Assembly (NCBI RefSeq): GCF_004365635.1
Contig: NZ_SOBH01000001.1
Location: 558,001-622,000 of the forward strand
Direction of reading: 5' to 3'
From: Litoreibacter halocynthiae
GTDB lineage: Bacteria; Pseudomonadota; Alphaproteobacteria; Rhodobacterales; Rhodobacteraceae
DNA length: 64,000 bases
Under the pieces are notes generated by a model, which was not told the DNA's origin, searched no databases, and was given only the letters and a program-made list of their open reading frames with translations. Below are positions 1 to 64,000 of the stretch, one piece after another (within the stretch, counting starts at the first letter, position 1; each line of letters begins with the position of its first letter). Position numbers and translations under genes: made by a program.

Positions 1-923
1 CGTGCGCCGATGTCGTCTATCATCGTGAAAAGGCTCTCCATCCAGCTTTCCTTCACCCGTGTCGCCAATTGCGAAAGAGGGCGATACAGCGGTGTCAAAG
101 TTGCATATTCATATCGTATGGGCGCGTCAAAAGGCACAACGACGACCTGACCCCTGGAAATATCCAACTCTCGCTCTGTCACTACAGTCAGCGGATCCAC
201 GATCGCACAGCAATGTCCAAGACTTATGAATGGTATCAGAGGCAGGAAGAACTGCGCTTCAATAGGGGACACATATGAAGCGTTTTCCTGCTCGAATGCC
301 AGCGCCAGCTTGCGCGGGAAAGGATGATTGCCGTGCAGCGTCCCTATGGATTCACCATCCAGATCCGCAATGGTGACAGCATCAGCCTGGGCGAGCGGGT
401 GATCCCGATGCAAAACGCAAAAGCAATCCGAGCTAATGGTTTCCGATCTGTATTGCGGCAGCTTCCCTTCTTGCCCATCGAAATCTGAAAAGCCGAAGTC
501 GATGCTTTGCGTACTGGCCAACTCTCGTATCTGCGGAGAACTTCTCGAAGAAATGGTCGTCTGAAAATTGGCATCTTCCCCGATGTTATTGCTGATAAAT
601 TTGGGGAAAATGAATGCGGACGGACCGGGCATCACCGCCACGTTCAAGCTTCCTGTCTCCGCTGACCTCAGTCCCTTCATCGTGCCCGAAATGGTCGACA
701 GCCGATCAAGTACCATGGTCGCTTCGACGAGAAGGTATTGCGCCTCAGGAACTGGCACCAAGCGCCTGCCGCGCCGCTCAAACAAGGACAGCCCTAAGCT
801 TTGTTCCAGGTTTTTGATTGCGTGGCTGATCGCTGGCTGGGTGCGCCCCAGTTTCTTGGCGGTCTGAGAGATGGAGCCGGACTCCATCACCTCGCGAAAG
901 ACGGTGAGTTGGGTAAAGTTCAT
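1..923 (-). CDS. LysR-family transcriptional regulator (C-terminus cut by window edge)
   Basis: The minus-strand frame is open from an ATG at 923 to the first base of the window, about 307 codons, so only the last few residues can be missing from a normal ~300-residue LysR protein. The first ~57 residues read as the LysR winged helix-turn-helix (FREVMESGSISQTAKKLG, then QPAISHAIKNLE). The rest is the substrate-binding-like effector domain. It is divergent from the TAXI transporter gene with 129 bp between them, the classic arrangement of a LysR activator and its target operon. The ligand is unknown. An amino or organic acid carried by the TAXI/TRAP locus is the natural guess. Confident on family; target is inference. 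Confidence 0.9.
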   Translation of the reverse strand, partial: MNFTQLTVFREVMESGSISQTAKKLGRTQPAISHAIKNLEQSLGLSLFERRGRRLVPVPEAQYLLVEATMVLDRLSTISGTMKGLRSAETGSLNVAVMPGPSAFIFPKFISNNIGEDANFQTTISSRSSPQIRELASTQSIDFGFSDFDGQEGKLPQYRSETISSDCFCVLHRDHPLAQADAVTIADLDGESIGTLHGNHPFPRKLALAFEQENASYVSPIEAQFFLPLIPFISLGHCCAIVDPLTVVTERELDISRGQVVVVPFDAPIRYEYATLTPLYRPLSQLATRVKESWMESLFTMIDDIGA

Positions 924-934
924 ACGAGATGTAT

Positions 935-950
935 AAGGAAAACTTTCCTT
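935..950. promoter_or_regulatory. Palindrome in LysR/TAXI divergent promoter region
   Basis: A perfect inverted repeat, AAGGAAA-AC-TTTCCTT, sits 12 bp upstream of the lysR start. A second shorter one, TTCGG-N5-CCGAA, lies at 1010-1024. Both are in the only intergenic space between the regulator and the transporter, so either could be an operator. Neither has been matched to a known consensus. Confidence 0.35.
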
Positions 951-1052
951 TTGTGAAATATAACAAATTTGTCTTTATGTGATTTTTCCATAACCTGATG
1001 GAAACAAAATTCGGCTGAACCGAATCTTGAATTCATCAACTGGGAGAAGACA

Positions 1053-2060
1053 ATGAATATGATCAAAACCTTAGCGGGCATCGCATTGGCCGGCGCGTTG
1101 GCAGTGCCAGCGGTCGCACAAGACCCGACCTTTTTCCGCATCGGCACCGGCGGTGCAGGCGGCACCTATTTCCCCATCGGCGGCACCATCGCCAACGGCA
1201 TCTCCGCCCCTCCCGGTTCGCGGGCCTGCGATGACGGCGGCCAGTGCGGCGTGCCCGGTCTGATCGCGATTGCGCAATCGACCACAGCCTCCGTATTCAA
1301 CAACGCAGCCGTTCAAAATGGCGAGTTGGAAGCTGGACTTGCCGCCGCTGACGTCACCCGATCGATGTATCTGGGCGAAGGCAAGTTTGAAGGCAAAGAG
1401 CATCCCAAACTACGCATTGTCGCAAACCTTTACCCCGAGGACCTTCACCTCGTCATGCCCGCAGGCGCATCCATCAATGACCTTGGTGATCTGGCGGGCA
1501 AACGTGTCGGCATCGCGCAAGCAGGGTCCGGCACGCAAGTCGCCGTGCTGCAAATGCTCGAAGCCTGGGGTGTGACCCGTGACAACATGGAAGAAGCAGA
1601 ACTCAACAACAGCCAGTCCGCAGAACGTCTGGCAGATGGTCAGATTGATGCGTATTTCTATGCCGCAGGCTGGCCTGTGGCCGCCATGGTGCAACTGTCT
1701 TCCACCAAGGGCATGAGCTTGCATTCCTTCAGCGAAGCCGACCTTGCCAAGATCAACGAGATCGTCCCCGCCTACATCCCGTCCAAAATTCCGGGCGGCG
1801 TCTATGAGGGCGTTGACGAGGACATCATGACCCCAGCCGTGTCGGCAATGTTGGTCGTGTCGTCCGATCTGTCGGAAGAGCTGGTCTACGGTCTGACAAA
1901 GGCGCTGTGGAACGACAACACCCGCAAACTGCTCGATAACGGCCATGCCAAAGGCAAGCAGATCACGGCAGAAACCGCGCTTGACGGCGTCGCCGCCTTG
2001 GGCGTGCCTCTACATCCGGGTGCAGAGAAGTTCTACAAAGAAGCTGGCCTTCTGAAGTAA
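1053..2060 (+). CDS. TAXI-family TRAP transporter solute-binding receptor
   Basis: 335 residues with an N-terminal Sec signal peptide (hydrophobic MIKTLAGIALAGALAVPAVAQ), then the TAXI hallmark FRIGTGGAGGTYFPIGG and a receptor fold to the end. The protein binds solute in the periplasm and hands it to the fused membrane component encoded next. TAXI receptors are known for glutamate, 2-oxoglutarate and related organic acids; nothing here fixes the ligand. The ATG at 1053 has GGGAGAAG upstream at a good spacing. The downstream amine dehydrogenase and racemase suggest an amino-acid-like substrate (inference). Divergent from the LysR gene at the window start. Confidence 0.93.
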   Translation: MNMIKTLAGIALAGALAVPAVAQDPTFFRIGTGGAGGTYFPIGGTIANGISAPPGSRACDDGGQCGVPGLIAIAQSTTASVFNNAAVQNGELEAGLAAADVTRSMYLGEGKFEGKEHPKLRIVANLYPEDLHLVMPAGASINDLGDLAGKRVGIAQAGSGTQVAVLQMLEAWGVTRDNMEEAELNNSQSAERLADGQIDAYFYAAGWPVAAMVQLSSTKGMSLHSFSEADLAKINEIVPAYIPSKIPGGVYEGVDEDIMTPAVSAMLVVSSDLSEELVYGLTKALWNDNTRKLLDNGHAKGKQITAETALDGVAALGVPLHPGAEKFYKEAGLLK

Positions 2061-2093
2061 GTCTCACTGACCAAACTGGTCACTAGGACCGGC

Positions 2094-2118
2094 GGTGCCC
2101 CCTCAAGCGTGGGGCACC
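2094..2118 (+). promoter_or_regulatory. Hairpin between TAXI receptor and TRAP permease genes
   Basis: GGTGCCCC (2094-2101) pairs perfectly with GGGGCACC (2111-2118) across a 9-nt loop. No U-run follows, so it looks like a 3' mRNA-stabilising or partial attenuation structure that would keep receptor mRNA in excess over permease mRNA. Confidence 0.55.
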
Positions 2119-2157
2119 CCATTCTCCAACTGCACGCGCGCCAAGGGGGCATCTGTC

Positions 2158-4374
2158 ATGTCGAACACCAACCAGACCGAGACCCATGAGCTGACCGCCG
2201 AAGAGCTTGCCGCGATTGAAGAAAAATACGACGAAGGCTCCGCTACCCGCGCCGTTGGCCCCACCACGGGAATGATCCTGCGCGCCGTCGCGTTGAGCTT
2301 CGCAATCTACCATTACATCACCGCAGGCTTTGGCCTGCCCGCAGATCACTGGCATATGGGCTGGCACCTGACCGGCCTGTTCATCCTCACCTATGCGTTC
2401 TTTCCCATTGTCGGGGCGAAAAGCCTGTTTGCGATGAAGGCAAGCGCGCTGCGCATCGGCAATATACCGATCTACGACCTTGTCTTCATGATCCTCGGTG
2501 TCGCCTCGGCGCTGTATGTGGGCTTTGCATGGCGCGGCGTGCCGATGCTGGGCATCGAAGAACAGACCTTCCGGATGGGCAATCCCAACAGCTATGACGT
2601 CTTCTTCGGCGTCATCATCATCGTACTGGTTCTCGACATTGCGCGGCGCACCTTGGGCTGGGTCTTGCCGCTGATCATCTGTCTGTTCATCAGCTACGCC
2701 TTGTTTGGTCAGTATTTCCCCGGATTGCTCAAACATCCCGGCGTGAATTTCAAAACCTTCGTCTCATCGATGTATTTCCCGCAAGAGGGCATCTTCGGGG
2801 TCACTCTCTGGGTCGTCAGCACAATCGTGTTCCACTTCGTCCTGTTCGGCGTCATCGCGCAACGCACAGGGCTGGGGCAGCTGTTTATCGACAACGCCAC
2901 GATCCTCGCAGGCCGTTATACCGGCGGGCCTGCCAAGGTCTCCGTCGTCTCGTCCGCCTTCTTCGGCACGATCTCGGGCTCATCGGTTGCCAACACGGTT
3001 TCAACCGGAGCGCTGACCATCCCCAACATGAAACGCTTGGGCTATCCCGGCCATTTCGCAGGCGGGGTGGAGGCTGCATCTTCGGCAGGGGGCCAGATCA
3101 CGCCCCCGATCATGGGCGCCGCCGCCTTTATCATGGCGGAGTTCCTTGAGCTGCCTTACACCACCATCGTCATCGCCGCGATCTTCCCCGCACTGCTGCA
3201 CTATGTGGGCGTGTTCACCGTTGTTCACCTGATGGCCCGCAAGCTGGACCTGAAAGGTCTGACCAAGGAACAACTGCCGCACTTCAAATCCGTCTGGGCT
3301 GAAGGATGGGCCAATATCGTGCCTTTGATCGGCCTGCTCGTGGTTCTTTTTTCTGGCTACACACCGTTCATGTCGGCCTTCTGCGGAATCTCGCTGGCTG
3401 TCGTCGCAGGCATGTCGCGCCTGCGCGAACCGCCGACACTGATCTATTCTGCTGCCTTTATTGCCTTTGTCCTATGGAAATTCTCTGGCGGCGGGTTCGA
3501 TTTGTCCATGACCGTGATCCTTTGTGCGGGGTCGGCCATCGCCACGCTCAACCCGCAGGACCGTATCAAGATCCCTGAAATGTCTGCAGCGATGGAACTT
3601 GGTGTGAAATATGCGCTGGCTGTGGGCGCAGCCTCCGCCGCCGTCGGCATCGTTGTTGGCGTCATCAACACAACAGGCATCGGCTTTCGCATCGGCTTCA
3701 TGGTCACGCAAGGTGCGGGCAATCTGGCCTCAGATATGTTCGGCTTCCTGTCGCTTGGCGGTTTGGTCGAGTGGTTCACGGTGCAGGATCTGCAACTGTT
3801 CATCTCGCTCGTCTTCATCGCGATTGCGTGTATCCTGATGGGGGCGGGTATCCCGACCACAGCGCTCTACATCATGCTGGTCTCCGTCGCGCAGCCGGCA
3901 CTTGCGCAGCTTGGCGTGCCACCCATCGCCAGCCACATGTTCGTGCTCTATTACGGCGTCGTGTCCGAAATCACACCGCCGGTCTGTACCTCGGCCTATG
4001 CCGCCGCCGCGATTGCAAATTCGAACCCGTTCAGAACAGGGCTCTCGGCCTTCTCGCTCGGGCTCGGCAAAGTTGTGGCCCCAATGGCGTTCGTCTACGC
4101 GCCGGTGCTTTTATTCGTCTCCTCCACCGGCTTCGATATCTGGGAGTTCAGCTACACCGCTACCAGCTGTATCGCGGGCGTTATTGCGCTATCGACAGCT
4201 GTGGTGGGCTATTGGTTTGCCCCGATGGGAACACTGTCACGCATCCTGATGGCCGTTGCAGGCTTGGTCTTCGTGGCTCCGTCGCTGGCCGCTGACATGG
4301 TCGCGCTGATCATCGCATCACCCGTGATTATCACGCAAATGCTCGCCCGTCGGTCCACGCCGACCCCTGCCTGA
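2158..4374 (+). CDS. TRAP transporter fused DctQM-type membrane protein
   Basis: 738 residues. An N-terminal DctQ-like four-helix part (roughly residues 35-200) is fused to a DctM-like part with about 12 membrane segments (roughly 200-735). This fusion is the usual partner of TAXI receptors. Signature pieces include GTISGSSVANTVSTG and GAGIPTTALYIML. The protein would couple solute uptake to an ion gradient in the inner membrane. The ATG at 2158 is chosen over an in-frame start 63 bp earlier because AAGGGGG precedes it and because the earlier start lies in the hairpin region. It ends one base before the next gene's GTG. Confidence 0.93.
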   Translation: MSNTNQTETHELTAEELAAIEEKYDEGSATRAVGPTTGMILRAVALSFAIYHYITAGFGLPADHWHMGWHLTGLFILTYAFFPIVGAKSLFAMKASALRIGNIPIYDLVFMILGVASALYVGFAWRGVPMLGIEEQTFRMGNPNSYDVFFGVIIIVLVLDIARRTLGWVLPLIICLFISYALFGQYFPGLLKHPGVNFKTFVSSMYFPQEGIFGVTLWVVSTIVFHFVLFGVIAQRTGLGQLFIDNATILAGRYTGGPAKVSVVSSAFFGTISGSSVANTVSTGALTIPNMKRLGYPGHFAGGVEAASSAGGQITPPIMGAAAFIMAEFLELPYTTIVIAAIFPALLHYVGVFTVVHLMARKLDLKGLTKEQLPHFKSVWAEGWANIVPLIGLLVVLFSGYTPFMSAFCGISLAVVAGMSRLREPPTLIYSAAFIAFVLWKFSGGGFDLSMTVILCAGSAIATLNPQDRIKIPEMSAAMELGVKYALAVGAASAAVGIVVGVINTTGIGFRIGFMVTQGAGNLASDMFGFLSLGGLVEWFTVQDLQLFISLVFIAIACILMGAGIPTTALYIMLVSVAQPALAQLGVPPIASHMFVLYYGVVSEITPPVCTSAYAAAAIANSNPFRTGLSAFSLGLGKVVAPMAFVYAPVLLFVSSTGFDIWEFSYTATSCIAGVIALSTAVVGYWFAPMGTLSRILMAVAGLVFVAPSLAADMVALIIASPVIITQMLARRSTPTPA

Positions 4375-4375
4375 A

Positions 4376-5611
4376 GTGGAGGAGCCCGTCACCATCATCG
4401 GGGCTGGCATCGTCGGCATCTGCTGCGCTTTGTCCCTGCAGGAACGCGGCGTGAAGGTCCGGTTGATCGACCGCGGCGCGCCCGGGCAGGAAGCCTCTTT
4501 CGGGAATGCCGGTGTCATCTCGCCTTGGTCCATCATCCCGCAAGCCATGCCGGGCATCTGGAAATCCATCCCCAAGATGCTGCTTAGCGCGGATGGGCCC
4601 TTGTCCGTCAGACCAAGCTTCTGGCCCAAGATGATCCCATGGGGATTGCGCTTTCTATCCCATTCCGGCGAGGCCTCCGCCCGCGCCGCATCCGACGCGA
4701 TGGAGGTCCTCTGCCAACCCTCCGTGATGCTCTACCGCCGCCATCTTGAGGGCACAGGCCATGAAAACCTCGTAGCCGACAGCTGGTATGTGCATGCATT
4801 CCGCAATGCAGACAGTGCCAGCCTGCGTGACCTCGGCTTCCAGATCCGCCGGGAAAAAGGCGCGGAGCTTGAACTTATCGGCCGCGACCAAATCAAGCAG
4901 GTAGAACCCGCCCTCTCTCCCGACTTCAAGGCGGCGGTCCTGATCAAAGGCCAAGCGCGCGCACGCGCTCCGGGCCAAATCGCGGAAATTCTGGCCCAAA
5001 AGGCCCTCGCTCAAGGTGCAGAAATCATTCGTGCTGAAATCACGGCCCTGCAAAGAGACGATACGGGCTGGCAATTGACCACCTCCACCGGCATGATCAG
5101 AGCCTACAAACTTATCCTCGCCGCGGGCGTCTGGAGCGCCGATCTACTCAAACCCCTTGGCCTCAAAATGCCACTCGCCGCCGAGCGCGGCTACCATGTC
5201 GCATTCGCCAACCCCGATGTCACGCTCAACAATTCCGTCATGGATGTGGACGCCAAGATCGTCGCCAGTTCCATGCTCGACGGTATCCGCGTCGCAGGCT
5301 CATCCGAGTTCGCCGCCATCGATGCCCCCGCCGACCCGCGCAAGGAAAAGCTGCTGGCCAAGCAGGCCCACGCGATGCTGCCCGACCTAAACACCGGCGC
5401 GATGACCACATGGATGGGCCGTCGTCCGTCCTTCCCCGACAGCCTCCCCGCACTTGGGCAAATCAAAAACCACCCCGGTCTCTATGCCGCCTTCGGCCAC
5501 TCGCATTACGGACTGATGATGGCCCCAAAAACCGGCGAGTTGATCGCCGATCTCGTCGCAGGCGTCGCCCCAAACACAGACCTCTCCCCATTTGAACCGC
5601 TCAGGTTCTAA
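4376..5611 (+). CDS. DadA-like FAD-dependent D-amino acid dehydrogenase / amine oxidoreductase
   Basis: 411 residues. The Rossmann FAD motif GAGIVG lies at residues 9-14, FGNAGVISPW follows where DAO-family flavin contacts occur, and the C-terminal GHSHYGLMMAPKTG motif is typical of this family. Length matches DadA (~430). Such enzymes oxidise D-amino acids or other amines to imino acids and pass electrons to the respiratory chain. It starts with GTG one base after the permease stop, so translation is probably coupled. Context (transporter before, racemase after) suggests catabolism of an imported amino acid. Exact substrate unknown. Confidence 0.85.
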   Translation: MEEPVTIIGAGIVGICCALSLQERGVKVRLIDRGAPGQEASFGNAGVISPWSIIPQAMPGIWKSIPKMLLSADGPLSVRPSFWPKMIPWGLRFLSHSGEASARAASDAMEVLCQPSVMLYRRHLEGTGHENLVADSWYVHAFRNADSASLRDLGFQIRREKGAELELIGRDQIKQVEPALSPDFKAAVLIKGQARARAPGQIAEILAQKALAQGAEIIRAEITALQRDDTGWQLTTSTGMIRAYKLILAAGVWSADLLKPLGLKMPLAAERGYHVAFANPDVTLNNSVMDVDAKIVASSMLDGIRVAGSSEFAAIDAPADPRKEKLLAKQAHAMLPDLNTGAMTTWMGRRPSFPDSLPALGQIKNHPGLYAAFGHSHYGLMMAPKTGELIADLVAGVAPNTDLSPFEPLRF

Positions 5612-5627
5612 CCCGAAAGCACACATC

Positions 5628-6365
5628 ATGACCCTTTACCAAGGCGGACAAAACATATGCGGCGCAACCATCGGCGTCTTGTGCTTAGAGAGCTATTTCC
5701 CGAAACCGCCCGGCCACATAAAGAACCCTTCCAGCCTGCCATTCCCCGTTCTCTACGAGATGATCGACGGCGTCACAGTGCCCGACTTGCTGAACAATCC
5801 GACGCCAGACCTGTTAGAACCCTTTTTGGAAGGCGCGAGAAAACTTGAGCGTGAAGGGGTCCGCGCGATCACCGGCAGTTGCGGATTTTTGGCCCTGTTC
5901 CAACAAGAGCTTGCTGCCGCCGTAGACATCCCCGTCTTTGCCTCCAGCCTGATCCAAGTGCCATTGGCCTTCCACATGACAGGCGCATCCGGCCCCGTCG
6001 GCATTTTGACGGCGGATGCCTCGGCTCTCACTGATGCCCATTTCAAAGCCATCGGCGCTGACAATATTCCGGTAGTTGTTCAGGGCATGGAGGACAGCAC
6101 CGAATTCGCCGAAGTTATCTTGGAGTACCAACGAACTGCGATGGACACCGACCTGATAGAGGCAGAGATCATGGAAGCCGCACGCAAGCTGATGACCCAC
6201 GCGCCGAACATTCGTTCATTGGTTCTGGAGTGTACGGACATGCCGCCTTACGCCGCACGGCTCCAGCAAGAATTGCAGTTGCCAGTGTTCGATCTTACGA
6301 CCCTGGCAACCATGGCTCATGATGTCGTCGCAAGAAGAGCATATTTCGGGAACATGCCTTGGTAA
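5628..6365 (+). CDS. Aspartate/glutamate/hydantoin racemase family protein
   Basis: 245 residues from the ATG at 5628; an in-frame start at 5592 would overlap the previous gene by 20 bp. Both catalytic cysteines of the cofactor-independent racemase fold are visible: C85 in TGSCGFLAL and C202 in LECTDMPPY. The family interconverts enantiomers of amino acids or hydantoins by a two-base mechanism, or acts as a decarboxylase in some branches. Placed after the DadA-like gene it could supply the enantiomer that the dehydrogenase uses. Last gene of the TAXI operon; the next gene is on the opposite strand. Confidence 0.82.
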   Translation: MTLYQGGQNICGATIGVLCLESYFPKPPGHIKNPSSLPFPVLYEMIDGVTVPDLLNNPTPDLLEPFLEGARKLEREGVRAITGSCGFLALFQQELAAAVDIPVFASSLIQVPLAFHMTGASGPVGILTADASALTDAHFKAIGADNIPVVVQGMEDSTEFAEVILEYQRTAMDTDLIEAEIMEAARKLMTHAPNIRSLVLECTDMPPYAARLQQELQLPVFDLTTLATMAHDVVARRAYFGNMPW

Positions 6366-6484
6366 GAAACAACGTTTGCTTGTTTATGTAGCTGTGATGC
6401 GTACTAGGAACGTTTTCTTAGAACGAGAAGTCCACAATCTAACACCGTCTCAGAACCGGACATTCGCTGCGGTAGTTGGACGGG

Positions 6485-7417
6485 TCAGCTCTGTAATCCA
6501 TGCTGGTTTCCTACGATGTGGCTTTCGATTTGGCTTAACTGTTCACGCAAATGGTCCCGAAAAGCGTTCGTCATTACGGATGGGGGACGGTGCGCAGGGA
6601 CAAGTATCGCCACGCTACTGATGATCGAGGGATCAAATTCGCGAAATACGACCCCTTCAACCGGGCTGGTTAGTGCCGTAATGCGGTCGACGACCGCAGC
6701 ACAGAGATTGGCGCCGACCAGTTCAAGCGCCGGAAGGAATGTCCGCAGCACGAACCGTCGGTTTAACGGAGTGCCCGACTGGGCAAAGGCATCATTGGTT
6801 GCAATCGTTACGGGATGGTCTGCGAACAGGGTCGCAATGGGGTAATCGCGCAGGTCGTTTGGGGTCAGAACATCCTTTGCAGCAAGCGGGTCGTGCTCGG
6901 AGATGGCAATCACGCATTTGGGCTCAAATACTTCAATGTCTATTGATCCACGCTCTTGAGGGGTTTCCGCAAGAGCGATGTCGAATTGCTGCGAGGCAAT
7001 CAGATCCTCAACGACGTGAGACGCACGCATCATAAGGTCCACCTTGACGTTTGGTCGTCCTTTCAGAAAAGAAGCAAGCGTTCTTGGCATAAAAAATCCG
7101 GACGCGGCGGGGTGGCATGCGATTCTCAGGTGGCCCCGGTCAAGCGTGCCGAACTCTGCCATTGTCTGCACTGTGCGCCCCATCCGGTCGAGCACCTCTT
7201 CGGTTTCTTCGAGCAGGTAGAAGGCCTCCGGTGAGGGAGTAAGCCGTCCATGCTCACGAACGAACAGCTTGAAACCAAGCTCTTTTTCAATGTTCGCAAT
7301 CATTGTGCTGACTGCCGGTTGGGTTCGGAGCAGGGTGCGGCTTGCTTCTGAAATCGAACCGCTTCGCATCACTTCGCGAAAGGTATCAAGTTGCCGCAGC
7401 GTTAAGTTGGGAAGCAT
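6485..7417 (-). CDS. LysR-family transcriptional regulator of the second TRAP locus
   Basis: 310 residues. The N-terminal winged helix-turn-helix has TLRQLDTFREVMRSGSISEA and RTQPAVSTMIANIEKELG; the effector-binding domain follows. It is divergent from the DctQMP transporter genes across about 100 bp and converges with the racemase gene of the first locus. Both N-termini in this window share the pattern 'FREVM.SGSIS', so this regulator and the one at the window start may be related paralogues (by eye only). Confidence 0.93.
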   Translation of the reverse strand: MLPNLTLRQLDTFREVMRSGSISEASRTLLRTQPAVSTMIANIEKELGFKLFVREHGRLTPSPEAFYLLEETEEVLDRMGRTVQTMAEFGTLDRGHLRIACHPAASGFFMPRTLASFLKGRPNVKVDLMMRASHVVEDLIASQQFDIALAETPQERGSIDIEVFEPKCVIAISEHDPLAAKDVLTPNDLRDYPIATLFADHPVTIATNDAFAQSGTPLNRRFVLRTFLPALELVGANLCAAVVDRITALTSPVEGVVFREFDPSIISSVAILVPAHRPPSVMTNAFRDHLREQLSQIESHIVGNQHGLQS

Positions 7418-7423
7418 GCCATA

Positions 7424-7440
7424 AATCCTTGTTATGGATT
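7424..7440. promoter_or_regulatory. Inverted repeat beside lysR start, candidate operator
   Basis: AATCC (7424-7428) and GGATT (7436-7440) form an inverted repeat with a 7-nt spacer, 7 bp upstream of the lysR ATG. The size and spacing resemble LysR T-N11-A type sites, so autoregulation is possible. No consensus was matched. Confidence 0.3.
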
Positions 7441-7516
7441 CAGTGATATTTTCGATTTGAATTTATAGCAAGAGATCGGTGATGTGACGTCAACTGAAAT
7501 TCATGTGGGGGGCACC

Positions 7517-7987
7517 ATGGATCGTTTCGCGGCTATCTTGCTTACATCGCTTATCTGTTTCGTGGCACTGGGTCAGTTCTTTCAGGTGATCACGCGCTAC
7601 GTTCTTCAGATCCCGGTCATGGGACTTGAGGAAACGATGCTGTATCCAACGATCTGGCTTTACATTTTCGGGGCGATCAACGCGTCGCGAGAAAACTCTC
7701 ACATTCGCGCCAACGTCTTGGAGATTTTCATCTCATCCGAGCGGGCACATACAATACTCGCCATCGTCGGCGAGGTGATCAGCCTGATCGTGGGTCTGTG
7801 GATACTCAGCTGGGCCTGGGACTATACCCAATATGCCTGGCGGGTCTGGCGCGAGAGCCCGACGCTCTACATCCCCACATTCTACTCGGACGTAGCACTG
7901 GTAGTAGGGGTCACATTGATGATGGCTTACACCGCTTGGCATCTCGTCAAACACATCCTCAGCCTGAAGAACGGAACAGTCGCATGA
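7517..7987 (+). CDS. dctQ: TRAP transporter small permease (DctQ type)
   Basis: 156 residues with four hydrophobic segments, as expected for a DctQ subunit: RFAAILLTSLICFVALGQFF, a second at about residues 45-60, and two more to the C-terminus. It forms the membrane complex with the DctM protein encoded next. The ATG at 7517 is preceded by a G-run, though close to it; a GTG at 7484 in the same frame would add 11 residues and cannot be excluded. The gene overlaps dctM by four bases (ATGA), which indicates translational coupling. Confidence 0.85.
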   Translation: MDRFAAILLTSLICFVALGQFFQVITRYVLQIPVMGLEETMLYPTIWLYIFGAINASRENSHIRANVLEIFISSERAHTILAIVGEVISLIVGLWILSWAWDYTQYAWRVWRESPTLYIPTFYSDVALVVGVTLMMAYTAWHLVKHILSLKNGTVA

Positions 7988-9282
7988 TTGAGATTGCACT
8001 CCTCGCCATTGCCATTCTGGTGATTACGCTGACGCTCGGCGTGCCGCTGCCCTACTGCTTTGGCGCGGCGCTGATGGTGATGTATTTCATCGGTGATGTG
8101 ACCATGAAAGGCATGATGCTATGGGGCGTCCAGCAGCTGGGCAACCCGATCCTCCTTGCCATTCCGCTGTTCGTGTTGGCAGGCACGATCATGGCCGAGA
8201 GCGGGATTGCCGCGTCGCTTTTGCGGTTCGTGAACGCCTTTGTCGGCCATATCCGTGGCGGCCTCGGCGTGGTTGCGGCTGTGAGTTGTGCGGTCATTGG
8301 TGCCATATCGGGGTCGGGCCTGACGGGAATTGCCGCCATCGGCCCCATTCTGATCCCTGAAATGGAGAAACGCGGATATCCGCGGGAATACGCAACGGCG
8401 CTGATTGCAAACTCGTCGATCCTTGGGCTTTTGATCCCGCCTTCCGTAACGATGATCGTCTATGGCTGGGTCACCGACACCTCGATTTTGGCCTGCTTTC
8501 TTGCCACCCTCGGCCCGGGTCTGCTGATCATGTTCAGCTTTTCAGTGATGAACCTCTGGATGAGCCGCAAGTTCAACCTCATTCTCGATGACAAACCAAC
8601 CTTCAGCGAACTTTCGTCAGAAGTCGCCAAACGCGGCGTCCATGCGTTTCCAGCCTTGTTGATGCCGATCATCATTCTTGGCGGTATCTATGGCGGGATC
8701 ATGACGCCGACAGAAGCGGCCGCCGTTGCCGTGATCTATTCGGTGCCGGTCGGGTTTCTGATCTACAAGGGTCTGCGTCTGTCGAACTTTTTTGAAGCGG
8801 GCAAAGAGGCCGCCACGGCGGTGGGCGCGATTATGTTCATGATCCTCTTTTCCATGATCCTGAGCCAGATGTTCGTCTACGAGAGCATCCCCCAGCAGAT
8901 TGTATCAAGCATTTTTGCCATCACAGAAAACAAGATCGTGCTGCTGATCTTCATCAACATCCTTTTGTTTCTGGTTGGCATGGTCGTCAACGACATCACG
9001 GCGATTATCCTGATTGCGCCGCTTCTGCTGCCCCTGATGACTGCCATCGGGATTACGCCGGTACAGTTTGCCGCGATTATGGGCGTCAACACCGCGATGG
9101 GCGGTGTGACACCGCCTTATGCCTCGATCCTGTATCTCGGCGCGCGGATCGGAAAGGTTAAAGTCACGAAAGTCATTCCGCCCGCGATGTTCCTGATCGT
9201 GACCGGCTATGTCCCCGTCGTTTTTCTGACCTCGTTCTGGCCTGACCTGTCTCTCTTCTTGCCACGCCTCTTTGGCTACTAA
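7984..9282 (+). CDS. dctM: TRAP transporter large permease (DctM type)
   Basis: 432 residues, highly hydrophobic with about 12 predicted membrane segments. Family motifs include GAISGSGLTGIAAIGPILIP and, near the C-terminus, GVNTAMGGVTPPYASILYLG. The true start is the ATG at 7984, inside the dctQ stop; a longer frame starting upstream overlaps dctQ and is not credible. It is the channel-forming subunit of the Na+/H+-driven importer served by the DctP receptor encoded next. Confidence 0.95.
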   Translation: MIEIALLAIAILVITLTLGVPLPYCFGAALMVMYFIGDVTMKGMMLWGVQQLGNPILLAIPLFVLAGTIMAESGIAASLLRFVNAFVGHIRGGLGVVAAVSCAVIGAISGSGLTGIAAIGPILIPEMEKRGYPREYATALIANSSILGLLIPPSVTMIVYGWVTDTSILACFLATLGPGLLIMFSFSVMNLWMSRKFNLILDDKPTFSELSSEVAKRGVHAFPALLMPIIILGGIYGGIMTPTEAAAVAVIYSVPVGFLIYKGLRLSNFFEAGKEAATAVGAIMFMILFSMILSQMFVYESIPQQIVSSIFAITENKIVLLIFINILLFLVGMVVNDITAIILIAPLLLPLMTAIGITPVQFAAIMGVNTAMGGVTPPYASILYLGARIGKVKVTKVIPPAMFLIVTGYVPVVFLTSFWPDLSLFLPRLFGY

Positions 9283-9333
9283 TCACCGGCATTCACCTGA
9301 CTACCAAACGACACCTAACAAGGAGGAAAACCC

Positions 9334-10329
9334 ATGAAAACGAAACTTCTCGCAACTGCGCTGGCAACCCTGATGGCGGTTTCACCAGCAATCGCCGAAA
9401 CCCTCAAGATGAGCCACGTGCGCCCACAGGACACGACTATCGACGTTGAACTGCGCACCTTTGCCGCATCGGTTGCCGAGGCAACGGGCGGCGAGATCGA
9501 TATTCAACTGTTCCCGGCATCTGCGCTTGGTGACTACACTGCCGTGCAGGAACGTATCAGCGTTGGCGCGCTTGATATGGCGACGCAGCCAGCTGCCGCT
9601 GCCGCAGACCGGCGCATGCAGATTTCCTCGTTCCCGTATCTTGCGGCGACTTGGGCGCAGGCTCAAACGATCTACGGGCCGGGCGGTGCAGTCCGCGAAG
9701 TGATGAACGGATTGTATGCCGAGCAGGATATCACCGTGCTTGCGGCTTATCCTGTCTACTTTGGCGGGATCGCACTTAACGTTGAGAACCCCAATCCGGC
9801 CAGCACCGAGCCAAATGGCATCAAAGTGCGCGTACCGGGCATCAAAGCGTTCCAGTTGTTGGGCGAAGCATTGGGCTACATCCCGTCCCCGATCCCGTTT
9901 TCCGAAGCCTTCACTGCCGTGCAAACGGGCGTTGTTGACGGTGTGATCGGTTCGGGTGCCGAAGGCTACTACGCATCCTTCCGCGATGTGACGACAACTT
10001 ATGTTCCGGCCAACACCCACTTTGAAGTCTGGTATATGATCATTTCCAACGAAAGCTTTGCTGCTCTTTCCGACGAAGATCAGGCCACTCTCAAAGAGGA
10101 GGCCGCATCATTCGAGGCCACGCGCTGGACCGTGGCTGAGGACGATCAAGCACGCAACGAACAGCGTTTGATTGACGATCTTGGCGCAACCGTTGCCGAG
10201 CTGTCCGAGGACGATCTTGCCGCGATGGCATCAAAAGTTCGCGCTGAAGTCTGGCCTGTTGTTCTGGAAGACGTTGGTGTGGATTGGGGTCAGGCGATCC
10301 TGGACCAAGTTGCAGCTGCGGCGAAGTAA
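9334..10329 (+). CDS. dctP: TRAP transporter solute-binding protein (DctP type)
   Basis: 331 residues with a clear signal peptide (KLLATALATLMAVSPAIAE), then a DctP fold. The substrate-binding core is recognisable around GIKVRVPGIKAFQLLGEALG and FSEAFTAVQTGVVDGVIG. Translation start is well supported by AAGGAGGAAAA eight bases upstream of the ATG. It feeds the DctQM pair just upstream. Ligand not identifiable by eye; the amine dehydrogenase genes that follow suggest an amino acid, opine or hydroxyproline-like compound. Confidence 0.93.
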   Translation: MKTKLLATALATLMAVSPAIAETLKMSHVRPQDTTIDVELRTFAASVAEATGGEIDIQLFPASALGDYTAVQERISVGALDMATQPAAAAADRRMQISSFPYLAATWAQAQTIYGPGGAVREVMNGLYAEQDITVLAAYPVYFGGIALNVENPNPASTEPNGIKVRVPGIKAFQLLGEALGYIPSPIPFSEAFTAVQTGVVDGVIGSGAEGYYASFRDVTTTYVPANTHFEVWYMIISNESFAALSDEDQATLKEEAASFEATRWTVAEDDQARNEQRLIDDLGATVAELSEDDLAAMASKVRAEVWPVVLEDVGVDWGQAILDQVAAAAK

Positions 10330-10338
10330 TTGTAACTA

Positions 10339-10365
10339 TCGGGGCGGCATCAAATGTCGCCCCGA
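10339..10365 (+). promoter_or_regulatory. Strong hairpin between dctP and the dehydrogenase genes
   Basis: TCGGGGCG (10339-10346) pairs with CGCCCCGA (10358-10365). The 11-nt interval can pair further, giving about a 12-bp stem with one G-T pair and a 3-nt loop. No U-run follows. Probably stabilises the upstream receptor mRNA or reduces readthrough into the dehydrogenase genes. Confidence 0.6.
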
Positions 10366-10384
10366 CACGCCCGAGAGAATTTTC

Positions 10385-11476
10385 ATGACATCAGACTATG
10401 CCATTATCGGAGGCGGGATTGTCGGCCTGTCAACGGCCTGGGGCTTGCTCAAGCGCGGGTTGCGGGTCACCGTTCTGGACGGCGACGATGGATCGTTCCG
10501 TGCCAGTCGGGGCAATTTCGGTCTGGTCTGGGTGCAAGGCAAGGGCATGGGCGCGCCGGGTTATGCCAGATGGTCGCAACGTTCAGCGGCCGCATGGTCA
10601 GACTTTGCAGCAGAGCTGTCAGATGCAACTGGGTTTGACCTCGGCCTTGAACAACGCGGCGGGTATGATTTCCATTTCTCTGAACAGAGCCTCGAGGACA
10701 TGGTCGCTAAGTATGAAAGGCTGAAAGCCGAACTTGGTGGCGATTATCCTTACGAGGTGCTTGGCCACAACGCGCTTCGGCGCGAAGAACCGGCCATCGG
10801 CCCCAAAGTGGCAGGCGCGATCCTGCACCATCAGGACGGTCACGCAAATCCGCTGAAGCTGTTGCGTGCGTTGTCCGATGATGTGCGTCGGCTGGGCGGG
10901 GTCATTCTGAATGGCAAACAGGTGACGGATGTCACCAAGACTGATCTTTTCAACATTACCTGCGCCGACGGAACCGAAATACGCGCGCGGAAAACCGTGT
11001 TGTCCGCCGGACTGGGTGCCATGTCGCTTGGACCAAAATTGGGGTTCAAAGCGCCAATCAGGCCGCAACGCGGGCAGGTATTGATTACAGAGAAGATGCC
11101 AAAGCTCATCAACCGCCCCTCGCTGATTGCGCGTCAGGTCGACGAAGGCGGCATCCAGATTGGGGCGACCAATGAGGAGGTCGGACTGGACGATGGCGTA
11201 ACCCAGCCGGGTCTGTCTGGTCTGGCCGCAGAAGCCATTGAAGCCTTTCCTGCCTTGGCCAAGGCACAACTTGTGCGCAGTTGGGGCGCGCTGCGGATAT
11301 TATCGCCCGATGGCTTGCCGATTTATCAACAAAGCACCGAAATGCCCGGTGCCTATCTTGTGACTTGTCACAGCGGCATCACGCTTGCGGCTGCCCATGC
11401 CCTTTTCCTGCCGCACTGGTTGGAAGCAGCGGACGAAGCCCCGGATTTGGAGATGTTCAGTGAAGCCCGATTCTAG
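10385..11476 (+). CDS. FAD-dependent amine dehydrogenase, small flavin subunit (OoxB/HcnC type)
   Basis: 363 residues from the ATG at 10385. The FAD motif GGGIVG is at residues 8-13, and the DAO-family C-terminal motif SGITLAAAHALFLPHWL is present. It belongs to the catalytic beta subunit of heteromeric dehydrogenases such as octopine/nopaline oxidase, D-hydroxyproline dehydrogenase and hydrogen cyanide synthase. The next two genes supply the [2Fe-2S] and second FAD subunits, so the complex should pass electrons from an amine to the quinone pool. Substrate not known; an opine, D-hydroxyproline or D-amino acid fits. The 3' end overlaps the following gene by 17 bp. Confidence 0.87.
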   Translation: MTSDYAIIGGGIVGLSTAWGLLKRGLRVTVLDGDDGSFRASRGNFGLVWVQGKGMGAPGYARWSQRSAAAWSDFAAELSDATGFDLGLEQRGGYDFHFSEQSLEDMVAKYERLKAELGGDYPYEVLGHNALRREEPAIGPKVAGAILHHQDGHANPLKLLRALSDDVRRLGGVILNGKQVTDVTKTDLFNITCADGTEIRARKTVLSAGLGAMSLGPKLGFKAPIRPQRGQVLITEKMPKLINRPSLIARQVDEGGIQIGATNEEVGLDDGVTQPGLSGLAAEAIEAFPALAKAQLVRSWGALRILSPDGLPIYQQSTEMPGAYLVTCHSGITLAAAHALFLPHWLEAADEAPDLEMFSEARF

Positions 11477-11771
11477 TTTCCGCGAGTTAACCCCCGCGCC
11501 GGATGCGGCTCTGGTCGACGTTCGTTTTGGCACACAGGATTTGCGTCTGCCCACCGGGGAGAACCTTGCAGCAGCTCTTTTGGTCGCTGGCATCATGCCG
11601 TTTCGTCAAACACCGGTTTCAGGCGCACCACGAGGGCCGTTTTGCATGATGGGCGCTTGCTTTGACTGTTTGGTGGAAATCGACGGCGTGACGCAGCAGG
11701 CCTGCATGCTGGCCGTGACAGCGGGTATGGAAATCAAAATGCCATCCGCAAAAGGGGACCGCAATGCGTGA
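11460..11771 (+). CDS. (2Fe-2S)-binding subunit of the amine dehydrogenase (OoxC/HcnA type)
   Basis: 103 residues starting at a GTG that lies inside the end of the preceding gene. Cysteines 62, 67, 70 and 82 give the plant-type ferredoxin pattern C-x4-C-x2-C-x11-C (FCMMGACFDC ... QAC). Proteins of this size are the small electron-transfer subunit of OoxAB/HcnABC-like complexes. It overlaps the next gene by eight bases, so the three subunits are very probably co-translated in fixed ratio. Confidence 0.87.
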   Translation: MKPDSSFRELTPAPDAALVDVRFGTQDLRLPTGENLAAALLVAGIMPFRQTPVSGAPRGPFCMMGACFDCLVEIDGVTQQACMLAVTAGMEIKMPSAKGDRNA

Positions 11772-13164
11772 AGCCGATCTGATCATTGTCGGTGCTGGCC
11801 CTGCAGGGATGTCCGCTGCCCGACGCGCGGCAGATTGCGGCCTTACGGTCTTGATACTCGACGAACAGCCTGCCGCGGGCGGGCAAATATACCGTGACGT
11901 GGAGCGTGTCAGCGCCCTGCGCGGTAATATCCTCGGCAAGGACTTTACCGATGGGCAAAAACTGACGCAGCGCCTTGACCACGAGAACATCACCCACCTG
12001 AAAGGGGCCGTCGTCTGGCAGATCGAAGACGGATCACAGGTGTCCTACACGCAAGCGGGTATCGGGGCGGTTGCCTGTGCCAAACGTATTTTGCTCGCCA
12101 CCGGCGCGCTGGAGCGGCCGATGCCTTTGCCCGGATGGACCTTGCCGGGCGTCATGACTGCAGGCGCGGCGCAAATCCTTCTCAAACAATCTGGTGTTGC
12201 CTGCGAGCGTGCTGTGTTGGTCGGGTCCGGACCGCTGCTTTACCTGATCGCATCGCAAATGGTGCGGGCTGGTGTTCCGCCGCTCGCGCTGGTCGAAACC
12301 CAGACGCGTCAGGATTTTATTGGATCCCTCCGGCATCTTGGCGGTGCGTTGCGTGGTTGGCGTTATCTTCTCAAGGGGCAAAAGATGCTTTGGGATTTGC
12401 GCCGTGGGAGGATTCCGCGCTACGCGGCTGCGACTGATATCGCCATCGAGGGTGATCAGTTTGCGCAGGCTGTAACCTTCAGCAGTGGTGGCAAGACGCA
12501 GCGCATCGCCTGCGATACTGTTTTGCTGCATCACGGCGTTGTGCCGAATACGCAAACGGCACGATCCGTCGACGTTCGCCATCACTGGGACAATCTCCAA
12601 GCCTGTTTCGTGCCGGACTGCGACGATTGGGGGCGCACGGACGTTCCCAGAGTTTTCATCGCCGGTGACGGAGCCGGAATTGGAGGAGCAAAGGCTGCAG
12701 CCTTTGCAGGCGAAATTGCAGCACTGGCAATCGCGCACGAGCTTGAGACACTCACTCAATCGGAGCGCGATACAGCAGCGCAACCGCTCAGGGCGGGACT
12801 GAGCAAAGAGCGCGCCGCGCGCGCCTTTATCGACACCGCCTATCCCGCTTATGCGGGTGCGCTTTCCCCGCAAGATACGACCATCATCTGCCGCTGCGAA
12901 GAGGTGACCGCCGGTGACATCAGGCGTTCAGCTGATCTGGGATGCCTCGGGCCAAACCAGACCAAAGCCTTCGGGCGGGCGGGGATGGGTCCGTGTCAAG
13001 GGCGCTACTGTGGACTTACAGTGACGCAGATATTGTCCGACGCGCACGGAACTGCCCCTGACATCACCGGCCACTACCGTATTCGCCCGCCAATCAAACC
13101 TGTGACATTGGGTGAAATTGCCGCAATGGCGGCATCGGAAACAAGCGAGGATTTACATGGTTGA
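11764..13164 (+). CDS. FAD/NAD(P)-binding subunit with BFD-like [2Fe-2S] domain (OoxA/HcnB type)
   Basis: 466 residues. An N-terminal dinucleotide-binding fold has [13 protein letters not shown] at about residues 9-21, with an internal second nucleotide-binding region ([13 protein letters not shown]). The C-terminal ~90 residues carry a BFD-type iron-sulphur motif: ICRCEE near residue 378 and GPCQGRYCG about 40 residues later. This is the large subunit of heteromeric amine dehydrogenases. Overlaps the ferredoxin-like gene upstream and ridA downstream by eight bases each. Hydrogen cyanide synthase is a homologous alternative but context favours catabolism. Confidence 0.88.
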
Positions 13165-13501
13165 ACGTATTGATACCGCGCAGCGCATGAGCAAAGTCGT
13201 TAAGCATAACGGCGTTGCCTACCTATGCGGACAGGTCGGTGAGGGCGCGACTGTAACGGAGCAAACGAAAGACTGCTTGTCGCGCGTTGAGGCATTGCTG
13301 GTGAAGGCGGGATCATCGCCCGACCGCATCTTGCAGGCAATTATCTGGCTGTCGGACATGGCAGATTTCGATGAGATGAACGCAGTGTGGGACGCATGGG
13401 TGCCAGCCGGAAACGCACCGGCCCGCGCCTGCGGAGAGGCCCGCCTTGCGCGGGATACATTGAAGGTCGAGATTATCGTCACGGCCGCGTACGGCGAATG
13501 A
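13157..13501 (+). CDS. RidA-family imine deaminase
   Basis: 114 residues from the ATG at 13157, overlapping the dehydrogenase gene. Family features include the N-terminal [15 protein letters not shown] strand region and [14 protein letters not shown], which contains the conserved substrate-binding arginine. RidA proteins hydrolyse reactive enamine/imine intermediates to ketoacids and ammonia. Here the gene is the last of the operon whose dehydrogenase would release such an imine, so the pairing makes biochemical sense. Closest subgroup not determined. Confidence 0.88.
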
Positions 13502-13727
13502 CCTGTCCAGACGGTCATCAATGAAACTTGTCAAAGCTAGTGTAATTGACGGACGTGCGCCGAACGAAAGTGAATTCACAAGTTGGGCTTTCGGCGGCCC
13601 AGACTTTCACTGCAACCGCAAAGTCAGGTGGTGGGTAAACCTACCCAACGCAGACGAAGAGTGAACGCGCTACAGTTGCGCCGGTGTCTGCATTCTTTGA
13701 CGCGATCATGGCTCTTCGGATGGGTAC

Positions 13728-14084
13728 CTAGTTTACGCTGGCCTCGTCATAGGTTTCGCGGGCGGCATCGATCCTGGACAGGTTTTCCAGTGCCCAATAG
13801 CCCAAGGCACTCACCGGCTCTCTGAATGACTGACCCATTTTAGTGAGGTTGTATTCGACTTTCGGCGGGATTGTTGGGTGATAGGTTCGGTTAACAAGAC
13901 CGTCGCGTTCTAACTCTTTCAAGGTCAGGCTAAGCATCCGTTGCGAGATACCAAGATTGCGCTTGAGCTCATTGAACCGCAGCGTCCCGTATTCGGCCAA
14001 AGAGATCACGACAAGTACGCTCCACCGGTCGCCAACACGCGACAGCACACCAATGGAAGGCTTTGATCCCGATACCGTAGACAC
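13728..14084 (-). CDS. HxlR-family regulator with replaced N-terminus (probably truncated)
   Basis: 118 residues from a GTG. From about residue 16 onward it is a good HxlR winged helix protein: RVGDRWSVLVV, LRFNELKRNLGISQRMLSLTLKELERDGLVNR. Family members normally begin with a conserved Cys-Pro-x segment before this core; here residues 1-14 instead read antisense through the 5' part of a nitroreductase fragment. The DNA-binding core is intact, so the protein might still work, but the sensing cysteine is gone. Start and functionality uncertain. Confidence 0.7.
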   Translation of the reverse strand: MSTVSGSKPSIGVLSRVGDRWSVLVVISLAEYGTLRFNELKRNLGISQRMLSLTLKELERDGLVNRTYHPTIPPKVEYNLTKMGQSFREPVSALGYWALENLSRIDAARETYDEASVN

Positions 14085-14223
14085 GATCCTTGGTTTGAAA
14101 GAGCGCGGTCAACGGTCGGTTGTGTTGATGCCTTTGGGCTATCGCGCCGAGACTGGCGACTGGTTGCTTCCAATGGAAAAAGTCCGCAAATCCCGCGACA
14201 GAATCGTCACGGAGGTCAACTGA
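14041..14223 (+). pseudogene. Nitroreductase (NfsB-like) C-terminal remnant
   Basis: The plus frame ending at TGA 14221-14223 reads DSTPMEGFD, then LGLKERGQRSVVLMPLGYR and a final KVRKSRDRIVTEV. This is the C-terminal ~60 residues of an NAD(P)H-dependent flavin nitroreductase. Homology stops abruptly at about 14041, where the sequence becomes the antisense of the HxlR core. HxlR genes are commonly divergent from nitroreductase genes, so the simplest reading is a deletion that removed both 5' ends and the promoter region between them. Confidence 0.75.
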
Positions 14224-14224
14224 T

Positions 14225-15088
14225 TTGGGTATTCTACGCAAACTGTTCCGCGCGACACCGACACCCACAACCGACGGCGCATTCAGCCCTTCACCATTAG
14301 CGATAAAGTTGGGAACGTCGCCCACCACGGATTACGACGGTGGGGCTTATGCCGAACCTTATACGGGTGACAGAAACCGTGTGCTAATGATCTGCACCGA
14401 AGAACGCGATATGATGATGGCCAACGGCAAAAAGTTCTAGACGGGCAACCATCCCGTCGAGATGGGCCTGCCTATGTTTCACCTTATGAACGCGGGGTTT
14501 GAAATTGATATTGTAACGCCCACCGGCGCACCTGTCGCGATCGAGGAATGGGCAATGCCTGCGTATGATGCAGACGTGAAAGGGCTATTTCGCGATTACG
14601 CAGATGCCTTTGCAAACCCCGGCAGTCTCGCAGATTTTGTTGCGAACACGATGGACGATACGGTGTCTTATGCTGCTGTTTTTATTCCCGGAGGCCATGG
14701 TGCTATGCTCGGGCTGCCAGACAATACTGATGTTGGCGAAGTGCTGCATTGGGCCGATAGGAATGACTTGTTCACTCTCGCGCTATGCCATGGACCTGCT
14801 GCGCTTTTGGCTGCAAAGAATGATGAGGGTTTTCTATATGCGGGCTACAAAATGACTGTGTTCCCGGATTCAGTGGACAAACAAACCCCAATGATCGGGT
14901 ATTTGCCCGGGCCGATGCCATGGTGGGTTTGCGAGAAATTGACCGGCTTCGGCGCACAGATCATAAACACCAAAGCGGATAGTTCATGTCACGTCGACCG
15001 CCGCCTGATTACGGGTGCCAGCCCAAAGGCGGCCAATGGTTTTGGTCGGCTATCGGCGACCACTTTGCTGGAAGCTGCAAAGTCGTAA
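14225..15088 (+). pseudogene. hchA: Protein deglycase HchA (Hsp31) interrupted by an in-frame TAG
   Basis: The frame from TTG 14225 to TAA 15088 matches HchA/Hsp31 from end to end (~287 codons), but codon 72 is TAG (14438-14440). On either side the sequence fits the family without a gap: ...NGKKF, stop, TGNHPVEMGLPMF. E. coli HchA has serine there, so one C-to-A change of TCG would produce the stop. The downstream part retains the nucleophile in ALCHGPAALLA and could start at ATG 14462, but would then lack the NHPxE metal-binding segment. HchA repairs glyoxal-modified proteins and acts as a holding chaperone. Sequencing error or readthrough are alternatives. Confidence 0.75.
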
Positions 15089-15125
15089 CACCTGCCTGCA
15101 ACGCATATTTCGAACGGAAAAAACC

Positions 15126-15779
15126 ATGACGGATCAAAACACACCACTTCGTATCGACATCGTTTCCGATGTGATGTGCCCTTGGTGCGTCATCGGCTAC
15201 CGCCAACTTGCCATTGCTTTGGAATCGAGAGGCGTGGATCATGAAATCCATTGGCATCCGTTCGAGCTTAACCCAAACATGCCCGCAACGGGCCAGGATA
15301 TGCGAGAGCATCTGGTTGAAAAATACGGAACGACGCGGGAACAATCAGATGCGAACCAGGCGAATATGTCGGCGCGCGGTGAAGAGCTTGGTTTTGCATT
15401 CCGATTTGAAGACGGATTTCGGATGCACAACACATTCAAAACGCATCAGTTGCTGCATTGGGCGAAAACACAAGACCGTATGCACGACCTGAAACAGGCC
15501 CTTTTTGCGGCGCATTTCACCGATGGGCGCAACCTGTCTGATGACGCGGTGTTGGTTGATATCGCCGCTGAGATTGGTTTGGATCCGGCAGAGGCCGCTG
15601 CTGTGCTTGTCGATCAACGGTTTGCAGCCAAAGTTCGCCAAGAACAGGCGTTCTGGGCACAACAAGGCATCAGCGGTGTTCCGGCGATGGTCTTTGATCG
15701 CCAGCATTTGGTGACTGGTGCGCAGGGCGTTGACAACTATCAAAATATACTTGGTCAGCTGCAAGATATGCGCGCCTGA
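15126..15779 (+). CDS. DsbA-family oxidoreductase (FrnE-like)
   Basis: 217 residues with an N-terminal redox motif C18-P-W-C21 (VSDVMCPWCVIGYRQL) and a helical insert, as in the cytoplasmic FrnE/2-hydroxychromene isomerase-like branch of DsbA. There is no signal peptide, so it probably acts in the cytoplasm as a disulphide isomerase or glutathione-dependent enzyme. The cis-proline context GVPAMVFD is present near residue 183. The ATG at 15126 is preferred over upstream in-frame codons that run into hchA. It follows the broken hchA gene in the same orientation; both would belong to a stress-protection group. Confidence 0.87.
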   Translation: MTDQNTPLRIDIVSDVMCPWCVIGYRQLAIALESRGVDHEIHWHPFELNPNMPATGQDMREHLVEKYGTTREQSDANQANMSARGEELGFAFRFEDGFRMHNTFKTHQLLHWAKTQDRMHDLKQALFAAHFTDGRNLSDDAVLVDIAAEIGLDPAEAAAVLVDQRFAAKVRQEQAFWAQQGISGVPAMVFDRQHLVTGAQGVDNYQNILGQLQDMRA

Positions 15780-15798
15780 CCTTGCGCAATGTCCGCGT

Positions 15799-16833
15799 CT
15801 AGAGACGTTTGTTTTGGGGTGGAATATTTTCGGGCGTAACGACATGAATAGGAGACATCGTGTTGCAAAGCGGAACGAGCGTGAGCTTGTGATGATGCAA
15901 GAAGGCTTGGAACACGTTCTGTAGATCCACGCGAAGGTCATGGTGCAGTACAAAACTGAGACGGCCATCTTCGATTAACCGTCTGTTGTCGTGATCCAGA
16001 TCGTGGGCCACATAAACATCAGGCAGTGACCCGTTCTGTTCGAGGGCATTCAAAATCGCCGAATTGCCGCCGCCCATCGAATACACGGCACGTATCTGGT
16101 CCAGACCTGCGACAATACTCTGCGTGATGCGCGATGTTTCAAAATACACGCCGCTGCCGCCACTTGCATCTATGATGCGCAGGTTTGGACACAGTCGTGT
16201 CAGAGTCGCCTTGAACGCCACTTCTCGCTCTTCCTCCCCCAAGAACCGATCATTGCTTCTTGAGGTCAGGACTGTTCCTTCACTGTCGCCGACTGTTTTC
16301 GCAATCAGATAGGCCGCCGTGCGCCCTGCGCTTTGATTATCAAGGCCGACATAGGCAAGGCGCTTCGTCGTGGTCAGGTCAGTAACCAACGTGACCACAG
16401 GAATGCCTGATGCGATCAATTGATCCACTGCCGCTCTGATCATCGGCAGATCACGCGCTTTGATGCACACGCCATGGCTGCCACGTTTGGCGATGCGCGA
16501 CAAAGCCGCGGTGACATCGTCTTCGTTCATAACCTCTTGCGCTTGGAACCTTGGACGGCACACGGCGCTCCCAATACGTGGTAACGCCTGTTCTGCGGCT
16601 TGCTGTACTTCACGGCTAAAGCGCGTTGGCGCTTCGATCACAAAATCAAAAAACAGACGTCGCCCGCGGGCGGCCAATTGTGCCTCTTGTCCTTCAAGTT
16701 CTGAAATGGCTGCAGCAACACGTGCCTTGGTTTGCGGGCTGACATTCGCGCGATTGTTTAGCGCACGGTCAATTGTCGCGGTGCTGAGTCCCGACTGTCT
16801 GGCAACTTCTTTAATTGGAAACCGATGTGTCAT
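15799..16833 (-). CDS. LacI-family transcriptional regulator
   Basis: 344 residues from the ATG at 16833. The N-terminal LacI headpiece reads IKEVARQSGLSTATIDRALN with the hinge helix following, and a periplasmic-binding-protein-like sensor domain fills the rest. A TTG 33 bp earlier is possible but less likely. It is divergent from the PhyH dioxygenase gene across 79 bp and is the obvious candidate to control it. Usual ligands of the family are sugars or related small molecules; none can be assigned here. Confidence 0.92.
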   Translation of the reverse strand: MTHRFPIKEVARQSGLSTATIDRALNNRANVSPQTKARVAAAISELEGQEAQLAARGRRLFFDFVIEAPTRFSREVQQAAEQALPRIGSAVCRPRFQAQEVMNEDDVTAALSRIAKRGSHGVCIKARDLPMIRAAVDQLIASGIPVVTLVTDLTTTKRLAYVGLDNQSAGRTAAYLIAKTVGDSEGTVLTSRSNDRFLGEEEREVAFKATLTRLCPNLRIIDASGGSGVYFETSRITQSIVAGLDQIRAVYSMGGGNSAILNALEQNGSLPDVYVAHDLDHDNRRLIEDGRLSFVLHHDLRVDLQNVFQAFLHHHKLTLVPLCNTMSPIHVVTPENIPPQNKRL

Positions 16834-16855
16834 TTGATGTGTTTCTGATGTTTTT

Positions 16856-16884
16856 TGCAGAACCAATCAAGGCTCGTTTCTGCA
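16856..16884. promoter_or_regulatory. Inverted repeat in lacI/PhyH intergenic region, candidate operator
   Basis: TGCAGAA (16856-16862) and TTCTGCA (16878-16884) are exact inverted repeats 15 bp apart between the two divergent genes. They could be a pair of LacI half-sites or a transcript hairpin. The spacing is longer than a standard LacI operator, so this is tentative. Confidence 0.35.
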
Positions 16885-16912
16885 TAATGAGCGCGACAGA
16901 GGGAGAAATTTA

Positions 16913-18094
16913 ATGAAGCACGAGATCGAAACTGATGCAGGGTTTTTTGATAGTGCGGCATGTGATCTGAACGCATTCACTGCGCTCATCGATCAAACTG
17001 CGGACGCGTCAACGGTTCCGAACGCCGACGACATCCAAAAGAATGTCCCGATTTATGACATGTCCAGATTGCGTCCATCGCTTGAGGACAAAGAACGGCG
17101 TCGGACAATTATGGCCGAATGGGCGCGCGTCCTTCAGGCGGGCGCGGGTGTTCTGGTTCTGCGCGAGGCTTACGCCGACACTGTCGTCCTGGACGAGGCC
17201 ACTGCGATCTACGAGCAGATCATTGCATCAGAAAAACTGGCAAGCGGCGGCGGAGGTGACCATTTCGCGGCGTCGGGGTCCAATGACAGGATATGGAATT
17301 CTTTGCAAAAGCTGTGCGAAGAGGCTCCGGATGTATTTTTACGATATTTCGCTAATACATCTATCACTACGGCGTGCGAGGCATGGCTTGGTCCGAATTA
17401 TCAGATGACAGCCCAGATCAATCTGGTTCATCCCGGCGGTGCGGCGCAGCAAGCCCACAGAGACTATCACCTCGGCTTTCAAACGGCCGAGATTAGTGCG
17501 GAATATCCTGCGCATGTTCACGACCTTTCACCTGCTTTGACGTTGCAAGGTGCCGTCGCACATTGTGACATGCCGGTTGAAAGTGGCCCGACAAAGCTCT
17601 TGCCGTTCTCGCAACTTTACCGCGCAGGTTATGCCGCGTGGCGACGGGACGATTTTAGGGCGCTGTTTGAGGAGCGTTACATTCAATTGCCGCTGGCGAA
17701 AGGGGATGCTTTATTTTTCAACCCTGCGCTCTTTCATGCAGCCGGCGCAAATACGAGCAGTGATGTTCACCGGATGGCCAACTTGTTGCAGGTGTCGTCT
17801 GCGTTCGGGCGTGCCATGGAAACGGTAGACCGCGATAAGATGTGCAAATTGCTGTATCCCCATGCGCTGGCCGCACACCAGAACAGTACATTGGGCGTTT
17901 TAGCCCTAGAGGCTGCAATTGCTGCGACTGCGGAAGGATATTCATTCCCGACCAATTTGGACCGCGATCCCCCCAAAGACGGGCTTGCACCTGAAACCCA
18001 ACAAGCGCTGTTCTCGCGTTCCATTGTTAAGGGGTTGAGTGCAAAGGAGTTTGTAGAAAATCTAGATAAAATGCGGGCCAAACAACTTGCATAG
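16913..18094 (+). CDS. Phytanoyl-CoA dioxygenase (PhyH) family protein
   Basis: 393 residues. The Fe(II) facial triad can be traced to H182-x-D184 (HRDYHLGFQ) and a distal His in FHAAGANTSSDVHRMANLLQ, where a nearby arginine would hold 2-oxoglutarate. The family hydroxylates small molecules using O2, Fe(II) and 2-oxoglutarate. It stands alone behind a divergent LacI regulator, with GAGGGAGAA as ribosome binding site. PhnY*, which hydroxylates AEP, belongs to the same superfamily, but no PhnZ partner is adjacent and the AEP genes are 21 kb away, so no substrate is proposed. Confidence 0.85.
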   Translation: MKHEIETDAGFFDSAACDLNAFTALIDQTADASTVPNADDIQKNVPIYDMSRLRPSLEDKERRRTIMAEWARVLQAGAGVLVLREAYADTVVLDEATAIYEQIIASEKLASGGGGDHFAASGSNDRIWNSLQKLCEEAPDVFLRYFANTSITTACEAWLGPNYQMTAQINLVHPGGAAQQAHRDYHLGFQTAEISAEYPAHVHDLSPALTLQGAVAHCDMPVESGPTKLLPFSQLYRAGYAAWRRDDFRALFEERYIQLPLAKGDALFFNPALFHAAGANTSSDVHRMANLLQVSSAFGRAMETVDRDKMCKLLYPHALAAHQNSTLGVLALEAAIAATAEGYSFPTNLDRDPPKDGLAPETQQALFSRSIVKGLSAKEFVENLDKMRAKQLA

Positions 18095-18110
18095 CTTCAA
18101 GCTGGAGACG

Positions 18111-18136
18111 AGACCGCGCCGGGTGTGGCGCGGTCT
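18111..18136. terminator. Hairpin between convergent PhyH and aatA genes
   Basis: AGACCGCGCC (18111-18120) pairs perfectly over 10 bp with GGCGCGGTCT (18127-18136), loop of 6 nt. It lies in the 51-bp gap between two converging genes, the expected place for a shared terminator. The U-run is missing on both sides, so efficiency is uncertain. Confidence 0.55.
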
Positions 18137-18145
18137 TGGAAATGG

Positions 18146-19408
<1,263 letters not shown>

Positions 19409-19440
19409 TCAAGCGATAACGCCCTTGCAAGGAGCCGGAA

Positions 19441-19833
19441 ATGGACGACCAAGACACCTATTTCAGCAACGATAACGCCACATTCGGGGATCGGGTCGCA
19501 GCCGCGCGCGACGCGCAGGGGCTGACGCAGGAAGATTTTGCCAAGAAGTTGGGTGTGAAGCTGAAGACGGTCCGCGGCTGGGAAGACGACGTGGACGAAC
19601 CGCGCGCGAACCGTTTGTCGATGATGGCGGGGATGATGAATGTCTCCATGCGCTGGCTGTTGACCGGCGAGGGGGACGGTCTGGACGCGCCTGTGGGTGA
19701 GGTGGAATTGTCGGGTGACGTCAAGGATGTGCTTTTGGAAATGCGCCGGACCAAGGCGGAATTCGCGCGGCTGGCGGATCATCTGGGGCGGCTGGAGAAG
19801 CGTCTGGGCACCCTGTTGCGGACGCCGGAATGA
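19441..19833 (+). CDS. XRE-family helix-turn-helix protein
   Basis: 130 residues. A Cro/CI-type helix-turn-helix covers roughly residues 16-75 (RVAAARDAQGLTQEDFAKKLG ... VRGWEDD). The remainder is charged and helical with no recognised ligand domain, perhaps a dimerisation helix. The ribosome binding site is GGAGC close to the ATG. It overlaps sdhE by four bases, so the two are co-translated; XRE proteins upstream of sdhE are a familiar Rhodobacterales arrangement, although the functional link is not known. Confidence 0.9.
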   Translation: MDDQDTYFSNDNATFGDRVAAARDAQGLTQEDFAKKLGVKLKTVRGWEDDVDEPRANRLSMMAGMMNVSMRWLLTGEGDGLDAPVGEVELSGDVKDVLLEMRRTKAEFARLADHLGRLEKRLGTLLRTPE

Positions 19834-20108
19834 AGGAGCTTGGTCCCGAAGGCGAGCCGCGTGAGACGAAGCTGCGGCGGCTGAAGCTTCGGTCCATGCG
19901 GCGCGGCATCAAGGAGATGGATTTGATCCTTGGCGGCTTTGCTACGCATGGGCTTGACGGGCTGTCGGATGCCGATCTGGCGCTTTATGACGAGATGCTG
20001 AGCGAGAGCGACCACGACATGTACCAATGGGCCTCGGGGCAGGCAGCAGCACCGGAGCGGTTCGCAGGGCTGATTGAGCAAGCGGTTAAGGGATCGAAGA
20101 TCTTTTAG
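19830..20108 (+). CDS. sdhE: FAD assembly factor SdhE
   Basis: 92 residues with the defining RGxxE-type motif at RRGIKEMD (residues 24-31) and the SdhE pattern of DLxLYDEMLSESDHDMYQW. SdhE (SDHAF2/YgfY) promotes covalent attachment of FAD to succinate dehydrogenase. It starts inside the XRE gene stop (ATGA overlap). Length is normal for the family. High confidence from the two motifs together. Confidence 0.92.
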   Translation: MKELGPEGEPRETKLRRLKLRSMRRGIKEMDLILGGFATHGLDGLSDADLALYDEMLSESDHDMYQWASGQAAAPERFAGLIEQAVKGSKIF

Positions 20109-20143
20109 CGAAGATTTTCCCGCATTTAACCGTTTATTGGTGA

Positions 20144-20186
20144 TTCTCCGACTATTCCGGCTATGCGAGCACCCGCAGTCGGAGAA
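20144..20186 (+). promoter_or_regulatory. Leader stem that buries the ldtR ribosome binding site
   Basis: TTCTCCGACT (20144-20153) is the exact reverse complement of AGTCGGAGAA (20177-20186), separated by 23 nt. The 3' arm contains GGAGAA, the Shine-Dalgarno sequence of the ATG at 20193. If transcription starts upstream of 20144, the stem would hide the ribosome binding site. It could instead be a DNA operator for autoregulation by the MarR-type product. Confidence 0.6.
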
Positions 20187-20192
20187 CAAAAT

Positions 20193-20690
20193 ATGAGTAT
20201 GCACAACCCCGTCGCCAGCCCACAGGCTCGCATGTTTATGACCGGATATCTGGAAAGCCTTGCCTTGGTAGAGCGGTTACACAGGCTTCTGCTGGACGTG
20301 ATCAAGGACGAGTTTGAGCGGTTGGGTGTCCTCGACATCAATTCGGTCCAAGCGCTGCTTCTGTTTAACATCGGCGAGAACGAAGTGACCGCAGGCGAGT
20401 TGAAATCGCGCGGCTACTACCAGGGATCGAACGTGTCCTACAACCTCAAGAAGCTGGTGGAGATGGGCTATATGCACCATCAGCGCTGCGAGATTGACCG
20501 GCGTTCGGTGCGCGTGCGCCTGACCGAAAAGGGCCGCGAGGTGCGCCAGCATGTGACCGATCTGTTCGAACGGCACGCGATTGGTCTGGAAGAAAACGGC
20601 ATCCTCGGCAATGACGGGATTGATACCATCAATCATTCGCTGCACCGGATGGAGCGGTATTGGTCAGATCAGATCAGATATATCTATTGA
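20193..20690 (+). CDS. ldtR: LdtR-like MarR-family winged helix regulator
   Basis: 165 residues from the ATG at 20193. The sequence has the alphaproteobacterial LdtR pattern: LVERLHRLLLDVIKDEF, DINSVQALLLFNIGENEVTA, and the wing GYYQGSNVSYNLKKLVEMGY. In Rhizobiales LdtR controls an L,D-transpeptidase gene and osmotic stress tolerance; the role in this group is not established. An ATG at 20163 in frame lacks a ribosome binding site and would place a strong stem inside the coding region. Converges with ccmD. Confidence 0.85.
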   Translation: MSMHNPVASPQARMFMTGYLESLALVERLHRLLLDVIKDEFERLGVLDINSVQALLLFNIGENEVTAGELKSRGYYQGSNVSYNLKKLVEMGYMHHQRCEIDRRSVRVRLTEKGREVRQHVTDLFERHAIGLEENGILGNDGIDTINHSLHRMERYWSDQIRYIY

Positions 20691-20697
20691 GATGAAA

Positions 20698-20859
20698 TCA
20701 ACGGGATTTCGCAGCATCGCGGCGTGCCTCGATCTCGGCGAGGCGGGCGCGCGCGCGACGCGATTGCCAGACGGACAGTGCGACAAGGCCGATCAGGATC
20801 ACGATGGTGATGGCATAGGCGGACAGCACGGTGTCGGCGTATTTTCCAAGATCGGGCAT
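20698..20859 (-). CDS. ccmD: Heme exporter protein CcmD
   Basis: A 53-residue frame, too short for many gene finders, starting at ATG 20859. It has a short N-terminus, one membrane helix (LSAYAITIVILIGLVALSVW), then a basic, Arg/Ala-rich tail (QSRRARARLAEIEARR). This is the standard CcmD layout. CcmD helps release holo-CcmE from the CcmABC complex during cytochrome c maturation. It lies directly after ccmC on the same strand, which makes the call secure. Confidence 0.9.
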   Translation of the reverse strand: MPDLGKYADTVLSAYAITIVILIGLVALSVWQSRRARARLAEIEARRDAAKSR

Positions 20860-20883
20860 GATGCGTCCTTTAGAGGGCTGCGG

Positions 20884-21612
20884 TTAGCTAAGGCGCTCGC
20901 GCGCGATCAAGGCGCCCGCGCGGCGGATACGGATTTCGGTGCGGGTGCGCAGCAAGACCAGCGCAAGGAACAAAAGCACGAATCCGGCGATTGAAACGAG
21001 CAGCGGCAGGTAGAAGACGTCGGCGACGTTTTCCTCCTTATCCAGCGACAGGGACGCGCCTTGGTGCAAGCCTTGGTTCCAGAAATTGACCGCGTAGCGT
21101 GACAGCAGCGCGAAAACGGAGCCGACGAGGCACAGGACCGAGGTGAGGTCGGCGGCGGTGTCGGGATTCTCGATCGCGGCCCAAAGCGCCATGTAGCCAA
21201 GGTAGAACAGGAACAAGATCAGGAACGACGTCAGGCGCGGGTCCCATGCCCAATAGGTACCCCACATCGGTTGGCCCCAGATCGCACCGGTGATCAATGC
21301 GATAAGTGTCATGGTCAGGCCAATCGGTGCCGCAGCCTTGGCGGCAAGGGCGGAGACATGGTGGCGACGGATCAGCCAGATCAGCGAGGTGACCAGCATC
21401 ATCAGCCACGCGTTGATTGCCATCAGCGCGCTGGGCACATGCAAATAGATGATCTTGACGGTGGAGCCTTGGCGGTAGTCGTCCGGGGTAAAGAAGAACC
21501 CCCAGATCAGGCCAATGACCAGACACAGCAAAGACAACACAGCCACCGTTGGCAATAGCTTGCCAGATGTCTGCATGAAGCGGGTCGGATTTGCGTATTC
21601 CCAGATCGACAT
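20884..21612 (-). CDS. ccmC: Heme ABC transporter permease CcmC
   Basis: 242 residues with six membrane segments and the tryptophan-rich WWD-type motif MWGTYWAWDPRLTS that contacts heme on the periplasmic side, plus conserved flanking histidines. CcmC loads heme onto CcmE in cytochrome c biogenesis. Part of the minus-strand run ccmA-ccmB-ccmC-ccmD. A 75-bp gap separates it from ccmB. Confidence 0.95.
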   Translation of the reverse strand: MSIWEYANPTRFMQTSGKLLPTVAVLSLLCLVIGLIWGFFFTPDDYRQGSTVKIIYLHVPSALMAINAWLMMLVTSLIWLIRRHHVSALAAKAAAPIGLTMTLIALITGAIWGQPMWGTYWAWDPRLTSFLILFLFYLGYMALWAAIENPDTAADLTSVLCLVGSVFALLSRYAVNFWNQGLHQGASLSLDKEENVADVFYLPLLVSIAGFVLLFLALVLLRTRTEIRIRRAGALIARERLS

Positions 21613-21687
21613 GGGCTACTGTTATGGGATGCTTTCGCGCGGGGCAATGGGATTTGCGGCGGGCCAAATGTCACATTCGCGCGTGTT

Positions 21688-22344
21688 CTAGCGCAGGTTC
21701 ATCCGAAGGGCGGCGGCGGAGGCGAAGGGCAGCAACGCCGCACAGCCCGCAGTGATAGCCGCAAGCAGGAGCAGGGCGGTGGTGGCGGGCAAGCCCTCGG
21801 CCCCGCGGCGCACGGCCTCGGCGCCGAAAATCAGCGTCGGCATATAGAGCGGTAGCACCAGCAAAGAGACCAGCAACCCGCCGCGTTTCAGGCCTACGGT
21901 CAGCGCCGCGCCGAAGGTGCCGAGCATGGAAAGGGCGGGGGTGCCGATAGCGAGAGAGGCCACCAACCAGAGGGTTGCGCCGCTTGGCATGCTGAGCAAA
22001 ACGCCAAGGAATGGGGCGGCGATAGTCAATGGTAGTCCGGTGGTCAGCCAGTGGGACAACGCCTTGAGTGTTGCAGCGGCCTCCAGCGGCAGGGGTGCTG
22101 TGGCGAGCAGGTCGAGCGTTCCATCCTCGTAGTCAAGCTGGAAGATGCGGTCGAGCGACAGCAGGCAGGACAACAGCGCGCCAACCCACAGGATGCCGGG
22201 GGCGATGCGGGACAGGATGTCGGAGTTTGGCCCGACGCCGAAGGGCACCAGCACCACGAGGATCAGGAAAAAGGCGAGGCCAAGGCCGAAGCCACCGCCC
22301 GCGCGGATGGCGAGTCTCAGGTCGCGGCGGAGGAGGGCGATCAT
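21688..22344 (-). CDS. ccmB: Heme exporter protein CcmB
   Basis: 218 residues, almost entirely hydrophobic with six membrane helices, beginning with the typical [18 protein letters not shown] amphipathic start. It forms the ABC transporter core with CcmA and drives release of holo-CcmE. Starts four bases inside ccmA (overlap), so it is translationally coupled. Confidence 0.94.
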
Positions 22345-22970
22345 AGGAACGCCTCGTCCAGAAAGGGATCATCAGAAGGGGTGTCTTGCAGGATTGCGCG
22401 GTAAGGCGAGAGGTCGAGCGTGCGCGCGGAGGGCAAGCCGAGGTCGATATGGGTGGCCAAGATGGCGGAACCACCCTGTGCCAGATGCGCGGTGATGGCG
22501 GCGGCGAAGCGGGCGACGTTTTCAGTGTCGAGCGAGACCGTGGGTTCATCCAGCGCCCAGATTGAGCGTCTTGTGAGCATCAGGCGCGACAGTGACAGGC
22601 GACGTTTTTGACCGGCGGAGAGATCTTGGGCGCGGCGCGTGAGCAGGCTTTCCAGATCGAAGGTTTCAACGGCGGGGGTTATATTGTGGGTGCCGAAGAT
22701 ATCGGCCCAGAATTGCAGATTTTCTTCGACACTTAGTTGCGCCTTTAACCCGTCCGCATGGGCGGCGTAGGCGACATCCTCGATCGAGAAATTGAGCACG
22801 CCAGAAACGGGTGGTGTCAGGCCCGCCAAACAGCGCAGCAGTGTAGTCTTGCCCGCACCATTGGGCGCACGTAAGATCAGCGCCTCACCCGCTGCGACTT
22901 CGAAAGTTACGCCAGTGAGCACTGTTACCTCGCCACGTCGGCAGGCCAGATTTTCGACACCAAAATTCAT
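22341..22970 (-). CDS. ccmA: Heme exporter ATP-binding protein CcmA
   Basis: 209 residues. Walker A is [16 protein letters not shown] (about residues 36-51), the ABC signature is [14 protein letters not shown], and Walker B is [11 protein letters not shown]. CcmA is the ATPase of the CcmABCD complex. It is divergent from acnA with a 164-bp intergenic region. Length and neighbours leave no doubt. Confidence 0.95.
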
Positions 22971-23016
22971 CGAAACACGCCTAGCGCATCGGTTGCGTGG
23001 CGAAAACAGGTAAAAA

Positions 23017-23034
23017 TGTATGCAATAGTATACA
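23017..23034. promoter_or_regulatory. Inverted repeat in ccmA/acnA divergent region
   Basis: TGTAT (23017-23021) and ATACA (23030-23034) form a short inverted repeat in an AT-rich patch between the two divergent genes, near where promoters are expected. Weak and unmatched to a known regulator. Confidence 0.25.
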
Positions 23035-23134
23035 AAAAGTGGTAGAAGGGTGTTATGCCCCCTTGATCGCCTGTAAAACTTGGGGCATGACCGCTCCAGA
23101 ATTCACTTTCCATATCCAAACGGGAGTCCCAGCT

Positions 23135-25903
23135 ATGCCTATCGTCGTCGGACAAGACACCGCCAAGACCCGCCGCAGCTTAAGTGCCGGTGGCAAAACC
23201 TTCGCTTATTATTCGATCAAGGCGGCTGAAGAAGCTGGCTTGGGCGACTTCTCCAAACTGCCCGCCGCGCTGAAAGTGGTGCTGGAAAACATGCTGCGGT
23301 TTGAAGATGGGAAAACGGTTCATGTCGACGACATCAAGGCGTTCTCGGACTGGGCCAAGCAAGGCGGCAAGAACCCCAAGGAAATCGCTTACCGTCCCGC
23401 CCGCATCCTGCTGCAAGACTTCACCGGCGTGCCTGCCGTGGTCGATCTGGCTGCGATGCGCGACGGGTTGAAAAACCTTGGGGGTGATCCTGAAAAAATC
23501 AACCCGCTGAACCCTGTTGATCTGGTTATCGACCACTCGGTCATGATTGACGAGTTTGGCAACCCGCGCGCGTTCCAGATGAACGTCGACCGTGAATACG
23601 AGCGCAACATGGAGCGCTATACCTTCCTGAAATGGGGTCAGTCCGCGTTTAACAACTTCCGCGTTGTGCCGCCCGGCACCGGCATCTGTCACCAGGTGAA
23701 CCTTGAGTATCTGTCCAAGACCGTTTGGTCGGACAAGGACCAAAGTGGCGAGATGGTGGCCTATCCTGATACGCTTGTCGGCACCGACTCTCACACCACC
23801 ATGGTTAACGGGGCTGCTGTTCTGGGCTGGGGCGTTGGCGGCATTGAGGCCGAGGCCGCGATGCTGGGCCAGCCGATTTCCATGCTGATCCCTGAAGTTG
23901 TGGGCTTCGAGTTGACAGGGGCCATGGTCGAAGGCACCACCGGCACTGACCTCGTGCTGAAAGTGGTAGAGATGCTGCGCGAGAAGGGCGTGGTTGGTAA
24001 GTTCGTGGAATTCTACGGCAAGGGCCTCGACAATCTGCCACTGGCAGACCGTGCGACGATCGCCAACATGGCACCGGAATACGGTGCGACCTGTGGCTTC
24101 TTCCCGATTGATGACGAGACGCTGCGCTACCTCACCAATACCGGCCGCGAGGAAGAGACCATCGCGCTGGTTGAAGCCTATGCCAAAGAGAACGGCTTCT
24201 GGCGAGGTGCGGATTATGCCCCGATCTACACCGATACGCTAAGCCTTGATATGGGCACCATCGTTCCGGCCATCTCTGGCCCGAAACGCCCGCAGGACTA
24301 CATCTCGCTTGATCAAGCCGCAAAAGCCTTTGGCGAGTACATCAAAGGTCAGCGCCCCGAGAAAAGTGCGCCGACAGACGAGAAAAAAGAATGGACGGGC
24401 GAGGGCGGACAACCGGCTCCGACGCACATTCCGGGTGATGTTGGTCATCACAAATCCCATGCCGTTAAAGGTCAGGATTACAGATTGCATGACGGCTCCA
24501 TCGTGATCGCGTCGATCACATCCTGCACCAACACCTCGAACCCTTATGTGATGATCGGGGCAGGGCTTGTGGCACGCAAGGCGCGTGCGCTGGGTCTGAC
24601 CCGCAAGCCTTGGGTGAAAACCTCGCTGGCGCCCGGCTCTCAGGTGGTTTCGGCCTACCTGGAAGCCGCAAACCTGCAAGAGGATCTGGATGCCATCGGC
24701 TTCAATCTTGTGGGCTACGGCTGCACCACCTGTATCGGCAACTCTGGCCCCATTGCGCCGGAACTGTCCGAAGCCGTCAACGAGGGCGACCTGATCGCCA
24801 CTTCCGTATTGTCAGGCAACCGCAACTTCGAAGGGCGCATCAGTCCCGACGTGCGCGCGAACTACCTCGCCTCGCCTCCGCTGGTTGTGGCCTATGCCCT
24901 GGCTGGCGACATGAATATCGACATCGCCAAAGATCCGTTGGGCCAAGACAAGGATGGCAATGACGTCTACCTGAAGGACATCTGGCCAACCTCAAAGGAA
25001 GTCGCCGATCTGGTCGAGCAAACCGTCACCCGCGAAGCGTTCCGCGAAAAATATGCGGACGTGTTCAAAGGCGACGAAAAGTGGCAGGGCGTGGAGACGA
25101 CGGACAGCCTGACCTATGACTGGCCTGCGACGTCCACCTATGTGCAGAACCCGCCCTATTTCCAAGACATGTCGGCAGAGCCGGGCGTGATCGCGGACGT
25201 GGAAGGGGCCAAAGTTCTGGCCGTTCTGGGCGACATGATCACGACCGACCACATCTCCCCTGCGGGCTCGTTTGCGCAAAGCAGCCCTGCGGGTCAGTAC
25301 CTGATCGAGCGTCAAGTGGCCCCACGCGAGTTCAACTCTTACGGCTCGCGCCGTGGTAACCACGAGATCATGATGCGCGGCACGTTCGCCAACATCCGCA
25401 TCAAGAACGAGATGCTGGACGGGGTCGAAGGTGGCTACACCAAAGGGCCGGACGGCGAGCAAGCGTCGATCTTTGACGCGGCGATGGCGTACCAAGAGCA
25501 AGGGACACCGCTGGTTGTCTTCGGGGGCGAGCAATACGGCGCTGGTTCCTCGCGTGACTGGGCTGCCAAAGGCACCGCACTTTTGGGCGTCAAAGCCGTC
25601 ATTGCGGAAAGCTTCGAGCGTATTCACCGCTCCAACCTTGTTGGTATGGGTGTGATCCCGTTCGAGTTCACCGGTGGCGACAGCCGCAAATCGCTTGGTC
25701 TGACCGGCGAGGAAACAGTGAATATCACTGGCCTTGAAGGCGATCTGAAGCCGCTATCCGACGTGCCTTGCGAGATCACCATGGCGGATGGCACGGTTAA
25801 AAACATCACGCTGAAATGCCGGATCGATACAGCCATCGAAAAGGAATACATCGAGCATGGTGGCGTTTTGCACTACGTGCTGCGTGACTTGGCTGTGTCC
25901 TAA
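23135..25903 (+). CDS. acnA: Aconitate hydratase A
   Basis: 922 residues from ATG 23135, preceded by CGGGAG nine bases upstream. Signatures of the AcnA/IRP1 branch: LVGTDSHTTMVNGAAVLGWGVGG, SITSCTNTSNP with the first [4Fe-4S] cysteine, YGCTTCIGNSGP with the other two, and a C-terminal swivel domain containing FGGEQYGAGSSRDWAAKG. It converts citrate to isocitrate in the TCA cycle. Single-gene transcription unit, closed by a strong terminator. Length slightly above the common ~895. Confidence 0.96.
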   Translation: MPIVVGQDTAKTRRSLSAGGKTFAYYSIKAAEEAGLGDFSKLPAALKVVLENMLRFEDGKTVHVDDIKAFSDWAKQGGKNPKEIAYRPARILLQDFTGVPAVVDLAAMRDGLKNLGGDPEKINPLNPVDLVIDHSVMIDEFGNPRAFQMNVDREYERNMERYTFLKWGQSAFNNFRVVPPGTGICHQVNLEYLSKTVWSDKDQSGEMVAYPDTLVGTDSHTTMVNGAAVLGWGVGGIEAEAAMLGQPISMLIPEVVGFELTGAMVEGTTGTDLVLKVVEMLREKGVVGKFVEFYGKGLDNLPLADRATIANMAPEYGATCGFFPIDDETLRYLTNTGREEETIALVEAYAKENGFWRGADYAPIYTDTLSLDMGTIVPAISGPKRPQDYISLDQAAKAFGEYIKGQRPEKSAPTDEKKEWTGEGGQPAPTHIPGDVGHHKSHAVKGQDYRLHDGSIVIASITSCTNTSNPYVMIGAGLVARKARALGLTRKPWVKTSLAPGSQVVSAYLEAANLQEDLDAIGFNLVGYGCTTCIGNSGPIAPELSEAVNEGDLIATSVLSGNRNFEGRISPDVRANYLASPPLVVAYALAGDMNIDIAKDPLGQDKDGNDVYLKDIWPTSKEVADLVEQTVTREAFREKYADVFKGDEKWQGVETTDSLTYDWPATSTYVQNPPYFQDMSAEPGVIADVEGAKVLAVLGDMITTDHISPAGSFAQSSPAGQYLIERQVAPREFNSYGSRRGNHEIMMRGTFANIRIKNEMLDGVEGGYTKGPDGEQASIFDAAMAYQEQGTPLVVFGGEQYGAGSSRDWAAKGTALLGVKAVIAESFERIHRSNLVGMGVIPFEFTGGDSRKSLGLTGEETVNITGLEGDLKPLSDVPCEITMADGTVKNITLKCRIDTAIEKEYIEHGGVLHYVLRDLAVS

Positions 25904-25922
25904 CCATCTGAGTTGAAAATTC

Positions 25923-25957
25923 GGCCCGCCGCGAGATCATCGCGGCGGGCCTTTTTT
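25923..25957 (+). terminator. Rho-independent terminator of acnA
   Basis: GGCCCGCCGCG (25923-25933) pairs perfectly over 11 bp with CGCGGCGGGCC (25941-25951), loop AGATCAT, followed at once by six T. This is the clearest intrinsic terminator in the window, 20 bp after the acnA stop. Confidence 0.93.
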
Positions 25958-26004
25958 ATGTGGCAAGGGTTCCTTTCGAGCCGCGCTAAAGGCAGTATCA
26001 AGGC

Positions 26005-26451
26005 ATGAAGAATTTCCCCGACCTACCGCCGATTTGGCTGCTGTTGTTTATGGGTGTGAACTGGGTTGCCGCGCGCTTTTTGCCATGGCGCGTCGATGCG
26101 CCCCTGCTTGAAGTTGTGAGTTGGGGCGGGATCGCCATTGGACTGGTGTTGATCGCGTGGTCGGCGGTTTGGTTCTGGCTGCGCAAGACCACAATCGAGC
26201 CACATCACACGCCCCAAAACCTGATCGTTGAAGGACCGTACCAGCTATCGCGCAATCCCATCTATGTGGGCATGGCAATTATTCTGGCCGCCGCCGTGGT
26301 GGGGCGGGGGCAAGTTTTGTGCCTGATCCTGATCCCGCTTTTCGTTATGATCATAAACAAGCGTTTCATTGTGCCGGAGGAAGCCTCCCTTCGGGCGGTG
26401 TTCGGGGCCGAGGCCGAGACTTATATGCAAGCCACACGGCGATGGCTCTGA
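26005..26451 (+). CDS. Isoprenylcysteine carboxylmethyltransferase (ICMT/PEMT) family membrane protein
   Basis: 148 residues with about four membrane segments and the family motif GPYQLSRNPIYVGMAI near residue 75, followed by RFIVPEEASLRAVFG. Bacterial members of the isoprenylcysteine methyltransferase/phospholipid methyltransferase fold methylate unknown lipid or small-molecule acceptors with S-adenosylmethionine. It stands alone after the acnA terminator. Substrate not assigned. Confidence 0.85.
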   Translation: MKNFPDLPPIWLLLFMGVNWVAARFLPWRVDAPLLEVVSWGGIAIGLVLIAWSAVWFWLRKTTIEPHHTPQNLIVEGPYQLSRNPIYVGMAIILAAAVVGRGQVLCLILIPLFVMIINKRFIVPEEASLRAVFGAEAETYMQATRRWL

Positions 26452-26536
26452 CACACTGCTCGCAAAGGCTTGATTGGCGCGCGATGGAGTGACAGCCTAG
26501 ATAGGAAGACGTCGCATATGGAAATCCGAGATTGAT

Positions 26537-27241
26537 ATGATCAAACGCCTAACCGCCGCCGCACTTGCCTCATTAACCTTGGCCAGCGCCACGCCAGCCC
26601 TTGCCGGTGGACCTGTGGTGGTAGAGCTGTTCACGTCGCAAGGCTGCTCGTCCTGCCCGCCGGCTGATGCGATATTGGGCGAGTTGGCAGACCGCGAAGA
26701 CGTCATCGCGTTGAGCCTGCATGTGGATTATTGGGACTACCTTGGCTGGGTTGATGAATTTGCCGACCCCGCACATACGGCGCGACAGCGCGGCTATGCC
26801 CGTGCGGCCAAAAGTACGATGATCTACACGCCCCAGATGGTCATTGGTGGAACGGATCAGATCGTTGGCACCAAGGCCATGCAACTGGCCAAATTCATTG
26901 ACCAGCACAAGAATGCGCCGGAGATGGTTTCGTTGAAGCTAAGCCGTGACGGCTCTGGCGTTTTGCAAATTTCAGCCCGACGGATCGGGGACCTGCCAAG
27001 CGACATGCTGGTTCAGGTCGTGCGCTACATGCGCGAACGGGTTGTTAGCATCCGCTCCGGCGAGAACGCGGGCAAGGATGTGACCTACCATAATGTGGTG
27101 GAAAGCATGGTTTCGGTCGGCGACTGGAATGGTGATGCAGACCTGAACATGCAGGCGGACGCACCGGGGGATCACCCGGCGGTGGTTCTTATTCAGGACG
27201 GATCGTCCGGCCCCATCTTGGCTGCGGCGAGAATCGAGTGA
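26537..27241 (+). CDS. Secreted DUF1223 protein (thioredoxin-like fold)
   Basis: 234 residues with a signal peptide (LTAAALASLTLASATPALAG). The mature start VVVELFTSQGCSSCPPADAIL, with a CSSC pair, and HVDYWDYLGWVDEFADP are characteristic of DUF1223, a thioredoxin-like family of unknown function common in alphaproteobacteria. Probably periplasmic. Its last 49 bp overlap the 3' end of the convergent acyltransferase gene, so transcription of the two may interfere. Confidence 0.88.
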   Translation: MIKRLTAAALASLTLASATPALAGGPVVVELFTSQGCSSCPPADAILGELADREDVIALSLHVDYWDYLGWVDEFADPAHTARQRGYARAAKSTMIYTPQMVIGGTDQIVGTKAMQLAKFIDQHKNAPEMVSLKLSRDGSGVLQISARRIGDLPSDMLVQVVRYMRERVVSIRSGENAGKDVTYHNVVESMVSVGDWNGDADLNMQADAPGDHPAVVLIQDGSSGPILAAARIE

Positions 27242-28140
27242 CGCAGCTCTGCTTGCTCGGGCTTCCAGCGGCGGTGAATCCAGAACCACTGATCCATGTG
27301 TTTGCGCACCAATGCCTCCAGTGAATCGTTGAGCGCCTGCGTCATCTCAACGGGTGTCGAATGGGGGATGGGCGCTTCACAAACCACCTCGAAATCCAGA
27401 CCGTTCGGTTGGCGTATTCCGTAAACGGGAATGACCAAAGCCTTGTATTTCAAGGCCAGATCCGCGGCGGACAAGGCCGTCGGGGCGGGCTTGCCGAAGA
27501 AGGTTAAATCCTCCCCGTCCCACATGTACTGGTCGACCAGAAAGCCTGCCATGCCGCCGCCCCGCAGGAATTTGATTAATCCTGCCAATCCCTGACGCCC
27601 TCGCGGGAAGACCGGCGTGCCGACCTTGCTGATCGCGGCGACGTAATGCGGGTTAAAGAACCCGTTGTTCATTTCACGGTAGAGCGCGCCGACGTTGAAC
27701 CCTGCTGCAATCAGCGCCGCGCGCGGGGCATCGTAATTTCCGAAATGTCCGGTGACGAGGACGACGGGTCGCCCGTCTGCATGCGCTTGGCGAAGCGCCG
27801 CCACTCCTTCTCCAGTAAGGGGCGCGTGTTTGAAACGGTCGGTGAAGCCTTTGCCGGAATATATCTCGATCAGCGTGCGGCCAGCATTGTCGGGGACTGC
27901 GCGGGCGAGGCGGTCCACCTCGGCTTGCGGCATGTCGGGGCAGACATAGGCGAGGTTCTCGCGCACCCGTTTGGAATAGCCCGCCAAGGGGGCCACGATG
28001 CGCGACACGATCCAGCCCGCCAGTGGCACCCGCCAGCGATAGGGCACAGCGAGTGCAATGCCGATCACGCCTCGAATGGCCAGATAGGAGACGAATTCGC
28101 CCACGCCGCGGCGCGCTGTTGCTGTGTTGCCTAATGCCAT
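27193..28140 (-). CDS. LpxL/HtrB-like lysophospholipid (lauroyl) acyltransferase
   Basis: 315 residues. The catalytic H-x4-D motif appears as GHFGNYD around residue 137, the second block as FFNPHYVAAI with FPRGRQGLAGLIKFLRGGG, and PVEMTQALNDSLEALVRK ends the family core. These inner-membrane enzymes add secondary acyl chains to lipid A, or act on other acyl lipids. The protein has an N-terminal hydrophobic helix. It is four bases downstream of the EamA gene on the same strand and overlaps the DUF1223 gene tail to tail. Confidence 0.88.
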   Translation of the reverse strand: MALGNTATARRGVGEFVSYLAIRGVIGIALAVPYRWRVPLAGWIVSRIVAPLAGYSKRVRENLAYVCPDMPQAEVDRLARAVPDNAGRTLIEIYSGKGFTDRFKHAPLTGEGVAALRQAHADGRPVVLVTGHFGNYDAPRAALIAAGFNVGALYREMNNGFFNPHYVAAISKVGTPVFPRGRQGLAGLIKFLRGGGMAGFLVDQYMWDGEDLTFFGKPAPTALSAADLALKYKALVIPVYGIRQPNGLDFEVVCEAPIPHSTPVEMTQALNDSLEALVRKHMDQWFWIHRRWKPEQAELRHSILAAAKMGPDDPS

Positions 28141-28143
28141 GTG

Positions 28144-29007
28144 TTAGCTGGTTTTAACCCGTGTTTCACGGTGCCAGACATAAAGCCCGGCCCCGACGAT
28201 AACAAGCGCCCCGATATAGACGGGGCCGTCGGGGTAATTGTCGAAGAACACCACGCCCCAGACGGTTGAAAAAATCAATGCCACATAGGTGAACGGTGCA
28301 AGGAGCGACGCGGGGGCCATGGACAACGCGCGGATCAGCAGCAATTGGCCCATGGTGCCAAGCAGGCCGACGCCAAGCATGTAGGGCAGGTCGGAGGCCT
28401 CCAGTGGTTGCCAGAAGAACGGGACCATGACGCACAGAACCAGCGTGGCGACGGTGCCGGTGTAGAAAAGCGACGTCCAGACATCCTCGCCCCGCCCCGC
28501 ATAGCGGGTGGCGAGCGCGTAGCTGGAATAGCAGATGGTGCCGCAGAGCGTCAGCAGCGCATAGGGGGTGAAGGCATCCGTGCCGGGGCGCAGAACAATC
28601 ATCGCGCCGAGAAGGGCAACCGCCGCCGCCGCTGCACGGCGAAAGCCGAAAGTTTCGCCAAGGAACACCGCCGCGCCGACCATGATGAAAATAGGACTGA
28701 TTTGCATGAGGGCCGTGGTCTCGATAAGCGACATCTTCTTGAAACCGAAGAAGAAAAATCCCGTGGTGGCGAGCAGTGCAAAGGCGCGAAACACTTGCAG
28801 GCCAAGGCGCTGCGTATGGACCACCGAGCGCAGTCGCGGCAAAACGATGAGCGCGACGACCACCATCTGCACCGTGTAGCGTGCCCAAAGCGTTTGCACC
28901 GTGTCCACGCGGGTGGAGAGCGCCTTGGCGCAGACATCCATCAGGGTGAACATGAGGGTGGCCGCGATCATCAAGGCGATGCCCCGCGCGACGTTGTTTT
29001 CCGCCAT
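28144..29007 (-). CDS. EamA/DMT-family transporter
   Basis: 287 residues with ten predicted membrane helices in two repeats, typical of the drug/metabolite transporter superfamily (for example VFRAFALLATTGFFFFGFKKM and LLIRALSMAPASLLAPFTYVA). It is an inner-membrane exporter or importer of unknown small molecules. Its start overlaps the nitrile hydratase alpha stop by one base (TGATG), so it is in the same operon and might move a nitrile, an amide or an unrelated compound. Confidence 0.88.
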   Translation of the reverse strand: MAENNVARGIALMIAATLMFTLMDVCAKALSTRVDTVQTLWARYTVQMVVVALIVLPRLRSVVHTQRLGLQVFRAFALLATTGFFFFGFKKMSLIETTALMQISPIFIMVGAAVFLGETFGFRRAAAAAVALLGAMIVLRPGTDAFTPYALLTLCGTICYSSYALATRYAGRGEDVWTSLFYTGTVATLVLCVMVPFFWQPLEASDLPYMLGVGLLGTMGQLLLIRALSMAPASLLAPFTYVALIFSTVWGVVFFDNYPDGPVYIGALVIVGAGLYVWHRETRVKTS

Positions 29008-29648
29008 CAGGGCGCTTTAGGCAGTCCGGTGCCGATCATGCTGTCGCGGGTGACCAGCTTGGCGAGGTCCTCGGCGGTCAGGTTTTCGGTGCCTTCGGGG
29101 CGCGCGGGCAGCACGATGTAGCGCATGTCGGCGGTGCTGTCGTGGACGCGTAGAGTCATGTCGGCGGGTAGCTCGACACCAAACTCGCGCAGCACCGCAC
29201 GTGGTTCGCGCACCGCGCGGGAGCGGTACTCGCGGGTCTTGTACCAGTCAGGCGGCAGGCCAAGCAGATTGCGCGGATAGCAGGAGCAGAGCGTGCAAAC
29301 GATCAGGTTGTGGGTGTCTGACGTGTTCTCGACTGCCACCAGATGCATTGGGCCAATGTCGAAGCCCATTTCGCGGGCGGCGTCGGAACCGTTTTCCAGC
29401 AAGCGTTGCTTGAATTCGGGATCGGTCCATGCGCGGGCGACCACGGCGGCTCCGTTGGCGGGGGAGCGGGCGTCCATCGCGTCGATCTGCGCTTGGATTT
29501 GCGCAGGGGTCAGTTCGCCCTTTTCGACCATTAGCTCGCGGATGGCGATTTCCATGGTCTGCCAATAGGTCAGCTGTCCGTCATTGTCCTTGCGATACGG
29601 GTGGCCGGAGGGGGACAGGTGGTCATGGTCGTGATGATCATGGGGCAT
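29007..29648 (-). CDS. nthA: Nitrile hydratase alpha subunit (cobalt type)
   Basis: 213 residues from the ATG at 29648. The metal-binding claw is C118-T-L-C-S-C123, and threonine at the second position is the signature of cobalt rather than iron enzymes. The preceding HNLIVCTL and following YPRNLLGLPPDWYK are family-typical. It hydrates nitriles to amides together with the beta polypeptides encoded just upstream. The N-terminus is unusually His/Asp-rich (MPHDHHDHDHLSPSGHP) and could bind metal. Overlaps the beta C-terminal gene by 11 bp. Confidence 0.92.
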   Translation of the reverse strand: MPHDHHDHDHLSPSGHPYRKDNDGQLTYWQTMEIAIRELMVEKGELTPAQIQAQIDAMDARSPANGAAVVARAWTDPEFKQRLLENGSDAAREMGFDIGPMHLVAVENTSDTHNLIVCTLCSCYPRNLLGLPPDWYKTREYRSRAVREPRAVLREFGVELPADMTLRVHDSTADMRYIVLPARPEGTENLTAEDLAKLVTRDSMIGTGLPKAP

Positions 29649-29916
29649 CTTGGTCGATCCAATGCTCGTAGATTTCGGCGTCCAGCGTGTCTTGCGGGGC
29701 TTCGGCGTCGGGCCAGATATGACCCATCTCGAAGCGCACACGGTAGAGGGTGCGCGTTGGGGCAGGGACCATGTAGGCCAGTTGTTCGGGATTCTTGAAC
29801 GGTCCGAGGACACGCTCCACAACGCCGGTTTTGCCGCGCAGGTAATGTGGCGTGCGGATGTGGCCCAAGGGGGCCATGGTCTTGATGCGGACCTTGGTGC
29901 CTGGTGACAGGGTCAC
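29638..29916 (-). CDS. Nitrile hydratase beta subunit, C-terminal (SH3-like) half as a separate gene
   Basis: 92 residues equivalent to the C-terminal barrel of the NHase beta subunit: PGTKVRIKTMAP, then GHIRTPHYLRGKTGVVERVLGPF, which holds the arginine that contacts the claw oxygen, and YRVRFEMGHIWPD. In classical enzymes this is fused to the N-terminal half; here a separate start overlaps the preceding gene by four bases. Split beta arrangements are known in toyocamycin nitrile hydratase and thiocyanate hydrolase. Confidence 0.85.
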   Translation of the reverse strand: MTLSPGTKVRIKTMAPLGHIRTPHYLRGKTGVVERVLGPFKNPEQLAYMVPAPTRTLYRVRFEMGHIWPDAEAPQDTLDAEIYEHWIDQDAP

Positions 29917-30245
29917 GACTGCACCGCGCCGTAGGTATCACCGCGGGCTTTGACCTCTTCCATCTTGGTGCCGAGTTCTTCCAGTGAGTAGACGCCCGCC
30001 TCGATCAGGTTTTGATTGAGGGATGTGACCCAACGCTCGTAATAGGTCATGCTCTCGAACGCCTGCTCGCCCATGTCCTCCAAAGCGCGACGCAACCCGT
30101 CGACGGTGAAATGGCCGCGCTGCTGCCCAAGGATTACCAGCGCATCGACGCGCTTTTCCCAGATGGCAAAGTCGTGGCCATCCATGGGGACGGGACCAGC
30201 GGCGTCGCCGCCCATATCGTGCCAGCGGTGTTGCGGATCATCCAT
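29913..30245 (-). CDS. Nitrile hydratase beta subunit, N-terminal half as a separate gene
   Basis: 110 residues matching the N-terminal helical half of NHase beta: HDMGGDAAGPVP near residue 9, WEKRVDAL, then the conserved YYERW (about residues 68-72) followed by LIEAGVYSLEEL. The HDxGG motif argues that this is a true beta half rather than the activator protein, which shares the fold but usually lacks it. It ends with a four-base overlap into the C-terminal half. A chaperone role remains possible. Confidence 0.8.
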   Translation of the reverse strand: MDDPQHRWHDMGGDAAGPVPMDGHDFAIWEKRVDALVILGQQRGHFTVDGLRRALEDMGEQAFESMTYYERWVTSLNQNLIEAGVYSLEELGTKMEEVKARGDTYGAVQS

Positions 30246-30248
30246 GTG

Positions 30249-30659
30249 CTAGTCTTTCGCGAGTGCGTCGATCTGGGGGCCAAGCTGCGGCATCGGGAAG
30301 CCTGCCTTGTCCAGCGCATCCAGAATGTCGGCAGTGGGTTGTTTGCCCGCCTCTGCCAAGGCCCAGACGATGGCGGAGCGCGTGCCGGAAGCGCAATAGG
30401 CGAGCGCTTTGCCGTCAGCTTTCTGTGCTTCGACATTGTCCATTGTAAGCTGCCCCATAACCACGGGATTGTCGCAAAAAGTCAAACCAGCGGCTAACAC
30501 GACCTCCTCGATATCGTCGGGCTTGTCGCCAGGGGCGCTTTCGGCCGAGGGGCGATTGCAGATGATATGAGTGAAGCCTTCGGCTTTGATCGCCTCGATG
30601 TCCGAGATGTGGATTTGAGGTGTTACTGCGAAGTCGGGGGAGAGTGTGCGAATGTCCAT
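30249..30659 (-). CDS. TIGR01244-family (DUF442) phosphatase/sulphurtransferase-like protein
   Basis: 136 residues. The PTP-loop C-x5-R is C89-ASGT-R94 (YCASGTRSAIVW), with family blocks HISDIEAIKAEGFTHIICNRP. The same domain occurs in the Blh/BigR-linked sulphide detoxification proteins; a phosphatase or sulphurtransferase activity is plausible. It precedes the nitrile hydratase genes by three bases on the same strand, so co-expression is likely, though no biochemical link is evident. Confidence 0.85.
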   Translation of the reverse strand: MDIRTLSPDFAVTPQIHISDIEAIKAEGFTHIICNRPSAESAPGDKPDDIEEVVLAAGLTFCDNPVVMGQLTMDNVEAQKADGKALAYCASGTRSAIVWALAEAGKQPTADILDALDKAGFPMPQLGPQIDALAKD

Positions 30660-30691
30660 GGCTACCAGTTACTTCGGGTTGAGGCGCGCGT

Positions 30692-31399
30692 CTAGCTTTG
30701 TGCGAAGCGTTCTTCGAGGAAGGCTTGCAATGCGGCGAAGGCGCGGTCGTTTGAGGAGCGTGCATAGGCCATGCCTGCTTCGGGGCTTTGCGCGGCCGGA
30801 TTGGTGAAGGCGTGGCTGGTATGGCCGAAGGCCAGCATCTGCCAGTCGTCGCAATGCTTGGTGAGTTCTTTGGCAAGACCCACTGCCTGATCCGGCGTGG
30901 CGAGCGGGTCGTCCCAGCCGTGAAGCACCAGAACGGAGGTGTTCATCTTGGAACAGCCGGATGGCGGCGCGTCGAAGATGCCGTGGAACGGGACGACGCC
31001 CGCGAGTGTGGCACCGGAGCGGGCGAGGTCCAGCACCGCCTTGCCGCCGAAACAGAAGCCGATGGCCGCAATGTTCGATTTGTCTGCGTCCGGCAGGGCG
31101 CGAGCGGTGTCCAGCGCGGCTTGCATCCGCATCAAGAGCGTTGCGCGGTCGGCTTGCAGGACATGCATCATCTCCGAGGCTTGCGCGTCGTCGTGGGCGG
31201 TGCGGCCCTCGCCGTAATAGTCCACGGCGAAGCCGATATAGCCCAAGCTTGCCAGCCAGTCCGCCTTGCTGCGGGCGAAATCATCAAGACCGTGATAGGC
31301 GGGGGTGACGATCACGACGGGGTGCGGGCCTGCGCCTTCGGGGCGGGCGACGTAGCCTATGCACTCGGTGTCTTTGGCCGTGTAGCGAAGTTCGGTCAT
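30692..31399 (-). CDS. Dienelactone hydrolase family protein
   Basis: 235 residues, alpha/beta-hydrolase fold. The catalytic triad reads as Cys in GFCFGGKAVLDL, Asp in HGWDDPLATP and His in GHTSHAFTNP, the DLH pattern. Such enzymes open lactones or cleave esters. It starts within the stop codon of the acyl-CoA dehydrogenase gene (TGATG), so the two are translationally coupled. In that company a lactone or thioester step in degradation of a hydroxy acid is plausible (inference). Confidence 0.88.
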   Translation of the reverse strand: MTELRYTAKDTECIGYVARPEGAGPHPVVIVTPAYHGLDDFARSKADWLASLGYIGFAVDYYGEGRTAHDDAQASEMMHVLQADRATLLMRMQAALDTARALPDADKSNIAAIGFCFGGKAVLDLARSGATLAGVVPFHGIFDAPPSGCSKMNTSVLVLHGWDDPLATPDQAVGLAKELTKHCDDWQMLAFGHTSHAFTNPAAQSPEAGMAYARSSNDRAFAALQAFLEERFAQS

Positions 31400-32619
31400 C
31401 AGACTTTCTCCTGCGTATATTTGCGAAGCTCGGCGCGGGCGACTTGACGGCGATGTACAGCGTCGGGACCGTCGGCAAGGCGCAGCGTGCGTAGATGTGC
31501 CCATTGGCGGGCGAGGGGGGTGTCTTGGGAAATACCCTGCGCGCCAAACATTTGCACGGCTTGGTCGGTGATTTCCAACGCAATACGCGGCGCCTCGACC
31601 TTGATCTGGCTGATCCACGGCGCGGCGGCGCGGGCGTCGCCTTGGTCCATCATCCATGCGGCCTTGAGGCAGAGCAGGCGAGCCTGTTCGATCTGCATGC
31701 GCGCATTGGCGATATAGTCGTAGTTGCCGCCAAGCTGCGCCAGCGGTTTGCCGAAGGCCTCGCGCGATAGCGAGCGGCGGATCATCAGCTCCAGCGCTTT
31801 TTCGGCCATGCCGATGGCACGCATGCAGTGGTGGATGCGGCCGGGGCCAAGACGACCTTGCGAAATTTCGAAACCGCGCCCTTCGCCCAACAGCATGTTT
31901 TCGGCAGGGACGCGGACATCGGTGAAGCGAATATGCATATGGCCGTGCGGGGCCTCGTCATCGCCGTAGACCTCCATCGCGCGGAGTTTTTCGATGCCGG
32001 GCGTGTCGGAGGGCATAACGATCATCGAGTGCCGTTGGTGCTTCGGTCCGTCGTGGGACGTTCGCACCATAACGATGTAAACTGCACAGCGGGGATCGCC
32101 CGCACCCGTTGCCCACCACTTATCGCCGTTGAGCACGTAGTCGTCACCGTCGCGCACACAGGACAGCGCGATGTTGGTCGCATCGGAGGAGGCCACATCA
32201 GGTTCGGTCATGAGGTAGGCGGAGCGGATATCCCCCGCCAGCAGCGGCTTCAGCCACTGCGCCTTCATGGCGTCGGAGCCGTATTTCTCGAACACTTCCA
32301 TGTTGCCAGTGTCGGGGGCGTTGCAATTAAAGGTTTCGGGGGCAAGGTGGGCTTTGCCCATTTCCTCGGCCAGATAGGCGTATTCGACGGTTGAGAGCGC
32401 GTGGCCTGTGACGGGCGACCACAGGTTCCACAGGCCCGCCGCCTTGGCCTTGGCTTTCAACCCTTCGATGATCTCGCTTTGGCGTGGGGTGAATTCCCAG
32501 CGATTGCCGACCTCGACTTCAGAGAAATACTTGGCATCAAGGGGCGCGATGTCATCGCGTACCATTTCGATCACCGCGTCGCGGATGGGGCGCAGTCTGG
32601 CGCTGATCCCTAAATCCAT
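31399..32619 (-). CDS. Acyl-CoA dehydrogenase (ACAD11/LvaC-like)
   Basis: 406 residues. ACAD-family blocks: LMTEPDVASSDATNI for the FAD/substrate region, DDYVLNGDKWWATGAG, GFEISQGRLGPGRIHHCMRAIG and the C-terminal MFGAQGISQDTPLA. AGGAGG precedes ATG 32619. It is divergent from a phosphotransferase gene. In human ACAD10/11 these two domains are fused, and in Pseudomonas the LvaA kinase and LvaC dehydrogenase act together on 4-hydroxyacyl-CoA. A similar role here is inferred from the pairing. Confidence 0.9.
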   Translation of the reverse strand: MDLGISARLRPIRDAVIEMVRDDIAPLDAKYFSEVEVGNRWEFTPRQSEIIEGLKAKAKAAGLWNLWSPVTGHALSTVEYAYLAEEMGKAHLAPETFNCNAPDTGNMEVFEKYGSDAMKAQWLKPLLAGDIRSAYLMTEPDVASSDATNIALSCVRDGDDYVLNGDKWWATGAGDPRCAVYIVMVRTSHDGPKHQRHSMIVMPSDTPGIEKLRAMEVYGDDEAPHGHMHIRFTDVRVPAENMLLGEGRGFEISQGRLGPGRIHHCMRAIGMAEKALELMIRRSLSREAFGKPLAQLGGNYDYIANARMQIEQARLLCLKAAWMMDQGDARAAAPWISQIKVEAPRIALEITDQAVQMFGAQGISQDTPLARQWAHLRTLRLADGPDAVHRRQVARAELRKYTQEKV

Positions 32620-32700
32620 AATGTGCCTCCTGAGATTTGTGCAGAGGGTCGGCGGCAGAGCGGCGCTTGTCAATCGCGCAAAGCGGGGTAATGTCGGCAT

Positions 32701-33747
32701 ATGGGCGGGACCACAGATTTAATGATTGCCAGCTTGAACCCCTACCTTGCCGCGCAGATGCCGGAGTTAGGGGATATCAAACGCCTTGAAAAATTCGGGA
32801 CTGGTCAATCGAACCCGACCTACAAAATGATTACCGACACGGGCAGCTTTGTGCTGCGGTCAAAACCTCCGGGCGTTTTGCTGAAATCCGCGCATCTGGT
32901 CGAGCGGGAGTTCGAAGTCATGGCGGGTTTGGCCCAGACCCCTGTTCCCGTGCCGAAGATGCTGCACATGGCGACTGACGAGGCGTCCCCGTTGGGGCGC
33001 GCCTTCTTTGTGATGGAATATCTGGAGGGCCGCATTTTCTGGGACCCGAGCTTGCCTGAGGCGACTTCGGACGAACGTGGCGCGATATATGACGCAATGG
33101 CCGATACGCTGGCGGCATTACATAGCGTCGATGTCGCTGACGTGGGCTTGAGCAGTTTCGGCAAGCCGGGGAATTACTTTGCGCGGCAGATTGATCGTTG
33201 GTCGCGGCAATACCTTGCCTCGGTCGATACACCGGATCGCGGGATGACAGGCATCATGGCATGGTTGGAGCTGCATTTGCCCGATGATGACGGGCAGGTG
33301 GCATTGGTGCATGGGGACTACCGGTTGGACAACATGATGTTCGCGCAAGATGCGCCGGAGGTGATCGCCTTGCTGGACTGGGAATTGTCCACCTTGGGGC
33401 ACCCGCTGGCGGATTTGGCGTATCAATGCATGCAATGGCGTTTGCCCTATGAGGGCGGAATGCGCGGGTTGGGCGGACTGGACCGCGAAAGCTTGAGCCT
33501 GCCATCGGAGCGCGCCTATGTAGCGCGATATTGTGACAAGCGCGGGATCGCTCCACCCGCAAACTGGCCGTTTTATCTGGTGTTCAGCTACTTCCGTCTG
33601 GCCGCCATTTTGCAAGGTGTCGTGGCGCGGGCGCAGGGGGGCAATGCCTCAAATCCCGAGGCCGCACAAAAATACGCGGCTGCGATACCGGTGCTGATCA
33701 AACAGGCAGTAGACATCGCCCATGAACCAAGCGAAAAAGCCATATGA
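32701..33747 (+). CDS. APH-fold phosphotransferase (ACAD10/LvaA-like 4-hydroxyacyl-CoA kinase candidate)
   Basis: 348 residues with a kinase-like APH fold. The catalytic loop is VHGDYRLDNMMF at about residue 203 and the metal-binding block is LLDWELSTLGHPLADLAY. The N-terminal FGTGQSNPTYKM stretch is the nucleotide loop typical of the ACAD10/11-associated branch rather than of aminoglycoside resistance kinases. Divergent from the acyl-CoA dehydrogenase; overlaps the FadJ-like gene downstream by four bases. Proposed to phosphorylate a 4-hydroxyacyl-CoA. Confidence 0.88.
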   Translation: MGGTTDLMIASLNPYLAAQMPELGDIKRLEKFGTGQSNPTYKMITDTGSFVLRSKPPGVLLKSAHLVEREFEVMAGLAQTPVPVPKMLHMATDEASPLGRAFFVMEYLEGRIFWDPSLPEATSDERGAIYDAMADTLAALHSVDVADVGLSSFGKPGNYFARQIDRWSRQYLASVDTPDRGMTGIMAWLELHLPDDDGQVALVHGDYRLDNMMFAQDAPEVIALLDWELSTLGHPLADLAYQCMQWRLPYEGGMRGLGGLDRESLSLPSERAYVARYCDKRGIAPPANWPFYLVFSYFRLAAILQGVVARAQGGNASNPEAAQKYAAAIPVLIKQAVDIAHEPSEKAI

Positions 33748-35855
33748 AACAGGCCCCAAAACACCCCGTCCGGCTCGAGCGCCAAGGCAATGTCGCGCTT
33801 ATTGTGATCGAGAACCCGCCGGTCAACGCGCTTGGGGTTGCTGTACGCCGCGGGATTGCGGCTGCGTTAAATGCTGCAGTGGCGCATGACAAAACCGACG
33901 CGGTTGTGATTGCCGCCAATGGACGCACATTTCCGGTGGGGGCGGACATCCGCGAATTCGATATGGCACCGCAAGAGCCGTCTTTGGGGCAGTTGTGCAA
34001 CCTTATCGAGCGGGCGCAGAAACCTGTGGTGGCGGCAATTCAAGGAACCGCGCTGGGTGGCGGGCTGGAGCTTGCGATGGCTGCGCATTACCGCATTGCA
34101 GCGAAATCTGCCCGAATGGGATTGCCGGAAATTCACCTTGGCATCCTTCCCGGGGCCGGGGGTACGCAGCGGCTGCCCAGACTGATCGGACCGGAACTGG
34201 CGCTTGATATGATGCTTACGGGCAATCAGGTCGGCGCGGGTATTGCCGTAGAGATGGGGTTGATAGACCTTGTCACCGACAATGACTTGCGCACGGAAGC
34301 CGTGGCCTATGCCCGCTCCGTCGCTGTGACGCGACCGACCAGCGCCAATAGGACGCATCTTGTCGATGGTGTGGGATATATGGCGTCGGTCGCGGCGCGA
34401 CGTGAACAGGTCACGATGGAATTGGGCGTAAACGCGCTCGCACCGCACAAGATTGTCGATTGCGTCGAAGCCGCTTTGCTGCTGCCGATGGAGACGGGTT
34501 TGGAGGTGGAGCGATCCGCGTTCGAGGACTGCATCGCGTCGCGTGAAAGCGAAGGCCTGCGTCACGCATTTTTCGCAGAGCGCGCCGCCGCGAAGTTCCC
34601 CGAAGCAACTGAGGCCAAGCCAGCGCAGGTAGACCGTGTGGCAATCGTCGGCGGCGGGATGATGGGATCAGGTATCGCCATCGCGGCGCTGCAAAGCGGG
34701 TTTACTGTCACTTTGGTCGAGCAGGGTGAGAGCGGTGTGAACGCGGCGCTGGAGCGCATTGGCGCGTATTACGAGCGCTCCGTCGCCAAGGGGCGGTTGT
34801 CGGAGGCGCAAGGTGCTGCTGCCCTGACGCATTTACAACTGACCAACAAGCTCGACACGTTGGGCGAGGCGGATTTGATTGTTGAGGCCATTGCGGAAGA
34901 CTTCGACCTCAAAGCGCAAATGTTGGCAGAGATTGGCGCGCTGGCGAGGCCTGACGCGGTAATTGCCACGAACACCTCCTATCTGGACCTTGCTGCCCTC
35001 GCCGAGGCGAGCGGGCGTCCCGCAGACATAGTCGGGCTGCATTTCTTTGCACCGGCGCAAGTCAACAAGTTGGTTGAGGTCGGGGTGCATGACGCCGCTT
35101 CTGCGCAGTCTGTGATGACGGCGCAGGGGTTTGTGCGGGCTTTGGGAAAAACGCCGGTGCGGGCGCGGGTTCATGCCGGGTTCGGAGCGGGATATATCGG
35201 CAATTCCATTCTGGAAGCTTACCGCCACGCAGCTGATATTATGCTGGAAGACGGTGCAACGCCGGCGCAGATCGACGGCGCGATGCGGTCATTCGGGTTT
35301 CAATTGGGGCCGTATCAGGTGGCAGACCTGTCTGGCCTCGACATTGCTTATGCACGTCGCCAGTCCAAGCCGCGCGATCCCGATGCGCGGTATGTCGAGA
35401 TTGCCGATAAGATGGTCGAGCATGGGTGGCTGGGTCAGAAGTCCAAACGCGGCTACTACATTTACGCCGAAGGGCAACGCCAAGGCGTGCCGAATGGCGA
35501 TGTGCTGAAACTGATTGCGGAGCACCGCGCGCAAAAAGGGATCACCCCACGCAAGTTTTCGGATCGTGACATTCGTGACCGCATATTGCTGGCAATCGTG
35601 AATGCAGGTGCGCGCTTGTTGGGCGAAGGTGTGGCGGCGCGACCCAGCGACATTGATGTTGTCATGATGCTTGGTTTTGGCTACCCGCGCAGCAGGGGCG
35701 GCCCGATGATGGACGCCGACGCGACAACGCCGTCGATCATCGCATCGCGCCTGTCAGTGTTGGAACCCGAAGAGCCGGCTTTGTGGGGCGCTGCACCTGT
35801 GTTGACGATGCTGGCGCAGGAGCGCCAGAAATTCGCCGACCTGAACGCTGGCTAG
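33744..35855 (+). CDS. Bifunctional enoyl-CoA hydratase / 3-hydroxyacyl-CoA dehydrogenase (FadJ-like)
   Basis: 703 residues. The N-terminal crotonase domain (about 1-190) has IQGTALGGGLELAMAAHYRIA and HLGILPGAGGTQRLPRLIG. The NAD-binding domain begins near residue 298 with VAIVGGGMMGSGIA, and the dehydrogenase active region includes GLHFFAPAQVNKLVEV. Two C-terminal HCDH domains complete the fatty-acid beta-oxidation alpha-subunit layout. It is co-translated with the phosphotransferase and would process the 3-hydroxyacyl-CoA produced by the ACAD/kinase pair. No thiolase gene is adjacent. Confidence 0.92.
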   Translation: MKQAPKHPVRLERQGNVALIVIENPPVNALGVAVRRGIAAALNAAVAHDKTDAVVIAANGRTFPVGADIREFDMAPQEPSLGQLCNLIERAQKPVVAAIQGTALGGGLELAMAAHYRIAAKSARMGLPEIHLGILPGAGGTQRLPRLIGPELALDMMLTGNQVGAGIAVEMGLIDLVTDNDLRTEAVAYARSVAVTRPTSANRTHLVDGVGYMASVAARREQVTMELGVNALAPHKIVDCVEAALLLPMETGLEVERSAFEDCIASRESEGLRHAFFAERAAAKFPEATEAKPAQVDRVAIVGGGMMGSGIAIAALQSGFTVTLVEQGESGVNAALERIGAYYERSVAKGRLSEAQGAAALTHLQLTNKLDTLGEADLIVEAIAEDFDLKAQMLAEIGALARPDAVIATNTSYLDLAALAEASGRPADIVGLHFFAPAQVNKLVEVGVHDAASAQSVMTAQGFVRALGKTPVRARVHAGFGAGYIGNSILEAYRHAADIMLEDGATPAQIDGAMRSFGFQLGPYQVADLSGLDIAYARRQSKPRDPDARYVEIADKMVEHGWLGQKSKRGYYIYAEGQRQGVPNGDVLKLIAEHRAQKGITPRKFSDRDIRDRILLAIVNAGARLLGEGVAARPSDIDVVMMLGFGYPRSRGGPMMDADATTPSIIASRLSVLEPEEPALWGAAPVLTMLAQERQKFADLNAG

Positions 35856-36072
35856 GCTTTGGCGACGTAACCGACCTGATTTGCACGTCGTCCTCGGGCC
35901 GTCGCCGCCAGTGGTCATCGCGCCGCCCATCGGGTTGGCCATGCCGTGCTTAATCAAACCCACGCCTGCGATCCCCATATGATGGTCTTTGCCCGTTGCA
36001 TATTCTTTCTTGGCGCGGGAGTGTGAGGTCAGATTTCGACCGTCGTAAGCAAACGTCTCTAGGAGTTCCCCT
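35856..36072. other. 217-bp gap before the SDR gene, no supported gene
   Basis: No complete gene seen. The minus strand has a protein-like run (MGIAGVGLIKHGMANPMGG) without a credible start or homologue that I recognise; it may be a worn gene fragment. The 3' end (TAGGAGTTCCCC) provides the ribosome binding site of the SDR gene. Confidence 0.4.
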
Positions 36073-36822
36073 ATGTCCGAATTCGCCATTTACCCCAGCC
36101 TCAAAGGCAAACGCGTTTTGGTAACTGGCGGCGCGTCGGGGATCGGGGCTTTGACGGTCGCGGCCTTTGCCGGTCAGGGAGCGAAGGTGGCCTTTCTGGA
36201 CCGTGATGCGGTGGCAAGCGCGCAGGTGTCGCAAGCAACCGGCGCGTCCCATTCCTTGTGCGATCTGCGCGATATATCAGCGATGCAAACTGCGATTGAA
36301 GCATTGGCTGAGGAACTCGGCGGGTTTGACGTTCTGGTCAACAACGCTGCCCGCGACGACCGCCATGACTGGCGCGACGTGACACCGGAGTATTGGGATG
36401 AACGCATGCAAAACAACCTGCGTCACATGTTCTTTGCAATCCAAGCTGTGGCGCCGGGCATGATCGAGGCAGGACAAGGCAGCATCATCAATCTGGGGTC
36501 GAACTCTTGGATGGAGGCGGGGGGTGGTTTCCCTGCCTACGCGACCGCCAAATCTGCAGTGCACGGGCTGACCCGCACAATGGCCCGCGATCTGGGGGAT
36601 CACCGTATCCGGGTAAACACCGTCGTGCCGGGCTGGATCATGACCGAGCGACAGAAGGAATTGTGGGTCACGGCCGAATCCATCGAGAAGCACCGCGACC
36701 GCCAATGCCTGCCCGACCTGATCGACCCGATCTATGTGGCGCGCATGGTGTTGTTTCTGGCCTCCGACGATGCGGCGATGTGCACGGCGAACAACTTTAT
36801 GGTTGAAGCAGGCTCGATCTAG
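36073..36822 (+). CDS. Short-chain dehydrogenase/reductase (SDR)
   Basis: 249 residues. NAD(P)-binding TGGASGIG is at residues 18-25, NNAARDD follows at about 90-96, and the catalytic pair is Y156-ATA-K160 with a serine in LGSNSWMEAGG. D43 in FLDRD suggests preference for NAD. It lies downstream of the FadJ-like gene in the same direction, but the 217-bp gap makes operon membership uncertain. Substrate unknown; sugar or hydroxyacid oxidation are common in this branch. Confidence 0.9.
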   Translation: MSEFAIYPSLKGKRVLVTGGASGIGALTVAAFAGQGAKVAFLDRDAVASAQVSQATGASHSLCDLRDISAMQTAIEALAEELGGFDVLVNNAARDDRHDWRDVTPEYWDERMQNNLRHMFFAIQAVAPGMIEAGQGSIINLGSNSWMEAGGGFPAYATAKSAVHGLTRTMARDLGDHRIRVNTVVPGWIMTERQKELWVTAESIEKHRDRQCLPDLIDPIYVARMVLFLASDDAAMCTANNFMVEAGSI

Positions 36823-36825
36823 ACC

Positions 36826-37041
36826 TCAGGCAAGGATAATTCCAAGCACGACCATCATCAGACCAACCGCCGACAAGAGCAGCGCGCCAAGGTTTAACCC
36901 GACGGTTGTTTGCATGACGGCCCGCAAATCTTCGTCGCTGAGACCCTGTTTGCGCGCGCGCGCGACTTTGTAGATGCACCAGATCAGGCCAAGAAGACCC
37001 ATCAGTGTAATCACAGCCCCGAGGGGGATCAGATTGGACAT
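36826..37041 (-). CDS. Small two-helix membrane protein of unknown function
   Basis: 71 residues from ATG 37041, with AAGGAG at good spacing upstream. Two hydrophobic helices (PLGAVITLMGLLGLIWCIY and LGALLLSAVGLMMVVLGIIL) flank a basic/acidic linker (KVARARKQGLSDEDLRAVM). The longer frame to 37296 is ignored because it runs antisense over the DUF2312 gene. No function recognised. Converges with the SDR gene three bases away. Confidence 0.75.
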   Translation of the reverse strand: MSNLIPLGAVITLMGLLGLIWCIYKVARARKQGLSDEDLRAVMQTTVGLNLGALLLSAVGLMMVVLGIILA

Positions 37042-37179
37042 GGTATACGCTCCTTGGTGTCTGTGGCGGTGGACTAGCCCGTTCCGGCGCATGTCGCAAC
37101 CGTTTGCACCTTGAAGGCAGGGGCGGGGCTTAGTATCCCCTTGGGCTCTGATCCATTCAAGCGTCAAGGAACCACGCCA

Positions 37180-37440
37180 ATGTCTGACACCTCCGTCGTC
37201 GATAGCACCTACCGTGTCACCGCAGATGAGCTGCGCCAATTCGTGGAGCGTTACGAGCGCCTTGATCAGGAAAAAAAAGACATCGCCGAGGCACAAAAAG
37301 AGGTGATGGCCGAGGCGAAAGGCCGAGGCTACGACACCAAGGTGCTGCGGAAGGTAATGGCGCTGCGCAAGCGTGATCCGCAGGATATCTCGGAAGAAGA
37401 GGCCGTTCTGGAACTGTATAAAGAAGCGCTTGGAATGTAG
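37180..37440 (+). CDS. DUF2312 domain-containing protein
   Basis: 86 residues with the DUF2312 pattern throughout: RVTADELRQFVERYERLDQEKKDI, AEAKGRGYDTKVLRKVMALRK and a final acidic YKEALGM. It is a small helical protein found in nearly all alphaproteobacteria and related to the GapR nucleoid-associated protein, which binds overtwisted DNA. The ATG at 37180 with AAGGA upstream is the usual start. A GapR-like role is likely. Confidence 0.9.
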   Translation: MSDTSVVDSTYRVTADELRQFVERYERLDQEKKDIAEAQKEVMAEAKGRGYDTKVLRKVMALRKRDPQDISEEEAVLELYKEALGM

Positions 37441-37445
37441 GTGGG

Positions 37446-38318
37446 CTACGGCGTCAAAAACGTGACGCCGGGCATTGCATCAAGCAATTCCAGATCCCTG
37501 TCATAGAACTCTGACAGCTGGTTTACATAGGCCTCGGTCCAGCCGGGAAGGTCGATTTCCTGCTCCAACGCAGCCGCGCCAAACTTGTCGAGGAAAGCCG
37601 CGATGATACGTTCGCGCTGGTTTTCGGTCTGGGGCGGGTGGGTTTCCAGATAACTTTCCAAACGGTTCAACCCGCCGCGGCCCATAATCGTGCCGAGGAA
37701 ATCATTAACGCCTTCGAACCGGAAACCGTCATCGGTACCGGCGATTGCCTTGAGGATTTGCGGCCAAAGCAACGGGGTATCCTCGTTGCACCAGAGCGTA
37801 ATGGGGGCGTCCGGCACCATGGACCGGATGCGCGTGATAAGGCCGGACCATCGCAGCGCCATCGGGTCAGAGCCATCGAGGAAGTGCTCGAAATTGGGGT
37901 CCTTGGCGCGCTCAAACACCGCTGGAATGAAGGTGGCAGGGTTGCGCACGGCAATGCAGAACCGCACGTCTTCACGCGAAAACAGGTTGCGCAATCTTGC
38001 GGCCTTTAAGCTGGCTGTTGGATAAAACTCACCATTGCCGATGCTGCGTCCTGGCACACAAAAAAAACTCTCGTGGCTCAGGACGACACGTTCCGCCTGG
38101 TCTTCGTCCATGATGCTATCAAGCAACGCTTCTTGCGTCTCGATCGGCGCGACATCGCCCACCAAGGCCTGCATGGTTTCACGGATGGCCGGCCTGTAGC
38201 GCGAGGGTTCAGGAATGATAATCCCGCGTTGCCCAAGCCCCGCCTTATTTTTATATAGGCATTTCAGAAGGTTATCTTCGTCCGTGCTGTGCGCGCCGAC
38301 GTGTAGAACGATTTCCAT
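37446..38318 (-). CDS. Sulfotransferase-like hypothetical protein
   Basis: 290 residues. The start VLHVGAHSTDEDNLLKCLYKN resembles the P-loop start of sulfotransferase-like proteins (where PAPS would bind), and RFCIAVRNPATFIPAVF resembles their second conserved block with Arg/Ser. The rest is not assignable. Such proteins are frequent in roseobacters and mostly uncharacterised. Its 3' end contains a perfect 8-bp hairpin (CGGCGTCA / TGACGCCG at 37449-37470) that may end transcripts from both converging genes. Confidence 0.6.
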   Translation of the reverse strand: MEIVLHVGAHSTDEDNLLKCLYKNKAGLGQRGIIIPEPSRYRPAIRETMQALVGDVAPIETQEALLDSIMDEDQAERVVLSHESFFCVPGRSIGNGEFYPTASLKAARLRNLFSREDVRFCIAVRNPATFIPAVFERAKDPNFEHFLDGSDPMALRWSGLITRIRSMVPDAPITLWCNEDTPLLWPQILKAIAGTDDGFRFEGVNDFLGTIMGRGGLNRLESYLETHPPQTENQRERIIAAFLDKFGAAALEQEIDLPGWTEAYVNQLSEFYDRDLELLDAMPGVTFLTP

Positions 38319-38426
38319 GCGAGCGAGGCCTTGCGAATGTCTGCGGGTTCACGCCTGTTTATCGACCTGTCGGCAGGCAATCAAACGCGAAAGCAAATTG
38401 AAGGGGCAAATGTTGCATTTACGGCC

Positions 38427-38456
38427 TTGCGAAATCACATCCCATCGCATTATAAG
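38427..38456 (+). promoter_or_regulatory. Predicted sigma-70 promoter of tRNA-Thr
   Basis: TTGCGA (38427-38432) and TATAAG (38451-38456) are separated by 18 bp, and the mature tRNA begins 10 bp after the -10 element. Both hexamers are close to consensus and the position is right for a stable RNA promoter. Confidence 0.55.
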
Positions 38457-38466
38457 CGCGCGCAGT

Positions 38467-38542
38467 GCCCCTATAGCTCAGCTGGTAGAGCAACTGATTT
38501 GTAATCAGTAGGTCCGCGGTTCGAGTCCGTGTGGGGGCACCA
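38467..38542 (+). tRNA. tRNA-Thr (anticodon UGU), CCA encoded
   Basis: A complete cloverleaf can be drawn: acceptor GCCCCTA pairs with TGGGGGC, followed by discriminator A and an encoded CCA. D-arm GCTCAGCTGGTAGAGC, anticodon stem ACTGA/TCAGT with loop TTTGTAA (anticodon TGT, threonine), and a T-arm containing GGTTCGAGTCC. 76 nt. A decayed integrase lies 110 bp downstream in the same orientation, so the 3' end was probably used as a phage or island attachment site. Confidence 0.96.
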
Positions 38543-38652
38543 TTTTATCATCCGAATTACTCCAAAGACATCCGAAAAGCCCTGTTTTATAAGGGTTTTG
38601 CGATGCTTTGTTGTCCAGCGTCGCTTGATAGCGTTTGACGCGATCCCCCAAC

Positions 38653-38941
38653 ATGCCCTTGTCAGATATTTTGGTCAGAAACCTAAAGCCACGCGATGAA
38701 TCTTATTAAGTGTCGGATCTCGAAGGGCTTTTGCATTGGTCAATATTAGCGGTGAAAGCACTGGCTGTTCGAGAACGGGTTAGACGGTAAGGAGCGGCTT
38801 CTTTTTATTTGGGCTTATACCCACGTGAGCTTGGTGCAGGCCCGCAAGGCTAAGGACGCAGCGCGGTCGAGTGTAGTGGCAGGGGTTGATCCAAGTGAGG
38901 CCAAGCAGGAAGAATGCGGTTACGGCCACGGGTCCAAATAG
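38653..38941 (+). pseudogene. Tyrosine integrase remnant (P4/DUF4102 type, N-terminal part only)
   Basis: Starts as a good arm-binding domain, MPLSDILVRNLKPRDESY, then meets a TAA. In another frame it resumes as KHWLFENGLDGKERLL and continues VSLVQARKAKDAAR and GVDPSEAKQEE before a final TAG. These blocks match the order of the DUF4102 domain of P4-like integrases. Stops and a frameshift separate them, and the core-binding and catalytic domains are absent. It lies just downstream of tRNA-Thr, the normal place for such an integrase. Confidence 0.8.
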
Positions 38942-39009
38942 CGTTACCTGATAAGAGAGATGCGGTCATCGGACTGAGGTTAGGTAGCGCGACCAAAGCC
39001 AAGTGTGTT
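38942..39009. other. Short non-coding remainder after integrase remnant
   Basis: Nothing recognisable. I looked for a repeat of the tRNA-Thr 3' end (GGTTCGAGTCC) here and downstream, which would mark the other attachment site, and did not see one by eye. Confidence 0.4.
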
Positions 39010-39858
39010 TCAACAAGCCATAAACGCTCTTATCAGTAGCACGTCGCTGCGCTGTTTCAGGTGGATTAATGACTCGGACATTGTCAATTGCGGGCAATCT
39101 AACTGCAACTTTATCAGGCGCTCGTCACGTCCCAATTCTGCCTCCGATACAAAACCAATTCCCACGCCCGCTGCTACGATCTCCTGTACGGCTTCACGAC
39201 CTTCAACTTCAAAAGCAGGTTTGAGCTCGACGCGTTGGCGCAAACCTTCCTCTTCCAGCTTCTGTCGCGTTTTCGACCCCTTCTCGCGAAAAACCAGAGG
39301 GTACTGTGATAGTTCCTTAATAGTTATTTTATTAGTCGGATTTTTCAGAAGGTCTCTGGACGCAAAGGCGACGATTGGGGATGTGCCCAGGTTTGTGATC
39401 TCCATGTCCGGCCCGGGATTCAAGCTGCCGACCAAACCGATCTCGGCGTCATAGTTGCGCAATGCGGTCAATATGTCCGCAGTGTTACCGGTTTGAACCG
39501 AGACAAGCACTTTGGGATGCTTGGATCGAAAAGCTTTTAGGCGGTGGGTAAGGTGGAAGGCACTATCAGCGATAATTCGAAGAGTTCCGTCCAGCGCTGC
39601 CCGGTTTTCAGACAGTACATCGGAAATCTGTTGTTCAACTTCAAAAAACTGTTTGGTCGCAAGCAACAACCGCTCACCTGCTGGCGTTAATGTGACTTGC
39701 TTGCGATCGCGATTGAAGAGCAAGACATCGTGATCGCCTTCCAATTTCCTGACCTGCTCGGACACTGCTGGCTGGGTTAAAGACAGGGCCTCGGCAGCAC
39801 GGGAAAACCCGCCACTGATGGCGACATAGTGAAATGCCCTTATTTGGCTATATCGCAT
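39010..39858 (-). CDS. LysR-family regulator of the AEP degradation genes
   Basis: 282 residues. The helix-turn-helix reads MRYSQIRAFHYVAISGGFSRAAEAL ... QPAVSEQVRKLEG, and an effector domain follows. It is divergent from phnW across 140 bp. LysR regulators next to phnW are common in phosphate-insensitive AEP catabolic loci, where AEP itself induces the genes. Effector specificity inferred from position only. Confidence 0.92.
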   Translation of the reverse strand: MRYSQIRAFHYVAISGGFSRAAEALSLTQPAVSEQVRKLEGDHDVLLFNRDRKQVTLTPAGERLLLATKQFFEVEQQISDVLSENRAALDGTLRIIADSAFHLTHRLKAFRSKHPKVLVSVQTGNTADILTALRNYDAEIGLVGSLNPGPDMEITNLGTSPIVAFASRDLLKNPTNKITIKELSQYPLVFREKGSKTRQKLEEEGLRQRVELKPAFEVEGREAVQEIVAAGVGIGFVSEAELGRDERLIKLQLDCPQLTMSESLIHLKQRSDVLLIRAFMAC

Positions 39859-39998
39859 TGATGACCTCTTGAAGTTGAGATTTTTCTGCTACTCTCACCT
39901 ATAAGCACAACTTTTGATATCATCGCAATTAACAATTTTCCATATGGACTGGTCACCTCTAGACAAAGGGTAAGGCAAGGTTGCCCAAGGAGCTTGAA

Positions 39999-41186
39999 AT
40001 GGTTAGCGAAACTGAGACTATTGAGCCGCCAAGACTCGGAGAACCCTATCTCCTGACGCCCGGGCCACTGACAACATCTTATGCCGTGAAAGAGGCCATG
40101 CTGCGCGACTGGGGCAGTTGGGATGACGAGTTTCGCGCAATGACACGCAAGATGCGAACGCAGTTGCTCGCGCTTCTGGGTTCCGGCAAGTCCGAGTACG
40201 ATTGTGTGCCCATTCAAGGCTCAGGTTCGTATTGTGTTGAGGCAATGCTTGGATCCTTTGTGCCAAAAGACGGCAAAGTGCTGGTTTTGGCCAACGGTGC
40301 TTACGGTCTGCGCGCCGCTCAAACGATGGAGTGCCTCGGCCGTGCATTCAAACTGCTTGATAAGGGTGACTATCTACCACCACGCGGTGATGAAGTTGCG
40401 GCCATCCTCGCTGATGATTCGGCGATCACCCATGTTTTGATCATTCACTGTGAAACCAGCTCCGGGATTTTGAACCCTGTCGAGGAAATTGCAGATGTTG
40501 CTCACGCTGCCGGACGGAAAGTGTTGATTGATAGCATGTCTGCCTTCGGGGCAGTTCCCTTGGACGTAGAGCGAACCAAATATGCGGCAATGGTGTCTTC
40601 GGCCAATAAATGCATCGAAGGTGTTCCGGGTTTCGGTTTTGTGATCGCGCGAACCGATGAACTGGAGGCTGCTAAAGGTAACAGCCATTCGTTGTCGCTT
40701 GATGTTCACGCTCAATGGGCCGCGATGGAAAAAACCGGCCAATGGCGGTTTACGCCACCGACCCATGTGGTCGCAGCCTTTCTTGCGGCGCTCGACGCCC
40801 ACGAGAAAGAGGGAAGTGTGAAGGGGCGCGGGGCACGCTATACGAGAAATCGTGACGTGATGGTTGAGGGAATGCGTGAGTTGGGTTTTGAAACCCTACT
40901 TGCCGACCGCTGGCTAAGCCCGATTATTGTTACATTCTTCTGCCCTGCCAGCCCTGCGTTTGAGTTTCAGAAATTCTATGAATTGATGAAAGAACGTGGA
41001 TTTATCATCTACCCGGGAAAACTTACGGTTGTGGATAGTTTCCGCATTGGCTGTATTGGCCAAATGGACGAGCACGTCATGCGCAAGGTGGTCGAGGCCG
41101 CTGCGCAGGCCCTTGCTGAAATGGGTGTAAATGATGCCTCGCCGCCCCAAGCGGCACTTGATGAACGCAAAAAACTAGCTGCATAG
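39999..41186 (+). CDS. phnW: 2-aminoethylphosphonate:pyruvate transaminase
   Basis: 395 residues from ATG 39999 with AAGGAG ten bases before it; a TTG at 39981 in frame overlaps that ribosome binding site and is rejected. Class V aminotransferase features: YLLTPGPLTTSYAVKEAML at the N-terminus, D178 in IDSMSAFGAVP, and the PLP lysine K204 in SSANKCIEGVPGFGF, all PhnW-type. It converts AEP plus pyruvate to phosphonoacetaldehyde plus alanine, the first step of the pathway encoded by the next two genes. Confidence 0.95.
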   Translation: MVSETETIEPPRLGEPYLLTPGPLTTSYAVKEAMLRDWGSWDDEFRAMTRKMRTQLLALLGSGKSEYDCVPIQGSGSYCVEAMLGSFVPKDGKVLVLANGAYGLRAAQTMECLGRAFKLLDKGDYLPPRGDEVAAILADDSAITHVLIIHCETSSGILNPVEEIADVAHAAGRKVLIDSMSAFGAVPLDVERTKYAAMVSSANKCIEGVPGFGFVIARTDELEAAKGNSHSLSLDVHAQWAAMEKTGQWRFTPPTHVVAAFLAALDAHEKEGSVKGRGARYTRNRDVMVEGMRELGFETLLADRWLSPIIVTFFCPASPAFEFQKFYELMKERGFIIYPGKLTVVDSFRIGCIGQMDEHVMRKVVEAAAQALAEMGVNDASPPQAALDERKKLAA

Positions 41187-41203
41187 CGCAGAAGGAAAAA
41201 CTG

Positions 41204-42463
41204 ATGCCAATTACAAAAACTGTCGTCGCGAATGACCGCACTTATGCAACGCCCAAAACCTGTGCCATTGCAATTTGTCTAGACGGGTGTGAACCAGAGT
41301 ATCTGGAAAAAGCCATCGCCGATGGCCTGATGCCAACGCTGAAGCGCATGCGTGAGACAGGCACTGATCGGCTTGCCCATTCTGTTATTCCATCCTTTAC
41401 CAATCCCAACAATCTGTCGATTGCAACCGGCCGTCCGCCATCTGTGCACGGAATCTGCGGCAACTATCTATACGAGCCCGAGACGGGCGAAGAAGTTATG
41501 ATGAACGATGTCCGTTTCCTGCGGGCCCCTACGATTTTCAGCAAGTTCTACGAAGCTGGTGCGCGGGTCGCCGTTGTGACTGCGAAAGACAAACTGCGCG
41601 CCCTTTTGGGGGCTGGTTTGAAGTTTGACGACGACCGGGCAAAGTGTTTCTCGGCGGAACGGTCTGACACGTCAACCAAGGCTGAACACGGCCAAGATGC
41701 CGCCAGCAAATGGTTGGGTATGGCACAACCAGAGGTTTATTCCGCCGAACTTTCCGAGTTTGTTTTCGCCGCGGGTGTGAAGCTGCTGAAAGAGTGGAAG
41801 CCGGACGTGATGTATCTGACTACCACCGACTATGTGCAGCACAAATATTCCCCCGACCAAGCAGAAGCAAAATCGTTCTACGAGATGTTTGACAAGTATC
41901 TGACAGAGCTGGACGCACTTGGCGCCGCGATTGTCGTGACTGCCGATCACGGGATGAAGCCGAAGCACGACGCGAACGGCGACCCACAGGTCATTTACGT
42001 ACAAGATTTGCTTGATCAATGGCTCGGTGAGGCCGCTGCCCGGGTGATCCTGCCGATCACCGACCCCTATGTGGTGCACCATGGTGCGCTTGGCGGTTTT
42101 GGCACAGCCTATCTGCCAGAAGGTACAGACCAAGCCGACATCATTGCCCGTTTGGCTGCCCGTCCTGAAATTCTCGAAGTGATGGACAAAGCCGAAGCAG
42201 TCCGCCGTTTCGAATTGCCCGGTGACCGCATTGGTGACATCGTGATGATCTCGACCGAGAATATGACAATCGGGACTTCTGCCCACCGCCATGACCTTGC
42301 TGCGCTGAACGAACCACTGCGCAGCCATGGTGGCCTGACAGAACAAGAGGTGCCGTTTATCTGCAACCGTGTACTCGACTTGCCGTCGGCACCTGTGTTG
42401 CGCAATTTCGACGCGTTCTTTTATGCGGCTCAAGCCGCAGCGATGGAAAAGGTAGAAGCATGA
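41204..42463 (+). CDS. phnA: Phosphonoacetate hydrolase
   Basis: 419 residues, alkaline phosphatase superfamily. Metal and nucleophile residues can be seen: D27 in [11 protein letters not shown]66 in [28 protein letters not shown] and a distal GTSAHRHDL. PhnA cleaves the C-P bond of phosphonoacetate to acetate and phosphate using two zinc ions. It lies between phnW and phnY, the standard PhnWAY order, and overlaps phnY by four bases. Length is typical. Confidence 0.95.
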
Positions 42464-43917
42464 CCACTACGGACAAAATCGACATACGCCATGAAGGCAT
42501 GCGCATCGGCGGGGAAATCGTGTTTACCGATGATGTTGTAGAGGTGAAGTATCCGTACACCGACGAAGTGATTGGCACAGTTCCGGCAGGCAAAGCTGAA
42601 CATGCTGCAAAAGCATTTGAAATTGCAGCAAATTACAAGCCTAAGCTCAGCCGTTATGAGCGTAGTCAAATCCTGCAACGCGCAGGTGAGCTGATTGGTG
42701 AGAGGCGGGAATATCTGGCCAAGTGGCTGACGCTTGAGCTTGGCATCTGCCATCAGCACGCAATTTACGAGACCAAACGCGCGCAGGACGTTTATCAATT
42801 TGCCGCCAGTCAGGCGATGAATGATGACGGCGAGATATTCTCTTGCGACCTGACCCACAATGGCAAAGAGCGCAAGATTTACACCACCCGCGAGCCGGTG
42901 AAGGCGATCAGTGCGATCACTCCGTTCAACCACCCGCTTAATATGGTGAGCCATAAGATTGCGCCGTCCATTGCAACCAATAACTGCATGGTCTGCAAAC
43001 CCACCGAACTGACGCCACTGACAGCGATTGCGCTTGCGGATATTCTCTATGAGGCAGGTTTGCCTCCAGAGATGTTCCAGATCGTCACGGGGATGCCGCA
43101 GGACATTGGCGACGAGATGATCACCAATGAAAACATTGATATCATCACCTTCACCGGCGGCGTGCCAGTTGGCAAAATTATCGCAAGCAAAGCCGGCTAT
43201 AAACGCCAAGCGCTAGAACTGGGCGGTAATGACCCTTTGATTGTTTGCAACGACCTGACCGACGCCGACCTTGAGAAAGCCGCGACAATCGCGGTGGCTG
43301 GCGCGACTGGAAACTCTGGCCAGCGGTGCACAGCGATCAAGCGTATTCTTGTGCAGGAATCTGTTGCGGAAAAATTTGTTCCCATGGTGCTGGCGAAAGC
43401 CAAGAAGATCAAGTTTGGCGACCCGCAGGATCCTGAAACGGAACTGGGTTGCGTCATCCATGCGCAGGCCGCGGAACTTTTTGAAAATCGTGTTTATATG
43501 GCCGAGAAGCAGGGAGCCAAAATCCTGTACCACCCCGAGCGTCGAGGTGCACTCTTGCCTCCGATTGTTGTGGACCACGTCCCCCACGATAGCGAGTTGG
43601 TGATGGAGGAGACTTTCGGCCCGATCATCCCTATCGTTCGGGTGCCGGATAATGACGAAGAAGTCATGGCGATCTCCAACTCGACCGATTTCGGGCTTTC
43701 CTCAGGTGTTTGCACGAACGACCTGAACCGCGCGATTGCCTATATCAACGGTCTGGACGTCGGGACTTGCAACATTTGGGAACAACCGGGCTACCGCATC
43801 GAAATGTCCCCGTTTGGCGGCATCAAGGACAGTGGCAACGGTGTGAAGGAGGGCGTGATTGAAGCGATGAAATTCTTCACAAACGTCAAGACATACTCCC
43901 TGCCTTGGCCGGGCTAG
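42460..43917 (+). CDS. phnY: Phosphonoacetaldehyde dehydrogenase
   Basis: 485 residues, aldehyde dehydrogenase fold. General base E254 is in [12 protein letters not shown] and the catalytic C290 in [12 protein letters not shown]; the cofactor loop is FTGGVPVGK. PhnY oxidises phosphonoacetaldehyde to phosphonoacetate with NAD+, giving PhnA its substrate. Starts in the phnA stop codon (ATGA overlap). Followed by an intrinsic terminator-like hairpin, so full transcription of the next gene may be reduced. Confidence 0.95.
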
Positions 43918-43937
43918 GGCATACCTCTCCCTTAACT

Positions 43938-43964
43938 GCAGGGCCACGTTGGCCCTGCTTTTTT
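43938..43964 (+). terminator. Intrinsic terminator between phnY and pbfA
   Basis: GCAGGGCC (43938-43945) pairs perfectly with GGCCCTGC (43951-43958), loop ACGTT, followed by six T. The U-tract ends 13 bp before the pbfA ATG, so any pbfA transcript must read through or start inside this region. It should set a lower level for pbfA and the genes behind it. Confidence 0.85.
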
Positions 43965-43977
43965 ATTAGGACCGCAA

Positions 43978-45333
43978 ATGCCCGCGACGATCCACACAGA
44001 AGGCGAGCCAAACACATCAGCAGCCCGCAAGGGTTGGTCATCGAAAGAAACCGATGCCGCGGCCATTGGCTTGTTGCAACGTGACGCCGACGCGTTTCTT
44101 CATCAGAGTCTATCCAGCCCTTGCGTCTCCACGATCGCAAAGGCGGAAGGCATCTGGATCGAAGATGTGGCCGGGCGACGCTTCATGGATTTCCATGGCA
44201 ATTCAGTTCATCATATCGGCTACGGTCACCCTCGTTTGGTTGCCGCGATCAAGGATCAGCTGGACCAGCTTTCCTTCTCTCCACGGCGCTTTACCAATGA
44301 CGTCTCCGTCGCGCTGGCCGAACGGCTGGAGAAGATCACGCCGGGAAATCTGGGCAAAACGCTATTTACCACCGGTGGATCTGACGCGAATGAAGTTGCT
44401 CTGCGTTTGGCACGGGCCGCAACAGGACGATTCAAAACGCTGAGCTTTTGGGATTCCTTTCATGGCGCGGGGTTTGGTGCAGCGTCGGTCGGTGGCGAGG
44501 CCACTTTCCGCAGCCATATTGCCGGCCCATTGCTTCCGGGTGCCGAACACGTCGCACCATTCCATTGCTATCACTGCGCCTACGGTCATTCGGGGCCGGA
44601 AAACTGCGGGTTGGCCTGCGCCAAGATGGTCGACTACGTCCTGCAACGCGAAGGGGATGTGGCCGCTGTCATAGCCGAGCCGATGCGCGCGGTTCCTGTG
44701 GTGCCTCCGGCGGGATATTGGAAATCAGTTCAAGAGGCCTGCCACCGTCACGGCACATTGCTGATCATGGATGAAATTCCGACGGGCCTTGGCAAAACAG
44801 GCGAGATGTTTGCGTTTCAGCATGACGACTTTATTCCTGATATTGTCACGCTTGGAAAAGCGCTTGGCGGGGGCATTTTGCCGATAGCCGCAGTCGTGGC
44901 GCGACGTGATCTGGATGTGGCGGGTGACTTTGCGATCGGCCACTACACTCACGAGAAAAACCCCGTGACGGCACGGGCCGCCTTAACGACACTGGATATC
45001 ATCGAGGACGAAGGGCTCGTCGAATGTGCCGCCACGCTTGGCACCCACGCACAAGATCGTTTGCGTGAAGCCTTGGGCGCCCATCCCAATGTCGGTGATA
45101 TCAGGGGACGAGGCTTGATGTTTGGCATCGAGATCGTATCAGACAAAGACACCCGCACGCCGGCGCCTGAACTGGCTGAACAGATCTATTATTCCTGCCT
45201 GTCGAACGGTCTGAGTTTCAAGATCAGCGCGGGAAACGTGCTAACGCTTTCACCGCCGTTGACGATTTCCCGCAATGATTTGGACGAGGCGCTCAGCATT
45301 GTCGAAAATGCGGTGCAGGGTTGCAAACCTTGA
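43978..45333 (+). CDS. pbfA: (R)-1-hydroxy-2-aminoethylphosphonate ammonia-lyase candidate (class III PLP enzyme)
   Basis: 451 residues with the class III aminotransferase fold: TTGGSDANEVALRLARAATG, D265 in LLIMDEIPTGLGKTGEMF, and the PLP lysine K294 in TLGKALGGGILPIAA. PbfA enzymes belong to this fold and convert hydroxylated AEP to phosphonoacetaldehyde and ammonia; they are recognised chiefly by sitting beside phnW with phnX or phnAY, exactly as here. A generic transaminase is the alternative. AGGA precedes the ATG. Confidence 0.8.
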   Translation: MPATIHTEGEPNTSAARKGWSSKETDAAAIGLLQRDADAFLHQSLSSPCVSTIAKAEGIWIEDVAGRRFMDFHGNSVHHIGYGHPRLVAAIKDQLDQLSFSPRRFTNDVSVALAERLEKITPGNLGKTLFTTGGSDANEVALRLARAATGRFKTLSFWDSFHGAGFGAASVGGEATFRSHIAGPLLPGAEHVAPFHCYHCAYGHSGPENCGLACAKMVDYVLQREGDVAAVIAEPMRAVPVVPPAGYWKSVQEACHRHGTLLIMDEIPTGLGKTGEMFAFQHDDFIPDIVTLGKALGGGILPIAAVVARRDLDVAGDFAIGHYTHEKNPVTARAALTTLDIIEDEGLVECAATLGTHAQDRLREALGAHPNVGDIRGRGLMFGIEIVSDKDTRTPAPELAEQIYYSCLSNGLSFKISAGNVLTLSPPLTISRNDLDEALSIVENAVQGCKP

Positions 45334-46172
45334 GCCTGAGCATCTTCCTCATTGTCATCTTCGCTGCGTTTCTCCACGCATTATGGAATGCCATCGTAAA
45401 GGGCGCAGGTGACAGGACGATCGTGCTGGGCCTTGTCGCTGCGGGGCATGTTATCCCGGGATTTGCGCTTTTGGCGTTTAGCGCAGCCCCATCCTCGGCC
45501 GCGATTCCATATATTGTTGCCTCGACGGTCATTCACTGGGGGTATTACGCGCTGTTGAGCATCGCGTACCGGACCGGAGATTTGAGCATCGTTTATCCTA
45601 TCGCGCGTGGCCTTTCTCCCGTGTTGATTGCCGTTGGCGCATTGATTTGGGTGGGCGAAGAGCTGCCTTTGGTTGTTTGGCTGGGTGTTCTCGCGGTCTC
45701 TGCAGGCATCCTGCTTTTGGCGCGAGGTGTTTTCACGTCTGGCATTTCCCGTGCCGGGCTGGTCGCATCCGTCGGTGTCGCCGTTGTTATTGCAAGCTAT
45801 TCCATCGTGGATGGAGTTGGAGTCCGCGTCTCGGGCAGTCCGACGGGCTACATCGGTTGGTTATTCGTGTCCGAACTCTTCGTCGTGGTATTCGTTTTCA
45901 CAAGCCGATGGGAGAGACTTCAGAATATGTCTGGCCGCGCCATTGCGATTGGTCTTTTTGGCGGGGTCGTTTCTGGGGCGGCTTACGGGCTGGTTCTATA
46001 CGCAAAAACGCAAGCCCCGTTGGGTGTCGTTTCAGCTTTGCGTGAAACATCCGTAATCTTTGCTGCGCTGATGGGCGTGTTTTGGTTCTCCGAAGGCCCC
46101 CGTCGCGATCGTTTGCTCGCTGCTCTAATCGTGGGCCTGGGCATCGCGACAATCGCTGGGGTGAATGTCTAA
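45321..46172 (+). CDS. EamA/DMT-family transporter in the AEP locus
   Basis: 283 residues with ten hydrophobic segments in two repeats (LHALWNAIVKGAGDRT near the N-terminus; SALRETSVIFAALMGVFWFSEGP in the second half). It starts at TTG 45321 or 45330, overlapping the pbfA stop, so it is co-translated with pbfA. The family moves many small molecules. Inside this locus it may export alanine or another product, or import a phosphonate; nothing in the sequence decides. Confidence 0.85.
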   Translation: MQTLSLSIFLIVIFAAFLHALWNAIVKGAGDRTIVLGLVAAGHVIPGFALLAFSAAPSSAAIPYIVASTVIHWGYYALLSIAYRTGDLSIVYPIARGLSPVLIAVGALIWVGEELPLVVWLGVLAVSAGILLLARGVFTSGISRAGLVASVGVAVVIASYSIVDGVGVRVSGSPTGYIGWLFVSELFVVVFVFTSRWERLQNMSGRAIAIGLFGGVVSGAAYGLVLYAKTQAPLGVVSALRETSVIFAALMGVFWFSEGPRRDRLLAALIVGLGIATIAGVNV

Positions 46173-46174
46173 CA

Positions 46175-47857
46175 ATGATCATTATCTCATTCATTGTTGA
46201 GTTGATGGGCGCCACAATGCTGCTGCTGTTTGCGGTACGCATGGTGAGGACCGGTATTGAGCGCGCCTTTGGGTCGTCTTTCAAGCGTGTCGTCACCGAG
46301 AACCGCAACCGTGTGAGCGCCGGTGCAACGGGCCTTGTGCTTGCCATTATCTTGCAAAGCTCCGCTGCGGTGGCGTTGTTGGTCGCCGGATTTTCCGCGA
46401 CCGGCGCGATTTCGTTCGGTGTCGGCTTGTCCGTCGTGTTGGGGGCAGACCTTGGATCAGCACTTTTGATTCAGGTGTTCTCTTTCGATCTGGCGTGGTT
46501 GGTCCCAGTTCTACTGGCGGTCGGCGGCGGTCTTTTTGTCAAGTCAGAGCAACGCAAGCTTCGCCAAGCGGGCCGAATAATACTTGGCATTGCCTTCATT
46601 CTGATTTCGCTCCGGTACCTTCGAGAAACGATGGACCCCATTCGCGACAGCACTTTCTTGCCAGTAATTGCAGACTATCTTGCGACGGATTTCCTGACGG
46701 CATTTATCGTCGGGGCCTTATTGGCTTTCTTGATGCATTCGAGTGTAGCGGTCATCTTGATGTGTGTGACGCTGGTCTCGATTGGCGCGATCCCGGTTGC
46801 TGCTGGCGTGTCTTTGGTGCTTGGTGCCAATCTGGGCAGCGCTATCATTCCTGTGTGGCTCAGTCGGGGAATGAAAAACGCGGCAAGGCGGGTTCCAGTG
46901 GCGAATTTGGCGGTGCGCGGGAGCGGTGCCCTGATTGCCCTGTATGTGATCAACAAGTTTGGCCTTTTGCAATATTTCGGATCTGAGACCTCCGCACAGA
47001 CGTTAATCAACACACACATATTGTTTAACGCGCTTCTGTTGATGGTATTGATCTTTGCGCACAGGCTGGAACGCCCTTTTTTGAAATTTCTGCCTGACGA
47101 CCTTCCTACCGCAGAAGAACAATCTCCGCTCTATAAAACGACGCTTGACGAAGCCGTTCTGGACAAGCCGCATCTGGCGATCACGAACCTCAAGCGTGAA
47201 GTGTTGCGCATGATCCAATTGGTCGAGACCATGGTGACTCCGGTTATGGATATCTACACAAAGTATGATCCTGACCGGGCCCGCATGGTTCTATCGCAAG
47301 ATACTTTCGTGAACACGGCATTGGACGATGTTCGGCGCTATGCAGCGACGCTGCAAAACACGGGCCTTTCCAAGCAGGAAAATAAACGGGTTCGCGAAAT
47401 CACCGAATATGCGATTGCTGTGGAAACTGCGGGGGACATCGTGGCAAAACGCATGATCCCCCTCGCGAAAGAGATGTACGAAAAGGGCATCCGGTTTTCC
47501 CAAGACGGGGCCTCAGAAATTACAAATATGCATGAGCGGACCAAAGCGAACTTGCTGCTGGCCTCTAACCTTCTCGTTTCCGATGATCTTGAAAGTGCGC
47601 GCTTGCTGTTGGAGGAAAAACAGGAAATGGCGCGGCTGGAGCGTAAAAGTCGCAAGCGCCATTTGAAGCGTCTGAGCGAAGGGGTCCAGATCAGTTTCGA
47701 CTCCAGCGACATTCATCTTGAAACCGTCGGCGCGTTGCGTGACTTTAACAGCCACATAGCCTCGGCTGCTTATCCGCTCCTTCACAGGGGCGGCCAGCTG
47801 CTTGAAACACGCCTGATTGAGCAGGACTATGATGACCTTGACGTGCGTCAGCGTTAG
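46175..47857 (+). CDS. Na/Pi cotransporter family protein (PNaS), possible phosphate exporter
   Basis: 560 residues. Two inverted repeats each carry the family's QSS-type motif: ILQSSAAVALLVAGFSATG and LMHSSVAVILMCVTLVS. A C-terminal PhoU-like helical domain (about residues 330-550) follows. True start is ATG 46175, two bases after the EamA gene. When AEP serves as carbon or nitrogen source, phosphate is released in excess; a Na/Pi protein of this type is a sensible outlet. Export direction is inference. Confidence 0.87.
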   Translation: MIIISFIVELMGATMLLLFAVRMVRTGIERAFGSSFKRVVTENRNRVSAGATGLVLAIILQSSAAVALLVAGFSATGAISFGVGLSVVLGADLGSALLIQVFSFDLAWLVPVLLAVGGGLFVKSEQRKLRQAGRIILGIAFILISLRYLRETMDPIRDSTFLPVIADYLATDFLTAFIVGALLAFLMHSSVAVILMCVTLVSIGAIPVAAGVSLVLGANLGSAIIPVWLSRGMKNAARRVPVANLAVRGSGALIALYVINKFGLLQYFGSETSAQTLINTHILFNALLLMVLIFAHRLERPFLKFLPDDLPTAEEQSPLYKTTLDEAVLDKPHLAITNLKREVLRMIQLVETMVTPVMDIYTKYDPDRARMVLSQDTFVNTALDDVRRYAATLQNTGLSKQENKRVREITEYAIAVETAGDIVAKRMIPLAKEMYEKGIRFSQDGASEITNMHERTKANLLLASNLLVSDDLESARLLLEEKQEMARLERKSRKRHLKRLSEGVQISFDSSDIHLETVGALRDFNSHIASAAYPLLHRGGQLLETRLIEQDYDDLDVRQR

Positions 47858-47903
47858 GCTGTTGTTTTCCACCTGATCAGCGGAACGATAGGAAAAGCCA
47901 CCG

Positions 47904-48665
47904 ATGTTGGCGACAGAGCGACACGCGATTATTCTTGAGCGGCTTGACCAAAAGCCGACGGTCTCTATCCGGGCACTGACAGAACAGCTTGGCGTGTCGC
48001 GTGAAACGGTTCGCAAAGACATCGAGCTTCTGGCCCAACATAAAAAGCTTGAAAAGATACGCGGCGGCGCGACCAAGATCCGCACCAGCGAACTGCCCAT
48101 AACCCGCAGGTCCAAGCTGAATATTCAGGGCAAGTCCCTGATCGCCCAGTTTCTAGCGTCGCAAATTCCAAACGGAGCTTCGCTATTCTTGGACAACGGG
48201 TCGTCCGTACTCGCCCTGGCCAAAGCCCTGACACATCATAGCGGCCTGATCGTCTATACCAATGATCTTAAAGTTGCTGAGGTGATCGCCCAAGCAACAG
48301 CCGAGCTGGTGATCATTGGTGGCAAAGTCGATGTGACCGAAATGGCCGTACAGGGTGTTGAGGCGCTGGAAAGCGTCGCGCGATACCGCGCAGATTTTGC
48401 CATCGTGAGCGCGGGTGGCCTTAGCCCGTCAGCGTTTTTGACCGACTTCAGCCGCGAGGCGTCCAGCATGCGCCACCTGATGCTGTCCCAATCACAACAT
48501 CCGATTATGGTGGCCGATAGCCAAAAATTTGGTGTCGTCGGGCATGTAGTATTTCAAGCACCTCCGAAGTCGACACGTATCGTGACGGATATTGCGCCAG
48601 ATGATGATATCCGGCGCGCGATATCGCAACGAGGATATCGGCTTGATATCGCTTCCGAGGCGTAG
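47904..48665 (+). CDS. DeoR/GlpR-family transcriptional regulator
   Basis: 253 residues. The DeoR helix-turn-helix is at residues 7-55 (ERHAIILERLDQKP ... GVSRETVRKDIELL), followed by the sugar-phosphate-isomerase-like sensor domain (LFLDNGSSVLALAKAL, VTEMAVQGVEALESVARYR). Family members usually repress and respond to phosphorylated metabolites, so a phosphonate or phosphorylated intermediate would be a natural effector. It lies between the phosphate transporter and the demethylase-like flavoprotein, with a palindrome just after it. Confidence 0.92.
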   Translation: MLATERHAIILERLDQKPTVSIRALTEQLGVSRETVRKDIELLAQHKKLEKIRGGATKIRTSELPITRRSKLNIQGKSLIAQFLASQIPNGASLFLDNGSSVLALAKALTHHSGLIVYTNDLKVAEVIAQATAELVIIGGKVDVTEMAVQGVEALESVARYRADFAIVSAGGLSPSAFLTDFSREASSMRHLMLSQSQHPIMVADSQKFGVVGHVVFQAPPKSTRIVTDIAPDDDIRRAISQRGYRLDIASEA

Positions 48666-48701
48666 ATTTAGTTTGCCAAGTTTTGCAAAGTAACGCAATC
48701 T

Positions 48702-48722
48702 AATGCAAAGCGAATTTGCATT
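48702..48722. promoter_or_regulatory. Perfect palindrome between deoR and the flavoprotein gene, candidate DeoR operator
   Basis: AATGCAAA (48702-48709) and TTTGCATT (48715-48722) form an 8-bp perfect inverted repeat with spacer GCGAA. A related TTTTGCAAAG lies at about 48680-48690. The palindrome ends one base before the GGAGAG ribosome binding site of the next gene, so a bound repressor, or an RNA stem, could block its expression. Confidence 0.5.
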
Positions 48723-48733
48723 GGAGAGTTGGC

Positions 48734-51196
48734 ATGGCCAAAACTGAACTTCCCGAAAGAGCGCAATATGTAATCGTGGGCGGCGGCATCGTCGGGTGCT
48801 CTGTTGCTTATCATCTTGCAAAAATGGGCCATAACGATGTGGTGCTGCTTGAACAGGGGCAGTTGAGTTGCGGAACCACATGGCATGCCGCCGGATTGGT
48901 CGGCCAACTGCGCAGCCAACCTGCCATGACGAATCTGATCCGCTATTCGACACAACTCTACGCCGACCTTGAGGCAGAGACAGGGCTTGCAACGGGTTGG
49001 ATGCAATGCGGGTCAGTCACGGTAGCGCGTTCCGAAGATCGCATGACGATGTTGATGCGCACGGCGGCAGCGGCCCGCGCGCAAGGTGTTGATGTTGACG
49101 TTCTCACTCCGCAGCAAGCACAAGAAAAGTGGCCGGTCATGCAGGTGGATGACCTCAAAGGTGGCATATGGATGCCCGGTGATGGCAAGGCCAACCCCAC
49201 CGATTTGACCCAATCCCTTGCCAAAGGTGCCAGAATGCGCGGCGCAAAGGTGATTGAGGGGATCAAAGTCACGGATATTCTGACGAAGGAGGGCAGGGTA
49301 ACCGGCGTCGAGACAGATCAGGGTCGGATCGAGGCTGAAATTGTGGTGAATTGTGCGGGCCAATGGGCACGCCGCCTTGGCCTGATGTGCGGTGTAAACG
49401 TGCCCCTTCATTCGGCAGAACACATGTATATCGTGACCGAAACAATGAAAGGCGTGAATCCCGACCTTCCGGTTTTGCGCGATCCCGATGGCTTCGTTTA
49501 CTTCAAAGAAGAGACCGGCGGGCTGGTCATGGGCGGGTTTGAACCAGAGGCGAAGCCCTGGGGTATGGATGGTATTCCTGACAAATTTGAATTCTCGTTG
49601 TTGCCGGATGATTGGGACCAGTTCGAAATTTTGCTCGAAAATGCCCTGATCCGGGTTCCGGAAATGGAAACCACAGGCGTGCGGAAATTCTACAATGGCC
49701 CCGAAAGCTTTACCCCTGACAATAACTACCTGCTTGGCGAAGCGCCTGAACTGAAGAACTTCTTCGTCGGAGCCGGCTTCAACTCGATGGGGATCGCGAG
49801 TGCCGGCGGGGCAGGCCGCGCCCTTGCCGAGTGGATCGTGCAAGGAGAGCCCACATCGGACCTCTTTGCCGTCGACATTCGCCGCTTTGCTGATTTCAAC
49901 AATAACCCGACCTGGCTTCATGACCGCGTCAAAGAAACGCTGGGATTGCACTATGCGATGCCATGGCCCAATCGCGAGTTGGACACTGCACGGCCCTTCC
50001 GCCGTTCCGCACTTTATGATCGGCTAGCTGCGAAGAATGCAGTGTTCGGATCCAAGATGGGTTGGGAGCGGGCAAACTGGTTCGCGCCGGAGGGCACCGC
50101 GGCTGAAACCAATTACAGCTTCGGTCGCCAGAATTGGCATGACGCAGTGGCCGCAGAACACAAGGCGACGCGCGAAGATGTTGCCGTGTTTGACCAAAGC
50201 TCTTTTGCCAAACTGCTTGTTCAAGGGCGGGATGCTTGCGCGGAACTCAACAGAATTTGCGCGGCCAACATTGACGTGGCTATCGGCGGCACAGTTTACA
50301 CGGGCCTTTTGAATGCACGGGGCGGGTATGAGAGCGACCTGACTGTTTTGCGGCTAAAAGAGCAGGAGTTCTTGTTGATTACCGGATCGGCGCAGGCCGT
50401 CCGAGATGCTAACTGGATCGAAAAGAACTTCTCGGCAGATGCCCATGTTTTTCTGACTGACGTGACGGCGGCTTGGTCCGTCTTGGCCGTCATGGGGCCT
50501 AAATCACGCCAAGTCCTTCAAAAACTCACCAAGGCCAACCTGTCCAACGCTGCATTCCCGTTTGGCACTGTTCAGAAGATTGACTTGGGCTACGCCACCG
50601 TCTGGGCCAACCGCATGACATATGTTGGCGAGCTTGGATGGGAGTTGATTGTTCCGGTTGAGTTCACTGTCGGGGTCTACGAAGACTTGAAGCGGGCAGG
50701 GCAGGATCATGGCATTGTTGACGCTGGGTATTACGCGCTTGATGGCTTGCGCCTTGAAAAGGGCTTCCGCGCTTGGAGCCGTGAGTTGACGCCCGACATA
50801 ACGCCTTTGCAAGCCGGACTCAGCTTTGCTGTCGATTTCGAAAAGCCTGGTGGTTTCATCGGAAGGGAGGCACTTGTTGCCGCGAAGGCAGATCCCGATC
50901 ACCTTAACAAGCGGATCATTCAGCTGGTCGTCAAGGATGAAGAAGTTCAACTTTGGGGCGGTGAAGCGGTCCTGTGCGATGGCGTGGAGATAGGTGAGGT
51001 GCGCTCCGCCGGATACGGGCACACGCTGGGAGCGGCCGTCGCGCTATGCGAGATCAATGCGGCCGAACCGGTGAAGGCGGAATTTATCAAGAGCCATTCA
51101 TTTGAAGTTGATGTGGCGGGGAAACGGTGTGCCGCTACGGCTCATCTTCGTACGCCTTACGATCCGAAATCAGAACGAGTCCGCGCGGAGGGCTAA
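48734..51196 (+). CDS. Dimethylglycine/sarcosine dehydrogenase-like flavoprotein with folate-binding GcvT domain
   Basis: 820 residues from ATG 48734 (GGAGAG upstream). The N-terminal DAO domain has the FAD motif GGGIVGCS (residues 16-23) and CGTTWHAAGLVG with H51, the histidine that carries covalent FAD in dimethylglycine and sarcosine dehydrogenases. From about residue 440 onward it is GcvT/folate-binding (GLLNARGGYESDLTVLR; YVGELGWELIVP; ALDGLRLEKGFRAW). Such enzymes remove N-methyl groups and pass the one-carbon unit to tetrahydrofolate. In an AEP locus an N-methylated phosphonate is a candidate substrate; sarcosine from the creatinase operon is another. Confidence 0.88.
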   Translation: MAKTELPERAQYVIVGGGIVGCSVAYHLAKMGHNDVVLLEQGQLSCGTTWHAAGLVGQLRSQPAMTNLIRYSTQLYADLEAETGLATGWMQCGSVTVARSEDRMTMLMRTAAAARAQGVDVDVLTPQQAQEKWPVMQVDDLKGGIWMPGDGKANPTDLTQSLAKGARMRGAKVIEGIKVTDILTKEGRVTGVETDQGRIEAEIVVNCAGQWARRLGLMCGVNVPLHSAEHMYIVTETMKGVNPDLPVLRDPDGFVYFKEETGGLVMGGFEPEAKPWGMDGIPDKFEFSLLPDDWDQFEILLENALIRVPEMETTGVRKFYNGPESFTPDNNYLLGEAPELKNFFVGAGFNSMGIASAGGAGRALAEWIVQGEPTSDLFAVDIRRFADFNNNPTWLHDRVKETLGLHYAMPWPNRELDTARPFRRSALYDRLAAKNAVFGSKMGWERANWFAPEGTAAETNYSFGRQNWHDAVAAEHKATREDVAVFDQSSFAKLLVQGRDACAELNRICAANIDVAIGGTVYTGLLNARGGYESDLTVLRLKEQEFLLITGSAQAVRDANWIEKNFSADAHVFLTDVTAAWSVLAVMGPKSRQVLQKLTKANLSNAAFPFGTVQKIDLGYATVWANRMTYVGELGWELIVPVEFTVGVYEDLKRAGQDHGIVDAGYYALDGLRLEKGFRAWSRELTPDITPLQAGLSFAVDFEKPGGFIGREALVAAKADPDHLNKRIIQLVVKDEEVQLWGGEAVLCDGVEIGEVRSAGYGHTLGAAVALCEINAAEPVKAEFIKSHSFEVDVAGKRCAATAHLRTPYDPKSERVRAEG

Positions 51197-51450
51197 ATGG
51201 TGCGAAGTTGGTCAATGGTTAAGTGCCAACCGCTGACACATCAACGTAGCATAAGGATTTTAACACTCAGAACGGTAGCGCAGCCCTCCGTTCTAAAAGC
51301 ACGGCTTCGGGCACTCTTTATGCATAAGCAATTCCTATGCGTTCAAAGGAAATATCAATTTGGCTTGTTAATGAATTCTGCGAGTGTAAAGTGATATCGC
51401 CGAAAGCACATAAGAATGTCTTCGGTTAATCCGATGGGAGGATACAACAC
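51197..51450. promoter_or_regulatory. 254-bp intergenic region before the AEP ABC importer
   Basis: No gene. AT-rich towards the 3' end. It contains a small inverted repeat GCATA-N9-TATGC (51322-51340) and ends in GGGAGGA, the ribosome binding site of the receptor gene. The only long gap inside the AEP locus, so an independent promoter for the importer is likely. No Pho box was seen by eye. Confidence 0.45.
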
Positions 51451-52470
51451 ATGACTATACTGAAAAAAACTATGACAAGCGTCGCTGCTCTTGCGATCAG
51501 CGCCACTGCCGCTTTCGCCGAGGCGGAATTGACGGTTTACACAGCGATCGAGGCCGAAGATCTGGCCCGCTACGCGGAGACGTTCAACGCGAGCCATCCG
51601 GACATCAAGATCAATTGGGTCCGCGATTCAACCGGCGTTATCACCGCAAAACTGCTGGCGGAACGGGATAACCCACAGGCCGATGTTGTCTGGGGGCTGG
51701 CTGCAACATCGCTGCTGCTGCTCAAATCCGAAGGGATGCTGGAAGCATATGCGCCTGCTGGCGTCGAAAAGCTTGATCCGAAATTCGTCGACAAGGATGA
51801 AACTCCTGCGTGGGTCGGCATGGACGCGTGGGTCGCATCTGTCTGCTATAACACCGTGGAAGCAGAGAAACTTGGCTTGACCCCGCCAACGTCGTGGAAA
51901 GACCTTACGGACGCCCAATACAAGGGCCACGTGATCATGCCCAACCCTGCATCGTCAGGCACAGGTTTTCTTGACGTGTCCAGCTGGTTGCAGATTTTCG
52001 GTGAAGATGATGGCTGGGCCTTCATGGACGGACTTCACGAGAACATTGCGCGGTATACGCATTCTGGTTCAGCACCCTGTAAACTTGCCGCTTCGGGTGA
52101 AATTCCCATCGGTGTTTCCTTCGCATTCCGCGGAGCAAAATCCAAAGCTGCTGGGGCGCCCCTAGAAATCATCGTACCTTCAGAAGGTGTGGGCTGGGAT
52201 ATGGAAGCCACTGCCATCGTGGCTGGTACCGACGATCTGGAAGCCGCGCAGAAGTTGGTTGACTTCACGATCACGAAAGAAGCCAACGAAATGTACAATG
52301 TCGGTTACGCGGTTGTGGCGTATCCGGGCATCGCCAAACCGGTTGAGCATTTCCCAACAAACCTGTTGGACGCCATGATCGACAACGATTTCGAGTTCGC
52401 AGCGAACAATCGGGCTGCAATCTTGAAGGAATGGGCAAGCCGCTATGATGGCAAGTCTGATCCTAAGTAA
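51451..52470 (+). CDS. phnS: 2-aminoethylphosphonate ABC transporter substrate-binding protein
   Basis: 339 residues with a signal peptide (TSVAALAISATAAFAEA). The mature start LTVYTAIEAEDLARYAETF, WVRDSTGVITAKLLAE and DVVWGLAATSLLLLK match the PhnS2-type AEP receptor, related to Fe(III)-binding proteins (extracellular family 1). It binds AEP in the periplasm for the PhnT/PhnU importer encoded next. Located right behind the AEP catabolic genes, which supports the substrate. A hairpin follows the stop. Confidence 0.87.
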   Translation: MTILKKTMTSVAALAISATAAFAEAELTVYTAIEAEDLARYAETFNASHPDIKINWVRDSTGVITAKLLAERDNPQADVVWGLAATSLLLLKSEGMLEAYAPAGVEKLDPKFVDKDETPAWVGMDAWVASVCYNTVEAEKLGLTPPTSWKDLTDAQYKGHVIMPNPASSGTGFLDVSSWLQIFGEDDGWAFMDGLHENIARYTHSGSAPCKLAASGEIPIGVSFAFRGAKSKAAGAPLEIIVPSEGVGWDMEATAIVAGTDDLEAAQKLVDFTITKEANEMYNVGYAVVAYPGIAKPVEHFPTNLLDAMIDNDFEFAANNRAAILKEWASRYDGKSDPK

Positions 52471-52485
52471 GCGATCTTAACTAAT

Positions 52486-52511
52486 GAAGGGTGCCAGAGA
52501 AGGCGCCCTTC
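52486..52511 (+). promoter_or_regulatory. Hairpin between phnS and phnT
   Basis: GAAGGGTGCC (52486-52495) pairs with GGCGCCCTTC (52502-52511) over 10 bp with one T-G pair, loop AGAGAA. No U-run. Same position relative to the receptor gene as the hairpins after the other three receptor genes of the window. Confidence 0.6.
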
Positions 52512-52597
52512 GCTCCCATAAGCTTCAACTTCCCCCTTTCCAGACGACAGGTTCCTTTCGCGGAATTTGTTTAGCTCAGCAAAAAGGATCTTTGCCC

Positions 52598-53725
52598 GTG
52601 CCTTTTGACGGATCAGAACCCTATCTCAAAATTGAAAACCTCTGGAAAGCTTTCGGAAAATTCCTCGCACTCAAGGACGTCTCGCTTGAGATCCATGAAG
52701 GTGAGTTGATTTGCTTCTTGGGGCCATCGGGCTGCGGCAAGACAACATTGCTGCGTGCTATCGCGGGACTGGACCTGCAGACCAAAGGCAGTGTGCATCA
52801 AGGCGGCAAGGATGTCTCAAACCTCCCGCCCTCTGAACGTGATTTCGGGATTGTATTTCAATCCTATGCGCTGTTCCCGAACCTGACGATTGAAAAGAAT
52901 GTGGCGTTCGGACTTGAGAATACCGGGCGATCAAAGGTCGAGATAACTGATCGCGTATCCGAGCTTCTCGCGATGGTAGGGCTTGCCGACCAAAGCAAAA
53001 AATATCCGGCGCAATTGTCCGGCGGGCAACAACAGCGGATTGCTTTGGCGCGCGCAATCGCGACCAACCCCGGACTGCTGCTGCTTGATGAGCCGCTTTC
53101 AGCGCTTGATGCAAAGGTACGCGTCTATCTGCGCCACGAGATCAAGGAACTGCAACGCAAACTCGGTGTGACGACAGTTATGGTGACACATGATCAGGAA
53201 GAGGCCCTTGCGATGGCCGACCGTATCGTGGTCATGAAAGATGGTGTGATAGAGCAGGTTGGGACACCGACCGAAATTTATAGCACCCCCAAAACACTGT
53301 TCGTGGCCGATTTTATCGGTGAAATGAACCAGATTCCGGCGACGGCGGGTCCAAGTGGTGCCGTTAGCTTTGGCAATGGAACGATGAAGTCCCTGTCACA
53401 TAACTTCCCTGAGGGTCACCCGATTATCGCAGCTATTCGCCCTGAAGACGTTATTCCTCACGGAGATGAGGCGCATGTACTCGGGTCTGACGACGTGGTC
53501 GAAACCGAGGAGAACGCCCTTGAAGTCGTTGTGAGCGAGATGGAATTCCTCGGATCGTTCTGGCGCTGCCGGTTACAACACAAGCGTTTCGGCGAGAGTG
53601 AGTTAATCGCAGATTTCTCGATCAACGCCGTGCGCAGGCTTAGCCTCGCCGAGGGCGGAACGATGACTGTGGAACTTCCAAAGAACCGTTTGATGGCTTT
53701 TGAGCGACCGGAGGCGGTGGAATGA
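52598..53725 (+). CDS. phnT: 2-aminoethylphosphonate ABC transporter ATP-binding protein
   Basis: 375 residues from GTG 52598, which has AAAAAGGA at the right distance; a longer frame from 52484 would run through the hairpin. Walker A is GPSGCGKTTL (residues 42-51), the ABC signature LSGGQQQRIALARAIA, and Walker B LLLLDEPLSALDA. A C-terminal TOBE-type regulatory extension follows. It powers the PhnS/PhnU importer. Four-base overlap with the permease gene. Confidence 0.88.
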   Translation: MPFDGSEPYLKIENLWKAFGKFLALKDVSLEIHEGELICFLGPSGCGKTTLLRAIAGLDLQTKGSVHQGGKDVSNLPPSERDFGIVFQSYALFPNLTIEKNVAFGLENTGRSKVEITDRVSELLAMVGLADQSKKYPAQLSGGQQQRIALARAIATNPGLLLLDEPLSALDAKVRVYLRHEIKELQRKLGVTTVMVTHDQEEALAMADRIVVMKDGVIEQVGTPTEIYSTPKTLFVADFIGEMNQIPATAGPSGAVSFGNGTMKSLSHNFPEGHPIIAAIRPEDVIPHGDEAHVLGSDDVVETEENALEVVVSEMEFLGSFWRCRLQHKRFGESELIADFSINAVRRLSLAEGGTMTVELPKNRLMAFERPEAVE

Positions 53726-55737
53726 CCGACGCGACCCAGCACAACCTTCCCCCCGGCCCAATCATCAAGGGGAAGCTCTCTCGCGATGACATCATCATGC
53801 GCGGCAGCATGGTCGTAATCGGCTTGTACCTGCTAATAACGATGGTGTTCCCCCTTTATGCAATGTTGTCGAAATCCTTTTCGACGTTTCAATTCGACCT
53901 GTCCTCTTACGAGGTTCAGGTCAGTGACGAAACCGGGACCACATTTTCGAACCCGATCTCCTTGAACGACCTCAATGAGCAGCTGAAGGTTTTGGAAGAC
54001 AGCGACATGATCGCAGGGTCTGACGGTCGACTTGGGGTGACCCAGTTCTTTCCTGACTTCAGCTTCCGGAGCCCCGTCAAATACCGCATCCGCAACACCA
54101 CCGATGAAGGCCGGTTTCTGGTCGGGTCCACGCTGACTGACAGTACTGATTGGGTCGAATTGGACAGCAATACCTTTCGACGCGTCCAGCTTCGGCCCGT
54201 CAAATCCATCGGGTTCGGAAACTTTCAATCCTACTTCGACACACCTGCGCTTTCAAATTCGATCAAGAACTCGGTTCTGATCGCCACCATCAGCACAATT
54301 GTCACAGTGACGCTTGCGTTCTGGTTTGCATTCGCTTTGAGCAGATCCTGCATGCGCTTCAAGGGGTTATTTCGGCTGATAGCGATGGCCCCGATCCTGG
54401 TGCCGTCGTTGTTGCCGGGCATCGCGCTGGTGTATCTGTTTGGCAACCAAGGCATGCTGAAGGAACTTCTGTTCGGGGCCAGCATCTACGGCCCGATTGG
54501 CATCGTCATCGGATCAGTGTTCTTCACCTTCCCACATGCGTTTCTGATTATATCGACGGCCTTGGCGATCTCGGACGGACGGCTTTACGAAGCTGCGACC
54601 TCGCTGCGTGCGACGCCGTGGCGGACCTTCTGGACTGTGACTATTCCCGGCGCGCGGTATGGTTTGGTCTCGGCGGCATTCGTGGTTTTCAACCTTGTCA
54701 TTACCGACTTCGGCCTGCCCAAAGTCATTGGCGGACAGTTCAATGTGTTGGCGGTGGATATCTACAAACAGGTTATCGGTCAGCAGAATTTTGAGATGGG
54801 CGCCGTGGTGTCGGTGGTCCTAGTTCTGCCCGCGATCCTTGCGTTTGCAATTGACCGCTTTGTCCAAAGCAAGCAGGTCGCGCTGCTTTCGGCCCGGTCG
54901 GTTCCTTATCAGCCAAAACCAAACAAAAAGGCCGATTGGATTCTGTTCAGCTATGCGAGCCTCATTGGCATTTTCATCATTGGGATGCTTGCTGTTTGCC
55001 AGTTCGCCGCGTTGGTAAAGTTTTGGCCGTATGACCTGAGCTTTAGCCTGAATAACTACCAATTCGACCGCATGGACGGCGGTGGTTGGGGGGCGTATTA
55101 CAACTCGATCAAACTGGGACTACTTACCGCGATTGTCGGTACTGCGATAATCTTTTTCGGGGCGTACCTCGTCGAGAAATCCAATGGGTTTAGGACCGGC
55201 CGCGCGATTTTTCAGATGTTTGCAATGCTGCCTATGGCCATTCCCGGGATGGTTCTGGGGCTTGCCTACATTTTCTTCTTCAACAATCCCGCCAATCCGC
55301 TGCACGCGATCTACGGGACGATGGCGATCCTTGTCGTGTGCACGGTGACCCACTTTTATACTGTGTCGCATCTTACGGCGACGACGGCGCTCCAGCAGAT
55401 GGATCGGGAGTTTGAATCGGTTTCAGCTTCGCTCAAGCAGCCGACGCTTAAGCTATTTGGTCGGGTAACTGTTCCTGTCTGCCTGCCGTCAATTCTTGAT
55501 ATTTCCATCTACTTGTTTGTAAACGCGATGACGACGGTTTCTGCTGTTGTGTTTCTTTACTCACCGACAACGTCTCTCGCATCAATTGCGGTTCTGAACA
55601 TGGACGACGCCGGTGATATTGCTCCGGCCGCGGCGATGGGGATGATGATTTTCTATACGAATGCTGGCGCGCGGATATTTCACTTAATTGCCTCGCGCGG
55701 AATTCTTAGCCGCACTCAGGCTTGGCGAAATCGATAG
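53722..55737 (+). CDS. phnU: 2-aminoethylphosphonate ABC transporter fused permease
   Basis: 671 residues containing both permease halves in one chain (about 12 membrane helices). Each half has its EAA loop: LYEAATSLRATPWRTFWTVTIPG in the first and FESVSASLKQPTLKLFGRVTVP in the second. This matches the PhnU2-type fused AEP permease, but a hydrophilic insert of about 110 residues sits between helix 1 and helix 2 (roughly residues 50-165), lengthening the usual ~570-residue protein. Last gene of the AEP locus. Confidence 0.87.
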   Translation: MTDATQHNLPPGPIIKGKLSRDDIIMRGSMVVIGLYLLITMVFPLYAMLSKSFSTFQFDLSSYEVQVSDETGTTFSNPISLNDLNEQLKVLEDSDMIAGSDGRLGVTQFFPDFSFRSPVKYRIRNTTDEGRFLVGSTLTDSTDWVELDSNTFRRVQLRPVKSIGFGNFQSYFDTPALSNSIKNSVLIATISTIVTVTLAFWFAFALSRSCMRFKGLFRLIAMAPILVPSLLPGIALVYLFGNQGMLKELLFGASIYGPIGIVIGSVFFTFPHAFLIISTALAISDGRLYEAATSLRATPWRTFWTVTIPGARYGLVSAAFVVFNLVITDFGLPKVIGGQFNVLAVDIYKQVIGQQNFEMGAVVSVVLVLPAILAFAIDRFVQSKQVALLSARSVPYQPKPNKKADWILFSYASLIGIFIIGMLAVCQFAALVKFWPYDLSFSLNNYQFDRMDGGGWGAYYNSIKLGLLTAIVGTAIIFFGAYLVEKSNGFRTGRAIFQMFAMLPMAIPGMVLGLAYIFFFNNPANPLHAIYGTMAILVVCTVTHFYTVSHLTATTALQQMDREFESVSASLKQPTLKLFGRVTVPVCLPSILDISIYLFVNAMTTVSAVVFLYSPTTSLASIAVLNMDDAGDIAPAAAMGMMIFYTNAGARIFHLIASRGILSRTQAWRNR

Positions 55738-56833
55738 GTGAGGTATCCGTTCGCCAAAAAGGGGCTAGGGTTAGATTCGCCGAAATCGTTTCTTTCGAGC
55801 ACCTGAAAGTGACACCGCGCAAATGCCTTTGCCCAGAACCGCGATCTGATGGCCGAAGCCGCTGGCCGTGTTGTTCCTGACTGTTGTGCGCATTTTGCCG
55901 ATCTGGCTGTCGCTATTGGGAACCGGCCTTGCCTTGCGGGAAAACTGTTTCTGGGCTGGTTCGGGCCAAGAGGTTTGGCCTTTATCCTATTTACCCTGAT
56001 CATGATGGACGAATTCGACTTTCCCGGCGAACAGGAACTGCTCGCCTGTGTCTCAATGACAGTCTTCTTGTCGATCATGCTGCACGGCTAATATCGCAGT
56101 GCGGTGTAACAATATAGCGATAGCCAGGCAGACGTGGTTGGGTGCCATATCATTGCCTCGCAAAGTGACTTAGATTATTCCATTATCACAATGATGCTTC
56201 CCTTTGACGGGTTCAAACCATCGCCAGAACAGTTTCGGGATTACTACAGATCAAATACCAAGAAGCCTTTTTGCACCGCCTACATCGATCCAAAATTGAG
56301 TAAAATCAGACAGCAATTCGGTCGATATTATGAGCCCGCGAAACCCTAGCCGAACTTCCGGCGCGAGGCCAAAAAACACAGCGTGTCGTTGAACGTGAAC
56401 AGGTGAGTGCTTCAAACTGGTTGGTCGCAGAGTCACATGGGATTTGCCAACTCAGAAAACCTTCTGGATCCTGCACGACAGATAGAATCCATGCCCGACA
56501 CGGCAGTCGCTATGCAAGCGCGTGGAAACTGGATTTCGAATTCGCAAGCGAAGCCAGGTTGCTTGCGCAAGATCAGGAATTGGGTGTTGAAAAGGGATTG
56601 ATCCCTGAAAAATTCTGAGGCTGCATCGAGAATTCTAAACCCGAAAAAAAATCTTGCCCGAATCCCCCAACTTGAACAGATTGCAGGCGTTGGGCTGACG
56701 ATGGCGTCGTCATTGCACATGGTGCACCCCTGAGTTTTCGTCCTGAACGCCGGGATCTTGCTTAGCCGCTGCTGCGGAGAGGAAGGATCTTTTCCTTCAT
56801 TCTCTCTCGGTTTGCGGAACGAAGGAGTACCAA
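55738..56833. other. Decayed region without intact genes
   Basis: About 1.1 kb between the AEP importer and creatinase. It contains the frameshifted tail of a CPA1 antiporter (listed separately), several short frames with no recognisable homology (for example a 71-codon plus frame at 56134-56349), and, at the end, GAAGGAG as ribosome binding site for creatinase. A weak stem GAAGGA/TCCTTC lies near 56780-56798. Looks like a scar between two acquired blocks. Confidence 0.6.
55836..56091 (+). pseudogene. Cation:proton antiporter (CPA1/NhaP-like) C-terminal remnant, frameshifted
   Basis: One frame reads PLAVLFLTVVRILPIWLSLLG from 55859; after a frameshift near 55940 another continues LFLGWFGPRGLAFILFTLI and ELLACVSMTVFLSIMLHG to a stop at 56091. 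Together they are the last two to three membrane helices of a CPA1-family Na+/H+ antiporter. The rest of the gene is gone. The left boundary is approximate. Confidence 0.75.
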
Positions 56834-58036
56834 ATGGACCGTCCACAAAGCTACCGGTTTCACCAGGGAGAGAGAGTTCTTCCTTTCGCTGATGCGGAAT
56901 ACGAGGCGCGCCTGACCAAGCTGCGCGCCACGATGGCTGCAGAAGATGTAGATGCCTGCGTGTTCACCTCAATGCACAACATCGCCTATTATTCCGGCTT
57001 CTTGTATTGTTCCTTCGGGCGGCCTTACGCCTTGGTCGTGACTGCCGACGCAAACGTGACATTCAGCGCGGGCATTGATGCAGCACAACCGTGGCGCCGT
57101 GGGTATGGCGACAACATCACCTATACCGACTGGCAGCGGAACAACTACTGGCGCGCTATTCAGTCTGTCACCGGATCGGGCAAAACCATCGGATATGAAG
57201 GGGATCACATCAGTCTTGCGCAAAAGGCGCTACTGGATGAGTTCCTGAGCCCGAAATCATCCAAAGACATTGCACCCGCAACAATGATCCAGCGGATGCA
57301 CAAGTCCAAGGCAGAGATTGATCTGATCCGCGCCGGTGCAAATGTCGCCGATGTCGGCGGCTACGCTATAAAGGACGCCATCAAAGCGGGCGTGCGTGAG
57401 ATCGACGTTGCCATGGCAGGCCGTGATGCGATGGAACTGGAAATTGCCAAACGCTTTCCTGACGCCGAGTACCGCGACACTTGGGTGTGGTTCCAATCAG
57501 GGATTAACACCGATGGGGCTCATAATCCGGTGACATCGCGCAAGCTGGAGCGGGGGGATATCCTCAGCCTCAACACCTTTCCGATGATTTCGGGCTACTA
57601 CACTGCGTTGGAGCGGACCCTGTTTGTCGAAGAAGTCGATCCGGCAAGCCTGAAAATTTGGGAGGCCAACGTGGCCGCCCATGAATACGGAATGAGCCTG
57701 CTCAAGCCCGGTGCAAGCTGCGCGGAGGTGACCGAGAAAATCAACACCTTCTTTGCGGAGCGTGATTTGCTGCAATACCGCACATTTGGATATGGGCATT
57801 CCTTCGGCGTACTCTCACACTACTACGGCCGTGAAGCTGGGCTGGAATTGCGCGAGGATATCGACACGGTGTTGGAGCCGGGCATGGTAATCTCCATGGA
57901 GCCAATGCTGACGATCGCCGATGGCCAACCTGGGGCAGGGGGATATCGAGAGCATGATATTCTGGTCATTACCGAGGACGGAAACGACAATATCACGGGC
58001 TATCCTTACGGTCCTGACTTTAATGTCGTTGGCTAA
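56834..58036 (+). CDS. Creatinase (creatine amidinohydrolase)
   Basis: 400 residues, M24 pita-bread fold. The sequence follows Pseudomonas creatinase closely as I recall it, with a constant two-residue offset: catalytic H230 in SGINTDGAHNPVT (H232 there), E260 in GYYTALERTLF (E262) and E356 in MVISMEPM (E358). QYRTFGYGHSFGVLSHYY and GREAGLELREDIDTVLEPG are also shared. It hydrolyses creatine to sarcosine and urea. AAGGAG precedes the ATG. First gene of an operon-like run with a Pot-type importer. A related amidinohydrolase is the alternative. Confidence 0.87.
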   Translation: MDRPQSYRFHQGERVLPFADAEYEARLTKLRATMAAEDVDACVFTSMHNIAYYSGFLYCSFGRPYALVVTADANVTFSAGIDAAQPWRRGYGDNITYTDWQRNNYWRAIQSVTGSGKTIGYEGDHISLAQKALLDEFLSPKSSKDIAPATMIQRMHKSKAEIDLIRAGANVADVGGYAIKDAIKAGVREIDVAMAGRDAMELEIAKRFPDAEYRDTWVWFQSGINTDGAHNPVTSRKLERGDILSLNTFPMISGYYTALERTLFVEEVDPASLKIWEANVAAHEYGMSLLKPGASCAEVTEKINTFFAERDLLQYRTFGYGHSFGVLSHYYGREAGLELREDIDTVLEPGMVISMEPMLTIADGQPGAGGYREHDILVITEDGNDNITGYPYGPDFNVVG

Positions 58037-58046
58037 AAATGCTCTC

Positions 58047-58072
58047 AGGGAAAGGCTTTACGGCCTTTCTCT
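58047..58072 (+). promoter_or_regulatory. Hairpin after the creatinase gene
   Basis: AGGGAAAGGC pairs with GCCTTTCTCT over 10 bp with one wobble pair, loop TTTACG. No U-run. It could stabilise the creatinase transcript or reduce readthrough into the transporter genes. Confidence 0.5.
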
Positions 58073-58172
58073 GGAATTCCGGTTGTGTTCTGGACCTTGA
58101 GCAGACAGGATTGCCGAAATTCGACAAACTCGCGTGTCGTGCGTGAGACGTCATTTGGGGGAAATGGTCTCG

Positions 58173-59267
58173 ATGGTTGAAGATAAGTCCGCATTCGTAG
58201 CTTTTGAACGCGTTCAGAAAAGCTATGACGGGGAAAACTTGGTCGTAAAGGACCTCAATCTGTCCATGCCCAAGGGCGAATTTCTAACAATGCTTGGCCC
58301 ATCAGGATCGGGCAAAACCACCTGCCTAATGATGTTGGCAGGGTTCGAGACAGCCACCCACGGGGATATTTTGCTTGATGGTGTTTCGATCAACAATATC
58401 CCGCCGCACAAGCGTGGCATTGGTATGGTGTTCCAGAACTATGCGCTGTTCCCGCATATGACCGTCGCTGAAAACCTGTCCTTTCCACTGGAAGTTCGCA
58501 AAACCGGCAAGTCCGAGCGCGAAGAGAAAGTGAAGCGGGCCTTGGACATGGTCCAGATGGGCGATTTCGCAGGACGCCGCCCCGCACAGCTTTCGGGTGG
58601 TCAGCAGCAGCGGATTGCACTGTCACGTGCTTTGGTGTTCGAGCCGGAACTGGTCTTGATGGACGAGCCCTTGGGCGCCCTCGACAAGCAGCTTCGGGAA
58701 ACATTGCAGTTTGAGATTACGAACCTTGCCCATGAGCTGGGGATCACCACGGTTTACGTCACCCACGACCAGACCGAGGCATTGACCATGTCTGACCGGG
58801 TCGCGGTTTTTGATGACGGACGTATCCAGCAACTGGCCCCGCCAGACGAGCTTTACGAGAAGCCGCAGAACAGCTTCGTCGCGCAATTCATTGGTGAAAA
58901 CAACACCTTGGATGGCGTTGTTCAAGAGATCAAAGGCGATACCTGCATTGTGAAATTGGACAGCGGTGACATCATCGACGCTGTCCCTGTCAACGTCACA
59001 AAGGTCGGGGAGCGCACGAGAGTTTCGATCCGACCCGAACGCGTGGAATTCAATCGGGATCGCTTGCACGACGACGCCCACACGCTGAAAGCCGAAGTGC
59101 TTGAGTTCATATATATGGGTGATATTTTCAGAACACGGTTGCGCGTCGCTGGCACGGACGAGTTTGTGATCAAGACACGTAACGCACCCGATCAAGCCCG
59201 TCTAAAGCCGGGTCAAACGATCGAAATTGGCTGGATGCCTGAAGATTGCCGGGCGCTCGACGCCTGA
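58173..59267 (+). CDS. Pot-type ABC transporter ATP-binding protein
   Basis: 364 residues from ATG 58173; ATG 58164 and GTG 58134 in frame are alternatives, but the G-run at 58157-58161 is best spaced for 58173. Walker A is GPSGSGKTT (about 42-50), signature LSGGQQQRIALSRAL, Walker B LVLMDEPLGALDK, then a TOBE domain at the C-terminus. It belongs to the polyamine/opine (PotA-like) group. With the next three genes it makes a complete importer, likely for creatine or a related guanidino or betaine compound given the flanking enzymes. Confidence 0.9.
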   Translation: MVEDKSAFVAFERVQKSYDGENLVVKDLNLSMPKGEFLTMLGPSGSGKTTCLMMLAGFETATHGDILLDGVSINNIPPHKRGIGMVFQNYALFPHMTVAENLSFPLEVRKTGKSEREEKVKRALDMVQMGDFAGRRPAQLSGGQQQRIALSRALVFEPELVLMDEPLGALDKQLRETLQFEITNLAHELGITTVYVTHDQTEALTMSDRVAVFDDGRIQQLAPPDELYEKPQNSFVAQFIGENNTLDGVVQEIKGDTCIVKLDSGDIIDAVPVNVTKVGERTRVSIRPERVEFNRDRLHDDAHTLKAEVLEFIYMGDIFRTRLRVAGTDEFVIKTRNAPDQARLKPGQTIEIGWMPEDCRALDA

Positions 59268-59340
59268 TGCATGCGGTGGAGCGGTCGCCCGGAACGCTCC
59301 AACCTTCGACAAAAGACCGGGCAAACACTGGGAGAAATAC

Positions 59341-60447
59341 ATGAAAACGACACTGAAACTGATGGCTACATCTTGCCTGACGCTGACGGCCTCAATGGCC
59401 TTTGCTGACGGGCATATGGCCAATGAAATGACGATCGTAAGCTGGGGCGGCGCGTATTCCAACTCGCAGCAAAAAGCTTATCACGAACCCTATATGGAGA
59501 ATACCGGCGTCAATATCATCAACGATGAAAGCTCTGCCGAAGCCGTGGCGAAGCTGCGTGCGATGAACGAAGCGGGCAACGTGACGTGGGATGTGGTCGA
59601 TGTTGTTGCATCTGATGCGATCCGCCTGTGCGACGAAGGTCTGGCGTTGGAAATTGACGCTGACACGCAACTGGCAGATGGCGATGACGGATCCAAAGCT
59701 TCGGACGATTTTGGCGACTTGCTGGTCTCCGAATGCTTCATTCCGCAGATCGTTTATTCGACCACAGTTGGTTACCGCACGGATCTTGTGGGTGACACTG
59801 CTCCTACCGACATCTGTGCGATCTTCGACACCGATGCATATCCGGGCAAACGCTCGCTCGAAAAGCGTCCGATCAACAACATGGAATGGGCGTTGCTGTG
59901 TGACGGCGTCGCCAAGGACGCAGTCTATGACGTTCTGGAAACCGAAGAAGGTCAGGCTCAAGCCTTTGCCAAGCTCGATACTATCAAAGACGATGTTATC
60001 TGGTGGTCGGCCGGTGCCGATACGCCGCAGCTTCTGGCTGATGGAGAAGTCGTCATGGGCTCGACCTACAATGGTCGTCTGTTCAGCTTGATCGAAGAGC
60101 AAAAGCAGCCCGTTGCAATGCTTTGGGACGCGCAGGTGTTCGACCTCGACGGCTGGATCATCCCCGCAGGCCTGACCCCAGAGCGCGAAGCGCGTGCGCT
60201 GGATTACGTCAAGTTCGCAACGGATACACAGCGTTTGGCGGATCAGTCCAAGTACATCGCTTACGGTCCTGCACGTGCGTCTTCTGCACCGCTGGTCGGC
60301 AAGCACGCTGACTTGGGTATCGAGATGGCACCACATATGCCAACCGATCCAAACAACGCCAAGAACACCTTCTTGTATAACTACGAGTGGTGGGCTGATT
60401 ACCGTGATGATCTGGACGCAAAATTCCAGGCATGGTTGTCTAAATAA
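59341..60447 (+). CDS. Pot-type ABC transporter substrate-binding protein
   Basis: 368 residues from ATG 59341 (GGGAGAAA upstream), with signal peptide KLMATSCLTLTASMAFADG. The mature start MTIVSWGGAYSNSQQKAYHEPY and DVVDVVASDAIRLCDEG are typical PotD/PotF-like polyamine-binding features; FLYNYEWWADYRDDLDAKFQAWL ends the protein. It is the periplasmic receptor of the importer in the creatinase operon. Ligand not determined; creatine is suggested by the neighbour. Confidence 0.9.
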   Translation: MKTTLKLMATSCLTLTASMAFADGHMANEMTIVSWGGAYSNSQQKAYHEPYMENTGVNIINDESSAEAVAKLRAMNEAGNVTWDVVDVVASDAIRLCDEGLALEIDADTQLADGDDGSKASDDFGDLLVSECFIPQIVYSTTVGYRTDLVGDTAPTDICAIFDTDAYPGKRSLEKRPINNMEWALLCDGVAKDAVYDVLETEEGQAQAFAKLDTIKDDVIWWSAGADTPQLLADGEVVMGSTYNGRLFSLIEEQKQPVAMLWDAQVFDLDGWIIPAGLTPEREARALDYVKFATDTQRLADQSKYIAYGPARASSAPLVGKHADLGIEMAPHMPTDPNNAKNTFLYNYEWWADYRDDLDAKFQAWLSK

Positions 60448-60457
60448 AATGATTGTT

Positions 60458-60486
60458 ATGGGGCGCGACCGTGTGTTGCGCCCCAT
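60458..60486 (+). promoter_or_regulatory. Hairpin between the Pot-type receptor and permease genes
   Basis: ATGGGGCGC (60458-60466) pairs perfectly over 9 bp with GCGCCCCAT (60478-60486), 11-nt loop. Only TTT follows, not a proper U-tract. Fits the pattern of a stabilising or partly terminating structure behind the receptor gene. Confidence 0.6.
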
Positions 60487-60525
60487 TTCACTTGAACGAA
60501 CTTTTCAAAGACTGGGGCGGAAAAC

Positions 60526-62040
60526 GTGACAGAGGTTTTGGCAGCAGATGGACGGCCCCTGAAGGCCTCACTTAACCGCGCCCTGCGCCGTCAGAAGTTG
60601 CGCGCGCTGGCCCTGATCGCCCCCTTGCTGATATTCATCCTGGTATCTTTCGTGATGCCAATCGCTGACATGTTGTTCCGCTCCGTTGAAAACGAAATCG
60701 TGTCGGATACCTTGCCCCGAACTGTCCAAGCGCTTGAGAGCTGGGACAGCTCCAGCGGAGAAGCGCCGGGCGAGGCGGTTTTTAACGCGCTCTACACCGA
60801 TATGGCGCTTGCCACTGAATACAAATCCCACACGCGATTGGGCAGTCGCTTGAATTATGAACTCACTGGCGTTTCATCGCTGTTTCGCAAGTCCGGTCGC
60901 CGCGTAAAGCGGTTCGATACCGACGTATATGCCGATGCTTTCCGCGATGCCGACCCCGCCTATGCCGACCCAAGCCAGTGGGCCGCTTGGATGGGTGACG
61001 ACACCGTCCGCGCCGCTGTGCCTGTCACTGCGGCGACGTATGATGCTTGGGCCAAAATGATCGTGGAGGTCGACAACGACGATCCGGCCAAAGAAGAGCC
61101 ATGGGATTTTGTCTACACCTCCCTCTACAACGAGGCAGTCGCCGGAGCTTCACTACCCGTTGCGGTCGATGTTTCGGGGGTAGAGCCCGTTTCGCTGCGC
61201 GAACAATTCGTGGAAGTCGACAAGAATTGGCTGGATATTGATGTTTGGCAAACCATCAAGATTTACGCGCCAAAATACACCAATGGCTACTTCCTGAACT
61301 CCGTTGATTTGCTCAAAGGTCCTGATGGCGCCGAGGCGCGGCCCGAGAGCGAGAGAATCTATGTTGTGTTGTTTATTCGCACTATGATCATGTCACTGTC
61401 GATCATGGGTATGTGCGTGCTCTTGGGCTACCCGATTGCATGGTTGCTGGCGAACCTGAAGGATCGCACGGCCAACCTGCTGATGATCCTTGTGTTGCTG
61501 CCGTTCTGGACGTCGCTGCTGGTCAGGACATCGGCATGGAAAGTACTGCTTCAACAGCAAGGCGTGATCAATGACGTTCTGGTCTGGATTGGCCTCGTTG
61601 CCGATGACGGGCGACTGCAACTGATCAACAACCAGACGGGTACGATCATCGCCATGACGCATATCCTGTTGCCGTTCATGATTTTGCCGCTCTACTCGGT
61701 GATGAAGACAATTCCGCCTAGTTACCTGCGGGCGGCCAAGTCTTTGGGCGCAACCGACTGGACGGCGTTCTGGCGGGTTTACTTCCCGCAATCTGTGCCG
61801 GGGATCGGAGCAGGGTGCATTCTCGTGTTCATCCTGTCGATTGGCTACTACATCACACCGGAACTGGTGGGGGGCACTAAAGGTGTCTTCATCTCCAACC
61901 GGATTGCCTACCACATTTCCAGTTCTCTGAATTGGGGTCTAGCGGCGGCCTTGGGATCCATACTGCTGGCAGTGGTGCTGCTTCTCTACTGGGTCTACGA
62001 CAAGATCGTTGGCATTGATAACGTAAAGCTGGGGGGCTGA
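60526..62040 (+). CDS. Pot-type ABC transporter permease with large periplasmic insert (PotB-like)
   Basis: 504 residues from a GTG. Helix 1 is at about residues 28-50 and the next helix begins only near residue 285, so about 235 hydrophilic residues lie between them. Ordinary PotB proteins are ~280-300 residues. The C-terminal half is a normal permease with the EAA loop LRAAKSLGATDWTAFWRVYFPQ. The insert has no recognised domain and may form a receptor docking site. Three bases separate it from the next permease gene. Confidence 0.88.
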   Translation: MTEVLAADGRPLKASLNRALRRQKLRALALIAPLLIFILVSFVMPIADMLFRSVENEIVSDTLPRTVQALESWDSSSGEAPGEAVFNALYTDMALATEYKSHTRLGSRLNYELTGVSSLFRKSGRRVKRFDTDVYADAFRDADPAYADPSQWAAWMGDDTVRAAVPVTAATYDAWAKMIVEVDNDDPAKEEPWDFVYTSLYNEAVAGASLPVAVDVSGVEPVSLREQFVEVDKNWLDIDVWQTIKIYAPKYTNGYFLNSVDLLKGPDGAEARPESERIYVVLFIRTMIMSLSIMGMCVLLGYPIAWLLANLKDRTANLLMILVLLPFWTSLLVRTSAWKVLLQQQGVINDVLVWIGLVADDGRLQLINNQTGTIIAMTHILLPFMILPLYSVMKTIPPSYLRAAKSLGATDWTAFWRVYFPQSVPGIGAGCILVFILSIGYYITPELVGGTKGVFISNRIAYHISSSLNWGLAAALGSILLAVVLLLYWVYDKIVGIDNVKLGG

Positions 62041-62043
62041 GAC

Positions 62044-62940
62044 ATGTCTGGATTGCCACCATATGCATCAACCGGCCAGCGCGTCTGGTACTATAGTTTC
62101 CGCGTTATTTGCGGGGTGATTTTCTTCTTCCTGATCGCGCCGATCCTTGTGATCATCCCGCTGTCGTTTAACGCAGAGAACTTCTTTACCTTCACGCCAG
62201 AGATGCTGGCATTTGATCCTGCGGGCTATTCTACGAAGCACTATCAGGATTTCTTCACCAACTCCGACTGGCAACTGGCCTTGCGCAATTCGTTGAAGAT
62301 CGCACCTGTGGCAACTCTGTTGTCCGTATCCTTGGGGACTTTGGCCGCCATCGGTCTGTCCCAAAGCCATGTGCCGTTCCGGCGGGCGATTATGGCGGTG
62401 CTGATATCACCGATGATTGTGCCTCTGATCATCTCGGCGACGGGCATGTATTTCTTCTATTCCAACCCCTATATCCCGATCCCGTTCTACGGAAAGCTTG
62501 AGCTGCCCTTCACGCTGACGGGTACCTACTGGGGCGTTGTTCTTGCGCACGCAGCGTTGGGCATTCCCTTCGTGATCATTACCGTGACCGCAACTTTGGT
62601 GGGCTTCGATCAATCCCTGACCCGTGCTGCGGCCAACATGGGCGCAGGACCGGTCACTACCTTCTTCCGCGTGCAGATGCCATTGATCCTGCCGGGCGTC
62701 GTCTCGGGCGGCTTGTTCGCCTTCATCACGTCGTTTGACGAGGTTGTGGTTGTTCTCTTCGTGGGCTCGGCCGGACAAAAAACGCTGCCATGGCAAATGT
62801 TCACCGGTTTGCGTGAGCAAATCAGCCCGACCATTCTAGCCGTGGCAACGATCCTGATCGCAGTTTCGGTCGCGCTGCTGTTCGTCCTAGAAATGCTACG
62901 CCGCCGGTCCGAGCGCCTTCGTGGGTTGTCGCCGGGATAG
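62044..62940 (+). CDS. Pot-type ABC transporter permease (PotC-like)
   Basis: 298 residues with six membrane helices and the EAA loop LTRAAANMGAGPVTTFFRVQMPL near residue 195. Second permease of the importer, of ordinary length. The ATG is three bases after the previous stop, with GGGGG before it. The aconitase X gene begins 33 bp after its stop, so it probably belongs to the same transcript. Confidence 0.9.
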   Translation: MSGLPPYASTGQRVWYYSFRVICGVIFFFLIAPILVIIPLSFNAENFFTFTPEMLAFDPAGYSTKHYQDFFTNSDWQLALRNSLKIAPVATLLSVSLGTLAAIGLSQSHVPFRRAIMAVLISPMIVPLIISATGMYFFYSNPYIPIPFYGKLELPFTLTGTYWGVVLAHAALGIPFVIITVTATLVGFDQSLTRAAANMGAGPVTTFFRVQMPLILPGVVSGGLFAFITSFDEVVVVLFVGSAGQKTLPWQMFTGLREQISPTILAVATILIAVSVALLFVLEMLRRRSERLRGLSPG

Positions 62941-62973
62941 TGATCTTCAAAGCTGTGAGCGAGGATGTTGAAA

Positions 62974-64000
62974 GTGCCCGACGCACCCACTGCGATGATC
63001 CTTGTCCAAAACAACGCCGAAGGGGACGTCCTGACCTGTGTGGAGGGGCTGAGTTTTTGGGGCGGAGTCGATCCTGATACGGGGGTGATCATTGATGCTC
63101 ACCATCCCGATCACGGAGCTTGCCTTGCCGGAAAAATTGTTTTGATGCCAAGCTCGCGCGGGTCGTGCAGCGGCAGTGGGGTCTTGTTGCAATTGGCCCG
63201 GAATGGCTGCGCCCCTGCCGCGCTCGTGTTTCGCGAAGATGAGGACATCCTGACACTGGGCGCGATGATCGCCGAGCGCCTTTTCGACCGTCCGGTCGCC
63301 ATATTACGGCTCTCCCCAATGGTCTACGACGACTTGTCCAAAGCAACCGTCGCAAAAATTAGCGGGAACGAGTTGTTTTTTGACGGGCAGGCAGTGGCCT
63401 TATCACATCCTGATCTGGATGAATTGGTTTTGAATGACACCGACCGAGCCATGCTGACCGGTCAAGAAGGGCCAGCGCTGCAAGTTGCGATGGAAGTCTT
63501 GTGCATGATGGCGGCGTCGCAAGTCGCGTGTGATCTTGTCGATGTGAGCCGCGCGCATATCGACGGCTGTATTCTTGCCCATGATGCCAATCTCGACTTC
63601 GCAGAAAAGATGCACAAGATGGGGGCGAAGACCCGCATACCCACCACGATCAACGCGATTTCGGTCGACCGCAAAAATTGGTCATCTCAAGGGGTGGTAC
63701 CTGATTTTGGCAATAAAGCCAGCCGTCTTGCAGATGCCTATGTGAATATGGGCGCGCGCGCGACCTTTACCTGCGCCCCCTACCTTTTGGACGACACGCC
63801 ACAATTGGGCGAGGCCATTGGCTGGTCCGAGTCGAATGCTGTGATCTATGCAAATTCCGTGCTCGGCGCACGAACCGAGAAACACCCGGATTACCTGGAC
63901 TTGTTCATAGCCATGACGGGTCGCGCACCGAATACCGGCGTGTATCTCGACGCCAATCGCGCGCCTGTGTGTGAATTGCGCGTCGTGTTGCCCGAGACCT
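62974..64000 (+). CDS. Aconitase X, fused two-domain form (cis-3-hydroxy-L-proline dehydratase candidate); 3' end outside window
   Basis: A frame of 342 codons is open to the window end. Residues ~1-130 are the DUF126 swivel domain: EGLSFWGGVDPDTGVIID, SSRGSCSGSGVLLQLARNGCAPAA. From about residue 150 it is DUF521: MLTGQEGPALQVAMEVL, CDLVDVSRAHIDGC, TTINAISVD, ATFTCAPYLLDDTP, WSESNAVIYANSVLGARTE. Fused AcnX (type I) enzymes dehydrate cis-3-hydroxy-L-proline. Start taken as GTG 62974, nine bases after GAGG; ATG 62965 in frame is possible. Follows the Pot-type importer closely, so the importer may carry hydroxyproline or a derivative instead of creatine. Confidence 0.88.
   Translation, partial: MPDAPTAMILVQNNAEGDVLTCVEGLSFWGGVDPDTGVIIDAHHPDHGACLAGKIVLMPSSRGSCSGSGVLLQLARNGCAPAALVFREDEDILTLGAMIAERLFDRPVAILRLSPMVYDDLSKATVAKISGNELFFDGQAVALSHPDLDELVLNDTDRAMLTGQEGPALQVAMEVLCMMAASQVACDLVDVSRAHIDGCILAHDANLDFAEKMHKMGAKTRIPTTINAISVDRKNWSSQGVVPDFGNKASRLADAYVNMGARATFTCAPYLLDDTPQLGEAIGWSESNAVIYANSVLGARTEKHPDYLDLFIAMTGRAPNTGVYLDANRAPVCELRVVLPET

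What the first reader, a model, noticed from the sequence alone, without database searches (positions are those of the whole stretch)
47904..51196. Folate-linked demethylase embedded in a phosphonate locus: possible N-methyl-AEP pathway
Seen: an 820-residue protein with the covalent-FAD histidine motif (TWHAAGL) and a GcvT domain, under an adjacent DeoR gene and flanked by phosphonate genes. Known: dimethylglycine and sarcosine dehydrogenases remove N-methyl groups to THF; PhnW cannot use N-methyl-AEP, and other FAD enzymes (unlike this one, without a folate domain) are known to oxidise it directly. Inference: this enzyme would strip methyls from mono-, di- or trimethyl-AEP to feed PhnW while saving one-carbon units, an undescribed route as far as I know.
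Basis: partly seen in the sequence, partly recalled or inferred. Interest (0 to 1): 0.75.

Follow-up and report, generated by a model that had tools for sequence, protein, structure and literature searches.

The report
Folate-linked demethylase in aminophosphonate gene clusters
A marine bacterium carries, inside its genes for using the natural phosphonate 2-aminoethylphosphonate, a dimethylglycine-dehydrogenase-like enzyme that recurs in this setting in many relatives and probably strips a methyl group from methylated aminophosphonates while saving the carbon; the activity is inferred, not tested.

Summary
In detail: 48734-51196 encodes an 820-aa FAD/GcvT protein of the dimethylglycine dehydrogenase kind behind a DeoR gene, inside a phnW-phnA-phnY-pbfA / AepXVW cluster. 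The link is not accidental: 72 of 80 related loci carry phosphonate genes in the flank, in at least seven arrangements; none shows the creatinase found downstream here; and phnA is in 16 of 20 class genomes with the enzyme against 33 of 367 without. DeoR is beside it in 72 of 80; direct repeats lie upstream. The covalent-FAD histidine and GcvT aspartate are invariant; formyl-THF deformylase follows it in 2 of 99 loci. Best reading: it demethylates N-methyl-AEP to AEP for PhnW plus methylene-THF, unlike the known PbfC/D enzymes, which give phosphonoacetaldehyde and methylamine. A 2025 table seems to label such genes 'pbfC', but the Azospirillum B510 protein at the PbfC position lacks the folate domain and the histidine. 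Substrate and chemistry are untested. Against: only 8 of 20 survey members are closely linked, and one genome lacks PhnW. Trimethyl-AEP is unlikely for this enzyme alone.

The parts
48734..51196 (+). 820-aa FAD + GcvT protein, dimethylglycine-dehydrogenase-like; proposed N-methyl-AEP demethylase
48767..49834 (+). FAD (DAO, PF01266) domain, residues 12-367; His51 of TWHAAGL at 48884-48886, invariant
50012..50827 (+). GCV_T folate-binding domain, residues 427-698; Asp535 (codon 50336-50338) invariant
50909..51163 (+). GCV_T_C barrel, residues 726-810
48672..48711 (+). putative DeoR operator: four about 10-bp direct repeats (TTTGCCAAGT / TTTGCAAAGT / AACGCAATCT / AATGCAAAGC)
47904..48665 (+). DeoR/GlpR-family regulator, adjacent partner gene
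39010..39858 (-). LysR regulator, best match phn_lysR TIGR03339 (286 bits, below the 341 cut-off)
39981..41186 (+). phnW, AEP-pyruvate transaminase
41204..42463 (+). phnA, phosphonoacetate hydrolase
42460..43917 (+). phnY, phosphonoacetaldehyde dehydrogenase
43978..45333 (+). [quoted passage not shown]
45321..46172 (+). EamA-like membrane protein (phn_DUF6 TIGR03340, 146 bits, below cut-off)
46172..47857 (+). Na/Pi-cotransporter-like protein (AepP-like)
51451..52470 (+). aepX, 2-AEP ABC transporter binding protein (phnS2)
52484..53725 (+). aepV, 2-AEP ABC transporter ATPase (phnT2)
53722..55737 (+). aepW, 2-AEP ABC transporter permease (phnU2)

Best explanation
The enzyme oxidises the N-CH3 side of N-methyl-2-aminoethylphosphonate (M1AEP), possibly also N,N-dimethyl-AEP, in its FAD domain. 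The iminium product passes to the GcvT domain, where tetrahydrofolate takes the one-carbon unit as methylene-THF and AEP is released. AEP then goes to PhnW, PhnY and PhnA (phosphonoacetaldehyde, phosphonoacetate, acetate + phosphate). DeoR binds the direct repeats just upstream and switches this gene separately from the core, next to which a LysR gene lies. Shown by sequence: anatomy, invariant residues, conserved linkage, phnW nearly always alongside, linked DeoR, repeats. Inferred: substrate, side of oxidation, THF use, DeoR binding and its ligand.
For: 72 of 80 related loci have phosphonate genes in the flank, in seven or more arrangements. In 387 class genomes phnA is in 16 of 20 with the enzyme against 33 of 367 without; Fisher p = 1.3e-12, genomes not independent. 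At 58% identity or more 9 of 9 have phnA. phnW is in 56 of 58 loci with phnA, the other two cut at the edge, as a product AEP would require. His51, His230, Asp535, Tyr630 and Glu675 are invariant in 89 of 89 rows. PurU lies beside the gene in L092 and two genes on in L099, like folD/purU with MABO, the demethylating enzyme of the nicotine pathway (PMC6214936, passages). A SoxB gene above cut-off and a SoxA stretch lie elsewhere in the genome, so sarcosine need not depend on it. Around the 9 other full-length paralogues of this genome (about 20-kb stretches) there was no phnW, phnA, pbfA, aepX or aepW hit, only weak generic ones such as ABC ATPases.
Against: No activity data. Linkage cannot tell demethylation from deamination. 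G166 has the enzyme and phnA but no PhnW at E <= 1e-60 (its contig ends 76 bp after the phnA match). Of 10 class genomes checked for PhnW, 8 are over cut-off, G205 shows a piece at a contig edge, G166 none. In the class survey only 8 of the 20 have phosphonate genes in the stretch fetched. Two unlinked ones at 61-62% (G397, G270): beside G397's copy lie a glutamine-synthetase-like and an aldehyde dehydrogenase gene, though both genomes have phnA and phnW. 8 of 80 loci show no phosphonate genes in the flank. PurU is in only 2 of 99 loci and the own-genome FolD candidate found no match in any.
Confidence: 0.6

Rival explanations
1. It acts on M1AEP but deaminates like PbfC: oxidation on the ethyl side gives phosphonoacetaldehyde + methylamine, and the GcvT domain is idle. 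This is what a 'pbfC' label would imply.
For: PMC12366243 Table 1 lists pbfC in M. ciceri and R. euryhalinum; in the genomes searched the only nearby PF01266 gene is this one. The FAD domain is 31% identical to the protein at the PbfC position of B510.
Against: The B510 protein has no GcvT part and Arg where the covalent His would be, and the characterised PbfC has non-covalent FAD (PMC10590968, passage). The window FAD domain scores far better against DMGDH (256 bits) than the B510 protein does (98 bits). GcvT residues are invariant, and phnW is kept in 56 of 58 loci with phnA.
Confidence: 0.15
2. It is an ordinary dimethylglycine/sarcosine dehydrogenase (for glycine betaine, or for creatine via the downstream creatinase) that happens to lie here.
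For: Closest solved relatives are DMGDH. A creatinase gene lies at 56834-58036. GbdR-like regulators or a GbcA-like Rieske gene lie in some related loci.
Against: Creatinase at 45% identity or more in 0 of 80 loci, within the flank held. Phosphonate genes in 72 of 80 despite rearrangement. SoxB and a SoxA stretch and nine other full-length paralogues are elsewhere in the genome.
Confidence: 0.12
3. The substrate is another methylated aminophosphonate, for example N-methyl-(R)-1-hydroxy-AEP, whose demethylated product feeds PbfA rather than PhnW.
For: pbfA is in the window and in 31 of 80 loci; a sister-clade member (G012) lies directly behind a PbfA above cut-off.
Against: 49 of 80 loci show no pbfA in the flank, while phnW is seen in 60 of 80.
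Confidence: 0.1

Closest known systems
Mitochondrial dimethylglycine dehydrogenase and Arthrobacter dimethylglycine oxidase
   Same: FAD domain with the covalent-type His motif, GcvT part, full-length homology
   Different: gene context is aminophosphonate catabolism; Phe269 (89 of 89 rows) where the DMGDH alignment has Tyr
MABO, demethylating 4-methylaminobutyrate oxidase of P. nicotinovorans (PMC6214936, passages)
   Same: same kind of proposed job: an N-methyl omega-amino acid to the free amine + methylene-THF; purU (and folD there) nearby
   Different: carboxylate substrate, nicotine pathway; its sequence was not compared here
PbfC, N-methyl-AEP dehydrogenase (Azospirillum B510; PMC10590968, sections and passages)
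   Same: FAD enzyme in an AEP cluster; proposed same substrate
   Different: the B510 protein has no GcvT domain and no covalent His; products PAA + methylamine (paper)
PbfD / TIGR03364
   Same: FAD enzyme in AEP clusters acting on M1AEP (paper)
   Different: the window protein scores 81 bits against a cut-off of 285; model of 365 positions, FAD part only
TmpA/TmpB trimethyl-AEP route (seen only as mentioned in PMC10590968 and PMC10574752)
   Same: handles an N-methylated AEP
   Different: iron oxygenases, yields trimethylglycine; no such gene was named among the 18 window ORFs scanned

Membership tests
DMGDH/SarDH/DMGO/MABO kind (FAD + GcvT demethylases) | DAO + FAO_M + GCV_T + GCV_T_C in this order | tested here: met
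DMGDH/SarDH/DMGO/MABO kind (FAD + GcvT demethylases) | His of the covalent-FAD motif | tested here: met
   His51 in 89 of 89 rows; the covalent bond itself is not testable
DMGDH/SarDH/DMGO/MABO kind (FAD + GcvT demethylases) | acidic residue at the GcvT catalytic position (role recalled from DMGO/T-protein) | tested here: met
   Asp535 in 89 of 89 rows
DMGDH/SarDH/DMGO/MABO kind (FAD + GcvT demethylases) | passes the methyl carbon to THF | not testable with these tools
   needs an assay
PbfC (N-methyl-AEP dehydrogenase) | lies in an AEP degradation cluster | tested here: met
PbfC (N-methyl-AEP dehydrogenase) | single FAD domain without folate domain, as in the B510 protein | tested here: not met
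PbfC (N-methyl-AEP dehydrogenase) | no His at the covalent-FAD site | tested here: not met
   window TWHAAGL aligns with TARAAAL of B510
PbfC (N-methyl-AEP dehydrogenase) | products PAA + methylamine | not testable with these tools
   needs an assay
PbfD / TIGR03364 | score over the curated cut-off | tested here: not met
   81 bits, cut-off 285
TMAO demethylase NF053776 | score over the curated cut-off | tested here: not met
   165 bits, cut-off 1100
Creatine/sarcosine pathway enzyme | conserved linkage to creatinase | tested here: not met
   0 of 80 loci at 45% identity or more, within the flank held

The most novel reading that the evidence does not exclude
In Aminobacter, Shinella and Ensifer (7 of 80 loci) the same locus also holds a second, 42-44% identical FAD/GcvT paralogue and a GbcA-like Rieske oxygenase (350-364 bits, below the 670 cut-off; read directly in L038, L040, L067, L088, by coordinates in L041, L057, L077); 5 of these 7 genomes have a better-scoring GbcA-type gene elsewhere. 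Together these would strip trimethyl-AEP stepwise to dimethyl-, monomethyl- and free AEP, an aminophosphonate copy of the glycine betaine pathway, with the window enzyme as the last, folate-linked step.
Probability: 0.2. Interest if true: 0.75.

Novelty: new variant of a known kind. Interest (0 to 1): 0.6.

Why it matters
If true, N-methyl-AEP, which PMC10590968 (section 16) calls frequent in nature and sometimes nearly as abundant as AEP, would have a second route: demethylation that keeps the nitrogen for PhnW and gives the methyl carbon to folate, instead of releasing methylamine. It would tie phosphonate use to one-carbon metabolism in marine roseobacters and rhizobia, including the laboratory strain Sinorhizobium meliloti 1021, and would correct a likely mislabelling of such genes as pbfC.

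Tried and rejected
Creatinase partner: considered because of the gene at 56834-58036; rejected since 0 of 80 loci show it within the flank held (some flanks, e.g. L022's, are cut short).

Identity with PbfC: taken seriously after PMC12366243 Table 1. B510's phnW region was fetched; the only ORF in these 40 kb that my FAD-domain profile found (E <= 1e-3) has no GcvT part (pbfA follows at once) and no His, so identity was rejected. Its start is unsure (about 415 aa from a likely start, at most 485). The record carries no annotation, so that this ORF is WP_012976454 is inferred from its place between phnW and pbfA. That the Table 1 'pbfC' entries are these genes is inferred, not from accessions; supplements were not available.

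Specificity residues: 46 columns are at least 95% conserved in the 89 rows and shared by at most 1 of 16 paralogue rows, e.g. Lys152, Gln210, Phe269; no structure with substrate, so no claim. Structure prediction was not run.

Papers: searches (aminoethylphosphonate or phosphonate with dimethylglycine dehydrogenase, aminomethyltransferase, sarcosine + tetrahydrofolate, N-methyl-AEP names, PbfC, S. meliloti locus tags). In the listings and the passages I opened I saw no report of a folate-linked enzyme for N-methyl-AEP; several listed papers were not opened (e.g. PMC11203657, PMC11945143, PMC12478193, PMC5082522) and the library is open-licence PMC only. PMC10132767, PMC8154272, PMC8316502 and PMC10574752 were seen as passages only. 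PMC3121374 (S. meliloti phnWAY) is not held.

The repeat statistic uses mononucleotide shuffles and a score chosen after seeing the repeats; treat it as descriptive.
Full report
What is there. The window holds a complete 2-aminoethylphosphonate (AEP) cluster: LysR (39010-39858, minus), phnW, phnA, phnY, pbfA, an EamA-like protein, a Na/Pi-cotransporter-like protein, DeoR (47904-48665), the FAD/GcvT enzyme (48734-51196), then aepX, aepV, aepW (to 55737). Names rest on NCBIfam and Pfam scans. The enzyme has DAO, FAO_M, GCV_T and GCV_T_C domains, and near full-length homology to solved mitochondrial dimethylglycine dehydrogenases. This genome has 10 full-length matches to it, itself included; the next nearest is 50% identical.

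Is the phosphonate setting meaningful? A protein search found 222 relatives and kept the best 80 loci, 65-97% identical, chosen by similarity to the enzyme only. Phosphonate genes (phnW, phnA, phnY, pbfA, aepX or aepW) lie in the flank (up to 10 kb each side) in 72 of 80: phnW in 60, phnA in 58, phnY in 55, aepX in 47, aepW in 42, pbfA in 31; DeoR in 72. The 8 without are L025, L028, L034, L075, L078, L081, L085, L087; of these L028 and L087 are under 7 kb and L025 and L085 under 15 kb long. Of the 22 loci without phnA in the flank I checked 11 genomes: 7 of 11 have PhnA above cut-off elsewhere, one (L085) has a 35-residue piece at a contig end, the other 3 none above cut-off. Nearest phosphonate neighbours differ between lineages: 12 patterns apart from 'none', some differing only by where the locus is cut. 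Examples: AepP and AepX on the two sides in Litoreibacter, LysR downstream in Mesorhizobium, AepW upstream in Shinella, PhnY and AepX in L091/L098. Linkage kept through rearrangement argues for a shared function. The creatinase downstream of the window cluster is in 0 of 80 loci at 45% identity or more.

Controls. In 387 class genomes the enzyme (E <= 1e-290) is in 20 and phnA in 49; both in 16 (Fisher p = 1.3e-12, not corrected for kinship). At 58% identity or more, 9 of 9 have phnA; at 53-57%, 7 of 11. Close linkage is weaker here: in the stretches fetched, 8 of the 20 show phosphonate genes (the window, G047, G246, G313, G374, G166, G330, and G012 by a PbfA above cut-off); G205's copy, on a 16-kb contig, has DeoR beside it. 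Nine of the ten members at 53-56% (all but G241) form a separate clade with the own-genome paralogue L003 (quick tree with long-branch warnings); G012 is among them. The function should not be extended to that clade without more evidence. Around the 9 other full-length paralogues of the window's genome there was no phnW, phnA, pbfA, aepX or aepW hit, only generic ones (ABC ATPase up to 47%, aldehyde dehydrogenase, DeoR, LysR around 25-30%).

How it may work. In 89 of 89 rows at 61% identity or more (the window gene counted twice, identical rows dropped) His51, His230, Phe269, Asp535, Tyr630 and Glu675 are invariant; that Asp535 is the GcvT catalytic position is recalled, not computed. In the nicotine pathway MABO demethylates N-methyl-aminobutyrate to GABA + methylene-THF, in one operon with folD and purU, while MAO deaminates the same compound to methylamine (PMC6214936, passages); that MABO is itself a GcvT-type protein is recalled. 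The same split would fit here. PbfC and PbfD deaminate M1AEP to PAA and methylamine (PMC10590968; sections 8, 16, 17, 18, 53 and passages); the window enzyme would demethylate it. Two signs favour demethylation. phnW is present in 56 of 58 loci with phnA, the other two being cut at the edge, and PhnW is what an AEP product needs. PurU, above its cut-off, follows the gene directly in L092 and two genes on in L099, 2 of 99 loci; an own-genome FolD candidate found no match in the 99. Against: G166 has phnA but no PhnW was found, and of 10 class genomes 8 have PhnW above cut-off. The unlinked G397 copy sits by a glutamine-synthetase-like and an aldehyde dehydrogenase gene.

Regulation. DeoR lies 70-255 bp upstream in 67 loci (5 of them on the other strand) and about 0.9 kb upstream in 5. 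The direct repeats at 48672-48711 were found nowhere else in the window with two patterns. A lag-10/11 repeat score in the stretch 20-120 bp upstream of the enzyme is unusual (p <= 0.05) in 52 of 80 loci, against 2 of 80 for the stretch 320-420 bp upstream; for the window none of 1000 shuffles reached it. DeoR sensors usually bind phosphorylated small molecules (recalled), so a phosphonate ligand is plausible.

Against known enzymes. The PbfF paper (PMC12366243, section 6 and passages) lists pbfC for M. ciceri and R. euryhalinum. In the genomes of L063 (M. ciceri WSM1271) and L100 (R. euryhalinum DSM 4868) the nearest other PF01266 gene (E <= 1e-25) is about 28 kb and 48 kb from the window enzyme's orthologue. 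Yet the FAD protein between phnW and pbfA in Azospirillum B510, source of the characterised PbfC, is a single-domain protein without the His. I conclude that a homology label has probably covered two different architectures. This is inference: accessions and supplements could not be checked.

Verdict. It is a new variant of a known kind: a known chemistry and a known family, in a pathway where, in the papers seen, only the deaminating alternative has been shown.

Noticed in passing
window 56834-62940: Creatinase gene (PDB best matches creatine amidinohydrolases) followed by a PotABCD-like ABC transporter; likely a creatine uptake and hydrolysis unit, not seen in the 80 related loci within the flank held.
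   Followed up: partly
L038, L040, L041, L057, L067, L077, L088: GbcA-like Rieske oxygenase and a second FAD/GcvT paralogue (42-44% identical) in the same locus; 5 of 7 genomes have a better-scoring GbcA-type gene elsewhere.
   Followed up: partly
L069:7893-8930 (cluster of 11 loci), L023:3622-4629 (cluster of 4 loci): GbdR-like (GlxA/AraC) regulators near the enzyme in rhizobia and in Ruegeria/Shimia; one representative of each cluster scanned, both below the GbdR cut-off.
   Followed up: no
L027:16958-18373, L034:7522-9063 and L023, L029, L032: PehA-like sulfatase-superfamily hydrolase near the enzyme (two of five scanned, below cut-off); might free (methyl-)AEP from phosphonate monoesters.
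   Followed up: no
L092:10965-11798, L099:13524-14393: Formyltetrahydrofolate deformylase (PurU, above cut-off) downstream of the enzyme.
   Followed up: yes
L134:10592-11251: RibD_C-domain gene (annotated 'dihydrofolate reductase family') between DeoR and the enzyme in Aminobacter niigataensis.
   Followed up: no
13 loci, e.g. L047:19214-20224; also L120:7834-8763: D-2-hydroxyacid-dehydrogenase-like genes; the first group is likely pbfF (HAEP racemase) by its place beside pbfA; L120's lies next to a survey member of the enzyme family.
   Followed up: no
L112, L113 (G397, G270): Enzyme at 61-62% identity without phosphonate genes close by; beside L112's copy lie a glutamine-synthetase-like and an aldehyde dehydrogenase gene. 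Perhaps a different N-methyl amine.
   Followed up: partly
L079: Record titled Bacillus subtilis SK6B4 groups with Pseudochrobactrum in the enzyme tree and has the same gene order as L080; probably mislabelled or contaminated.
   Followed up: no
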